From Owenia fusiformis (lineage: Eukaryota; Annelida; Polychaeta; Sabellida; Oweniidae): 64,000 nucleotides of DNA. The number at the start of each line of letters is the position of its first letter. Positions within the stretch are counted from its first letter, which is position 1. The DNA is taken from contig CAIIXF020000080.1 in the NCBI GenBank assembly GCA_903813345.2, positions 79,001 through 143,000 on the forward strand. The letters are read 5' to 3'. The notes under the pieces are model-generated. The model made no database searches. It was not told the DNA's origin and saw only the letters and a list, made by a program, of their open reading frames with translations. Both the position numbers and the translations under genes were made by a program. Shown here one piece after another: positions 1-64,000 of this stretch.

Positions 1-960
1 ATATCCATTATTGGCCCGCTACTATGGTCAACCACTTTGATTTCACATATTGCTCAGGTCAATATAGTAAATTCGAACATGATTGTATTCACGCCTTCTA
101 TAAACTGTAAACAAAGTCATCATTTCACTCAGGGTATATTCGCGAAGAATACCCCTGGTAATATGTCTAATGTGTGACGTCATTGCGGCGTGTCATAGTA
201 ATGGCGGACCATAATGAATATTCGAACATGACTGTATTCTATCAACTGTGAACAAAGTCAATGCTTCAGCTGGGTTATATTCGAGATCAATTCCTCGGCT
301 CTGTACTAAGTGTTTCGTTCAGTGCACTCATTGGTCAGTGTAGGCCGTTCCGTTCTTTCGCATCCCCCTCTTTTCTGCAAAATTCTAAATGGCAGGGAGA
401 AATTGTCTGGAGCCAAAATTTTCTGTCGGAGCATTTGTAAACTGTTATCTCAATAAAAAACTTAAGTCGGGGTCAGGAGGTAAGTAAACAAATTGGAACA
501 GCCAAACGCCTCAACCGGAAGTAGAAATGAAAAAAGTGAAAATGAACATCGAAATTGACGATTTTGCAATATTCTGGTGAGTTTTCATGTTCGAATCGTA
601 ATATAGACCTCAGAGCAGGGCTACTAGTATCGAATACACCCCTAGGTCTCCCTTCGGTCGTTCGGGGTACAGAAAACGTTTGTGCCTAGACCCTGCGGGG
701 TGTATTCGAAACTAGAAGCCCTGCTCTTCGGTCTATATTTCTTAATTCGAAACATTTTGTTGAGTTTTCATGTTCGGATCGTAATATAGAACTCGGAGTA
801 GGGGTAATATCGTCAAATACACCCCTTAGGGTTAGGCACAAAAGCTTTCGAACTCCGCACTCCCTTCGGTCGTTCGGGGTACAGAAAATGTTTGTGCCTG
901 TCCCTGCGGGATGTATTCGACGATATTACCCCTGCTCTTCGGTCTATATTTCTTTAATAA
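1..960. repeat. Tandem and palindromic repeat cluster
   Basis: Two directly repeated segments start at about 72 and 216 (tattcgaacatga-tgtattc, then aacaaagtca and a ggg-tatattcg motif). They are followed by two consecutive imperfect palindromes, roughly 598-745 and 778-950. Each is bounded by taatatag-cc/ctcggag-agggct and its complement, with the same internal core (cccttcggtcgttcggggta ... gtttgtgcct). No coding signal is seen. Confidence 0.6.
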
Positions 961-1319
961 ATGCCTTCTTAACTAGAACTTATCCACTAAAATAGGCTCG
1001 GCAAGGTGGTAATAATGTATCATAATATAAAGAATACGTGGCCAAGGAAAGGCATATGGATTGCAATAACAAGCTTCCAATATAAAATCCAATACAAAAA
1101 TATATATTCCATATATTCCAAAGGTTTAGTACTTTGAAGCAAATGTTCTAACAAATGGTGGCTGAACTATACTGCCAGTGCACAAACTCAAGTTAGTGGG
1201 TATGGCCATATTTGGTATATAGCCTGGTTCAGGCTAAATATCTTAAAATAAACAAGATCGAAGTATTTTTCGGCATATTGCAAAACAACAGAATTAAAGT
1301 ATAATATGTGTATACTTAC
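961..1319. other. LLTP intron, nothing recognised
   Basis: The AT-rich sequence after the 1320 donor holds no exon, repeat or RNA gene that I could identify. The next LLTP exon must lie further left, outside the window. Confidence 0.5.
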
Positions 1320-4300
1320 ATTGTAAAATTCTAAGATTGCCTTTTTGATATCCATGACAAGTGAATTCGTCTTTTGTATTACTTCTTTGATTTTAACCAC
1401 GGCATCCGGGAGTCCATTATACTTTCCAAATTGTATCATAGCATGGTCAATAAATCTATTCAGATTTAAATTCTTTGGAACATCCTTGATAGCATCAATC
1501 ATAACATCAAAAACATCTGCTATGCTTATTTGCTGATATCGTTTGATCATATCGCTAAACCTCGTGATAACATTTTTAATATTACCTATGACTTTATTTG
1601 CAATCACATCGTACAACTGGACAAGTTTCAACGCATCATCAAAGCCAAATTCCTGTAATGAATTGTGCAAGAATATCAATATCAAAAAGATTGAGCCAGA
1701 AAATCAATATTTTATAATCCTATTAATGTTGGATTCGGTAGTTTGTAAGTTTGCAAAACATTCAGATATGTATACTGTATTTTGTTGAGGTTTTAGTGAG
1801 ACTGTATCTTAAATCATTGCTTTATATACAAGTCAATATTTTGGTTTAATTCACCTGGAAAATATTCAGCCCGTATTTTACTTCTCCATTGAAACACACT
1901 TCAGCCAAAACAAAATCGAGGTCGAAACCGACGAATTTGATTACACCACGTGCATACACCATATCATGTATATCAACGAGAAAATGTCCACGCAACGGTT
2001 CTGTAATATAAGTTTATGGAGCAATCCATTCCTTAAGATATCATACTTCATATACATATAATGTTTTTGTAAAAGTTTAATCGGATTAAACTAAGATTCG
2101 CAATACAGTTGCTCTGCTTTGCTTTGCGAGCTAAGCTTACATGTAAGTTCCAAGTACTGTACTACAAAAAAAGAGAAACAGGTCTACCTGCTTGCGTTAA
2201 CTCTACATGAACATGTTTGCTCGTTTTTGGTATCACTGAGAATTATACATTGATTTGATGAACCACTTACCTACTTGCAAAGACAATACGTTTTTTATCA
2301 ATAAACCAAACTTGGCTCCGATTTCATCAATTCCAATTCGCTTTTCCCAATCGATTCCGGGTAGTTCTATGTTTATATCAATTAACTTATACTCAAGAGG
2401 GTTAATTCCTCGTTTTTGCCGATGTCGGACTGACATTTCCCGTACCTTCTTATGAAGACTCGTGTTTCGATAGCTACAAAGCAATTAATTTGTTATCATT
2501 ATTCAGTCGAGGACGCTAACTATAATTAATAATAATTATTGCAAGGATAGTGTCTGACTAATATCCTAATTTTAACCAAGGATACAAATATAAAAAATAT
2601 TCGAAACATAGCTTTACATGAATATTCAATTATAAATTAATAATGCCTATGGCACCGTATTGTTTCTATCCTACCCGAGATGAACTATATTTCGTATCTC
2701 CTGCACATCAACAGCATGTGAGTGCATCCAATATTGTATAGATGCCTGATGACGTACATGTGGCTCTGGGTCAGTCAGAGCTACTGACAAGATGTGGTGT
2801 GCTGCCTACGAATAATTAATATGAACTATTATCATGGAAATTATGCTAATATGCAAGACATATTGGATTTTTAAATAATTTACAAATTCATTTTTTATGG
2901 ATTATACTCAAGAAAACTTAACGTGAATAGCAAACCTCATCCATTTGATAGTGTCGCAAAGCCTGAACTGCACTGCGCTTTAACAAAGATGGCGTATCAC
3001 TGTGGGAGATGTACGATAAAACATAAGGAAAGGAAGATTCATCAGCAGCATTGCCAATGGCATGTATAAGACCCGCTTTGTGGTGCAAGTGTGAATCAAG
3101 TTCTCTCTCTGACATGGCTGATCGAATTACTCGATGTGAAGCTTCATCTGTAAATTGAAATAGGAATTTTTATTTGTGATTACTCTCTACTATATCAATA
3201 GTACATCAATAGTACGGACAACTACAACATGATAAGTGATGTAGTTGTATAGTTATGTATGATGCTATTTAGGATCACATTGAAATATTAAATACCGTGG
3301 TATCCGAGATGTGAGTGCAACTTGTCAATAATTCGTTTTCCCATATTCACATTGTGTTTCGTAAATGTTTTCGCCATCGAACCAAGTGTTAGGATTGCTC
3401 GATTTTTCACTTTGTATGCATCGTCCTCATCTAAAAGATTTTAAACATTTTGATCATTTGTTCTCAACATAATTAAATTATAAAAAAAACTCTTCACGGA
3501 ATCACAATCCACCTTAACTTCAACTCTCCAACTTTTAATAACATATTAAGTAAGCATTATATACACAGTACAAATCGAAATGTTGTAGTTATAGTGTCAG
3601 AAATGGCTCAAACTTCAGTGCTTATATTATATTAATTTGATATATTTCAAATATTCCAAATAATGTTTAAAACATCAAACAAGAAAAAACGTATCATATC
3701 TATAAAAAATAAAAGTAAAAGCAATTTTTCAAAACATAAAAAGGGAAAATGTTCAAAGCAAATGTTGAGAACTTCAAGTAAAAAAAAACTGAGTCGAATA
3801 GTCGAATAAGAAATGTTCTATAGTTCAAAGTAAGTATACATCGGTTTCGTGTACAAACTTTTGTATATTTTTCTTGAAATTGTTGATCCTATGTACATTT
3901 TTCTAATTCGAACTTTTTGATTTTTCTATTCAAACAGTATGGTGATACTTATTTTTATATTCAAACAGTTCGACTTCATTAATATCTTTTATAAACATGC
4001 GCAAGAATTGGAATAATCTGATCGTCCCCATGAAACCTATGAACTGATCCGCATTGGCATACTAATCACACATCACAGTGCGCTTGCGCAGACTCCAGAA
4101 TGCCGGACTGTTTGAATAAAAAATGATCTTGCAAGTGGAATGTTGATTTCTTAGTTCGAACTTTTGATCCTTTTTGGTTCGAACTTTTTGCATAAAGACG
4201 CTCAAAATCCCATGGGTAATAGGTATCTACATACCTTCGAAGCGTGATCTATTGGCGAAAGCATATGCCTCTATAACGTCGACCGCCATCTGAAAATTAG

Positions 4301-7300
4301 TTTTCTTTGAGATATTTTGATTTTTGTAGACGCAAAATATTCAGTTAAAGAAATACCTCAGGAAGAATATTCTAAAACATAAATCGACCATTATCAGATA
4401 TGAACGGAAAATTCAACAAATTAAACAAATCTGGAAGATTTTTTTCATGAGAAAGATTACGATTGAATTGCTAAATGAATAGGCGCACGACAAAAGAAAT
4501 ATGTTAGGTCTTCTCGGATTTTTTTGAAGTGATGGGCTTCTAAGATATAAGGTCTATTAAAAAAGGCGCAGCGTAGCCAACGTGCAAATGCCAATGTTTT
4601 GCTATAAATCAAGCAATAAGGGTCTACACGACCTGTTATAAAGTGACGTTATTATTTATTTTTTTTTTTTATTTATTTTTTTATTATCATATTCATTTAG
4701 TATTACATTAACAGTGTTGGCACTTGATACCCATAAAAGGGCATATCAGTGCTAAAATCAAAAGTTGTACAATATAAAAATATATTACAATTTATATGAA
4801 TTGAATAAAGCAAGAAATACAATTATAGATATCATACCAGTTCATGTTATAAAATACGACAATATACAAAAATGCCTGCACATAAACAATTCAAAAGTGA
4901 AAAATACAAACATAATACAATTGTGGAAGAATAACAGTACATGCTCATGGCTCAGTAACAATTTATTAAGGTTTTTTTGTAATTGTATTTAAAGGAGTAA
5001 AATGATGGTAAAGATTGAAGGGATGTTGGTAGTTTGTTCCATATTATTGTTCCAGAGTATTGAATTGATTTTTTTGTTAAGTTTGATTTAAATTTGCATG
5101 GGATAATGTGATGGATTTGTCTCGTGGTACGAGTGTGTCTGAAATTGAAATACTGTTTAAATAAATGGGAAGGAAAATGTGCTGGTTCTTTAACTATATT
5201 AAACATGAATTTTGCTTTTTCTAATTTATGAATATCAAAGATAGTTAATATATGTAATTGCTTGAATAGTGGTAAACTTGGGTGAAGTAAATCTAAATTT
5301 AAAGATAATTTGACAAATTTTTTTTGAATTGCATAAATCTTGTCTAATAAAAATTTGTTGGCATTTCCCCATATGATGTTACAATATGAAATGTGAGAAT
5401 ATATAAGTGAGTAGTATATATCTAGCAAAGCTGTTAAATGTAATTTGTAGCGTATTTTGTAAAGTATACCTAGAGTTTTGGATATTTTCGAAATAATATA
5501 AGATATATGTTCGTTCCAATTTAATTTATTGTCAATTATTACTCCAAGAAAGTTTGTTTTTTCAACTCGTTCAATAGTATTTCTATCAATAATTAACTGA
5601 TATTTGGGATCATTGAGTTTAGTTTTTGATTTAGTAAAGATCATATAATTAGTTTTATCTATGTTGAGTGAAAGTTTATTGTTCTTGAACCAATTAGAAA
5701 TATTAATCATTTCATTATTTGCAATTTTGAATAAGTTTTCTAGGTTATCATCTTCGAGACATATATTAGTATCATCAGCAAAAATAACTAATTTGAAAAT
5801 ATCTGATACCTTAAAAAGATCGTTTATATATAGTGTAAATAATACTGGCCCCAAGACAGAGCCTTGAGGGACACCAAAAGTTAAAGTTTCATTTTTATCT
5901 GAATATGTATCCTCAATAAAAGTTTTTAAAGGACGGTTTTTTAAATAACTTCTAAACCAATCATTAGCAACACCGCGAAAACCTAACATTTCTAGTTTAT
6001 TTAGTAAAATTGTATGGTCAATGGTATCAAATGCCTTGGAAAGGTCTAAATATAAACCTAAAACATGTTTTTTATTATCTAAAGCAAAACGAATTTGTTC
6101 AGAAAAAGTAAGAATGGCCATATAAGTTGAATGTTTTTCTTTAAAACCAAATTGCCTTTCATGCATTAGATTATTAGTTTTAAGAAATGTAGAAAAACGT
6201 TTATGCATTACTTTTTCAAGAAGTTTAGAAAAAACACTCAGTAAAGAAATAGGTCTATAGTTCTTAAAAAGTGATCTTTCTCCTTTTTTGAAAAGTGCTA
6301 TTAATTTTGTAATCTTTAGTTTATCTGGAAAAATACCTGATTGCAGTGAAAGGTTAACAATATGTGTAAAAGGAGTAGCTATATTGAATCTAGCATGTTT
6401 AATTACCATGGGCTTTATATCGTCAAAACCAGGTGCTTTATCACCAAGTCCCTGCATTAATGTTAAAATTTCATCTTCAGTAACAGGATCCAGAAATATA
6501 GAATGTATGTTTCTCGTAATATTGGCAAATGGTGACCCATTGGAATTAATTTTTGATGCAAGTTTTGGACCAACATTTGCAAAGTATGAAGAAAAATTGT
6601 TTGCCACAGTTAATTTATCTTTCGTTAAAGTATTATTTATAAGCATGTTAAATTCAGATGCATTTGAATTATTATTTCTTTTCAAAATGTTATTAATAAT
6701 TGACCAAGTTTGCTTAAGATTACCTTTAACTTCATGGAATTTATAGCTATAATGTTTTTTTTCAGAAAAGCGAATTATATGTTGCAATTTGTTTTTATCA
6801 CAAAGCTATTGTCATTGTTGGTTTTGTAAAATACGCTATCATACATAATATAAAAAATAATCGAAAATAATGAATTTAGAACGGAAGGGGGGTGAACGGA
6901 GGGGGGGGGGTAATGTATGTATAAGGCATGAGATAAGAGATGTAACTTGATTTTATTTCTAATAACTCCAAATGTTTTTCACCTGTTCACTCTTCAGAGT
7001 TGTAACATTCAGTTGTTACTAAGTTCATTTTTCAAATACACGTTTTCTCTTCCACTTTAAAGTCATATTACTCCCCCCCCCCTCCGTTCGATTTTAATTA
7101 TTTTCGATTTTTTATCTAACGTATGGAAACTTATTTGAAAAATCCAACCGTGACATTAATTGTGGGATAAAAACGTCACTTACACGTATTTATTACATAT
7201 CGTGTAAACCATTAGCTTGATTTATGGCAAAAACAAAGATTTGTGCACGTTGTTGACGTTGCGTTATCTTAGAAGCATATTTGTTCAAAAAAATCTGAGA

Positions 7301-10300
7301 AAACCTAATATATTTTCCCGTACCCTGCACCTATTCATTTAGCTATTCAATTGTTAACATTCCTTTGAAAAAAATAAATCTTGCAGATTTGTTGACTTTT
7401 CTAGCAACAATCATCTACTCCCCCCACCGTTCATTGCTTCCGATCACCGGGCGTGATTATATGACCTACCCCTGGTGGAGGGAATTCTAGCTTTACAAAA
7501 TGCAGCATCCCCCCTGCTACGAGTTTTGCATCTGCTTTCGAATTTCTCAGCACATGTTTCACAATCAGATCGAGTGAATGATTGGTACCCATCATTGCTA
7601 TCACATCCATTGTTACATATTGCAAGGCAAAGTCAAATGATGTATTTGGCTGGATATCGAGCTGGGCCTTCGCGAATATTGCGATATCAGGATCTGATAA
7701 ATGCTTCATTAGTTGAGCTGCAGTTTGAAGATAGTTTGTGCGATCTACGGAATCTGAAAGTATATTAAAAATATCGAACTGGTTTTATTAGTTTTAGTAA
7801 GTAAACATAGAGGAGGTTAAATGGTTTGTTACAGTTGAATGAATACCAACTTGATATGATATAATGTAACATTATATCATATCAAGTTGGTATTCATTCA
7901 ATCTGCTTTGTTCAAGAATGTAAAGCTCAAAACGGATCAATCAATCTTTTTGCATGTACATGTATTATATCATTAACTACTGACCTGCATTTGGTATCTT
8001 GGCAACCATAGTCAAATTACCGAGAAGTGCATCGCGTATTTGGTCAAGTGGCTTTATATGGACAGCATTGTACCTTGGAACAACTAAATCATCTTCTTTT
8101 AGATCCTTTGGTTCAACGACACGTGTATGATTGTCACTTGTAAGAATTGCAGTTAGGTGGAGATGATCATGGGATAACACCGTCATTATAGGTAGCACTT
8201 GGAAATAAGAAACATTTAATTGATTTGTTTTCATGATTGTTGATTACGAGGAGTGCTTCAAAAGATATGGACAAAATTTTATAGGGGTCACATTCATTAT
8301 TAGTGTTTTCTACAGTCTCAAAATTGATTTTGTACTCAGATCGTGAAAAAATAACACTTAGCTAAAAATCTCTTACTTTCCAGAAGTAAATACAACATTC
8401 AACCTAACAGCACATAACCTTTCTTGCGTCAACCATTGAGCATAAGCTCAATATCCAAGAGATAAGAAATAAAGTTCAATTAAATCAGACTTACTTACGG
8501 GAAGTTTTGAGCTCACGTGCTTGACGTTTTATGTAACAGATTCGGTTGTTTTGCCATTCAAATGTTTTTTATTCCCGGACTAATCAATTTAAAAGTGCAT
8601 ATCTTTATTTTTATTTACTTTGCATAATTCAGAAACAGTCATAGACAATTAGTGTCTAAATGCCTATGATGAGTGTGATTTGACTAATCTGATATGATTA
8701 AGATTTCTGTGCTGCGAGTATTGACGAGGCAGTGTGTCAAAATTCAAATATATCAGGTGTCCCAAAAAATGAGACACTTATTGACAAGTATTTTCTCGGC
8801 AACTGATGAACCAAATTCACTGAAAACTTGTACAAGTTAAAGTAGCTTAAGAGTATCACTAGTATGTTGTAAAAATATATTGTTAGAATAAATATGGATA
8901 AGTATTTTTGCTAAGAAATGGATTGATAAGTGGCTTTTACAATGAAAATTGTTATTTTAACATACTGTTTTGAATCAAAAATACACATATGATATGAGTG
9001 CCTCAATTAACGTTGTCAAAGAATTTGGCTCATCTATTGCCGAGAAATCACTTGTCAAATTGCTTCGTACAAACGTTATGAAGTTCTCATAGCATTAATT
9101 CCACGGTATGGGATCTTTTGACATGCCATCTTGAATTTTTTAGTACTCACATAACATTTATCTGATCTTTTTCATAATTTTGTACCTTGCTAACGATACT
9201 CTCGTGCTACTTTGCACGGATTTTCAGTAAAGGATTGGTATCGATATGGTGAACTTTTTGAACACGATCTTTCTCTTAAACCAGTCATCAAAACATTCTG
9301 AAAATTTTACACATGGTCAATTTGATGGTCATATTTTGAAATATATATATCCTTTTCTCTAATTATTTTAGAGAACACACCAGATATTTCTTTTGTTCTT
9401 GGTATCATATGTTCGAAATGAAATGAAACATCTATCCGAACCTCATTGAAACAAAGCGACATGAACACAATGTATTTAGGTCTCTCGACATTGTAATTGT
9501 ATAAAGGAAAGTTTGGTTGATTTTAAAAAAGTATCTTGTTAATGAAATAAAATGTTTATCTTAATTTTGATCTATTTTGAGGGGTTTTGTTTTAGGTTTT
9601 TGCATACTTTTTGTAAAATCAACCAAAATTTCCTTTGTATACTGTAATATTGAGAGGTCTAAGAAAATGTTGTATATGCTATTTTATTCCTACAAGGTTC
9701 GGAAAGACATTTTATTTCATTCTCAAGAATTGGTAGAAAGGAACAAGAAACGATTGCATTAAAAAACAAAAAATGTTAACAAAACATAAAATATATATAA
9801 ATAGATTTTGCATATATGTTGCCAATCAGTCAACATTACATAAATGACGTTGTTTTACAGAATGTTTTCAATAATTGTTTTAAGAGAAAAACATTGTTGA
9901 ATTTTAGTTCACCATGTCGACACCTGATGGGACACCTGATATTTTTATGGTTATTTTAAAATGACTTATTTCTGTTAATCCTACAGGTAACTAATGATCC
10001 TTTTAGGTAGCCATATGTCTTGACAATACTCGCTGTACAGTAATTTCAGGGGTGCTCATGTGTGCTCAAAATAAAGCGTATCAACACTTCCGGAATTAAC
10101 GAAGTCAGTCTGTTTTACTCTCTATTTTTTATCTCTTTAATATAGTGCTTATTATCAACGGTTGGCGCAAAAAGGTTACGTGGCGTTTGGTTAAATGTTT
10201 TATAACTTCTGGAAGGTAAGTGACAGTGACATTCTTTAGCTAAGTCTTATTTTTCACGATAAAATTACTCAAAAATATTCAATTAGAAGACTGAAAAATC

Positions 10301-13300
10301 TAGAAGGCATGTAAGGTTCCCATTCATGAGGTAACTCTTTTTCAATGTCAACTAATTGCATTTCTTATGCTCAACAGAAAAAACTCACCAATGTCACTAG
10401 CCCATCCTTCTCCATGGTCCTTAGTAGGATCCCCGGGCAGTCGTCTGCCACTTTCGTACCTTAATATAATGTCGTGAAAGAATGTGTTTATCACTTACTC
10501 TGGTTACATATAGCACCGCGTTTACTAGCGGATAGGAAGAGTTGATTTCAATATCTCTGGGTGTGTGAGCTATATCAATGTCCGCGTAGTTCAGGATGGT
10601 TGTCATACAATTGCCGGGGTAAAACAACGATACCGTGAAAGTATTCTCTCGACATAAATTATCCCCTTCAGGGTCACCTATATATATTTTCTTGAAAAAT
10701 CCAGGTGATAAATATATTATGATTATGATTATGACTGCGCGCTCAACAGAACAATTGGTCGATACTGAGTGAAGTCAGTGTTGCAAGATAATTAACACCT
10801 AAAGCGATCCTGTACATATAGTACTTAGGCTCCATCTTTGAACTGCCCGCGGCGCAAGTAAACTGCATTATATCATGTATATCTAAGTTGAGAAGTAATC
10901 AAATTATTAAGTAAAATGCTTCCTTATAGGAATCGCAGCCGATGAGATCGGAGAGGCGTCAGTCCATCAACATTTGTGGTACAAATTAAACTATTCGTAT
11001 TTAGTCGTATGAACATTTTTGTTTGTCCATTGCTGTATCTATCTGACCTGTCATTGCCCTGACATCAAATAATCCAGAGTGTGCAAGGGATTATGGATAT
11101 TAAATCAATACACGAACTGTACAGACGTTATCGTCATATATGATCTTACCCAGACGAAGGCTTGTTTGGTGCTGTAAAGTTGACAGCAGACACAACACGT
11201 TCTGGAACTTTATTCATCTTATTGTATTCAACCATCTGAAATTATCATTGCGGTTATTAAGACGAATACGTTTACAACAGAGGGGCGTGTGACACTGCTT
11301 CCGCAACTAACGGACCCAGTATCTAGAGATACTTCCTTATTGTCCCAGTACTTAGGTAAATTGTTTGTGCTTTATCTCAATTCGAATTAATCATACATCA
11401 AAATAAATGCCCTAATGGGAGTTTATCCACATTACAACATTAGAAAATGAAAGAAATAATAAAATGTCCACATCACTGCATCCCATCTCCACCCCACCCC
11501 AAATTATGCAATTATAGTTCAAGTATGAATAAAAAGTGAATTATATTGTTTTCAAAGCGTTGCCATCTTAATTGAATTTTACCCTGTGAAGTACACCTAG
11601 CGTTTTTGATTTTTTGTTTCAACATGTTTAATATAAGGTTTCCATAATGATAATAATGTTTCATCGATAAGTACGCCAAGAAAGTTTCCAACTATAGTTC
11701 TATCTAAAAGTGTATTATTCATGAAGATTTTTATTTGTTCATGTTCAATTTTTAGGAGACCTGATATAATATAATTTGTTTGATTAAATGCAAGTTCGTT
11801 CACTTAAACCATTCATTAGTTAAAGAGAGTTCCCTATTAACTGTTATTATTAACTGATATTAAAGTCATCAAGATTGTTTCCAGAGAATAGTATATTTGA
11901 ATCGTCTGCATATAGGAACAATTTTGAAGCCTATGAGGATATGTAAATGTCATTAATATATATGATAAACCAAAGGGGTCCCAAAATTATTCCTTGTGGG
12001 ACACAACATGACGATTCAACTATATCAGACGTTTCCCCTTCGAAACATGCCACCTGGAATATTTTTGACGGATAACTTTGAAACCAATCGGAGGCAGTTT
12101 CCCGAATTTCAAAATAATATAATTTCTGCATCAATATATTGTGATTTAATGAATCGAAAGCTTTAGAGAGGTCACACATTAATCCTATGGAATATTTGTG
12201 ATCTTCTAAGGCAAGACGTGCCGATTCAACAAATTTAAGAACAACCATGAATGTTGAGTGATCCTTCTCGAAGCCATACTGATGTTCATATAAGATGTTT
12301 TGTTTATCTAAGAAATCAAGCAATCTGTTAGACATACATTTTTCATAAATTTTAGAAAATATAGAGAGAAGAGATACGGGACGATAATGTTAACAACGTT
12401 ATTGCGATATTTTTATGAATGGGAATGACTTATGTGAATTTTATATCATCTTGAAATATACACTGCATACATGACTGATTGATAATACACTCACGGTGTT
12501 ATAGCATGACGGTTACGACACCTCTGAAAACGAGATTAGACGACTACGATCACTGATTTATCCAATAAAATGGTGCATTATTTTCTTCTACTGTGTATCA
12601 ATGAAAGGATGAACGATTTTTGTAGGCATGGCATTCGGTGATGCATTTAGTAATGTATATTTTGAATGTATTCTTTGCAAATTGATGCCCGGGGATAAAT
12701 TCAAAACTACCCTGAATTTAGTAATTTGTTTATTTTTGTCGTAAGGGCATGGTCTACATTGCCTAACGACCTCGGGGTATATAGATGTAGCCTACATACG
12801 ATCATAAAAAGCCAATTGAGCATTGGAAACCACCTAATATGTTCTACTTAAGCCATAATATTGTATTTTTAATTTGCGGTTACACAAAAAAATTGATTGA
12901 GGGTTACGCGAAGCTCGTTCAAATATGTATCCCAGATTCATTGTTATTAATTTTTTTTTGTCATATTCATCAGTACTTGATGCTAATTCTTCTTTTGCCT
13001 TTTCATTGCTATCTTTGTGACTTAAATTAGTTTCATGAATAAAGCAAGACACAATTTTTTCCGTGCCCTATATAGGCTCAAACAAGAGCCTCTCTTGCGA
13101 GTCCTGAAAACAAATATAAGCAATTCAATATTCCATTTCTTTCCCATTATAACAATTACATGGAAAGAGGCTATCAGAACTAGCAACCTTAACTTGAAAG
13201 ATGTACATGCAAGTAACCATCCGCTAAATAACCAATGTACATCTAATACAATACGTTACCGTCCAAGAATTCATACGTAGTCGTCTAACGACATTGCGTT

Positions 13301-16300
13301 TGAAACCTTATTATTTACAATATACACCACGTTCCTGTTCCGGATTTGTCATTTTATGGTTGTTCATACATTAGTTTACTTACAGTTAATAGTTTGAGTG
13401 GCTCTGAGGCACATATACTGAGAAATCACGAGAATGGACTAAAAAATATGAACTTGGACATCTCAGTCGGTAAGTTTACAGCTTATATTCCACTTCTAGT
13501 AAACCACCTGGCTGATTTGACCCAGTCTTTATAACCATCCATATAAACGTCACCGAATGGAACTAGTTGAAAAGGAAATCGTATCTGTGACTCTTGCCTA
13601 CAGGCGAGAAAGAGGACATTAGAGCTCGGAACGGCATTGGAAAATGGTGCCGTATTACCGCATCTTAGAACCGAACCGTTACCGATCAATCGCTGGCGTA
13701 GGAAAATAATCAAAAAAATTCTAAAAAAATCGAACTTTTTAATTTTTTACAAACATTTTGCAATTTACCTCTTTTCCGCCTCTTACATGACGTTTGGGGA
13801 ACCGAGTGTTGTATTACAGCTTCATAAGTGTTTTCTAGTTTATTTTTACGTTCACATTCACAATAGATGGCGCGCTTCTACTTTTGGCCTCGTTTTGAGT
13901 GGCGGCAAAATAACAAGTTCAGGTAAGTGTTTTTTCAACTTTTAGGACTCTTATGCTCAAATTACATGTAAATAATTAAATATTATACCGTATAAACACA
14001 CACAATTAAAGAATGAATACACTGAAAAGACATTTACTAAAATAAATGCGACTTTTAGACGTTATTTGTGGTACCGATTAATGAAGTATGAATTATGAAT
14101 TTCCCCGGGGATTTACCGTTCGATGTCGGTAATAAATTTCAATACCGGCATTCACCAATAACCTTACCTTTGCGCATTACCGACAATAACTCCGAGCTCT
14201 AGAGGACATGCTGTCTTTCCCATCCGCCATTTTTTGTTATCGTTACCGCAAAATTTTGCAAATCGCCTTGTCGTAACCGTCATGCTGTAACACCGTGACA
14301 CTGTTGCTCATAAATATGGAATATTTTATAGATATTTATTGTTTGGTATAATTCTTACAAATGATAATAATTTGTTCAACATGTTTGTTTATTGTGTCCT
14401 GATTTCACCAAGACGAGTCGCATCCCCTTGGTGAGTCTCAACCACAATGTCAGCGGTGTGAAGTACAGTGACCTTTAGGACCTCTAGTACCACATGAAAT
14501 TGCAAAGAGAGTCTGTGGGCGTAACTTTCAACTGCAGCATGATCAAGCTCCTGTGCATGATAGGTGCATAGTGCAGGATTCCCTCTGACCAGGTAATGTG
14601 CAGCAGCTACTATAGATACCAAAGCCACATGATCAGGCTCCTCCTATAGACCACATGTGGGATGAGACTGATCTCGCAATTCATGACAGGGATCCCCTAC
14701 CTTGAAGTTTAGCAGGATTATGTACAGCACTGATTGGGGACCTTATTTTGCGTAGTCAGGTCAGACACATTCCTGACAATTGGCCCCGTGGGATGGATGC
14801 TCTGATTGCAGCACGAGGAAGATATACCGCATATTAGTGCTGTTGTGGGATAAATGACTCATTCATCTTGATTGTTACGCGGTATATGGCATACATTCAT
14901 GGTTGCGCGGTATTTCTGATACGGGTGAATATGCCATACTCACCTGCGGTATATGGCATATTCCGCAGGTGAGTATGCGATATTCCGCAGTGAATATGCG
15001 ATACAATGATTTCAGTGAATACCAGATACTCACCTGCAGAATATGTCATACTCACTTGCGGAATATGCCATATACCGCAGATGAATATGACATATACCGC
15101 AGGTGAAAACGTGATACAGAAAGCCTTGATTTGATTGGTTGCGAGAATCGACTCTAAATGTAAAATACGTTGGATTACCAATATAGTTAGTACGTCGAGT
15201 ACTAATATATGACACTGTGGCTAGTCGTAGAGTACCCGCCTCTGTACTTTTCAATGGAAGAATTTTGCACTTTTGTTTAAATAATCTACATTTACTCATC
15301 CGTGTATATCATACTTCATTGATTTACCAAACCAAAGCAACGTTATAAACACACATTCTCTGATAATTTTACAGCGAATAGATAACTCAAACGAGTTCAC
15401 TCGACCAGTTTTATCACCTCGCTCATAGCTGTGAGAAGGTATGTATAATTGCCATAGGTTTACCTTATAATGGGGAATAAAACATTCAAGTAATATAATT
15501 ATTTCACGTACACAAATATAGGCGATCAGCCTGGGGGGTTGGTCGGTACCAAATCAGGGGAATAATGGCCATGGTGATTTTTGGGAAGGTGTACACCCCT
15601 AGAGTAAGAAAATATGTGATAGCATTGCAGAAGTGGCAGCTAAATGGGTGTTATCACCCATTTTTCAAAATGGCCGCCGGTGCGCTTGCTACCATATGAA
15701 AGAAGTTATATCTAAGCATACTGAGAGGCAAAATCAGTAATTTTAGGGTCTAATTCTGGGTTTTAGAGGTCACTGATACAATTAATGCCTAAATCCAAGT
15801 CATCAAAACATAAATTCATATGAAAATCCAAGATGGCCACCAATTTTGGTTAAAAAACAAATATGTAACTAATGATACAAGCTAAAACGTTTCAAAATGA
15901 TTTTGAAGAGTTTTAGAAGAGGTTTTCAAGTCTAAGGATCTTATTCATGTCTAAATCTATGTCATCAAAGGATTACCTTATATGTAAATTCAAGATGGCC
16001 GCCAAAATAGGTGCCAAAAGGAATATGTAACTACATGTATTGATACATGCTCAAAGAACAGATAAAAAGCAATTTTATTGATCATGAAAGGGTTTAGAGG
16101 TTAATGATTTCACTTATGCTTCATTTTAGTCTCAGTGATCAAATAATTACTTTTCATAGAAAACTAAAATGGCCGCCAATATGGGTGCCGAAACGAACAT
16201 GTAACTATTAATGTAAGCTCAAAGAATAGCTAAAATGTAGTTTTGTAGATCATGAAAGGGTTTGGGGATCAATGATTTTATTGTCTTAGTTTTCAAAGAA

Positions 16301-19300
16301 TAACTTGATGTGGAAATCCAAGATGGCTGCCAAAATGAATAAGTTACCATTAAAATAAGCTCAATGAACAATTACAAAGTGATTTTGGAGACCATGTCTA
16401 GGTTTCAATGTTCGAGAATTTTAAGTCAATGGCTAAGTTTCAATGGTTGAGAACTTTAAGTCATCAAATAATTCTTTTATTTGGATATTCAGGATGGCAA
16501 CCAAAATGGCTGCCAAAATGAATAATTAATTTTGGAACATATTCATTTGGATATAAAAGATGGCCCTGATGTGATGTACCATCTCAATTGTACTCTCTTC
16601 ATCAAAACAATGAACTGGTTTATGAAAGCAGAAGAGTCTTAATATGGAGGTTTCAAAGGGAATGATAATACAAGACATCCTTCTTGCTGAGCCTTTATGG
16701 ACATCATTAATGTTATGACCTAGTCAGCTAGTCATTCCCTGGAGCATAAAAGATTTTAAGCTGCTTGGAGAAGATGAGATGTATGTAGGGCAATCCCAGG
16801 AATCTAGACTCTGCGAGCAGGTAACAAATGAAGCTTACCGGTATGTGCAATTTTTCATACTATCCATGATGAGAGAATTGAATATATTTTGACAAAATAT
16901 TTTGATGGGTCCCAACAACAGCATCTGTGAGAACTAGAAAAGTGGATGAAAGCTATTGACCTTAGCAATGTAGGGAGTTGGTACATAGAGATTATCCTAT
17001 ATGAGGTTCGGGATATTGGGATTATCCCGAGGCCAATATAATATATCTGCCCGAGGGCCGTAGGTCTGTAAAGAAAGGACAAACTCAATCCAAGTCTACA
17101 ATTACACAGAAGATAATATCTCGGATGGACTGAAGAGTGTTGAGTATGAAGACCTCGTTGACAAAGTAAGGTGTAAAGGGTGGAAGGTGAGACACTTTCC
17201 AGTGCATGTAGGCTTTAGAGGCTTCCAATGTTCTTCTCGGAACATCATGTTGAGAGAACTAGGTCTGCAGCCTGTGAACTTCAAGATGGCAATACAGGAA
17301 ATAGGTTAGATGGTTGAGTCATGCTCCATGTGAATGTGGTAATTTATTTTGGCAGCCAGTTTGGTGACCATTTTGGATTTTATTATGAGGAAATGTTAAG
17401 ATAACTTAAGTAAAGGCTAGTAAATTAAAATCATTTTCTCCCGAAACCCAGTCTCAGATTTCTAATAACATAACTATTCTAATTTTTCTATGTCCATATA
17501 AATTCATTTTTGCAGCCATTTTGGCAGCCATTTTAGATTTCTATATAAAGGTATTCTTTAATTACTTCAATTTACACATGAATGGGATCCTCAACCTCTA
17601 AAACCTTACCATGGTCTGCAAAAGCAACCTTTTTTTTGAGTTTACATAAATAGTTACATATTCATTTTGACATTCATTTTGGAGGCCATTTTGGATTTCT
17701 ATGTAAAGTAGTCTTTGATTACTTAGATTGAGAGACAAATAAAATCCCTAGCCTCTAAAACCTTTCCATGGTCTCCAGAGTCACTTTTAACCGTTCTTTG
17801 AGCTTTTTGAACTGAATCAATAGTGACATATTTGTTTTGACATCCATTTTGGCGGCCATCTTGGATTTCCAATTCTTTGATGACTTAGATTTTGACTTAA
17901 ATGAAATCCTTGACCCCTAAAACCCTGAAATAGACCTCAAAATCACTGTTTTTGTCCCTCAGTATGCTTAGATATAACTTCCTTTATTTGGTAGTAAGTG
18001 CACCGGCGGCCATTTTGAAAAATGGGTGATAACACCCATTAGCTGCCACTCCTGCAATGCTATCATATAATTTCTTACTCTAGAGGTATTTACCTTGCCA
18101 AAAATCACAATGATGCTTATTCCCCTAACTTGGTACCGATAACCTAAATTTTGGGGTGAAGCTGATGGCCTAATATGTCTGTATTGAACACTATAATATA
18201 ACAATAAAATAATAAAATGTCCTCAAATGCCTTTATGGCTCAACAACTCAAATACAAATGTCTATGATACACTGAGAATCAACACTCTGAGTTGTCTATC
18301 TCTGTTCTGGCTTTCTGCTCTGCTCTCTACACTGTCTGTCTACTCTGCTATGTCTGTCTGTACTTCTCTCTACTCTGCCAGTCTGCTCTGCTCTACATTG
18401 TCAGCTCTGTTCTGCTACACCTGTCTGCTTTACTCGGCTCTGCTTGTTAGCTCTGCTCGACTCTGCCTGTTAGCTCTGCTCTGCTACAGCTGTCTGCTCT
18501 ACTCGGCTCTGCCTACTCTCTGATCTACTCGGCTCTACCTGCTCTGCTCTGCTGCATGGGTGGAAATTACCTTCAATGGGAGAATTCTAGCTCCAGACAG
18601 AAAAAGTCAGGAATGTCAATCAAAGATGAGATTAGACGCGAGATTTCTGCCTCAGTGGTAGCAGGTCAGCCACCTCAATGGTCAGTCACCTCTTGGTCAG
18701 TCACCTCTTGGTCGAAGTTGTCTCAATATTGAGACTAATCAGCTCAAGTGAGGGGGAACACTCTTGCTCCTAGTTGTCACTCCCTCTCCCTAGACACAGC
18801 TAATCACCTCAATAGAAGAACGCTTGCTCTAAGTCGTCACCTCTCAGAAGTAACCAACTCTCATCAATAGAAACACACTCTCTTGCAGAGTTGTCCCTCT
18901 CCTGGGAGTAGTCAACACACGTCAATGGGAGCTCCTCTTGCTCCGAAATCGCCACTCTGGTGAGATGAGTAGGGAATATCAATCAAGGATGAGATTAGAC
19001 CCAACTCACACACCTATGTGGGAGTAAGTACGTCTCTCCAACAAGATCACCTCTGCTCTCGGCGAGATAACTCAGGAATATCAATCAGTAAACTGAGATA
19101 AGACCAGAGTAACTCACCTCCCGGAAGTTATCAAAGATGGTGGACACGCAATGAATAATGGGAAGAAGACGAAGAAGAAATGAAGTCACAAAATGGCTAC
19201 GCTGAATTAATGGATCAATACATCAAATCTATCAGAGAAAGGATCAACATAAATCAATCAACACTCACAAACTGCAACTCTGCAAAGTGTCTCCAAGGCG

Positions 19301-22300
19301 CCTCTAGACTGCACTAATATAATCCACGAATATATCTCTACCAATCCTAGATCTGTTCGCCAACACACAAGCAGCTAATAATCCAATAAATCACTGTTTG
19401 TATACGTCCTACAAAACAGTGCAACACGCAAATCTACTCCAAAATTGTCCTTTCTTCACTATAGAATCCTTCAGCTTCTTCAATGCCTTCGAATACTTCA
19501 ATATTCCAACATAAAACACTTTGTTCCATCAACTTCTGGCGCTAGAATCACTAAAATCACTGTACAGATCTTGATACTTCGACACAAAAAGCTAGACTGC
19601 GCACATCATGCCAAATTCTGTCCTATCTCACTTCACTAATTATATGCGGCGGGAAACCCTCTGATTGGCTGAGCTGGGTATGTTACTGCATTTGGTGTTG
19701 CATTCTGGGTAATATTCATGAGCCATAATCCAGGCATCCTGTTGACATTTCTTCTTCTGTCTGGCTAACATTCCATTCACATACAGGTTGTACCATTCTA
19801 CTCCAGGGGTTCCCTCGGCAACAGAGTAAATACATCTCTACATGGTACACACATGAGCCATTGAACTCTATGAGTGAGTCGACTGACTCCACATATAAAA
19901 ATATAAAATTAAACAAAAATGAAAATCACAATGTCTGTCGTTGCATCACACTTATAAATATACATATATATTTTGTCTTACAATAAATAAATACAATTCC
20001 TTAGTGATAAGGCGACCATTGCTTCGTGTTTATTGTCAGTGTATCTGCTGTCACCTAGAATTTAGAAGTATAATTTATAGTCGTGATTCTTACCAATTGC
20101 AACTCCAGACCACCATACCAAGTCTGTGCTAAAAAAGTGATTGTTTCTAGATTGGCCAGAGTTCCGACAATATTATTACAAATAATCAGTAAACAGGATT
20201 ACCATATATGTAAGTTTGTAATATAGCAATCCTAAATAGCATTTTGTTCTATAACACCGAATGTTTAAATCACGAAATATTATAACCATGGCCTCCTCCA
20301 CCAATGTGCTACTGCAATACTTATAGCGAAGCCTGTGTTGATCAGGACCATTTTTATTATATTTTATTATCATAAGAATTAAAAGTAAAAATGAATGAAG
20401 TCTTACCTCAGAAACGTCCAATGAAACAGACGAAAGCCCATGAACCAAAAGTATTTAGTTTCCTTTCTGTATCTTACTTGTTTGGCACATGGAGCGGTGA
20501 AATAGTCCACAGTGTCCAAAAACAATAATAATGCTATATTGGTAATTGGAAAGATTCCACTTACCACAATTTCAAAAAAATTGTAAATAGATGATATAAT
20601 TCTTGAATTTGGGTCATTTGTTTCAAGGAATCTGTAGGCTCTTTTAGCTGAGCTGACAAAATCATCAAGATTTACAGATGGTCCATCTGTTGGCTGCTCA
20701 TTGTCACTTTCAAGGAATGTTAATGGCTCTGAAACTTGATCTGTGGATATTTCAGTGGGTTGATGGTTTTTGGGCTCTGAATTCACTTGATTGGCGTACC
20801 TAATTTCAACATCTTCATTGTCATCATTACATGTTATGGATCCGTTTTTCAGATTAACAGTATTAGGGATGAAACCATAGTTTTTTCTTCTGTAATGGCA
20901 TTTTCCAGTTGATGGGTCTATATAAAGTCTATCAATTTTCAATTCTTCATGAGGGTGTATTGTAATGGACTAATTACTTCACTGAACAAGGAATGTTTAT
21001 CCGAACAATGGATAAAAAGAAAATCTGGCCAGTTGTCCATCTGTAAATAAATCATCATGATAAAAGCATAATTTATTATAGCATCCATTTGTTGTTACCG
21101 TTCTGAATCCAAATGATACATAGTTGAATCCATTTGATACATATATGTTGACGTTTACGAAATGTTGTTCAAATATCTTCCCTATAACAGGAATATGCTA
21201 GCTGAAACTTTCACACATTGCCATACTATGTATATTGAATATGTATGCAAGATTTCAAGTCAATATGTTAAGTAGAAACTCTGAGATCACTTACCTCGAT
21301 TTTCTGTCATATTTTTTCAACGACCCCATTCCCTATAATGTACGCGAGAACCCACGAAACATTGCATATACATGACTGCATCCACATTGATCGACTAGCC
21401 ACAGTGTATGAATCCTGGATTGATAAGTTTATTACGCGAGATTGGTGACTGATAATTCTGCTAACTTAATATATTCGATACACAGTACTGTTGATTCAGT
21501 AATCATTATAATAACTTATAACGTTTTACTTGTTCGTTCAATCGATGCAATTGACAATTGCGTACTTCTGTATCACGTTCTCATTGGCTAGTTTGTATGC
21601 CATATACCGCAGGTGAATCTGTCATACACCGCAAGTGAATATGCCATATTCGTTGCGGAATATGACATATATTTGTATCGTGTTTACCGCGTAACATTGA
21701 TGACCTGATGGTCAGCTTTACATTACAATTTGGATCGGGGTGTTTTGAAAATGCAAACTTTTTGAGACTACCCAATTTTAAACAACAGCAAATTTCTAAA
21801 CTTAAATGAAAATATTTTCTCCCTAAAAAATGGTGATTTGTTAATTAAACATGTATTCATGATTTGCCTAGAAAATAAATTGCTTAAATGACTCCAAATA
21901 GTTGTTGCCTGAATTCCGATCTGACAAATCTAATATTCCATATTTATGAGCAACAGTGTATAAGTAAGTGGTGAGCTTATCAGATGACTATTAAATCTAA
22001 TTACTTTTGGATTGATATTATCTGTGCCAGCAGCAGAATCTGTTAATGAAGAAATTACCCTTAAGATTTCTTCATGGTTGACAGGTCGAAGGAAAATAGA
22101 ATTAGCTACCTCTGGTATTTTACTTAAAAACTCTCGGGGAGTACTATTTGAGGGCCCTATACTAGCTGCAGTATCTTTACCAATATTGGAGAAAAATGAA
22201 TTGAATCCATTCGCAATTCCCTATCTTTTTCTCTGTAGCTGTATCGGTTGAAGGATTTGATTCAAATTTTGGACGCCATTTTTCGTGAAAATATGTAATC

Positions 22301-25300
22301 TTTGATGCCTAAGGACAAAAGAGCTTTGCTCAAGAAAATATTTTCAAGATGGCTACTGAATTTCATAATAGCCACCATTTTTTGTAAAAATGTAATCTTG
22401 GTTTCATAAATACCAGTGAACGGATTTAGTTCAACTGTTATATGCTGATACCTATAGACACAAGAGTTGTGCTTGAGAAAGAATTTTGCTAAATTACAAA
22501 ATGGCCGCCATTTTCTCCTAAAAACGTAATCTTTAATAACTTAAATTCACGTTGATTTTGTTCAAATTGTATATGCTGGTGCCTAAAGACAAAGGAGCAC
22601 TGCACGAGAAGAGAATTTTGGATGACCATTGAATTTAAAAATTGGCGCAATTTTTCGTAAAAACGTAATCTTTGATACCTCAAAATACCAGTGGACGGAT
22701 TTGATTCTAGTTTTATATTCTGATGCCTTTGGACAAATGAACTGTGCTAATGGCCTAGTCACATAGCCCGGCCGATGTCCGGCATCGGTAGAGCTCGGTG
22801 GATTTTTTTGGTGCCACCGAGCTCTCCTCATCGGAAGCAGAGCTCGGTGACGTGAACGGACTCCGTCCGAACATCTTCAGGTACTATACTTTCCAAGGCT
22901 CTGTCCCACATCGGCCGGAGCTCGGTCGGAGCTCGGCCGGTGTCCGTTAAAAAAAACTCGTCCTCTGGTTGTCTCAGATGCACGGGACACCGACCGATAC
23001 TCGGCCGTGCACCGGCCGACGTGTGTTCTGATGTGGTTACGATGGGGCTGCGATGAGGGAGCTCGGTGAGAGCCCGGTGAAATTTAACTCCGAAGTTAAA
23101 ATTTCACCGAGCTGCCACCGATGCGGTTTTAAGCAACAAACGCCACGGATGTCCGGCCGGTGTCCGGCCGGTGTTCGGCCGAGTTCGGTGAAAATTGCAT
23201 CGCTGGCTCATCGGAACCTCATCGGCCGGGCTATGTGACTAGGCCATTAATTAGAAGAACTTTTCAAAATGACAGTATGCCGTATTGGGGTAGGACCTCT
23301 GTTCAAGAAGGACTTTTCAAAATGGCCACTCAATTCAAAATGGCCGCCATTTTTCGTAAAAATATCTAATCTTTGATAATTCAAATACTACCTGACGGAT
23401 TTGATTCAAATTGTGTATGCTGTTGCCTAAGGACAAAAGAGATTTTCAAGAAGATATTTTCATCTTTCGTACAAATGTAATCTTTGATACTTCAAAATAC
23501 CAGTATACGGATGGATATACGTATATGGATGGATTTGGATCAAATTTAGTATGCTGATTCCTAAAGATAACAGAGCTTTGCTTATGAAAAAATATCGCCA
23601 CTATTATCGAAATGGCCGAAATTGATCGTTAAAATGCATTTTTTAACAAAAATACCAGTTAACAGAATTGTGTTATTTTATATGCTGATGCCAAGGAACA
23701 AATATCTGCTCAAGAAATATTTTTCAACGCGGCAGCTAAATGGCCACCAATTTTATAAAAATACTCTTAGATAACTCAAATACCACTGGACGGATTTGGT
23801 TCAAATCTTATACTTTTATATGCTGATACCCAGGGACAAAGGAGCTCTGTGCAAGAAATTTTCAAGAAGGCTGCTATTTATCAAAACATGTTTTATTCGG
23901 TAGGATTTGCTGATCAGTGATGTTGCTATTTTCTAGTTACAGCCTTTTAACCCTACTATCACACCAAACTATATCCCACTACGTTCTCGAGAACGGGTTT
24001 CAACTGTGTATGAACGGACTGGACGTACTTAGAACCGTTTTGGGTCTATTTACAAACTTCATCGAACGTACTTGAACGGGTAGGTCCTCTAGAACTTAGA
24101 ACATGCTCAAAATGCTGTCGTGGTCGTCACGTTCTACAATTAAAACGAGTGACAACGTACTAACGACGAGCTGGACGTACTACGAACGGAACCGTCGTAC
24201 TTCAATCCTACTAGGGACGATTTTACAACGAGTTGAACTGTCTGAGGACGTATTGAGAACGAGGTAGAACTAATTGCAAATGGGTTTAAACTGATTAAGA
24301 AAGTATTAAAGAATGCTTATGAACGAGTTAGCAAAAATATAGCTATCACACCAAACAAGTTGCCACTGCGTTCTTCAAAACTGGTTTTAAAGTGTGTGCG
24401 AACGGAATGAACGTAGCTGGAAATTTGTAAGGACTATTTACGAACTTCATGAACATTCTCAGACGGGAAGGTGATTTTAGAATTTTGAAATGATTAAAAA
24501 TTCGATGGCGACCATACCGTATTGTAATCAGGTCACGATGATCTTCTAGACTAAGGGACGCGTTATACGACGTTGCACACCGACGTGGTGCGACCTGAAC
24601 GAACTGCGAATGAGATGGACGTATTGAAGACTGTTTATGAACGAAGTAGCTAATTATTTTAGACATATTTCCCGACCACAGCCAGATTAAGCTCGTTTTA
24701 CGACGTTTTCGTAGGACTGGCAAGAACGGGTAAGAACTTAGTTTGGTGTGATAGGGGGGTAACCTTTTCATGAAAGCCTTCACTGTTAGGAACAGTACTG
24801 TGCCCATCTGGTTTCTGTTTTGCAAACATCAACTTGTCCCCGATGTCAGTCACATTGTATTTGGACAGGTGAATTCCTAAAATATATTTAATGTGTTTTT
24901 TCAAAGCAAAATGGCATAATCAAATCTAAAAACATATAATAATAATAATGATATAAATATAAAGCATAACACGATTTGAGATACATCAACTCAATTTGAA
25001 ATTTTGATGTGTCTGATTGCTTACCACTTGTGTCGGTTTCATTGATGTAGTATGCCCAGTTAGTTTGTCTTGTCTTCATGTTAGACACATGTAACCTTGC
25101 AGATAGATGGCTAACAATTGCTTTTTTAAGTATTACTACTTCTTCATCCTCATCTTCAGGATACCATACCATGTTTGCTTCACCGTGCCCGTCGATGCTA
25201 AAGTGGAACCTAAATGGAGAATTAATCTATATTCTTAATAATAATATTAGTTGCTCAGCCAAAGTCTTTTAGATATTTATTTTCTCTATCATATGTGCTA

Positions 25301-27932
25301 TTTTTAGGGAGACAATGCACACAATTACGAGACACGATTGTTTTAACAGTAGAATGGAAATGAAAATGATATCTTTATTGATAAAGCAACTCAAATAATA
25401 GGTTCAATTTCTGGCTTTGCATTCAACCGTCAAAGGTTGGATCAGTTTTCCTTCACAACAAGTATAATATGGTTACGTACCATTTTCCAAACTCAAAATG
25501 TCGTGCAGCATTGTCTTTGCCTACAAGAAACAAGATATCAGGCTGACCTCTCTATGATTTAGATGTAATAATATTACATTGTATTAAGGTACCATGGTGC
25601 TTAACAGGAAATTACTAAACAGAAAGTGACAAAACCATGCTGGGTTTTGTATATATATTTGAACCAAGATAACAGAGTTCTATTCTGTTTTGACCTCCAT
25701 TCAGTTTATCTAGTTCCACATATCATTTACATGACCAGGATTACAATGACCATGGTCAGAATGACCCTAAAAATAACCCTTTCAGCCCTCTGAAAATGTG
25801 ACTGAAAAATAGCTAAAAGTAGGAGCTTAGGAAAGGTCACTAAGCAGAATATTTTGAATTTTTCAGAAAAAGTGGTCAATATATTGTTCTAAATGATGCA
25901 ATCTTTGAAAATGTGATATTATACGTAAAATAAGAAAAAATGAGAAAAACTAAATTGAAAAGCGATCAATTTTCCTTTTTATGACCGTCATTCTTGTTTC
26001 AGACAATTTTCTCAAATTTCAAAGATTGTATCAGTTAAAACAATATATTGGGCACATTTTCTAAAAATTTCAAAAGATTCTGTTCAGTGACCTTTTCCAA
26101 GGAGCTACTTTTACCTATTATTCAGTCACATTTTCTGTGGGCTGAAAAAGTTATTTCATCATGTTATATACGAGGGGGTATCATTAATTAAAATAATGCA
26201 ATGGGCTTGTGTGATCGAAAATAAATGTGCTCTTCACAAGCAGGAATTTTACATGAAAAGATATGATTGCCCATCTTCCTCTGATGTGATTTTGAAATAT
26301 CCGGGATTTGTTTTCATTGTGACTTGTGTACTCTTGGATGCTTTCGCTAATTCTACACAGTTTACTATAACAATTGTTGGTCCTTTCCCAGTGACACTCA
26401 TTCTGACCATGTACATTGTGATCCTGGTCATGTAATAAATGACTCGAACAAGATTGTCTTATTTAAGGGGCCCAATTTTTCCCTTGCGCGGAATTCTTTT
26501 TTGCTGACTCGAAACTTGCCCCCTGTTAATTTCTGGATCCGCCACTGTCTTGAGTAGATAATCGTCCGATCAAACTGCAATGGGATGATTTTTGAATTGG
26601 AATTTTTGAATGGAATGAGATTTTGACCTTCTTTATTTGCCCGACGCAGCGATATGAGTAAGACTACCACCCCCCATTGAGATTTTAGTTTTCGTTTTTT
26701 GATCTCAAAATATTTAGGATGAATAAGACGCACATATATCAACAAGCGGATAGGGGCATCATAGAACAGAAAACATTTGATATTTCAGGTGAAAGAATAT
26801 ATGTGTAGCTATATTTGAAAATTGAGTAAAATAGACCTGTTTTAATGAATTTTGAAAACCTTTCGTCCTTCGCTTTTCAACATACAACAGAAACGACATC
26901 TACCTATATATGTCCCTTAATAATTATTATTATAACCGTTTAATTAACTTCAGGCTTTTACGCTGAATTATGCGTGTCATGCAGAGGTAAAAAAATTATC
27001 AAAAACTAGAATCCCCATTTTTCATAATTTGGAATACACAATGCGACAGAAAATAATACATATTGACAAAGGTTTCTCACCTATTTATTTGAGGTTATAT
27101 TCTATCAATATAAAAAATTGTATGTAATCAGTGCATCGGAGGTTTGTATTGTTTTTCAGATATTGCTGAGATAAATCGTACGAGTGAATCACTTTAACAT
27201 TAAAATGACAAATTCCACATTATGCTATTTTTCCCCAAAATGGGTTTGAGTGTTATTCCATGATGCACGTACATTATCAATAAAGGAGGACGTATTGCTC
27301 TTCCGCGAATAATTGCGACTATAGCTAAAATGCTTCTTCTCGTAATTAGATATTACTCAGTTGCTTAAAAACCAACTACCACGACCGGGTCGAATATGTG
27401 AATATTTTAGTTTTAGAATATAATAGATTACTTGGACTAGAATGCGAATACATGCATTTGTTTAGCCCAGAACAGCTGGACTTTCACATATGTGGCTTCT
27501 GGAAATCTACGTACACGTACATCATTGCTTACCATAATTGTGTTCCCCGAGATGATGCATAGACAGTTGGAGAACATCTAGCAAAATCTTTGTTTGGTTT
27601 TGTTCATGGGCGTATGGTAATAAGTTAACCTGTGTAAAATATATTCAAAATATCTGATTTCTTCGTGTTTTTGACTATACATGAAAAAATACATTTATCA
27701 ATATATATATATAGATGTATCAAGATAGTGATATAAATGCAAAACATACAACTGCACGTGTTGCTATTGGTTCCATGTCTTGGACAGCTACGTCGGACGA
27801 ATATTGATAAATGTACGATTTCCCAACTTGAAAATGGACCAAATCTTGATCCGATGCCTTTGCAGATATAATCCCCGAAACGATCAGCACAAACGTCAAC
27901 AAGCGGATAGTCGGCCACTTGAAAGCGTCCAT
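1320..27932 (-). CDS. Large lipid transfer protein (LLTP; apolipophorin/apoB/vitellogenin superfamily), N-terminal ~829 residues, 3' end off window
   Basis: Secreted or ER-luminal lipid carrier or lipid transfer protein. Exons (5'->3', minus): 27750-27932, 27533-27629, 25481-25520, 25025-25209, 24764-24876, 11150-11235, 10389-10459, 7985-8197, 7470-7753, 4235-4289, 3296-3430, 2936-3147, 2675-2805, 2271-2473, 1855-2000, 1320-1652. Every junction has GT/AG ends and all phases agree. Residues 1-24 are a signal peptide. FQVGKSYIYQYSSDV (about 34-48) is the LLTP N-terminal strand; DEDEEVVILKKAIVS follows. Residues ~260-330 open the helical domain, MDVIAMMGTNHSL marks the usual D-A-L...G-T position, and KAGLIHAIGNAADESS is the helical-repeat motif. 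From ~625 on resembles the DUF1943 sheet region. apoB-like more than yolk-type vitellogenin, but which branch is unsettled. The fifth exon's 3' edge and the small 10389-10459 exon are the least certain. Confidence 0.85.
2271..2473 (-). CDS. LLTP exon with furin-type cleavage motif
   Basis: This exon encodes residues ~602-669. It contains VRHRQKRG, where R-Q-K-R (about residues 620-623) fits the furin consensus R-x-K/R-R. It lies just after the helical block and before the lipid-cavity sheet segment (NPLEYKLIDINIELPGIDW). Insect apolipophorin II/I precursors are cleaved by furin in roughly this region, although usually around residue 720. Cleavage here is inferred. Confidence 0.6.
2675..8197 (-). 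CDS. LLTP helical-domain exon block
   Basis: Seven exons (7985-8197, 7470-7753, 4235-4289, 3296-3430, 2936-3147, 2675-2805, plus the entry from 10389-10459) encode the HEAT-like superhelix. Visible helices are DQIRDALLGNLTMVAKI, YLQTAAQLMKHLSDP, DVIEAYAFANRS, KNRAILTLGSMAKTF, HHKAGLIHAIGNAA, LLKRSAVQALRHYQMDE and AAHHILSVALTDPEPHVRHQ. The spacing and order match the alpha-helical domain of vitellogenin, apoB and MTP. A foldback transposon carrying a LINE sits in the intron between 7470 and 4289. Confidence 0.8.
4400..7405. mobile_element. Foldback/long-TIR DNA element interrupted by a CR1-like LINE
   Basis: The left arm (4400-4655, continuing at 6830-6912) is the imperfect reverse complement of the right arm (7068-7405). 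Matching landmarks include tgaataggcgca versus the complement of tgcacctattca, the ggattttttttgaa stretch, atcaagc-aat, and an inner edge of G/C runs (6898-6910 and 7074-7082). The LINE at about 4656-6825 splits the left arm. Without it the element is about 0.8 kb with no coding capacity. It lies in an LLTP intron. Exact ends and target duplication were not resolved. Confidence 0.65.
4656..6825 (-). mobile_element. CR1-like (Jockey-superfamily) non-LTR retrotransposon, 5'-truncated, RT frame open
   Basis: An uninterrupted ~611-codon frame (6787-4952) encodes reverse transcriptase. It begins with an endonuclease-RT linker (SSYFANVGPKLASKI), then NYRPISLLSVFSKLLEK, the YLDLSKAFDTIDH motif (about residue 244), GVPQGSVLGPVLF (about 304) and the catalytic FADDT (about 336), then the thumb region and a C-terminal tail (SGTIIWNKLPTSLQ). 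The 3' end is marked by a T-rich run on the plus strand (4656-4685), a poly(A)-like tail. The endonuclease is missing, so it is a 5'-truncated copy, but the absence of stops indicates a young insertion. The CR1/L2/Rex assignment is by motif style. Confidence 0.85.
7835..7901. repeat. Perfect 33-bp inverted repeat with 1-base spacer
   Basis: Bases 7835-7867 are the exact reverse complement of 7869-7901, with a single A at 7868. It sits in the LLTP intron between the exons at 7985-8197 and 7470-7753. There is no T-run or gene context to make it a terminator. It could be a tiny MITE or a cruciform-forming hairpin. Confidence 0.9.
8753..9940. mobile_element. Non-autonomous DNA element with TCAGGTGTCCC termini
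   Basis: The termini read TCAGGTGTCCC at 8753 and GGGACACCTGA ending at 9940, each flanked by TA, as expected for a Tc1/mariner-type target duplication. The interior contains further inverted segments (for example caagtattttctcggcaa near 8783 versus ttgccgagaaatcacttg near 9037; tctttctcttaaa near 9267 versus a complement near 9880). No transposase was recognised. It is intronic to the LLTP gene. Confidence 0.6.
9941..10388. other. LLTP intron, no further feature seen
   Basis: No gene, transposon end or RNA motif was found between the preceding MITE and the donor of the 10389-10459 exon. Confidence 0.4.
11590..12487 (-). pseudogene. CR1-like LINE remnant, 3' half (reverse transcriptase)
   Basis: Minus-strand frames give INQSCMQCIFQDDIKF, a broken NYRPVSLLSIFSKIYEK, then YEHQYGFEKDHSTFM, LMCDLSKAFDSLNHN and CVPQGIILGPLWFI. 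These are the successive RT motifs of the same family as the LINE at 4656-6825. Frameshifts and stops break it. It is the lower-coordinate half of a LINE split by a 9.5-kb Tc1-based nest; the other half is at 21959-22250. The catalytic F/YADD box falls in a degraded stretch (11880-11930). Confidence 0.8.
12492..14297. mobile_element. DNA element X, TIR CACGGTGTTATAGCATGACG, 5-bp target duplication
   Basis: The left terminus CACGGTGTTATAGCATGACG (12492 on, about 29 matching bases) is repeated inverted ending at 14297 with one mismatch. The 5-bp duplication ACACT flanks it (12487-12491 and 14298-14302), and the duplicated bases are the start of the Tc1 terminal repeat. The interior (1.8 kb) has only short ORFs, none recognised. 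A second inverted pair, gagctcgga near 13622 and tccgagctc near 14190, suggests a further insertion inside it. Confidence 0.75.
14400..14839 (+). pseudogene. Tc1-like transposase remnant, C-terminal half
   Basis: Plus-strand frames read FQLQHDQAPVHDRCIVQDSL (the F-Q-x-D-N-A-x-x-H-x-A block, degraded), then DHMWDETDLAIHDRDP (matching the usual P-I-E-x-x-W-D block), and finish IPDNWPRGMDALIAARGRYTAY then stop (the usual R-C-x-A-x-I-x-A-R-G-G-H-T-x-Y end). Stops and missing N-terminus show it is dead. The minus-strand ORF over 14389-14628 is its shadow. Confidence 0.75.
15517..18176. mobile_element. Foldback element with ~0.9-kb arms built of 'atggccgccaa' repeats
   Basis: The left arm (15517-16560) and right arm (about 17330-18176) are imperfect inverted copies. 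For example, cattgcag-agtggcagcta then gggtgttatcacccattttt at 15627-15665 is matched in reverse at 18001-18060. Each arm consists of about five degenerate ~170-bp units centred on ccaagatggccgcca. The ~770-bp loop (16560-17330) is not repeated in the arms and includes the coding-like stretch at 17149-17310. It lies inside element Z. Confidence 0.75.
17149..17310 (+). pseudogene. Coding-like fragment in the foldback loop
   Basis: In one plus frame this reads YEDLVDKVRCKGWKVRHFPV and then HVGFRGF...ML...LG, ending at a stop. The pattern Y-x-D-L-V...C-x-x-x-G-W...V-G-x-R-G-F is the short region found after the RT domain in a group of invertebrate and fish non-LTR proteins, a match made from memory. 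Upstream frames (16770-17090) are open but stop-riddled. It is probably a captured retroelement fragment; a host origin is not excluded. Confidence 0.35.
18290..18550 (+). repeat. Pyrimidine-rich CTGCTCTG minisatellite
   Basis: Irregular repeats of tctgctctgctc, with ctgtctgctctactcggctctgcc variants. The Ser/Leu/Cys-rich ORF over it (18227-18523) is a product of the repeat. It lies inside element Z. Confidence 0.75.
18551..20400. other. Interior of element Z: diffuse repeats, no gene recognised
   Basis: A motif close to aatatcaatcaaggatgagattagac recurs near 18613, 18971 and 19075, together with variants of cacctcaatgg and tcttgctc, so 18551-19140 is a degenerate tandem array. From 19140 to 20400 I see no repeat, exon or RNA signal that can be supported. 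Confidence 0.45.
20407..21310 (-). pseudogene. Element Z-encoded protein, N-terminal part (unrecognised, frame damaged)
   Basis: A 16-base first exon (21310-21295, ATGACAGAAAATCGAG then GTAAGT) is followed by an acceptor at 21041 and an exon running to a donor at 20407. Its main frame stays open for ~189 codons: acidic N-terminal part (HPHEELKIDRLYIDPSTGKC), then a hydrophobic stretch (FPITNIALLLFLDTVDYF) and RYRKETKYFWFMGFRLFHW. The last segment recalls an uncharacterised transposon-protein family common in invertebrate genomes, from memory only. In the first ~85 bases of exon 2 this frame has three stops, while another frame (MDNWPDFLFIHCSDKHSLFS) is open, so a frameshift near 20950 is likely. 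I rejected it as an LLTP exon because it lies inside a transposon. Confidence 0.55.
21959..22250 (-). pseudogene. CR1-like LINE remnant, 5' half
   Basis: The minus strand reads FNSFFSNIGKDTAASI, FLRPVNHEEILRVISS and GTDNINPKVIRF, the linker region just N-terminal to RT in CR1-like elements (compare SSYFANVGPKLASKI in the copy at 4656-6825). It ends ...SSPLTY at 21961. Joining it across the Tc1 insertion, with one TA removed, gives ...SPLTYIINQSCMQ in frame with the remnant at 12487, so the two are one LINE. Confidence 0.8.
22251..23950. repeat. Degenerate ~160-bp satellite ('aaaatggccgccatttt...gtaatctttgat')
   Basis: Units share gccgccatttttcgtaaaaa, taatctttgat, ccagtggacggatttgattcaaa and tatgctgatgcctaaggaca. 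At least eight divergent copies are visible around 22260, 22390, 22500, 22650, 23340, 23470, 23590 and 23740. It resembles the arm units of the foldback at 15517-18176. A GC-rich palindromic element interrupts it at 22748-23251. No coding. Confidence 0.65.
22748..23251. mobile_element. GC-rich MITE with long inverted ends (gagctcggtg-rich)
   Basis: The left end taatggcctagtcacatagc (22748) is inverted at the right (gctatgtgactaggccatta to about 23250), continuing into cggccgatg/catcggccg. The interior is built from gagctcggtg and gtccggccggtg words. Its GC content is far above the surrounding sequence. It interrupts the satellite mid-unit. The target duplication could not be fixed (TAA or TTAA are possible). 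Confidence 0.7.
23951..24759. mobile_element. MITE V, TAA target duplication (PIF/Harbinger-like), abutting an LLTP splice donor
   Basis: The ends read CCCTACTATCACACCAAACT (23951) and, inverted, CCCCCCTATCACACCAAACT (to 24759), flanked by TAA (23948-23950 and 24760-24762). A third copy of the terminal motif (ctatcacaccaaacaagttg, 24343) lies inside, so the element looks like a fusion of two related units. A 3-bp TWA duplication is typical of PIF/Harbinger. The right end lies next to the donor of LLTP exon 24764-24876. Confidence 0.75.
25715..26448. mobile_element. Palindromic MITE in an LLTP intron
   Basis: The left arm includes acatgaccaggattacaatg (25730) and ggtcactaagcagaatattttg; these are inverted at the right (ttctgttcagtgacc near 26085, and cattgtgatcctggtcatgt at 26415-26434). 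The right arm contains ~220 extra bases (26176-26395) without a left counterpart. No ORF of note. Confidence 0.6.
26449..27532. other. LLTP intron, no feature beyond a repeat-like scrap
   Basis: The segment 26460-26550 (ending ggatccgccactgt) resembles the end of a dispersed repeat, but no partner copy is present in the window. Nothing else could be supported before the exon at 27533-27629. Confidence 0.35.
27750..27932 (-). CDS. LLTP first coding exon: signal peptide and first beta strand
   Basis: ATG at 27932-27930 sits in an accATGG context, about 73 bases below a TATA box. The first ~24 residues are a hydrophobic signal peptide (core LLTFVLIVSGII, likely cut after AKA). It is followed by the G-K-x-Y-x-Y strand that starts the Vitellogenin_N domain. 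The donor GTATGT at 27749 keeps phase 0 with the next exon at 27629. A longer overlapping ORF in another frame (27625-27948) is a shadow. Confidence 0.8.
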
Positions 27933-28004
27933 GGTTGAAGGTGACCATAAGTGGTCTAGCTAGATCCGCAACATCAATTTGGCGAAAAGAATCTATCGAA
28001 CTCT

Positions 28005-28011
28005 TTTTATA
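28005..28011 (-). promoter_or_regulatory. TATA box of the LLTP gene
   Basis: On the minus strand the sequence reads GTTTATAAAAAGAG, with TATAAAA at 28011-28005. This would place the transcription start near 27980-27975 and a short 5' leader before the ATG at 27932. Strict TATA promoters suit highly expressed, tissue-restricted secretory genes, but that regulation is inference. Confidence 0.55.
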
Positions 28012-30580
28012 AACGCCCTATATTATTCAACCGCTTGTTCAACCCTGAGAACTTTTCTCAAGTACAGCACCGAACCAACCACATAAAAGTTTTGAAGAGA
28101 TTCATAAAATATTATTACAATTTAAGTAGATATTTCAACAAAACGAAAATGGTCCTCGAAACTGAGATTACGTATATCACCTTCTATTCATCTATATTTT
28201 TATGTGACAGATTCTTACATAAATGCCTCACATTTCTTAAGATGTCTAGAGGGTAGGAACATGTATAATGAATAATTCTGTTTGGCATCTAATAAAGAAT
28301 GTGTTAAGTGACAGGTTTGTATAAGTATAACAAAATGTTTCATGATTTACCTCTCATTGATTGCAAAGATTCTGGATAAATCATCTGGCGTCCTATACTT
28401 GTACGAACGCGGTTATGCTCCCAACGTCATGCACTCTAGACTTTTTTTAAAGGTGTACAATATGAAATCAAAGCTTAATAAAAGAGCAAATATCAAATTA
28501 AAAGTGTACTATTAAACACCTAGTATTTGTATATTTAGACTGTATATTTGCATTCCTGCGGTGGAAGAGAATTGTGTGTCGAATGTTTTAATGAGATTGA
28601 TCCGAAGGAGGTATCACTTAAAAGAACAATAAGCTCTGCAGTGCTCAATACATCCTCGTGTGTTTTCAACAAAAAAGCTCACTGTAGTACGTTTGTCACA
28701 CATCCTAGTTTTCTGCATGAGAAAAATGCAAATTCTGCGCAGAAATTCTGCATGAAAAAGCCAAATTCTGCACCAAATTCTGCATGAAATCTAAAATTCT
28801 GCGCCAAATTCTGCACAGGGAAAAGTGAAATTTTGTGGTTCAAGTATGTGCAAAAAGTTAAATTCTTGCTAAAATCTGAGACTAACATAAAGCTAAAATC
28901 AATAATTTTCTCCAAAAAATGAATAATTCAAAATTCTTGAACTCCACTCATGCTGCTTTATTCAGCGATAATGGACAACTGCAGTAATAACATCAGATGC
29001 AATTTTAATCAATTAGCGACAAAACTTACCAAATGCTCACTTGTGAACTATCACGAAATTTGAAGTATCACGAAATTCCAGATCAATATGCAGGGAATTC
29101 AGATGTCGTTTATTTATATATGACGAAGTAAAACGCAAGAAGAAGTATGATTTATTGCGTTAGAATACAAAATAATACAATATTAAACATATTATTGCAA
29201 AACAATTACGAGGGACAGTCATCGGTTTCAAATTTCGTGATTATGTTAGACGCAGTCTTACCTCTAAGTGCAAAGGCGGAAGTTCGAGAATTTAAAACAG
29301 ATTTCAGATTTCCTCTTGAAAATCTGACAAAACACAAGTATCTGACAACAAACGAGCGGAGTCTTTGGGTGTTTAGGTGAGTGACAAATATGAGATGAGA
29401 TGGTTGACTGGAAAAATCATGTTTTCCGCGAAATTCCGTGCTAAAACAAAAATTCTGCAAAAAAATGAAAATGATAAATTTCTGCGGTTTTTCTGCGGCG
29501 ACGCGGAATCACGGAATACTAGAATGAGTGACAAACACTCACATAATTCTTTTCAAAGACATCATGGTTTATTGCAGTCGAACTCCTGTGGTACACTGGA
29601 AACAATCCGGCGCGGTTGACACACGCGAGCAGGCGACAAGGTTGCCCCAGCGTAATTAACGGTTTGAGTGTGCTTGGATTAACTGCTTCGTGTTGAAAAC
29701 GCATGAGCGTATATTTTGCAAGCATTGGCTCTTTGTTCTTTTTCGTGATATCTACTGTAGGGTAATACTTATTATATATTATGCAAAACACTAGCCCACG
29801 GACAGTTCAAAAACGCAGCCTTAAATTCATTTGGTGGTTGAACCTAAAATACATACAGTCAGAAAACACCTAACATACATTGTTACATAATATAAGACCA
29901 AAACCTAAGACAAAAGATGGAAATTACAGGGCGATATATTCAGACGATAATGTAGAACTATCATGCTTTTTATAGGACAAATGAATGAAGGAGACATCTA
30001 TATTTGATCCAATATTGTTTACTTCCCATACAGACATAATTACACTTGCCGCGACATCTATGAAAACATATTCGAAACACATGCATTAAAAACAATGTTA
30101 CTAATATAGTACCAAACTCTTTTTGAATCCTATAGAAATGTACATGTATACGTGTCTGTCATATGTAGCCGAAAACCGCTAATTCATTTTTCTCTATATC
30201 CTTGCGAATTTATTGTCCAGTCAATCAGAACACGACACGCTGATATTTAACAGGAATGGGATTATCAATTAGGCCCGGGCAATAAGGCCACATGAAGATA
30301 TCCCCAAATTAAGCCCGAACTCTACATAGCGATAACTCATAATCTCATAGTGACTAATCCCCAATTTAAGCAGAAAAAATGTCAGGTTATTTTCATTTTC
30401 ATTTGAGTTACATATCTCACACAGACACCATAGGGCGTATACGTGTGGTAGGATAATGTAACTTGATATTCTAAGGTAGAAACAGCTACCCGTATTAATC
30501 TGACAGGAACTGGTATCTTTATCCTGGCTAGAACCACAAACAGTTCAAGCCAGCACGGGCCTTCTAATCATCTTAATATG
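28012..30580. other. Region upstream of LLTP, no gene; 'aattctgc' clusters
   Basis: Two clusters rich in aaattctgc (28715-28830) and aattctgcaaa/ttctgcgg (29400-29510) are the only structures seen. They may be fragments of one dispersed repeat. ORFs in this stretch are short and not conserved-looking on either strand. Confidence 0.4.
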
Positions 30581-31941
30581 CACCCCCTGGTATAAGTGTG
30601 GACAGTTTTTTGAAGCAATGACGAAATGTGTGGACAAAGCCCGGCAAAACGGTATCGTATTAATACCTCGCTAATCAAAATAATATTCTTTTTATATTCC
30701 TAACGCACTAAGCCAGTAAATTCGCTAAAAGCACAACCAAATGAGAGTAAAAACTTAGTAAGAACAAAAAATTGCGCTTAAACCCATTAATTGTTGAGAT
30801 CTTGTAAGTTAAAGTTGCAAAACCATGTTAGTTTTTTGAAAATTCAGATTGTTTTCACTGCTAGTAGGATTATCTCACATTATTTCTAGTTTAATATTTG
30901 TAAGATGTGTCGAGCTTATCGAATTGTCGGTTAAAGATGTTATAAAATAGCAATCATAATATGTTCTTAGCTTGTTTTTAGCAAAACTCACAACTAGATT
31001 TTAATATTTTAACTACAAAGCTAGATAATTTCCCTAAAAAATATTTCGAATATAGGAACTGTTCATCTGAAATGTTGTTATTATTGTGTACTTTTTGGAG
31101 TCATGTCACCATGGCAGTTTTGACGTGCCACAAATTCAAGTTATTCTTGAGTCAAATCTGAATATTGTTGTCGAAACCTACTTGAAAAGTTTAATTGCCT
31201 TTGACCAAGGATACATGTTCTATGTAGTATTCAACCGTTGAATTTAATTTACTATAATCAACCTACCTCTAATCTTATCATATCATTCTTTCCATGAAAG
31301 AAAACTCATCGGTTCTAAAGACATTGTTGAAGCCACGTCGATATTTGTGATTACCTCGTTTGTCTAAAAATCTAAAAGGTTAAGAAAAAATGTTCCGAAT
31401 TCTTCTTTAGAAAATTCAAATCAAAACTTGTATCCCAATTGTGTGTCAAAATACTACCACTCGATGTGAGGTTCGTAGAAGCACTGCTCCTTTGATTTAT
31501 ATAATAATATATATGGATGCACTCGCACATGTTTATATACATCACAACATTGTCCATACACAAAAAAAATATTGACAAATCACTCATAAACAGTATTATA
31601 TAAGCGCTGGGTTATGGTTCCTCAGAGGATGTTTATTGACTAAAAAAACAAAAAAATAAGGAGAATTCCAAAAAATACTGAACATTATTTTAATGTTTTT
31701 GTAAAATCGCATTTGACTTTCAATTTCATAATAATCACACTGTAATTTGACCGTTTTTGGGGTTTACATTGATAGGTGTTCATTGACACACCATCAAAAT
31801 ATTTTACCAAGTATTGGCATTACAAGGCGTTCAAATATGAAATATAAACATACCTTCCCTCCAAGACCTCCATTTTGCCGGGCTTTGTCCACACATTTCA
31901 TTATTGATTCAAAAAATTGTCCACACTCATACCAGGGGGTG
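30581..31941. mobile_element. DNA element U, TIR CACCCCCTGGTATAAGTGTG, 5-bp duplication ATATG
   Basis: The left end CACCCCCTGGTATAAGTGTG (30581 on) continues for ~75 bases (gaaatgtgtggacaaagccc), which are inverted at 31870-31941. ATATG flanks both ends (30576-30580 and 31942-31946). The interior (1.36 kb) is AT-rich without a recognisable transposase, so it is non-autonomous. Confidence 0.8.
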
Positions 31942-32144
31942 ATATGTAGTTACAATTCAACTTAATAAAATCCAACAAGATAAAAAATTTGTTATTTGTT
32001 AGTTTTGGTGTAATATTGAAAAGAAATATCATAAATTGACCCAGTGACACAGTTGTCTGTTAGACCCGGATGTGGACCGGAAGTGTTACGTATCGTCGAC
32101 GTAGCCACCATATTGAAAGCATCCAACACATAGAAAAATGCCTA

Positions 32145-32776
32145 CAGGGTGTCCCGAAAGTATGCCCCCCCCCCCTAGGCAGACATATTCCAGTGTCCTC
32201 ATAGTATGTGTCATATATCATTTAAAAGCTTATCCAAGGTTACATTGATTTGCCAAGTATCATGGTTTAACTCCCAAATTGGAAAAAGTTACAGTCATTT
32301 TAAAAGTTAGTGTTTTGTCAAAATAAAGTTCAATTTTACACCACATCACTAGTCAATGAGTCCCCCCTTGGCCATGTTCACAGCAGCAATTATTTTCAGA
32401 TATGACTTTAAAAGCCCTTCAAATAGGGGTGTGCAATTTTATAAATCTCTTAAAACCTGTTAAGGAACTTTAGAAGAGTTTCCTTAAAGTTTCTACCCTC
32501 ACCGTTCTCTTTTTCCAACTCAATATCCATCCGACCCGAAAATAATCACTGCTGTTAAAATGGCCCGAGAGGACACATTGACTATTGATTTGATGTAAAA
32601 TTTTGATCAAACACTAACTTTTGAAATGCCTGTAATTTTTTCACATTTGAGAGTTGAACCATGATACTTGCCGAATCAATGTAACTTTGGATAAGCTTTA
32701 AAATGATATATGACACATACTATGACAACACTGGTATATGTCTGCCTAGGGGGGGCCATACTTTCGGGACACCCTG
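32145..32776. mobile_element. Mariner-type MITE (CAGGGTGTCCCGAAAG termini, TA duplication)
   Basis: CAGGGTGTCCCGAAAGTATG at 32145 is inverted at 32757-32776. TA flanks both ends. The arms extend at least 180 bases inward (for example catatatcatttaaaagctta near 32212 versus the complement near 32700), so the element is nearly a full palindrome. No coding. Confidence 0.8.
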
Positions 32777-34963
32777 TACAGTAAAATTTAAATGTTTGGA
32801 ACTACTTTGAATCTAAAAAAATAAGCAATTAAAGGACCATATTGAAACAGAATATGTAAAAATAGAAACATTTATACATGTCCTAAGTTTTGTTTTTTAG
32901 TTTATTTTGTAGTTTAGCTATCACATCTGTGGCCTCTTTTATTTTGATGCTTCTCTCCCATGTTATTTTCGAAAAAATTAACATGGCTGAAACTCCCTAA
33001 ATTACAAAAGGCCACGTGACTGCTTTGCTGGGCATTATAGATAACTATCTGAAATATACAAAAGTTAGGACTTGTATATGGTTCCATTTTTTTCCATATA
33101 CTGTTGCAATATAGTTGTTTGATTGCTTATCTTTTAAATTAAAATTGTACCAAACATTTAATATTTTACTGTATTGTATTGTGCGGTAAATTACTCCAAT
33201 ATTTCAATGGAGAGGATAAGCTATGGATAAGGTTCCACCTAGTTCCAGATCTGGAGTGGGCGAAGGGAAAGAGACATATTGTAACTTTGTAAGGGCCTGG
33301 CTGACAAATATAAGACGTGTTGGGATGGACAGGCATCTCCTTCAAAAATACAGACCAGAGTTGTTATTTGTTCCCAATTTAGATCTAGTCAAGATGTTTT
33401 GAGCGGGAGTTCTGCACTGATGCCGGGGTGCACCCCACAGAAAAGGAAGTAAAAGAGGATATAACATCCTCCATATTTTCACACAATAAGCCCATGAAAA
33501 CGAGCAATCTGGTCGCAAAAATGAACTGAACCAGGTAATCGGCGATTAGGTCGACGTCATTTTGAAAGAAATGTATATGAAAAAATAAGTTTGAAGTGCA
33601 TCGTAGGCTCGCACCATGTCTTTAATAACTTTATAACTTCATAAATGTTTAGGAAATAAAATATATAGTCTAATACAAACTTTTAAATTGTTTGTTGTCT
33701 CCTGTAAATACAACAAAAAGACATTTCCATGACCGAAATGACGAGGGACATTCAGACTATTCATGACGGGAAAATCCATTATAATATCTGCCGTATATTT
33801 CTTACAGAGAGTCAAAAATTCGATAGATAGCTGCCATTCGTCATCTTAATTAATAAAAGATCCTAAATTGTGTTTAACCTGAAGCAAAACTTCATTGACA
33901 ACATAAGTTAGTGTAATAAAAATGCAGTTTAATTAACCAAACCGGGAATATTTTACGTTGAACGAAATGACGTGTGATTTTGTTCAATTCTTAATTGGTC
34001 CTTTGATATAGTGTCTTAGGCTTCAAACTTGCTATTTCTACTTTCCATGTGCTCCAATTGCTTATGGCACGAAGAAGGTTACTTATTTTGTGAATTTGAG
34101 AGGATATTTACGATTTAGATTGGTGTTGTTTTTTACTTTTTTCCGATCTTCTTTTATTTCAGGCCGTTTTCCTTACAGTTTTACCACAAGTTTAGTGATA
34201 AATCCTGAGAGGAAATTCATTCTTCCTACTTCGATTTATTGATTCCAGTGGATTTTACATATGTGGCATTGCCATTCACAACGGCGGATTAATAGGTGAT
34301 TTGTACTGGGGTAAAATGGCGCGTAGTTCAAATGGTTGATCGGACGACTATTTAGGAAGTCAGCTCATCGGGAACGGAAATTGTATTCACTTTAGAATTT
34401 TCCGGCACATAGAAATCAGTCGATTGCACATTTGAGGGGTGTTACGATGATAATCAAGGTATGAAGACTAGCTTCAAGTTTCAGTTTACATTCGTGTTTA
34501 TAGCTTCAATATGACCGCACATGGCGCATTCTTTGAGCCAATCAAAATGCTCGAATTTGTTGAATCTATGTGACGCGACTCATGAATATTCAAAGCTACT
34601 TAAGTCCAGGTAATGGCGACTTCCATAAACCACATGAAGATCAGTACCTCAAAATTAATTCTAACACTTATATCTCCCAATGCATTTGATGATCGTCGTC
34701 CATACCCAGCTAATGTTTTTTAGAATGAACTTATTATCTGATAAATCCTTTTTTCTTGAGGTTAACTCGCATTTAAGTGTTTCATAGAATTATAGTCACT
34801 ATCTATTATCTTATTATCTTAGGGGAAAATATCCCTAGATCGGTAGAATAGACACAAACGGATAGGGATTATGCCTGAATTGCCAACTTGTATTGAACTA
34901 AACCCGCCTTGCAGCTTAATAATTTTCATTGATTCAAAAGTTCCTGTCGAACATGTTCATACA
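32777..34963. other. Intergenic, no feature recognised
   Basis: No exon-like frames with splice sites, no transposon ends with a partner, and no RNA gene were identified here on either strand. Confidence 0.4.
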
Positions 34964-34968
34964 GACGG

Positions 34969-35487
34969 TGTTACGCGGAATATGGCATATATCCATGGTT
35001 GCGCGGTATTTGTTATACGGGTGAATATGCCATACTCACCTGCGGTCATGGTACATTCCGCTTGTGAGATACATAGACTTCAGTGAATACCCGATACTCA
35101 CCTGCATATACCGCAGGTGAGTATGACATATACCGCAGGTGAAAACGTGATACAGAGAGCCTTGATTTGATTGGTAGCAAGAATCGACTCTGGATTTATT
35201 GAGTAAGCTTGTTACGTGATATTGCTGGGTGATACTTCTGCATTTCTTGATATATTCAATGCACTGTACTGTTGATTCAGTAAACATTACATAATGATTT
35301 ATAAACTTTTACCAGTTATTTCAATAGATGCAATTGACAATTGCGTACTTCGTATGCGTATTGCGTTCTCATTGGTTAGTGAGTATACCATATACCGCAG
35401 GTGAATCTGTCATACACCGCAAGTGAATATGCAATATTCGTTGCGGACTATGACATTATATTTGTATCGTGTTTACCGCCATTAACA
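34969..35487. mobile_element. MITE Y copy 2 (complete), GACGG duplication
   Basis: Starts TGTTACGCGG and ends CCGCCATTAACA (imperfect). It is flanked by GACGG (34964-34968 and 35488-35492), a 5-bp duplication like copy 1. The left third alternates atatgccatactcacctgcgg with its complements. The right third has ataccgcaggtgaatctgtc. At 519 bp it gives the intact layout against which the split copy at 14873-21696 can be read. Confidence 0.85.
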
Positions 35488-35717
35488 GACGGTTCTATGT
35501 AACGATCACCATCGATTATTTTGAATGTGGTCCCAACAAATCCAATACTCTCAAATAATGCCCATTATGAAAGGGGCATAAAAAGTACATCCTTGAAGGG
35601 ATACTTCAAATTGCCATGTTGTATAAAATGGTATTTCGGAGTAATTAAACGTGATATTTCTTAGTTCTAGCAATTCCAGTTAACGGGTCATATCAATTTG
35701 AATGTCTTTTTCTATTT

Positions 35718-36080
35718 GAATGATATGATATGATTTGATATGATATGATCCTTTATTTCCTCCAATTTGGAGAGCATATTAATACAAATACAAGTTATTA
35801 AATTACAATATGTACATTACATACAATAAAACGGTGAAATGAGTAAGATAAGGGGATATTTGCTTACAACGTGAGTTCTTTAAGCATGGCGCTGATTTGA
35901 TTGGCGCAAATGTTAATAAATGCCCAAATGTTCAAATGTTCAATGCCTTCAACCTGCTTGGCCTTAAACTTGTGGAAATCATCAAGTTGAATAATGACCA
36001 GGGGCGGAGTGTAGAAAAAGGTCCTTGTGTTCAACAATTAAAGGACAACTGAAATAGCTTTTCTCAACTTGCAGCTACAA
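35718..36080 (-). mobile_element. Probable LINE 3' end fragment
   Basis: Plus-strand (atatg)n-like repeats at 35726-35750 are followed by a ctttatttcctcc motif. Read on the minus strand this is an AATAAAGGAT(CATATC)n tail, the usual microsatellite end of CR1/L2-like LINEs. No ORF is recognised in the adjacent few hundred bases, so the boundary at 36080 is a guess. Confidence 0.35.
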
Positions 36081-36200
36081 AAATGCGGTTTTCTCCATTG
36101 TAAGCCCAACGTAGAGTTCTTGCGATAGCCATTAAAAAAATAAATGTTAGATAATTGCTAACGGTCATGAATAACGAAATAAAACTAACCGATCAATCAA

Positions 36201-36377
36201 ATTGGCCCCCACGTGATAAGTAACGTCATATACAAAATATAGCTTTGGTTTATTGGTTCCTTAGGAATCACAACGTCACGGCAACCATAGGATTGTAGTG
36301 TAAACCAAAACAAAACATTTTGGCATTATGACGTTATTTGCCACGTGGGGACCAGTGAGAGATCACGTGGGGGCCAA
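36201..36377. mobile_element. Small palindromic MITE, TIR ATTGGCCCCCACGTGA
   Basis: Bases 36201-36216 are exactly inverted at 36362-36377. Inner palindromic words (aacgtcat / atgacgtt, ccacgtgggg) add more stem. 177 bp, no coding. Confidence 0.7.
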
Positions 36378-36455
36378 TAACGTCACAACCAATTCGAATA
36401 TTGCTTATTAAGCAGCTATAACGATCGTTAGAGTGAAATAGTTTTCGCACTTCTA

Positions 36456-36656
36456 ATGAGAAAACATGTCCAAATACATTTATCAAATAATTATATTGAT
36501 TCCTTTAGGTTAAAAATACCATTTCATATCTGCTTTAAAACTCTTCTAAAAATTTCTCCATCTAAAATGTCACTCGACTTTTTGGCAATTAAAAGTCCCT
36601 GCCTGCATTTAGTAGTCATATATTGTCATGTGCATAATTTTGAAACCATATCCTAA
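36456..36656 (+). pseudogene. LRR fragment, Toll-like receptor debris (plus strand)
   Basis: One frame reads VQIHLSNNYIDSFRLKI then LLKISPSKMSLDFLAI. The L-S-N-N-x-I-x-x-F and L-x-x-L-x-I...K-M-x-x-L-D-F spacing is that of leucine-rich repeats of Toll-like type. No start or membrane/TIR region follows. The segment coding SPSKMSLDF is repeated inverted on the minus strand at about 37040-37066, so the two debris pieces face each other. Confidence 0.45.
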
Positions 36657-37019
36657 TTATTTCACAAACCCTTTGTTGATTCTGCCATAGTTTCCAATTT
36701 GTAAACAGCATTTAGCCTTTTTAATTGGGAACTTTTTTGAAATTTTCAAAATGGCTGCCATGTGATTCCAGAATTAACATGAGTGTGACGTGACATCACA
36801 GTTGCTCGTTCCTAGGTAACAACAAGATCACAATTGCTCGTTTCTAGATAGCAACAAGATTTTTGATAAAATGGCACAGAATTACCCTGATTAACACCCT
36901 TAAAATCCGATTTTCAAAGAATATATTTGGAGAAACAATAAAAGGTAAGTGGAATAAATTAGAAGATGGTTTCAAGTTACCACAGAAGTCAATTTGAAAC
37001 TCAAGCATGCTTTCTTTGA

Positions 37020-37817
37020 CTCATAATCACAAAAAAGTCGAGTGACATTTTAGATGGAGAATTTCTTAGATATTCCAGTTCACTCAACTCATTTAATCAA
37101 TCAATTACATATATTCTGTTTAGTATAGTTTGTTACACAATGTTTATATGCCTGGGAATAAAACACGTCGATTCTATTATTTGCCTAATAATCTATTTCG
37201 TTGATAGAAGTCGGTTTCAACTGTAATAATAGAAAGGACATGTTCAAGCTGAAGACTGGACCCCCTTGTCCTCTTTATGTTTTACTAAAATCTAAGACCT
37301 CTACTTTAGAACTTTTCAGACTATTTAATGCAAGAATGAGAAGTTCTATAGCTTTAGTTCCACGTATTGTATGGAATGGTAGACATATTCGAATGCCTTA
37401 TTTCAGTAGAATCTGTGAATATATCAAACTTGCCTGTCTCCAATTTCAATTGGCTTTATTCTTAGTTTGATTTCTTGTAGCCCCAAAAACTATATTCGAT
37501 CCGATGTATGTAGTTTCCAACTTGGCTTAAATGTTTTAAGTTTGGATAATACATATATAAAAAGTGTTTCGTTTGATGGTCCACCCATTGACTTTTCTAG
37601 TAAGTTAAATCCAAAATCCAGTCTTGAGATGTTGGGTGATAAGTCATTTATTGGTATATTTGTCAACAAACCATGCTCATTATTTTCACTTTGATAACTG
37701 TATACGTACACATTTGCAATACTTTGAATCCTTGCAAACATCGGACAGTTCATGTAGGTGATTATCGGCTCCCATCGCAATTGTCAACGGTAGGACGATA
37801 TATATCAAACGCGCCAT
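37020..37817 (-). pseudogene. Toll-like LRR receptor pseudogene, N-terminal part
   Basis: ATG at 37817 begins a signal peptide (MARLIYIVLPLTIAMG), followed by DVCKDSKYCKC, a cysteine cluster like an LRR N-cap. The next frame gives LLTNIPINDLSPNISRLDFG (the usual I-P-x-D-L-P...L-D-L cap-to-LRR1 join). Another gives NLKHLSQVGNYIHRI, then LNSLKSSKVEVLDFSKT, then LSELEYLRNSPSKMSLDF. The succession of LRRs across all three frames with several stops shows a decayed gene. A Toll-like identity is inferred from LRR style; no TIR domain is present. Confidence 0.6.
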
Positions 37818-38361
37818 TGTTACGCAAACTGAGTTTAAACTTAGTCATTTATTTACAATTTATAATCTGTTTTCCACAATGGGATCGTATCTTCCTTCTA
37901 AAAGGGGAAACAACATATTATCAAATGATGACTAATTGTATATCATGGGGTACCATAAAACCATCGGTTATTGGTCATTGTGATATGATACTAATGAATC
38001 CGAAAAGTCACACGAGACTGAACATTATTGAGCAGCGGAAGCATTTTACCAGGAAATGCCGAGACCATATTTAAGTGAATGACCTATACTCTCACCATCT
38101 GGTCGGGGTTCGAAAAAATTTGACAGGTTAGAGAATACAAGTCGTTTTTGATTGCAAACTGCAATATGGCTAGTTTGAGATGTTTTTGGTGTCAAACGAA
38201 AGTAAGTAGTTCTGAATTCGCGATATTTCATAAACTAAGCCATGTTGGAATAATCAGTTTTATATTGATATATGTGAGGTGGATATCGGATGAAAAGGAA
38301 ATTAAATAAATTATCTTCCTCATTTTATAGTGAGTAAGTAAACCCCTCCCCAATGCATATA

Positions 38362-38985
38362 CAGGGTGGGCTAAAAAATACCCAAATGTAAAGATGAATG
38401 ATTCATATGGTTTATCTTAAACCATGTCATGTATTGTATATTATTTTAAAGATAAATCAGTTCTTAACATTATGACACCATCCGATTGAAAAACTTTTGT
38501 TTTCTTGTGAAGTTACAGGCTCAAACTGACACTAGGGGTGTCATTAGTGACAAAAAATCAGAAAATGAAAATTCAAAAATGTACACCCGTATTACAGTCA
38601 CAGCTACACTGAATATGCCTGACTAAATCCTTATAAATTTATTCAAAAGTAATACACAATCAATATTTATTGATAAGATATATTGGTGAATATTTGACTT
38701 AACTTGTATAAATGAACATCTTTTGATGGTGCCAAAGTTCAAATTTCCCTACATTTTCCACAATTTGAAATCCGCAGTGAATACCTTTTTGGTTGCTCAT
38801 GACACCCCTGGTGTCATTTTTAGCCTCTAACTCTTCAATAAAGCTACAGGTTTTCAATCAGATGGTCTCACATTTTGAGAAAATGATTTATCTTTAAAAT
38901 GATATATTTATACATTGCATGAGTTAACATATATAATATGATATTTATCTTTAAACTTGGGTATTGTTATTTTTGGTCCACCCTT
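38362..38985. mobile_element. Mariner-type MITE (CAGGGTGGGCTAAAAA termini)
   Basis: The left end CAGGGTGGGCTAAAAAATAC (38362) is matched in reverse at 38960-38985 (gtattgttatttttggtccaccct), with TA on both flanks. Inner arms also pair (gataaatcagttcttaac near 38450 versus near 38890). No transposase frame. Same broad family as the element at 49875-52481. Confidence 0.75.
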
Positions 38986-39766
38986 TATTTTGAAATTGCC
39001 TTTATTCTGCCTTGGAGATCAAGATATCCTGTTTATACAAATTCTTTTTGCATCTTGAATGTCATATAGTGTCTGTGATTTTATCAAAATTTGGGAAACA
39101 TATAGGATATGTGCTACCCCTAAACACTCGGTGCGGATATGCAAATTGATAAACAGGGAACTTTAGTATTTGATGATGGATGGATCGTATAAAAAGATTT
39201 CATGAAAAGAATTCTCGCATTACTAATTGTTATTTGGTTCAAAAGTTTACTATTTATATTTTCTATTTTATTAAAGTGTCAAGAGTCATAACGAAACAAA
39301 TACAGTGCATAAAAAGCATGGTGAGATAAATGCTACATTTTATTGCAATCTACATGTTCTTTTGTCCTCAAATTAGAAAAAATTGAGATCCTCTATTTTC
39401 TAATGAGGAAAACATTTTGAAAAATCGAGGAGATTAGCTGCTAATTCGTTTATCGATCTAATAGACATTTTTTACTGTTTTTTTTGCCAAAGTTGAATAT
39501 TATTTTGCTCTTATCTAAAATAAGAAATTTTAGTCCAACAATACTTCTCAATTCAAAATAAAGTTCTCTCAATTCGTTTGCAATACATTACACCAGGTCT
39601 TTTCATATTTCTAAGACATCAGGTCTTTTTTCGGTCATATTTATCCATGACATTGAAAAATATATAGTCTATATTTCTTACAAAAACATGTTGAAACCGA
39701 ATGAATAACTTGATCAAGGTGATAGATTGATTACTACGATGGCCTCTTTTAAAAAAGAATATGATC
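38986..39766 (-). other. 3' flank of the repeat-protein gene
   Basis: Downstream of the stop at 39767 on the minus strand. An AATAAA appears at 39272-39267, about 495 bases after the stop, and could be the polyadenylation signal. Nothing else is seen. Confidence 0.3.
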
Positions 39767-40035
39767 TTAGTTATCATAGTTAAATGATAAAATGGTCGAC
39801 GTGTAAAACCCAGCTTCGTTAATTGCAGTCACAGTCAAATGATGTTCAAGCGAATTATCTACAGCATAAAGTGTGAATGACGTCTGCTTTGTTTCAACCC
39901 ATTTCATGATGTCACTTCCGCCAGGATTTGTACCAATAGTAAGTTCGTAATAAAGGTCGCTGTCGGATATGAATACACCTTCCCACAAAAATCGAACAGT
40001 AGTTTCTTCCAGCCATTTATGAGAAATACGATTAC
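39767..40035 (-). CDS. Terminal exon of the repeat protein
   Basis: Enters in phase 1 after an atttcag acceptor. It encodes a last FN3-like unit (VRFLWEGVFISDSDLYYELT, GTNPGGSDI, LTVTAINEAGFYTS) and stops at FNYDN-TAA (39769-39767). There is no hydrophobic tail or GPI signal, so the product looks fully secreted. Confidence 0.8.
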
Positions 40036-43000
40036 CTGAAATCAGATGATCAAAAAGTGTACGAATTTGAAGAAAATCCGACAATTTGTTTTCCTGGAAC
40101 TGTAATGGCAAAAAAACGGGACGCCGACACAATCATTATTACGATGACTGTCACTAAACCATCATGAAAACTAATGACACTAGTACTATATCTAGTAGTG
40201 CGATGAAAACGGACATACAGCATTAAATAATGTAATAGTATAACTAAATACCCGTTATATTAGGAGGACGTGTATCTGTGGTGAGCATTAATTGAACGCC
40301 GTCACTGACACCTCCGACCATGTCAACAGCTTTGATATTTACCTGAAATAAAAATTATCAATGATTGGATGTACCAGGTAATGGTATTAACAGAAAGCAC
40401 AAAGGAGCGAGGACTGTAGAGTGATGGTTGGCATTGATCAATAAATGTAGACAGTGTCTCATAAATCGAAACCGGCTGGTGACGTTACAAACATAATGTT
40501 GTTTTCATATGTATTCATCAGTGACACATATCTTATCTATTTTAAAGTAGAAAGTTCCCTTTAACTTAAATATTATCAGTTTTAGTGGTTCACTTTTCAT
40601 ATTACCCTTATGTATCTAATAGTTATGCAAATTAATATATGTCCATTAAAAGGAAATATTATCTGTCCAATACAAGTAAAGACATTTCACTTTTTGTGAT
40701 TTTATAACAATTTTATAACATTTTCCCCAAATTGACTGAATTTTGAATATTTAATGGTGTAAAGCAAGATTATTTCTACTCGCATCTAGTCTATTCTGTT
40801 TAGTCTTCTTCATTCTTCTAGATCTTCTATAGGACGTACTTATTAGAACGAACTATGTTGACATGTTAAGAATCTTCAGTCAAATGCCATACATTTGTGA
40901 AGAAACAGTCACATCAACATAAACGGGTTTTTATAAACTCTAGTATCCAATCGTATATGCATTACCGTATAATGGCTGTTTTGTTGTAAAGTCAGTTCTT
41001 CCACTGTCATCTGCTGACGTCCATTGTTAACAATCTCATATATTGTGCCATTCACATCACCATTTGTCATTCCGAGGTTCACCTTAAAAAATGATCAGTG
41101 AGGCTGATGTAGGTTTTATAAATTAAGACCAACAAACGTATGCTGAGTACATGTTTATGAATTAAGCCCGATAAACAATACTAAAAAGCTGCACGTTATG
41201 TTCGATTTCTTTATTGTGTTAATGTAAAATCTGAAGTGAACCTGATAGTAATCGATGTGATTTGTTGACTTCTTGAATCCGTCCCATTTAAATCGAATTG
41301 CATGAATGTCATTCTGGATCCGATCGCTACATGCAAAATGTGACATTTTGTTTGGCAGGGATTCAATCAGGGCGTGTGACACATCTGGAGGCTCTGATAT
41401 AACCGTGATTCCAGTTGACGATGTCTGGCTCCAAAGACCAAGTGTGTTAAAACAACGCACATTTGCATAAACCTTGGTACCGTGTTTAAGGTTGGCATGA
41501 TTTGTAGAGTTAAACAGCATGGGGTTTCCAGAAAACAGAATCTTTTTGAAATCTGTGATATCTGTTAACTCGGGAGAATTACCTACAATCATAACGTGTA
41601 CGCTTAGATTGAACGCGTACTAATCTAGTATGTTCACTTTTCAGTTATCTAGAATTTGCACAACATGAATCACATTTAATTTGAATGTTACTGATATTCA
41701 ATTTACCGAATGCAACAGTGCAATGGCTAATCGTTGTTTCATCATCCTCAACGTCCCACTTGGCAATCAAAACCTGTCCACTTTGGTACCCGGTATCTGG
41801 AAACAATTTTATTTTATTTTATTAAACCAGGCATTAAGCACATTTCTAATGATATCTGTATCTTAATTTTCCCAAATATCCCTACTAAACACTCTTTTGA
41901 GCATAATCAAGAAAGATTACTATGATGATAACCCTATACATATACTTGTACCAAGTGTCGCATTGTCATACCATTATCTTTGCTGTGCGATACAATTCCG
42001 ATAACAGGAGGTGTTCGGTCAATCACGATGGGTTCAGCATATACAACGCTCATCAATCCTGCATTATTGCGCACAATCAGTGTCACATGTACCAGCATGC
42101 CATGGACCAGATGAAGCTTCGTGTTGATTCCATACGACTTCCTACCGACACTTACATACCCTTGAAGCTGGGTTCCACCTTGTATAAGTCCTAATTCAAA
42201 TAGAATGGCGAGCGTTTAATATACAAAATTCCATCAATGAATGAATTTAATAATTTTGAATTTTATGGTCAACAATGAAGTTACTTGTGCTAACCTATCG
42301 CCCATGATATATCATCGATATGGCTTTCAAGGTCTAACACTTGCCAACGAGCTTGTATTGAGGACCATTCTCCTGTTTGCTGGTAGTCTACTACAATAGC
42401 CCCTTCCTTTGTCGAAGTATGACTTAACGGTTCAATTTTGACTGCATCAATTAACAGTCCAGCGTTCCGTTCAAGCGTTTCAATACGAAGTGTTGACTCA
42501 GGATCAGTTGCAACGAATGTATACAGGTATATGTGCCAAGCTATATGAGACAATGGCATCGATTTCAAATTGGGATGACCAATGTTATTCTTTGTCATTT
42601 CATGACGAGGGTAGATTTGAAAGGTCACCTCAGTACCAGGTATAGTTATTTTGCCCGTTTGTAGCGCATGTTCTATAGGTGGTCTAGGAGGGTGGCTCAC
42701 AGAAAATTGCACCGCATACACATTCCCTACTTGAGTGGCTACACTTTGCTGAATACTACCCAGTAAAAGACACGCTTGGTTGCTATCGCTTGCTTCACCG
42801 TCTTTACTGTTCACTATAGCAACCTTTGTACCAGTTGTCGTTTCCCAGTGAAGGGGAGGAGTACTGGTCGAATTGGACCATAGAGGGTGATAATGAATGT
42901 CAAAATTTGATTCGTCTTCCTCAAATGATGGATTCCGAAGTAGATTTGCATTTGTAGTTGCGGCATGCAGTATATCTGGTGGCGTTATGTCAACGATTAT

Positions 43001-46000
43001 TCCATCAGAGGATATAACAGCTGAGCGATGCCCAACTGCATCTACTGCCTGCACTTTGGTGTAATATTTACCTGATAAAAATTTCTAGGGAATAAACAAT
43101 AGTTTCAGATAAAGGTTTTAAAGAAAACAGGGTTTTAGGTCAAAATAAACAATACCTAAATACAATCAAATAATGAAATCATAGTACTATTAAAAGCGAA
43201 TTACCAGGTTGCAATGCACCAGGGATCGCAATCGACGCACTGGTTTGTAGCCCGACACCATAAAATGGAATCACATCACATGTTGATGTGTCTGATGCAG
43301 TTCCAACACAACAGATATAGTAGTCTATTCCACTGTGTCGGTCGTAGAATCCGTGCCACTGGGCATGAAGTATAGTTGTCTCATTGGTGTAGTCTGCGTC
43401 GTATAAAACTGCAATATTTCATCATTTTTTAAAATTTAAGAACTAATTGAAATAACTTAACTCATACTGTAATCAAATGCAAATATTCACTTACATCTGC
43501 CATCGAATACTATTCCAGGGATAGGCGGTTCTATGTCAACTGTAAACCCATCAGATACTTTCGTTGCTTCTAATCCAGTGTTTGACACTGCAACTATTGT
43601 TGTGTAGTACTTCTGGCCTGGTGTCAAAGACATCCCAGATAACTGGACGTTTGTATCAGTCTGCTTTGTGAACTTATAAGCATCATCAACTAAATGAGAA
43701 AGGCTCGACATAAATAGTCAATTACACAGACTGAATTAGAATGAGAACTGTTACACATTATAAGTAAATCATCAATTACAAATGTTGCATCAGAATGCAG
43801 AAGTTTACACATAAATACATTGTCAATTACACAGATTGCATCAGAATAGTCTCATCAAAATTCAGACACATTGATAAAACACAAAGCACAACGTTAATCT
43901 TCCAAATTATATACTCACTCTACTATACCTTGCATTTGGTGTTCATGAGCAACCCATTTGGCTTATCACTAATGACTACAGTGTATATTATTTGTTTTAT
44001 GTGTCAGCTGCTTATGAATGGTTTATTGGATGACTGTTAGATGTTAATAAGGTACTTGCAAAAAATATACCAAACAATACAATTAGAGAAACAGAATATC
44101 TAATGCATTTCTAGGGGTTGGGTATAGTAGAGTGATACTATATCAGAAGAACCATACAGCGAAATATGAAACTTCAACTATTTAGTAAGATAATCATATT
44201 AGAATTAAATACGAATTCCGAGAAATGAGTAACGGCAGAATTGATTAAGATACCTAGTACTGCAGTTCCTATTCCCAACAGAAAATGGGAAATGCCAGAT
44301 TCCTCATCTGCAAAGACACCTGGCCAACGGACGCTGAGTTTATCAACACTACCAGTAAAGTCCTTATCAAACTCAACGTAAGAACCATCACTTTCCTCGA
44401 CCTTGTAAATATGAGCAATTGCATGTTGTTACATGTTGCATGTAGCCAAAGGAAATGAGACAACTTATGGAACATAGAGTATTATTTAAAAATAAAATTC
44501 AATATGCAGGGGGAGTGGTGAGTTAGGAGCTAGGTTATTGTAAATTATAGCTACATTATCACATTGATAATTATGTCAGTTACGAGAGAAATCCAGGCCC
44601 AATTAATGAACCGACTTGGTCAGGTTAATCGAAAACATTTATCTGCATATAATACTATGCGATACTGTACGAAAAGTTAAAACAGACATAATATGACGCA
44701 CATGTCTAATACGAGAAACGGTTGGTGGGCTGATATCGATGAGAATGCCATCTGACTGGAAAACTGTGAACGTAACGTCATCATACCAGGCCCGTACATA
44801 GAAAATATATCTTTGGCCTTGTAGAAGTCGTGCTGAAATGAATATCCAAAGTTCACTATGTATAATAGAATAAAAGTGTCATAAAGAAGGCTTTAGCGGG
44901 GAATATAACAATTCTGCCAAGGGGATTCTTGAAAAAGTTTTAATAAACATCATAGAAGTAAAATGACGCTATAACGGGGAACATACTATAACACATCTGA
45001 CAAAGGGATTCTTGAAAAAGTTATAACAGCAAATCAAGAAATCCCTTGCGTTTGCTTAAAGATAGTCATTATCGTAATGTTCTTCAACACCATCTTACTC
45101 GTCTCCATGATATCAAAGTTTAAAATATGTAGAAAAAATAAACATACTTAAAGTGGGAGTAATGACAGCATGGTTATAAAATCCAGCCTCAAACCAAATT
45201 CGATCATTCACTAAATTTACTACACCACTACCAAAACCGTCTCCTTCTAAACCAGCTGTATATTCGTATCTAAAACACAAATGTTTTCAAACAAGTGTCT
45301 TCAAACTAATTTTGAACTATTCACGACCTGTTTGCACTTCGACCAAAGCAGGGATACTATTATCAAACTATACCATTATTGCTGGAACTTGTATTCCTTT
45401 ATTGTTGTTCAAGCAGACAATATTTATTTTTTCATCAATTATGTTCTCATCTATTCCTTAAAATCAAATCAAGCATAGAACATCTTTTAGGACATCGCTC
45501 TTTTATTTTGCCATATTCAATTTTAAGGATAGTATAATGCTTAAAACCTAATAGGTGGTTTTCCATTTCGTTCGGATATTGTCCACACTGCTGCTAACAA
45601 GCAATCCGAATGTGTGAAATCCATGTCTTCTAGTAAATTATCAGACTTCTCAAAACTTCCAATGGCTTGAGTATCATTCACCAGGATGACAAAATTGTCA
45701 CCTAAAAATTCATTTATGTATAAAACGCTATAGTATATCCAAGAAAAAGAAAATTCACAGCAACAAGAATTGGTCTGTTTTATAAAATATTGTTAAAAAG
45801 AAGATACCGTCAATGTAATTTCAATGTTCAAGGTAAATTGATATGAATATTGAATCAAAGCAGATTACACAAGCATTCTATGTAAAATGTTTCCACAAAC
45901 TAAGTTTTATAATTGGAAATGCTTCTGATCCGTACTTAATTAATTAATGAGGCATACACAATCTCTCTCAGAAAATGCATGCGATAGTTGAAAATTTGGT

Positions 46001-49000
46001 ATTTCCCATCCACGTACCGTGTTTTGCTTGTGTGCAAGTCTTGTTGATGTCTAAGTCACACTGTTGATTATGGGGTGCACATACACAATGACCCTCACAA
46101 CTGTGTGTTTCACAGCGCCGTGTTAACACCAAAACCCCTCTACCTGGTGAGTTTTCGACAACATCGAACGAGTTATGGACAACTAAACTCGGCAATCCAA
46201 CCTAGATGAAAATACCAATCAATAACTCCTAATAAACGCAACATTCATACAAAAAATAAACATACAACATTCAACAAGCTAAAAACTAAATGGTGAAAAC
46301 ATATACAATTAAACAAATACAAAATGGCATTCGTGATACAAAAATGAAAAAAATCCCAATAAAACAATAAATGCTGAAATGTTAACTTGTCTGTCAACAT
46401 TCAGTGGGTAAACCTATTTGTAATACATATATCTATGCTATATTTACCCCATTAACTGCCCACATTTTGACATATAGTTTATTACTATCATCTATCGGTC
46501 GACTTAGAGTTATAGTTGCAGTTTGTATAACACCTTCTTCATGGTTTACTGGTCCTGTCTTACTGTGGTCTATTACTATTGGTTGATCCTATTAGACAAT
46601 CAACAAATAAAGGTATTTAGGTAAAATAATCAATTTTCAAAATTGTGTTTGTTGTATCCTGTCTGTGACCCCCGAATAACTGAAATATATGGCATGCTAA
46701 CTCTGAAGATGGAATTCTGAAGTTTTTTCCAAATGAAATCAAATCAAATTCAAGATTGTGTGATATAACATATTACATTAGTATACTATTATGTTATTGG
46801 TCGTGCTGGTTGATGTTACATAAATAACCACAAACGCAAACTTTATGAAGCTATGTTGATTTCCCGTCTTTGACCTCTGTTTAACTACAATCTAAGACAT
46901 GCAAACTCTGTAGACCGAATTCTGAAGTTTCCTTCAAATGTGCAATGCAAATTAAGATTGTATGATTTAACATTAATACAAAAGTTTGGTACACACTGGT
47001 GTCAATTCATGACCAGCAAACGTTTCCCCAAGTGTAACTAAGTAATGTGATATTCCAGAGTGATGGTCTCCAAACCCAAGCCAATGTAGCGAAATATCAG
47101 CTCCATTCCAAGTCATGAATCCATCTTTATATCTGCCAACTTCCGCAGCATGGTTTGTCCAACTAGCAAAGGTTCCGATACATGGTCTTGATGCATCGAA
47201 CTATTGAATAGAGAAAACAAATGTCAGAGGAATAATATTTGAAATGTTCTTGATTGTGTCTAATGATTATGCTAATGGGAAAGAAATTAAGTAATATTCG
47301 AAGTCAAATGCCTCATGCGAATGTATGTGATAAGAAACAGCATACCAGCAACGTTTCTGACGAACTATCAGAGCATAGCTGTGCCTTATTGCATGCAACA
47401 ATTGAAGCAAAATATTCCGTTCCATCGTTGAGTGTAAGGTTGCTGAATGTGTAATGGGAACCAGTGCCTATCTAAAAAGATGATGCAATTAGTAGTATTT
47501 AATTAACTTTTGTCATAACAAAGTTTTTTTTACTGTAAACCATAGATTTTGCTTGGAAATAAAGACTTGTTTTTATTTTTAGGAAAATACATATTTAAAA
47601 GATTCAATTTATACATCGTCCAATTCAAAACTGATGGGATAATTATCTAAATCAAAATAAACTGAATACCTCGATTGTTGGAACACCCAAGTCCCCATCA
47701 ATATGTGCATAAACACTGACATATTGACGTTCAATTCCAGACTCGTTATCTTCAAACAGCCATCTAGTTGTCAACGAACTCCTCCATACCTGAATTAATT
47801 TATGTAAACATTGACATCAAATATGATAAGTATTAAGACAGCCAAAGAAAAATAGTTTCAGATTAGCTTATGTCCAGGAAGAAGTAAATCTAGATCCGCC
47901 GGAGATATTGGGCGATTTGGTTTTATCGGGGTCCTATATCCCCCGTCCTGTTTCCCATGCTCCCTTTTAAAATTTATGTACCTGCGTATTGTCTTCTATC
48001 GAGCCATGGTTGAAATCTACCGAAGCTGGTTGAACGACAGATGGTGGTGTTGTATCTACCGTGAATCCATTACTTGTTGATTCGGCATACAAACCTACAA
48101 TGTACATACTATGGTTTAAAAATTACGACTAAATCTTTATTTAAAATGTTCACACATCTTTTACAAGTGAATCCACAGGAATATTTTTTAAACTAATCTT
48201 GAATTACCTGCAAAGTTATATGCCCTTATTGTGATGTATATGGTCGAGTTAACTGGCAAAGGTGTGTCTAAAGGTACAAATATGGATTCAGTAAGGTGCA
48301 TTGTCTTTGGAGGAATGATGTCATCTGATCCAACTTGAGTACCAGCACGCATTTCATACTTAGAGAGTCCACTATGAGCATCATGAAAACCAACCCAATG
48401 GGCAGAGAGTATATCTCTAAAATATCAAAATTCAGAGTGTGTTAATCTTTAGCATTTAAATAAAATGATTGACGTAAATGTTTCATTATTTCTCATACCA
48501 AATGCGTTGCATGAAATATACCTCGATGCTTGAAACTGGATATCTTCAGGCATAGTCCCATCCTCTACTACCCCAGTGACAGGTGGGGAGATATCTACCA
48601 TCACGCCATCACCAGACTGTGCACTACATAGACCCGCTTGGTTACACGCAGTTATTGTGGAAAAATATATTTTCCCCTGTGAAAGTTTTAGTGAATCCAT
48701 GCATGCCTCTAAAATAAAAATGATACACGGCAAACAACTAAGTTTGTTTCTCTTTTGTCTCTGCTGATTCAAGAATGCATGCTTATCAAAGACCTGCCTT
48801 ACCTGATTTCAGTCCAACGTTGTGTTCTTGTATGACGTCATCACAGCCAGGACATGTTCCTGATTTCCAGAGGTGTTCGATGACCTCTGTGTGCGGGTCT
48901 GCAAATCCTACCCAGTGGGAGCACAATCTAGATGAGTCAGTTTGATAGTCAACATCTCTATGATAGTTATCGGTATTTTCAATTGTGCCGTCATATATAT

Positions 49001-52000
49001 GGCCAACAACAGGAGGGGACGCATCCACTGTGAACGCATGCGAACTCGCAGTTGTATGTAAGCCAGCCCTGTTGTATGCCTACAATAAAGCCAATGAAAA
49101 CATCATTATCATTTACATTATTGTCTAAAGTGATGATATATTTTATATTACTTCATCACTGTATTACTATTTTGATTATATCTTCAATGCATCATTTTCC
49201 AGGAATCAATCCGTCAGATTATTTTTGAAAGAGTGTATTCTTGAATCCCTTGATGAACTTTCACTATTCAGAATAGAGCTAACTCAAAATGACGTACTTT
49301 GACAGTGACGTAGTACACATGCCCATCTAAAAGTTCGAGGTTAGCTATGTTGGACGTAGTTGATGTATATTTTGTCTGATATGGTCCACTGATATCTGAA
49401 AAGCCCGGTTCTGATCCAACAGACCAAGTGTAATGAATAATTCCACTCTCTTTATCCTCAAATACCCCTAACCATCTGGAATAAAAGCACACAGAACTAA
49501 AATATATAAGCTATCTCTCGTGGAAAAAGAAGATTTGAATATCATTGAACGCCATTCACAAAAGTGGTTACATAACAATTTCAAACAATAAAGGTCTCAA
49601 ACGTGATGAAAGATTACATTTTTAGCTTTTACCACTGTTTCAAAAAATGATGAAAAATACTTTCTCTGCATATATTTCTAAGTTTGTTGGTACCACTGGA
49701 GACCTCACTCGCACATGAGTCATTTGTGTTAGTTGTGGTGGGGTTGTATCCACAATGACTGGAGAACTACAGACTTGGGTCGATAATCCAACGAAGTTCG
49801 TGGCTAAATGCGAGTAGAAGGATTGTGATCTTCAACAGTCCATATTCATAAGTTATATATCACAGTAGAATATACAGGGTGGGCCAAAAAAACCACCCCC
49901 TAGCCATTATTCCTGATAAATATTTATTTTTTAACATGTACACCAACAATGATATATCATTTTAAAGGTAATTTAATTTGCAACACAATGATATATAATA
50001 GCACCATCTTCAACAACCCCATATAGAAATATAACCAATTATGTGACATGGGGGTCAAAAAACACCTTTTTAATTTTCATCAATTTTGCGAAGAATAGCC
50101 TACCAAATTTTACTGTTCAGTTAAAATTACAACATTGTCTCATAATTGGATATACAGGGTGATCACTAAGTTCTGGGAAGTTGTCTGTCATTTCAATATT
50201 TTTCAACCAATTCAGTTGAAACTTCCAGCAAATGTACATTGTATAATTCTGAATTGACAGACAATGTTTCATATACATATCACTTTTACAATTTATTTTA
50301 TAGTAATTATAAAAAAAGTAAAAGTGGTCAGCGGGTCAGCAAATTTTAACTGACGTTAATTTGGAAATATCCTACTAAAACATATTCATTTTGCCTAGAT
50401 GGTTGGTTCAAACTTATTGTACTAGAGGCAGAACAGTACTCTTGAAGTCATTTATTCAGAAGTATTCTTCATTGCTGGAAGGATCATTTCATTTATAATG
50501 ATTTCCATAGGCCTGGACGCCCATGCATTGTTGTCAAACCTAGTCCATAAAGTTGCTTTCCAGTCCTCCCCTTGGTATCCCTTGAAAATTTGCTCAAGCT
50601 GTTGAGATCATTCCCTCATTGGAACCAAACTTATGATGATCTCTCATATGATGCTTCAACAGTCAAATTTAGTGAACCTAATGGTGGTTCATCTGGGGAA
50701 ACATTATATGGTGAATATGGGGCATGAACAACTTGTGTGAACCCTAATTCTTCAAGACTAGTATGGACAATTTGAGGAATGGGAAGAAGCATAGTCATAA
50801 TGGAAGATAACTTCCCGCTATTTTGAGTCATGATTGGGCCTTTGAGAGTCTGACCAATGATAAGAAAATTGAGCAAAGTGGACTCTTATATCACAATACA
50901 GATGTTACTTTAAAAACTAAAGTGAGAAAAATGTGAAAAAATAAAAATCACAGAAATTTGTCCACCAAATAAATATTAATTAACCATACATTTGGATCAA
51001 GTAAATAAAAATGAATTCAAGTTTTGCTTGACCAGCTACGCCATTTGTCACGTTGCTATAGTAACAATAATTATCCATCGTTACATCATATGACAATGAA
51101 ACTGTTTTATCCAGCCCAAAACAATATTATCCATTTACCTTGAAAATTTCAAGTAGATTGGTTGAAAAGTAATGAAATGACAGATAAATTCCCAGAACTT
51201 AGTGATCACCCTGTAATATATTGTTTTCAATCAGTTTTTGAACCATGTATGATCAATAAACATGTGTATGCTTATAAAACAAATTAATTTCTTCTTAAGT
51301 CTGTCCAAATATGGCTCAATAGACCCACCCCCGGACCCATCCTCTGATCAGATTATTTGCTTAAGACGCCGATGCCATTTGTTGATGGCATAATAGATGG
51401 ATGTATGCCGAAGTACCATTCAACTGCTAGTTATTCTTTCTTTTAGTTCCTCTACATCCCTGATAAGCTGGGTATCTCTAAATACCAACTGTTCTAGATG
51501 CCCCCGGGTATGGTTATCAACATTATTGGCATCTGCACTGTCAGTTAGCCATTTGTCCGGGCTAGAGATGGTGTCATTTTGAATCTCCAAAAACTCCAGG
51601 GTAGCAATGAACCTGTGTGATGGAGCACTGTACTATCAGAAAATGAAATTTCTTTCACATGTTTTTATATCCTTGAGGAGTCCTTTTTTAACACCTCATG
51701 TCATAAACATTCAGAGTATACTTTCGCTCCCGGTTCAACAAAAACAGGGCCTGTGGGGTCTTTCCTTTTTGGGAAACACCGAGTGGACACCACTACCCTT
51801 TCAGAAAAATGTCATCTCGATTTGAGTAGCCTTTTATCGCAAATGTCCCTATTCTTGCTTACTGATTGTAGAGTCTATCCTGTTGATTACATGTATAGTA
51901 CTTGGGGCATTTAGAACAGTTGGTCTATGAAGATTACTCACCTATCAGGGATGTAGTCAAACTGAAAGAATGAATAATTAGGAGTTTGATGGTACTTCCG

Positions 52001-55000
52001 CAGAGATCCATCAATTATACCAATGGCTTTCGCATTGCGAATAATCCGATCAGAGGATGGGTCCGGGAGGTGGGTCTATGGAGCCATATTTGGACAGACT
52101 TAAGAAGAAATTAATTTGTTTTATAAGCATACACATGTTTATTGAGCATGTATGGTTCAAAAACTGAATCAAAACAATATATTTTATCCAATTATAGAAG
52201 ACTCATGACAATGTTACAATTTTTAACTGAACAGTAAAATTTGGTAGAAATAGGCTATTCTTCGCAAAATCGATGAAAATTGAAAAGGTGTTTTTTGACC
52301 CCCATGTCACATAAATAGTTATATCTCGATCCAGGGTTGTTAAAAATTGTCCTATTATATATCATTTTGTTGCAAATTAAATTATCTTTAAAATGATATT
52401 TCATTGTTGGTGTACATGTTAAAAAATGAATATTTATCAGGAATAATGGCTAGGGGGGGGGGGGGGGTTTGGCCCACCCTGTATTTAGGTCATATCCTTA
52501 AAGTTATCCTCAATATTATCCAGGAATGGTTATAATGTGCAGTTATACAGTTAAGAACAATGACCAGCGCTAGCTGATATGATAAAATAAATCGAACAGT
52601 GTAAGGCATTATTTACCTTTTATTGTAACGAAGTACTCCTGACCATTTGTGAGATTCAATCCTGTTATTGTATGACGTTTCCCTATTCCTATGGTAGTAA
52701 AGTCCACCACATCTACTCCATCCTTGTGCCCACCTTGAATCATTTTGGATCAAACAATAAGACTTATTACAGATTTGATAGAAGTATGATGTTTAATCTG
52801 CATGTTAGAATGTGTAACATGTATTGAGTTATACAGAGTGTTCCATATGTTTCAGGAATGATGCTGTATTTTATTGGTTTTCTTTTCAATCTAGCTGACT
52901 TTTTGACAAAATGTGTCCAAATATGTTGTGAATAAGTTGAAAAAGTTTCATATCATGAAACTCAGTAGACTGAAAAATATGGTTGCTGTAGTAACCTAGT
53001 GGTAGGGTATGTGGAGCAGGTGTAACAACGCGCAAAACATGACACTTTTGTAAAAATAGTAGTTTTTGTATAAAGTGTTCAAAGTATTTATTTGTCATAG
53101 TCTCATCAAACTTGTTGGAATTTAAAAGAATAAAGGTGGATTCCTGGAAATTAAAAATGTTATCACACCCTTTATTAGCCATCATCATTATTTCAGCATC
53201 TATCCCCTCTGCATTAGTTAGTGCTCTCACTGTTCTCAGATGTCCACATTTTGGATAATCGGTCTCAGTTTCCCTTCCAGATTTGAACCGCTTGTACCAC
53301 TCATAGACTCTAGAGGTTACCATCATTAAGTCCCCATGTGCATTTGTCAGGAGTTTAATTGTGTCTGCTGCAGAAAATTGTTATTCACATATGTCATGGC
53401 TTGTCACAGATTGTTATGTGTTGCCTAAGTCGAAGGTTTTCCTTTGCTAATGACTTTTTCACTTTTCAAGATGGCCGCTCGTCCAAAATGACCTGTGTTT
53501 ATTCTCCTTTGTGACTCATGACATGACAGGTATTTAAATTGTGATGTGATCAAGGGTGATTTTTTCTTCTTTTTTTATTAAAATTTTTATTCCCAAAAAT
53601 ATAACATATGAACATATAATACATTAAAAATATATATACAATACAAGTACAGAAAAACACTGAACTTCTTATAAAGTATTACAAAAACTTACTTCTTATA
53701 AAATATTACAAATTCTTTTTAACATATCAAAATCTATATTGAATTTATTTAGTAGAAATACACTGTTGTAGGATAAAAGGTCTGATAAAACTTGCTGTCT
53801 AAAATTAATTTGTCTCAAGACATCTGGCTTTTCATTAAGGTTTGTCCATTTTTTATATATTGAATTTGCAATAATACTTAAAATAATATTTCTGTTTCTA
53901 GTTTTTCTGTCTATTATGTTAAAACCAACAACAATGTGTTTCCATTGAACATTTAAATTCAAAATATCTCCAACATCTTCCCAAATATTTCTAACCTTCT
54001 GGCAATCAAAAATAAGATGTTTCGCAGTGTGATTTTCATTACAAAAAATGCAGGTTGAACTTATATTTCTGTTCCATTTACTAATCATGTATCCACAGTA
54101 TAAACAATTATGAAGAATTTAAAATTAAAATCAGAAATTTTTTTACATGGCATTTCTTTTATTTTTTGCCTGTATATGATTTTGAAATAATTATTTGTAT
54201 TTTCAAAATTGAACATTGTACTCCAAACATTTTCTAAATTTGATCTCTCGAACTGTTTATTTCTTAATATATTGTAGAAAAACTTTGACTTTTTTCCTTA
54301 TAATTTTTCATATTTTCCATTTACTATAAAATCACATTTATAAAATATATTAGTGAATTGAGCTCTATTTGTCTGTATATTTTTCATTGCCATTTTGATA
54401 GTACTTCTAATTATCATATATTCTTTAATCCAATTTCTTTTGTCATTCAACTTGTCAAAAACATACTTTTCACTAATAAAAATCCCTTTATCATCAAAAA
54501 AATCTTTCAGATATATAAATCCTGACTTAATCCAGTTTTTATAGAAAAGGATATCTTTTTTTCCATTTAAAATTGTTGTTTAACCAAACAATGTCACCAA
54601 ATGAGTGTTTTGATAATTCAATCTTATCTTTGCATTTATTGAAACATGAAAATATTTCCTTATAAAATTGAGAGTTTCTTAAAAAATCAAAATGTTCAAC
54701 TGAGTTTGTTTTTATGATATCTTTTATTTCAAAACCCATGTCTCTGATATACTCTTCAGGGATATTTTTCCATGCGGTTTTTGAGAATAATAGCCTTGGA
54801 ATCCAAGATGCCTTTAATGCATCGATTTTGGATTGAACATCTACAATGTTAAGCCCTCCATTTAATATGTCCCCAATTACTGTTTTCCTTTTAACACTTT
54901 CCTTTTTCCACAGAAAACCATATAGAATTGAATTTATTTTCTTAACTATTTTAGCTGGTACATTTAAGACTGTAAAATTATATACAAATTTTGATATACC

Positions 55001-58000
55001 TAAACTATTAATGATTATGGCTTTTCCGAATAAGGTCAGTTTTCTTTTTTTCCATGACTCAAACAATTTTTCAAAGTCGAAAATCTTTGGATCCCAATTT
55101 AATTTCTCACATTCTTTTTTATTGTGTCCTATGTAGATTCCTAGACATTTTATTGGTTCATTAGTAAAATTAATGTCTTTAAATTTAACTTCATTGTTTT
55201 TATATGTTCCCAGCCAAATACCAGATGTTTTACCCAGGTTAAGTTGAAGTCCTGATACTTTTGAAAATGCTTCAATTGTTTTAACTGCATGGAGTATTGA
55301 ATCTTTATTACCTAAAGTTAATGTTGTATCATCAGCATGTTGTATGATCTTGATTTCTCTTTCATTTATTTTAATTCCTTTTATATTTTCATTTTGATTT
55401 ATACCTTTGCTTAAAAACTCTACACATAACGTAAAAATTAAAGCTGATGCTGGGCATCCTTGTCGGACTCCCTTGTGTATTTCAACTTCTCTAGATAAAT
55501 TACCATTATTTTTTATAACTAATTTTGGATCGACATATAAAGTTTTTATCATATTTATGAATTTTGGTCCAAAGTTCAGTTTCTGCAATGTTTCAAACAT
55601 AAAGTCCCAATTTAAACTATCAAAAGCCTTTTTGAAGTCAATACATATTAGAACACCTTCTTTATTCTTGTTTTCAGTATATTCAATCAAATCAACTAAA
55701 AATCTTGCATTATTTCCTATAAATCTTCCCTCAATATAAGATGTTTGATTATTCCCAACTGGTTTTGAAATCACCCCTTGCAACCGATTTGCAATTACAA
55801 AAGCAATAATTTTATAATCGTAATTACTCAAACTTATGGGTCTATAGTTTCGCAAAAGTTCTCTATCACCCTTTTTGAAAAGTAAAGTCAAAATTGCTAA
55901 TTTCATTGATTCAGTTAGTTCTCCAAATTCAAAAGTTTCTTCTGACATCTCAAAGAAGGAATTTGCAATCTCATCCCAAAAGGATCAAGGGTGATGACAT
56001 TTTTTACTTTCTTGGAATCAACCTTCATTTTTGTTTAATTACTGACAAGTTTGATCCAACTCTGACAACCTAATACTTAGTCACACTTCGTACAAAAAAA
56101 CTATTTTTACAAATATTTCATATATTTTGCGCGTTGTTACACCTGCTCCACCTATCCTACCCCTAGGTTAATATAGAAACCATATAATTAAGACTACTAA
56201 ACTTCACGATATGAAACTTTCCCAACTTATTCAAATCATGTTTAGACACATTGTGTCAAAAATTCAGTTGGAAGGAAAAGAAAACCAATAAAACACAGCA
56301 TCATTCCTGAAACATATGGAACACCCTGTACTTTGTAGATGAAAATTTAACCTGCATGTCCGAATGTGTAACATGATTTTACTGGGTATAGATGTACATT
56401 TATCTTGCATGTCAGAAAGTGTAACATGATTTTGCTGGGTATAGATGTACATTTAACTGCATGTCAGAAAGTGTAACATGATTTTACTGGGTATAGATGT
56501 ACATTTAACTTGCATGTCAGAAAGTGTAACATGTGTTTAACTGGATATGTATGCACCTTTAAACTAGATGTCAGAATGTTAAAAAATGCTAAAAAATGCA
56601 AATACAAATGCAATGATTGATATTTGTATTGTAATTTGGGTGTTTTAGGGTTATAAATAATGAGTTTTATATTTTCTTCTCTCAAACGCACGAGTACTCC
56701 ACTCCTTTAATTGAACTGAACTGAACCATTATACTCCTCACTACTTGGTGCGGTATTATTAACTATAGATGCATCGTATCATTATGATAGTGCCACTGTA
56801 CTGTGTAAAGCTTGATAAATAATTAGTAAAAATAAGATATATGGCCACTTGCAACATCTTAACATAATTATTTTAATTATTCAACAATACGGAAAATACC
56901 GACCAACTGCAAACTGATAGTAGTTGATCCCAGGATGCTCGTCATTTGAGGAAGATCCTACGTCATCTATGTCTATGAATGGGCTCCAGGATACAGCTAT
57001 TTGACTTGATGATGTCTACAAAATATGGAAATGACACATCAGTTGAATTCTCCAAAAAGATGAATACATATTTTTTCCTTTGGTATATGGTCATAAAAAG
57101 AATATGCAAGTACAATGGGGTCTTAAAAGGAAAACAAAAATGGAGAAAAAAGTATTCTAAACTAGAAAGTAAAGTAAGTTAGCAAAAACTTACTACATAG
57201 AAGTGACACATTGTGTTAATATTTGAGGAAAGTAACTGTGTACCTGGTATGTTTCCCTGTCAAGTGGGTGTGTTTGTGAATGTATATATACACTCCCAGG
57301 ATCAGGTGGAGTCCAATCTACCTTGACACCATCACTACAAGCCTTAATTTCCGGATGATGTTCTTCAAACCGTTCGTGATATATTACAGTATCATTTGCA
57401 AATATGCAAACGAAGTAACTCGTCCCGTGATGTAATGTAAGGTTGTTAGCATTTATGCATTCGTCCTCAGTTTCACCACAAGAAATAGCATCGTGTATGT
57501 CACATAAGTTATTGGGAATAGCTCTCCCGTCAATTGATCCTGTTGATGATTCAATAACTACCCAGCTGTACTTTCCATGACGTAGAGATGGCCACACTGC
57601 TGATATAGTGTTTCTGCTAGAGGTATAGTCAGCATCATTCTCTTCCAATCGCTGGTTTTTGTTCCAAATTATAGGTCCTTAAACAGAATGGATGACAACG
57701 GGGATATTGTAATTTGAGACTAGTGTTTCATCATATTTCTATTTCAAAAATCAGAAAAATGTTTAAAGTAATATCAATTTTACATTTACCTTTAACATCA
57801 ACAATAACCATTCCATGTTTCTTATTTGTATTTATGTCATCACATGGTGTAATTGTTGCGCACTTTGTTGACGAGAGACCCGCAAAATTCCATCCGCGAA
57901 CACATACGTGCCAGCACTTTGTAGCAACAGTAGCATTTGAAAGATTGTTCTCCACTGTAAACGATACGTGGCAGTTTTCATAAATACCGTGCACTTCCTT

Positions 58001-61000
58001 CCATGGCTTGGCTATACCATTTGCTGAACTGTCCAATGAGAACGTCCATTCGTAAAATTCAATTGTCACGTGCTTTGTTTGCAAATTGGAGACATATTCG
58101 TCAAACATAACTGTGAATGTTGCCTCGCCATCATACCCGGTAATATTCATTGCGCCAGGTATTGGCGATTCGACTTGAATTGTTACCCCATTTGTGGACA
58201 GAGGAAGAAAGCATGATGCCGGAGTACATAACTTTACAACTGTTTTATATGATAGGCCTGGTGTCATTTCTAAGTTGGTCATAGTTATGTTGCTCCCTAT
58301 CGGCCTGACTTCAATAAACGGGCACTCAGGTATCCATATCATTGTATCTAAAATAACAAGCAAAATGTGTAAGTAGTATTTTCAAGGTAACCATGGAGAA
58401 CCATTGCAAAAATTGAAAACTGTCTCATATATAGTTCACAAAGGTTGTTTATGAACTTGGTGCAAACAGATATATGCCCAAGGACTAGGTGGAAACCTGC
58501 TATGCAGACGTGTTTGAACTTGGTGCAACTACAATTTGCTTTAATCCCCACCTTCAGCATATCGCTCTATTCTGTAAAAGCCATGGGTGATGTAAGGTAA
58601 ATGGGTCTTCGGAATCGTCCAATGAGCTGATATGTCTGTGAGGCTGGCTTGGAACATAATATCATCCTTGCATGGGAACTGTAAAAAATACCATCAACTT
58701 ACAGATTTAATTCCTGCTATTTGGAAGCACTTGGAACTTATTTTCCACTGGAGATATATGTACAAAAATGTAGCCTACTCGTATTCTACATTTTAAATAG
58801 TTTTTATACAAATTAATTAAATTATATGCGTTGGGAGAATCTGATTGAAACGTTACTTTCATAAATGTAAATTCCACGTATAAAACAGGTTTGCATTAGA
58901 CTGGAATAAGTAACTTATGTATAAATGCATACATTATCTTCAGTGCGATTCTTTGTGCCAGTACATCCCAGTCCATCAAAGATATCCATAGTGATACTTT
59001 GATTCGACGCCACAATTGTTACGCCATCTGATGATGCATTCACCGACCCAGTGAGTGACTGCGCAATCACAGTGGTGTAATATGTCTACAGTATATCAAA
59101 TAAATCAAAATTTGATATTATCATGGACACTGGGATGGCAGGGCAACTGCCTCATCAAAGTTTTACAGAAGTAAAACTTTTCAGACGTTCCAAACTTTGA
59201 AAATAAGATCAAAAACAAGTAATACACCTCCTTTAGGATACATTTGCCCAACTATTAATTTTGCCTCGCCTTATTTTCGATCTTATATAATGTATAATTA
59301 ACTAAGACAATTTTAAAACACAACTTGAAGACTAACATTATTTATTTATGCTTAAATGCGTAATATTCTCATACCATATACGTTTCCAAGTTCAACTTTG
59401 CTGCTTCATATTGAGTATCGTTCACATCTACGAATGCCATGACATCATCATGTCCTTTATGTGTGCCTATGCCCATCTTATACATGACAGAGAGATGAGG
59501 ATGCGTAAATCCACTCCATTTCGCTCTGATTGATGTAGATGACAGCTGATAATCTATGTCGTAGTCAAGCATTATCTGCAATGGAAGACAGACCCAAAAC
59601 ACATTTGTCTGTGTAAATATATGAAACCTCATATAAAAATAGATGAATCCCTTTTAAAACATTTTCAATACAGTAAAGTGTTTGTGTATTTTCCAGGCGT
59701 ATCTTGGTATTGTGAAATTAAAACCATGAAAGTAATGTAAATGATGTCAATAATAGTTGAAATATATAGACAATGGGTGACACATATATCACCTGTACCT
59801 CGTTTTCTATTTCGTCCTCTGGCAAGATATCCTTTACAATTCCAACATAGGGCAATGTGTTATAGTGAACGTATGGATCTGAGGAGACAATTGTTGACAA
59901 ACCAGCTGCATTTGTCACTTTTATGTAAGCTATAAATGTCTGAGGATGTGCAGGGTGAATGTCCAACTGACTGAGAAGAACCACTGAACAGTTATCGTTT
60001 GTGGCATTACAAGTAACTCCCGACATAACCGGACCAAAGTTAAGTATGTCTGTGTGGTACTCGTTTTTTCCTAAAATAGGATGTCTTGTTTTTCAAATTG
60101 GATTTTAGTGAAGGGAGCCTAGAAGATCAGGATATATTTATGGTTTTATATACTTCATCTAATGATTGAAACCTCTTTAGCAACTTCTACATCACATAAT
60201 AGCAACCTTTAAAAACTTAATACTAGTTTAATTATTCAATACCTATAGCAACTTCATAGTGTAATTGCTCGTCATCTTCAGCATCGTACACTTTAGACGA
60301 ATCCCAATATATTACTAAATAGTTCCCTTCCTCATCTATAGTAACGTCACTATCAAATATTGGACCGGTGATATCAATAACCAATGGTCCAAAGGCCTAA
60401 ATATACGATAATATTGTTTTTACTTTGGATCGATTCAATGAACAATACTCCGGTCGATGAATACGTTTTGAAAAACGGAGTCTTGGATCAAACGAATGTT
60501 CGTATCAATTTTGCATTGAATTCATTTACCTTTGACGTAGCAGCCTTAGCCCTGTTAGTTGCTTTTACGATGACATACATAAGCTGGCCCTCAGACAATG
60601 GCGGATGGTACAAGTTTAAAGTTGGTCTCTGGTTTGTTGATCTGAACGGCATTATATCTGGGGCAAGTAATGAACTTGTGCTGCTCATTCCTAGCTCAAA
60701 GTCAAATATCTCAGACTCCGTATCAAACCCTGTCCAGTTAACTGTTAACTAAAAAATAAGAAACATGCGAAGTGTAGCCTGCTATACCAGAAGGATTTGC
60801 TAATAGAGAGGGCGACTTTTGGGTATGGATGGGTCGTGTGTGAATCTAGGGGGATTGGGCCTCCCAGAAAATTTTCAAAATATACATTTTGCACTTATTT
60901 TTCAAAGTACTTACGGTACATACTGTATGGACACCTGAGAAACTATACATTGTATAGAATTAAATGTAATATGAGAAAATATATATTTTATGCTTGATGT

Positions 61001-63865
61001 AGACAAGCTACTGACATAGTATCATGTCTGTCATTATAACACTTTTACTTAAATTAGGTCTAGAGCTTTCAATTATAGGCTCAGTTTCAAATCTAAAAAA
61101 AATCTGGGAAAGGGGAGGGGGCTATCGCCCCCAACGCCCCCCCCCCCTCTTCCGACGCCAATGTATACTTTACATGGGCCAAGTATTAGATGTAAAAAAG
61201 GTGAATCCACAACATCATTGCTGAAAGGTTGCAAAGACCTCTAGAGACCTAGAAATCAGATGGTGAGAATGGAAAATCTGGCATGTCACGCTAGTTGAAA
61301 GGCGTTACGTTTACTTACTTATAAAGCGTATTGTGTATTAGATGCATCAATATTTTACACTGACCTGTCTCTCTTGTGTCAGATAAAAACGGTTTATAAA
61401 GGCATTAGTGCATTCTAGATTGTCATCCAAATCTTTGATTTCAGCAAATACACTTATATCAGCTGCCTCATGTCCTCTATAATAAATGGAAGAAAACAAC
61501 TACATTCAAAATATGCTTACTCTTTTGGATAACAAAGATTTTAAGGGATATTATGACACACGTGATTAATGCTTTGATTTAATATCCTTGTTTTGAAATG
61601 TTTTTATAATATAAAATCTATACATGTATACCACAGGTGACACTAAAATGAAATTAAAAAAATAATAAGTAGGTTTCGGGTTTTCAATATACCTGCAATC
61701 TGAATCGTTTCCTAATGGTTGTTTGAAGCCGTGCTTGTTTATTTGCCATAGAGAATTCCTGTAAGTTACAATCCCTGGAGTGGTATGTATGTGATCAACA
61801 ATAATAGAATGTACTGTTGGAGGTGTAACATCTATTGTAACACCATCTGAACATATGGGATCAGACGGCTCCATTGCTCCGTTGAAGGCAACAACAGTGC
61901 AATAATATGTCCCTGCTTTAGTCATCGTGTCACTGACCTCCGTAAAAATCGTTTCCCTAACCTAAATTTGAAATAATCTTTAATTCAATAAGACACTATT
62001 TTATATAAGTGGGATTATTTAGTTTTGTCGTCATAACAATGATGTATCAATGATACTTATATTTTAAATTAAAATTTAGTGAACACATGTTGACCCAAAA
62101 GTGTGCCCGGATTATCCCAAATAAGTCGTGGTATAAATTTCATTTTTTCGTATGTTTTATCTCAAATTTGTGTGACAAATTAGCATCAAAAATATCATGT
62201 TAGGTAAATTTTGAATCACCCTGTACATTAAAGTAATTATTCGAAAAACTCTCTACTCTATAGTTACCCGAGATGAATTTGTTGATGTAAATTCGTCTTT
62301 CTCAATGCAGCTATTACCAAAAGCGTATCTATAGAGCATGACCCCACTTTCTCTGTCGTAAAACTGAGACCAGTGTGCATGAATGGTATAATCTTGTTGG
62401 AAATCAACTTCGGGAGTACCTGCTCTTCCGTCGTGGACAACACCAGGGTGGGGTGGAGATGTGTCAATTGTAATCTGATGAAAATGTGAAGCATATAGAA
62501 ACAAGGATAAAAAGACAGGACGTGCTAGTAAAAATCAACGAATGTTGTATACTTTAACTCACTTTTACGATGCGGGTTGTGACTAGTTGGGCAATGTTTG
62601 TGACTGTAAGTTGAAGGAAGTAGTCGTGATCGTGTGTTCCGCCAGGTTTAGGAAAGTCTGTACGGTCTGGGTTTATATCATACTGTATCCCGTAGCATTG
62701 ACCGACCGGTGTACAATAACTCTCCGTTTCTAGCGTGTTATTTTCCATCTTTATAACATGTGTGTTTGCATTACCGAGGATCAGCTCATTGTCTGTATAA
62801 TTGTCAAAGAGCTTCCAATGAACAGTGTACAGCCCACTATGGATATCAAACGCTATGAACCTAAATCTAAAGGGATAAAGAAAACAAAAAGCAGGTAAAA
62901 AGATAATAAAACCAAATGTTTTCTTCACAGTGATATCTCGATGACAAGTTATACTCTCTCAAACTGTGTTTTATCAAGTGATTACTCAAAGTTAAAATCC
63001 GAACTTACCGCATCTCAAATAGATCCCTGACGCTATGAACTGCAAGTTGTTCCCTTTCATTATTGACCAACCAGATATCGTCTATGATCGGTGGCGTGGA
63101 GTCAAAATGAAGATAAAGGTGATCTATAACTTCTGTTCCCATCACATCAACCGCTTTTACCCAAAATCTGACTGTGTCTCCATCTTCTCTTGGTATGTCC
63201 AATATTTGACTTTGATCCAAAACATTATCTGTAGGAGTCCACCTGCCATCGGGCATTACAGTTAATGTTTTCCCTCCACTGTGGTCTTTAAGGTACGTGT
63301 AATCAAACCTCACAATTGCATTAGCGTTTGGAATTGCAAGGCGCGTTCGTCCACCTTCCATATCATCGTATTTTGGTTGAACGACTCTCTCCTGGTAGTC
63401 ACTTACTGCTCCGAGGATGTTATTCACGTGATGGTATCGATTGATAAACCTATCGGTCCAATTAAATACTACATGTTGACCTCGTCCACTTAAATCTTGC
63501 AAGTTAAGTTGCCAGATGTAACTTGAGTTCTCTGCTGCTGATTCTGGTCGTAATGGCTTATGTTGGACTACATCTATAGTAGAGTTAGGATCAAAGACAA
63601 ACAGTCGTCTGGCTGTCTCTACATTACCACTAGAGCCACCGTGGCCAGTATTGTCCACCACGGTCAGTACGATGGAATATGTTCCTGGTATATCGGGTGT
63701 GTAACTGGGAAATGGGTCACCTGGTTTTACTGTTAATATCTTCTTAGCTGGATGACTCTCTATTAGTTCATTATTGTTCTTTCTGGTCAGGTATACGTCA
63801 ATGTCGAATTCTTCTATCCCAGAGACGTCATCTTTCCATCCACTCCATGAAATGACGACACCATT
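39767..63865 (-). CDS. Giant secreted FN3-like repeat protein (~39 exons, 5' end off window)
   Basis: Function unknown; an extracellular adhesion or matrix role is inferred. Exons: 63009-63865, 62563-62866, 62268-62474, 61693-61961, 61365-61476, 60530-60748, 60243-60396, 59793-60070, 59375-59575, 58933-59085, 58552-58678, 57790-58347, 57244-57677, 56904-57015, 52617-52733, 49704-49803(?), 49298-49475, 48803-49079, 48522-48708, 48208-48416, 47982-48094, 47670-47789, 47346-47471, 46997-47200, 46448-46588, 46018-46201, 45548-45701, 45148-45269, 44702-44832, 44254-44401, 43495-43689, 43205-43408, 42295-43071, 41972-42190, 41707-41796, 41242-41582, 40966-41082, 40252-40342, 39767-40035. All phases agree except around 49704. 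Repeats of ~110 residues carry D-x-(T/S)-P-P-x-x-G-x-V-x-D-G, then A-x-W-x-G-F-x-D-x-x-S-G-I-x-x-Y and Y-Y-x-T-V-x-A-x-N-x-A-G-L. Total ~2,900 residues here. No membrane segment before the stop. Confidence 0.85.
42295..43071 (-). CDS. Exon with DUF642/galactose-binding-like insertion
   Basis: The longest downstream exon (777 bases). It starts as the end of an FN3-like repeat (KYYTKVQAVDAVGHRS, DGIIVDITPPDI), then runs LLRNPSFEEDES, PLHWETTTG, ACLLLGSIQQSVATQVGNVY, AVQFSVS and SALLIDAVKIE-like strands (GLLIDAVKIEPL) before returning to a repeat (WSSIQARWQVLDLESHIDDI). The N-P-S-F-E start, the W-then-G core and the L-x-D-x-V-x-I end are the usual DUF642/CBM-like beta-sandwich signature. It probably binds carbohydrate (inference). 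Confidence 0.65.
46018..46201 (-). CDS. Cys-rich exon of the repeat protein
   Basis: Encodes SPGRGVLVLTRRC then six further cysteines in CETHSCEGHCVCAPHNQQC-D...-C. The spacing C-x4-C-x3-C-x-C-x6-C suggests a small disulfide knot inserted between FN3-like repeats. I cannot assign it to a named domain. Confidence 0.7.
49875..52481. mobile_element. Mariner-type foldback element (CAGGGTGGGCC termini) with a nested mariner
   Basis: CAGGGTGGGCCAAAAA at 49875 is inverted at the right end (ggcccaccctg to 52481), with TA on each side. The arms continue through aatgatatatcattttaaag, actgttcagttaaaa, cttaagtctgtccaaatatg and as far as gaacagttggt (51490 and 51910), about 600 bases each once the nested element at 50155-51213 is removed. 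The centre encodes, in both arms, HLEQLVFRDTQLIRDVEELK-like and LEQLVYEDYSPIRDVVKLKE, a coding remnant I cannot name. It lies in an intron of the repeat-protein gene. Confidence 0.75.
50155..51213 (-). mobile_element. Mariner/Tc1-superfamily element with transposase remnant, nested
   Basis: CAGGGTGATCACTAAGTTCT at 50155 is inverted ending at 51213, flanked by TA. On the minus strand 50876-50560 retains IVHTSLEELGFTQVVHAPYS then PYNVSPDEPPLGSLN, matching the mariner H-P-P-Y-S-P-D-L-A-P-S-D-x-x-L-F-G-S-L block, with the catalytic Asp context changed. Upstream transposase sequence is deleted. It is inserted in the left arm of the foldback at 49875-52481. Confidence 0.75.
52834..56327 (-). mobile_element. 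Mariner element, TIR CAGAGTGTTCCATATGTTTC, split by a Tx1/L1-like LINE
   Basis: CAGAGTGTTCCATATGTTTC at 52834 is inverted at the right end (gaaacatatggaacaccctg to 56327), flanked by TA. The arms pair over ~250 bases. On the minus strand 53400-53200 keeps the mariner helix-turn-helix region (ADTIKLLTNAHGDL, SRVYEWYKRFKSGRETETDY). The catalytic half is absent. The LINE at 53561-55982 interrupts it. Confidence 0.8.
53561..55982 (-). mobile_element. Tx1/L1-like LINE, 5'-truncated, 13-bp target duplication
   Basis: The 13-bp duplication gatcaagggtgat flanks it (53548-53560 and 55983-55995), with a T-rich 3' end at 53561. The frame 55948-54539 (469 codons) encodes RT: NYRPISLSNYDYKIIAFVIA, the CIDFKKAFDSLNW motif (about residue 103), KGVRQGCPASALIF and the catalytic HADDTTLTLG (about 205). 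A frameshift near 54545 and a stop near 54300 separate it from the C-terminal frame (54088-53696), which keeps the zinc-knuckle-like CIFCNENHTAKHLIFDC. Only two lesions are seen, so the copy is young. Endonuclease and ORF1 are missing. Confidence 0.85.
63009..63865 (-). CDS. Large N-proximal exon of the repeat protein
   Basis: 857 bases, 285 codons, entered at an AG acceptor and leaving in phase 2. It opens NGVVISWSGWKDDVSGIEEF and contains PGTYSIVLTVVDNTGHGG, HVVFNWTDRFINRYHHVNNI, RTRLAIPNANAIVRFDY, DGDTVRFWVKAVDVMGTEV and ends DSTPPIIDDIWL...LAVHSVRDLFEM. This is a conserved non-FN3 block that precedes the D-x-T-P-P repeats in related invertebrate proteins (from memory). Its size against the 100-300 base repeat exons marks it as a distinct domain. 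Upstream exons lie beyond 64000. Confidence 0.8.
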
Positions 63866-64000
63866 CTAGAAACAATAAGAACGTTTAGTGTGTTATGAGC
63901 ATATACTGGGTGGTTTAGCGTGTCTTTCCAAATATAAAATGAATTATTAATTACTAATAATTATTAATAATTAAAGATATCTAAGTTGTGTTTTAGGTAT

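Follow-up and report, generated by a model that had tools for sequence, protein, structure and literature searches.

A transposon-like element at 15213-21406, here called Z, lies in the 64,000-nucleotide stretch of Owenia fusiformis DNA that we analysed (the window), bounded by perfect 15-bp inverted ends and a duplication of TATGA. We give a probability of roughly one half to the reading that Z is a decayed, probably non-autonomous cut-and-paste DNA transposon dependent on a DDE transposase of the CMCT clade, most likely a Transib-like one. Judged from sequence, its ends and 5-bp stagger would fit a Transib-type member of that clade, and it seems to work like a Transib; because no catalytic core was found, we assign it to neither the Transib nor the RAG-like transposons. 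In the excerpts of PMC12730594, the CMCT clade (EnSpm/CACTA, Mirage, Chapaev, Transib and relatives) is described as having CA..TG ends and duplications of 2-5 bp, and Z has such ends and a duplication within that range. A Transib-like enzyme would have recognised the CACTGTG ends, excised Z and joined it to the target with a 5-bp stagger, the repair of the gaps then leaving TATGA on each side.

The left inverted repeat, CACTGTGGCTAGTCG, occupies 15213-15227 (plus strand) and the right 21392-21406 (minus strand), with TATGA at 15208-15212 and 21407-21411. These ends starting CACTGTG and their 5-bp duplication had been proposed in an earlier, sequence-only reading, and both are where it placed them, the repeats being perfect and the duplication, in this single copy, exact, 5 bp and no longer. 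When up to three mismatches are allowed, the end 15-mer is found nowhere in the window but at the ends of Z; the chance expectation is 0.45 matches and two were reached in 10 of 100 shuffles, while both real matches have no mismatch. Asymmetric ends with 12/23-like spacers were also sought: past the 15 bp, the ends have in common one 7-mer and two further 6-mers within 130 bases, by our own estimate about the level of chance, and no second, nonamer-like block was found.

Z sits within a dispersed TG..CA repeat at 14873-21696 (ends TGTTACGCGG..CCGCGTAACA, duplication TTGAT), which measures 625 bp once Z and one TATGA are removed. A second copy at 34969-35487, with a diverged right end and its own duplication (GACGG), lacks Z and provides a paralogous empty site, the flanks of Z matching 34969-35191 (72%) and 35198-35479 (85%). 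This copy shows insertion at the site of Z, the exact TATGA junction being hidden by a 57-column alignment gap that crosses it. The proposals that Z had entered another repeat and that it was once mobile are thus both upheld, the second by its ends and 5-bp duplication as well as by the insertion.

Three further elements in the window have CAC..GTG ends and 5-bp duplications. X1 (12492-14297) has 29-bp ends, alike at 28 of 29 positions (CACGGTGTTAYAGCATGACGGTTACGACA), a CACGGTG heptamer and the duplication ACACT; an outer element is interrupted by X1 at its left end, and its intact right end equals the joined flanks of X1 over 30 identical bases, a base-exact empty-site control from which it follows that ACACT is a true 5-bp duplication. 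The ends of X2 (30581-31941, CACCCCCTGGTAT..) are alike at 64 of their first 69 positions and flanked by ATATG, and X3 (43916-44134, 219 bp, CACTCTACTATACC), flanked by ATACT, is the weakest of the four. An unbiased scan of the window yielded 15 CAC-starting inverted pairs, four with a 5-bp duplication and 11 with duplications of 0 or 2 bp; a looser list of 48 contains four with 5 bp and 44 with 0 or 2, against chance expectations from base composition of about 0.02 of 15 and 0.07 of 48. Among pairs that do not start with CAC, 20 of 1127 in the same scan have duplications of at least 5 bp, 15 of the 20 being self-complementary strings, mostly within long palindromes. The four elements share no sequence by BLASTN (E 0.01), and their duplications hold 5 G/C in 20 bases (TATGA 1 in 5). 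The RAG heptamer pattern is given as CACNRYR in the excerpts of PMC9723617; the heptamers of Z and X1 fit it and those of X2 and X3 do not. A kindred enzyme may have served several families in this genome, as the ends and duplications of X1, X2 and X3 suggest.

While the outer ends of Z stand as claimed, Z proper is only about 3.5 kb long, because 15499-18193 looks like a later insertion. This palindromic stretch, the right end of which reads TAGTGTTCAATACA inward, is flanked by an 8-bp direct repeat, TAATATAA (15491-15498 and 18194-18201), the longest of many AT-rich direct-repeat candidates around it. It is probably hAT-like, a label based on the end and duplication patterns of hAT elements, and such a later element would have split Z. 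To its left remain 15228-15498, between inverted end and insert, with no coding match in the three plus frames read; to its right, 18202-21406 contains a minus-strand gene remnant. An LTR was sought within 18202-20400 through TG..CA ends with 5-bp repeats, and the inverted matches of the best candidates amount to three leading bases only.

The gene remnant is represented by a 188-aa open frame (20403-20969, minus strand) with an acidic middle, a hydrophobic stretch (EIVVSGIFPITNIALLLFL, mean hydropathy 2.0) and RYRKETKYFWFMGFRLFHW. Among 500 dinucleotide-shuffled versions of Z, two contain an open frame as long, and its first 100 residues include 17 acidic against 9 basic ones. A 51-aa frame (20939-21094, minus strand) lies upstream and overlaps it in another register, and may be a frameshifted upstream portion of the same gene; on the same strand, 21182-21310 may supply a start codon at 21310, a donor-like motif at 21295 and an acceptor-like motif ending at 21182. 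Of the spliced gene described previously, the open frame, the acidic excess in its first 100 residues and the hydrophobic stretch are thus confirmed, while the splicing is a reading of splice-site-like motifs only. The gene, which begins near the right end, may code for the first portion of a protein, either Z's own transposase or an accessory one; decay would have disrupted it, and the remainder would have been lost or replaced.

Searches of Pfam, PDB, PHROGs and NCBIfam gave no significant match to the 188-aa frame. Matches below the cut-offs were seen in Pfam (E 0.017 and 0.027, and E 0.16, 0.023 and 1.5 for three other frames of Z) and in PHROGs (E 0.072); PDB matches at E 0.33 and 1.4 are noise, as is 8yva_A (E 0.088), matched by a frame that contains many stops. 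No relative was found in viral_contigs, and in genome_contigs a peptide pattern matched 25 stretches, none of which was confirmed; these collections are viral and prokaryotic, and absence there says little. Five viral contigs matching a degenerate DNA pattern for FW..G..LFH..FL were dropped, as the pattern's frame contains stops (several in four of the five, L002 and L004 reading alike, and one in L003) and there was no further likeness. A tblastn search of the window with the three ORF pieces returned nothing beyond the pieces themselves and a single chance match of 9 residues, and the single-sequence structure model of the 188-aa frame is poor (mean pLDDT 56.7, pTM 0.25).

Transposases of the CMCT clade have C(2)C and H(3-4)H motifs between the second D and the E; Pfam includes hAT models and a RAG1 model, and the PDB includes Transib chains. 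No transposase family was matched by Pfam in ten open reading frames or in six frames of Z, nor in six frames of X1, where a PBECR3 match (E 0.13) fell below the cut-off. No RAG or Transib chain appeared when the PDB was searched with the 188-aa frame, with one X1 frame out of six and with three minus frames from 18141-21406, and the Z frames read gave no match to convergent RAG1L and RAG2L genes. The absence from view of a RAG1/Transib core in Z, noted before, therefore holds in these Pfam and PDB searches, which are weak tests of a short, broken copy made without a Transib profile or positive control. The lack of any Pfam hAT match in Z is likewise a weak test, the copy being broken.

The foremost alternative, which we regard as possible and appreciably less probable than a Transib-like enzyme, is that Z comes from another CAC-ended CMCT lineage whose duplications are 5 bp long and fall at AT-rich sites; it could resemble EnSpm/CACTA, Chapaev or Mirage, or be a branch still to be described. 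The CA..TG ends and range of duplications of the clade, the AT-rich duplications and a gene front matching neither Transib nor RAG would all suit it; EnSpm/CACTA and Chapaev elements have CAC..GTG ends as Z has, but Chapaev duplications are of 3-4 bp and those of EnSpm/CACTA families, in the excerpted literature, of 2 or 3 bp, against exactly 5 bp in four elements. We consider it unlikely that Z and X1, and perhaps X2 and X3, form an undescribed CAC-ended eukaryotic lineage, a branch beside Transib/RAG with the Z gene as its transposase front that would have kept the RSS-like heptamer and the stagger and altered its target choice (AT-rich sites, 5-bp duplications) and protein architecture. Equally in doubt, if not a shade more, is an undescribed superfamily with its own transposase behind the unmatched front part: the 188-aa frame is without significant match or relative in the collections searched, but with contig collections that are viral and prokaryotic such an absence tells little, and the ends of Z fit a known clade. 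The sequence-only reading had offered a decayed Transib relative or a separate superfamily with similar ends; the RAG/Transib-style ends and 5-bp duplication hold, and either of the two may be right. Its alternatives did not include a hAT5-type element. This option we judge improbable: Z begins CACTG and hAT ends start C/TA..G, and no Pfam hAT match was obtained in the Z frames read, although a probable hAT-like element is present within Z, at 15499-18193. A hAT group with 5-bp duplications, hAT5, does exist to judge by the title of a paper that PMC12730594 cites, and our literature search found no hAT5 end sequences. That ends and duplication coincide by chance is highly improbable, for although 3 of 60 Markov simulations produced perfect inverted pairs 13 bp or longer together with an exact 5-bp direct repeat (three pairs in total, against four real ones), no CAC-starting pair (14 of 16) that has 5 bp or more of duplication appeared in 40 simulated windows, again against four real pairs, and the host repeat has a second copy that lacks Z.

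Vertebrate antibody-gene recombination is thought to inherit its RSS-like ends and 5-bp staggers from transposons, and new families with such ends help to map which enzymes can read them. The ends of Z are convincing, and the CAC/5-bp signature is shared by four elements within a single 64-kb stretch; as this copy yielded no enzyme, the finding serves as a starting point for searching the genome and not as a result on RAG origins.

Returning to the Transib-like reading, we drew the Transib end features compared here from papers later than the original Transib description. Our search found no paper joining Transib with CACTGTG, and among the matches listed for CACTGTGG with transposon none is by its title on such an element, PMC9723617 concerning RAG signals. 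With RAG-like elements (RAGL/ProtoRAG/TransibSU) Z shares the CAC start and the 5-bp duplication, and the ProtoRAG heptamer, CACTATG in the excerpts of PMC8289069, is one letter from CACTGTG. The protostome RAG-like end consensus excerpted from PMC7204232, CACTWMCAAACKTYKBB, agrees with the first 15 positions of Z at 1-4 and 12-15 only, and its conserved AAA at 8-10 is replaced by GCT; this poor fit, beside the lack of a RAG1L/RAG2L match, counts against Z as a RAG-like element. ProtoRAG, Transib and RAG targets are reported in the excerpts of PMC8289069 to lean to GC, a tendency that does not strictly define Transib and that Z does not show, so the AT-rich duplications count against a classical Transib, from which Z also differs in its unmatched gene front and in the core and nonamer-like block that were sought in it and not found. 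A 5-bp duplication is recorded for Transib and RAG-like transposons in the excerpts of PMC7204232 and PMC4411706, the latter calling it typical for Transib, and it is with Transib, as these partial sources describe it, that Z shares the CAC start, the heptamer CACTGTG, the short symmetric inverted ends and the 5-bp duplication.

Z, the transposon at 15213-21406, is a real, formerly mobile and now decayed cut-and-paste element with Transib-like ends. Its perfect 15-bp inverted ends CACTGTGGCTAGTCG and the 5-bp duplication TATGA, claimed in the sequence-only reading, are both present and exact. When up to three mismatches are allowed, the 15-bp end matches the window at the two Z ends only, both exactly, and therefore there is no second copy of Z in the window; two such loose matches were reached in 10 of 100 shuffles. 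The earlier claim that Z lies inside another repeat is borne out by the flanks of that host repeat and by a second copy of it without Z. The host repeat starts with TGTTACGCGG, finishes with CCGCGTAACA, measures 625 bp without Z and has the duplication TTGAT; the Z-free copy (34969-35487, 519 bp, duplication GACGG) has a diverged right end. BLASTN of the two copies gives a left match reaching 15155 and a right match restarting at 21419, and the alignment has a 57-column gap across the junction, so the Z-free copy shows an insertion there and not the exact junction. With TG..CA ends and 5-bp duplications the host repeat resembles a solo LTR, though it may be a small DNA element. An outer element (12488-21958) encloses the whole nest; its inverted ends CACTGTTGCTCATAAATATGGAATATT are 27 bp long, TA stands at each border, and by this pattern it is perhaps Tc1/mariner-like.

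Z is split by a probable later insert at 15499-18193, a long imperfect palindrome that contains numerous imperfect repeats centred on AAGATGGCCGCC and whose right end reads TAGTGTTCAATACA inward; Z measures ∼3.5 kb once the insert is subtracted. The 8-bp repeat TAATATAA found on both sides is the longest among many AT-rich candidates tried, and by these features the insert fits a non-autonomous, probably hAT-like element. Low-complexity repeats of CTCTGCTCTGC type at 18295-18556, in the right part of Z, are perhaps derived from another insert.

A spliced minus-strand gene had been proposed for Z; open frames are indeed present on that strand, and splicing is read from splice-site-like motifs. 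Inward from the right end of Z lie, all on the minus strand, a possible start codon (21310), a donor-like motif (21295), a 51-aa open frame (20939-21094) and a 188-aa open frame (20403-20969) that overlaps it in a different register, with a further donor-like motif at 20406 adjoining its stop. We infer that the two frames, with the start and the motifs, may be the front part of a single gene that a frameshift has disrupted. Open frames of at least 188 aa occurred in 2 of 500 dinucleotide shuffles of Z. A single-sequence structure model of the 188-aa ORF is poor (mean pLDDT 56.7); it places strands between residues 12 and 56 and, starting at residue 101, three helices.

Searches of Pfam, PDB, PHROGs and NCBIfam gave nothing significant for the 188-aa ORF. 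The profile search previously proposed for the minus-strand frames of Z was run against Pfam, and at E 1 none of six frames returned a family, a weak test made without a known-Transib control. These frames, with stops written as X, were the three plus frames of the whole of Z and, for 18141-21406, the three minus frames. For the minus strand of 15213-18140, mostly later insert, three ORFs within that interval or over its border were among the ten searched against Pfam or were listed. The three minus frames of 18141-21406 likewise found no RAG or Transib chain in the PDB. The earlier observation that a RAG1/Transib core is not seen in Z agrees with both searches, weak as these tests are.

An inverted-pair scan of the window (14 of 16 bases alike, the first six exact, pairs within 9 kb) gave 1142 pairs, 15 starting with CAC and 1127 others. 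The CAC-start pairs have a duplication of 5 bp in four cases, of 2 bp in four and none in seven, the number of 5-bp duplications expected by composition alone being ∼0.02 of 15; in a looser list of 48 CAC-start pairs (13 of 16 alike) 5 bp is found in the same four and 0 or 2 bp in the other 44, against an expected ∼0.07. Non-CAC pairs have a duplication of at least 5 bp in 20 of 1127 cases, 15 of them self-complementary strings as given by long palindromes, and among 7281 pairs in 40 simulated windows the 16 with at least 5 bp include none starting with CAC.

The four elements are Z and three that we call X1, X2 and X3. X1 (12492-14297; 1.8 kb, CACGGTG-ended CACGGTGTTAYAGCATGACGGTTACGACA, duplication ACACT) interrupts the outer element within its left inverted end, and removing X1 with one ACACT leaves 30 bases identical to that element's right end. 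This intact right end represents the empty site, so the 5-bp duplication of X1 is established with single-base precision. Six X1 frames searched against Pfam, and one against the PDB, gave no significant family match. X2 (30581-31941; 1.36 kb, duplication ATATG) has ends CACCCCCTGGTAT.. that agree at 64 of 69 positions, its longest listed stop-to-stop frame being 79 aa, and X3 (43916-44134; 219 bp, 14-bp ends CACTCTACTATACC, duplication ATACT) is the weakest of the four. No two of the four share sequence by BLASTN at E 0.01. The window also contains a 504-bp non-CAC element (36556-37059) whose inverted ends CTCCATCTAAAATGTCACTCGACTTTTT are perfect over 28 bp and which has the 5-bp direct repeat AATTT, an element with inverted ends TAGTCACATAGCCCGG (22756-23241) within degenerate repeats (22303-23845), a long inverted repeat that spans ∼2.5 kb and whose arms match in many segments (49904-52449), and a minus-strand 617-aa ORF with a reverse transcriptase domain (4952-6805; RVT_1, E 1.7e-35).

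We hold with moderate confidence that Z works like a Transib-type transposon. We do not assign Z to Transib, since a search for the catalytic core found none and its target bias is different. It is conceivable that the CAC-ended elements of the window form an undescribed branch. Transib ends are described in PMC8355894 as symmetric or asymmetric with a nonamer-like part, and we looked for a nonamer-like second block common to both Z ends and found no convincing one. A 5-bp duplication is called typical of Transib in PMC4411706. ProtoRAG duplications lean to GC, a tendency common to Transib and RAG according to PMC8289069, whereas those of the four CAC elements have G/C at 5 of 20 positions, which counts against a classical Transib. 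The heptamer preference of RAG appears as CACNRYR in PMC9723617, and the ends of Z and X1 agree with it, unlike those of X2 and X3. For RAG-like transposons of protostomes, PMC7204232 gives duplications of 5 bp and the end consensus CACTWMCAAACKTYKBB; when this is compared with Z over positions 1-15, Z agrees at 1-4 and 12-15 and has no AAA at 8-10.
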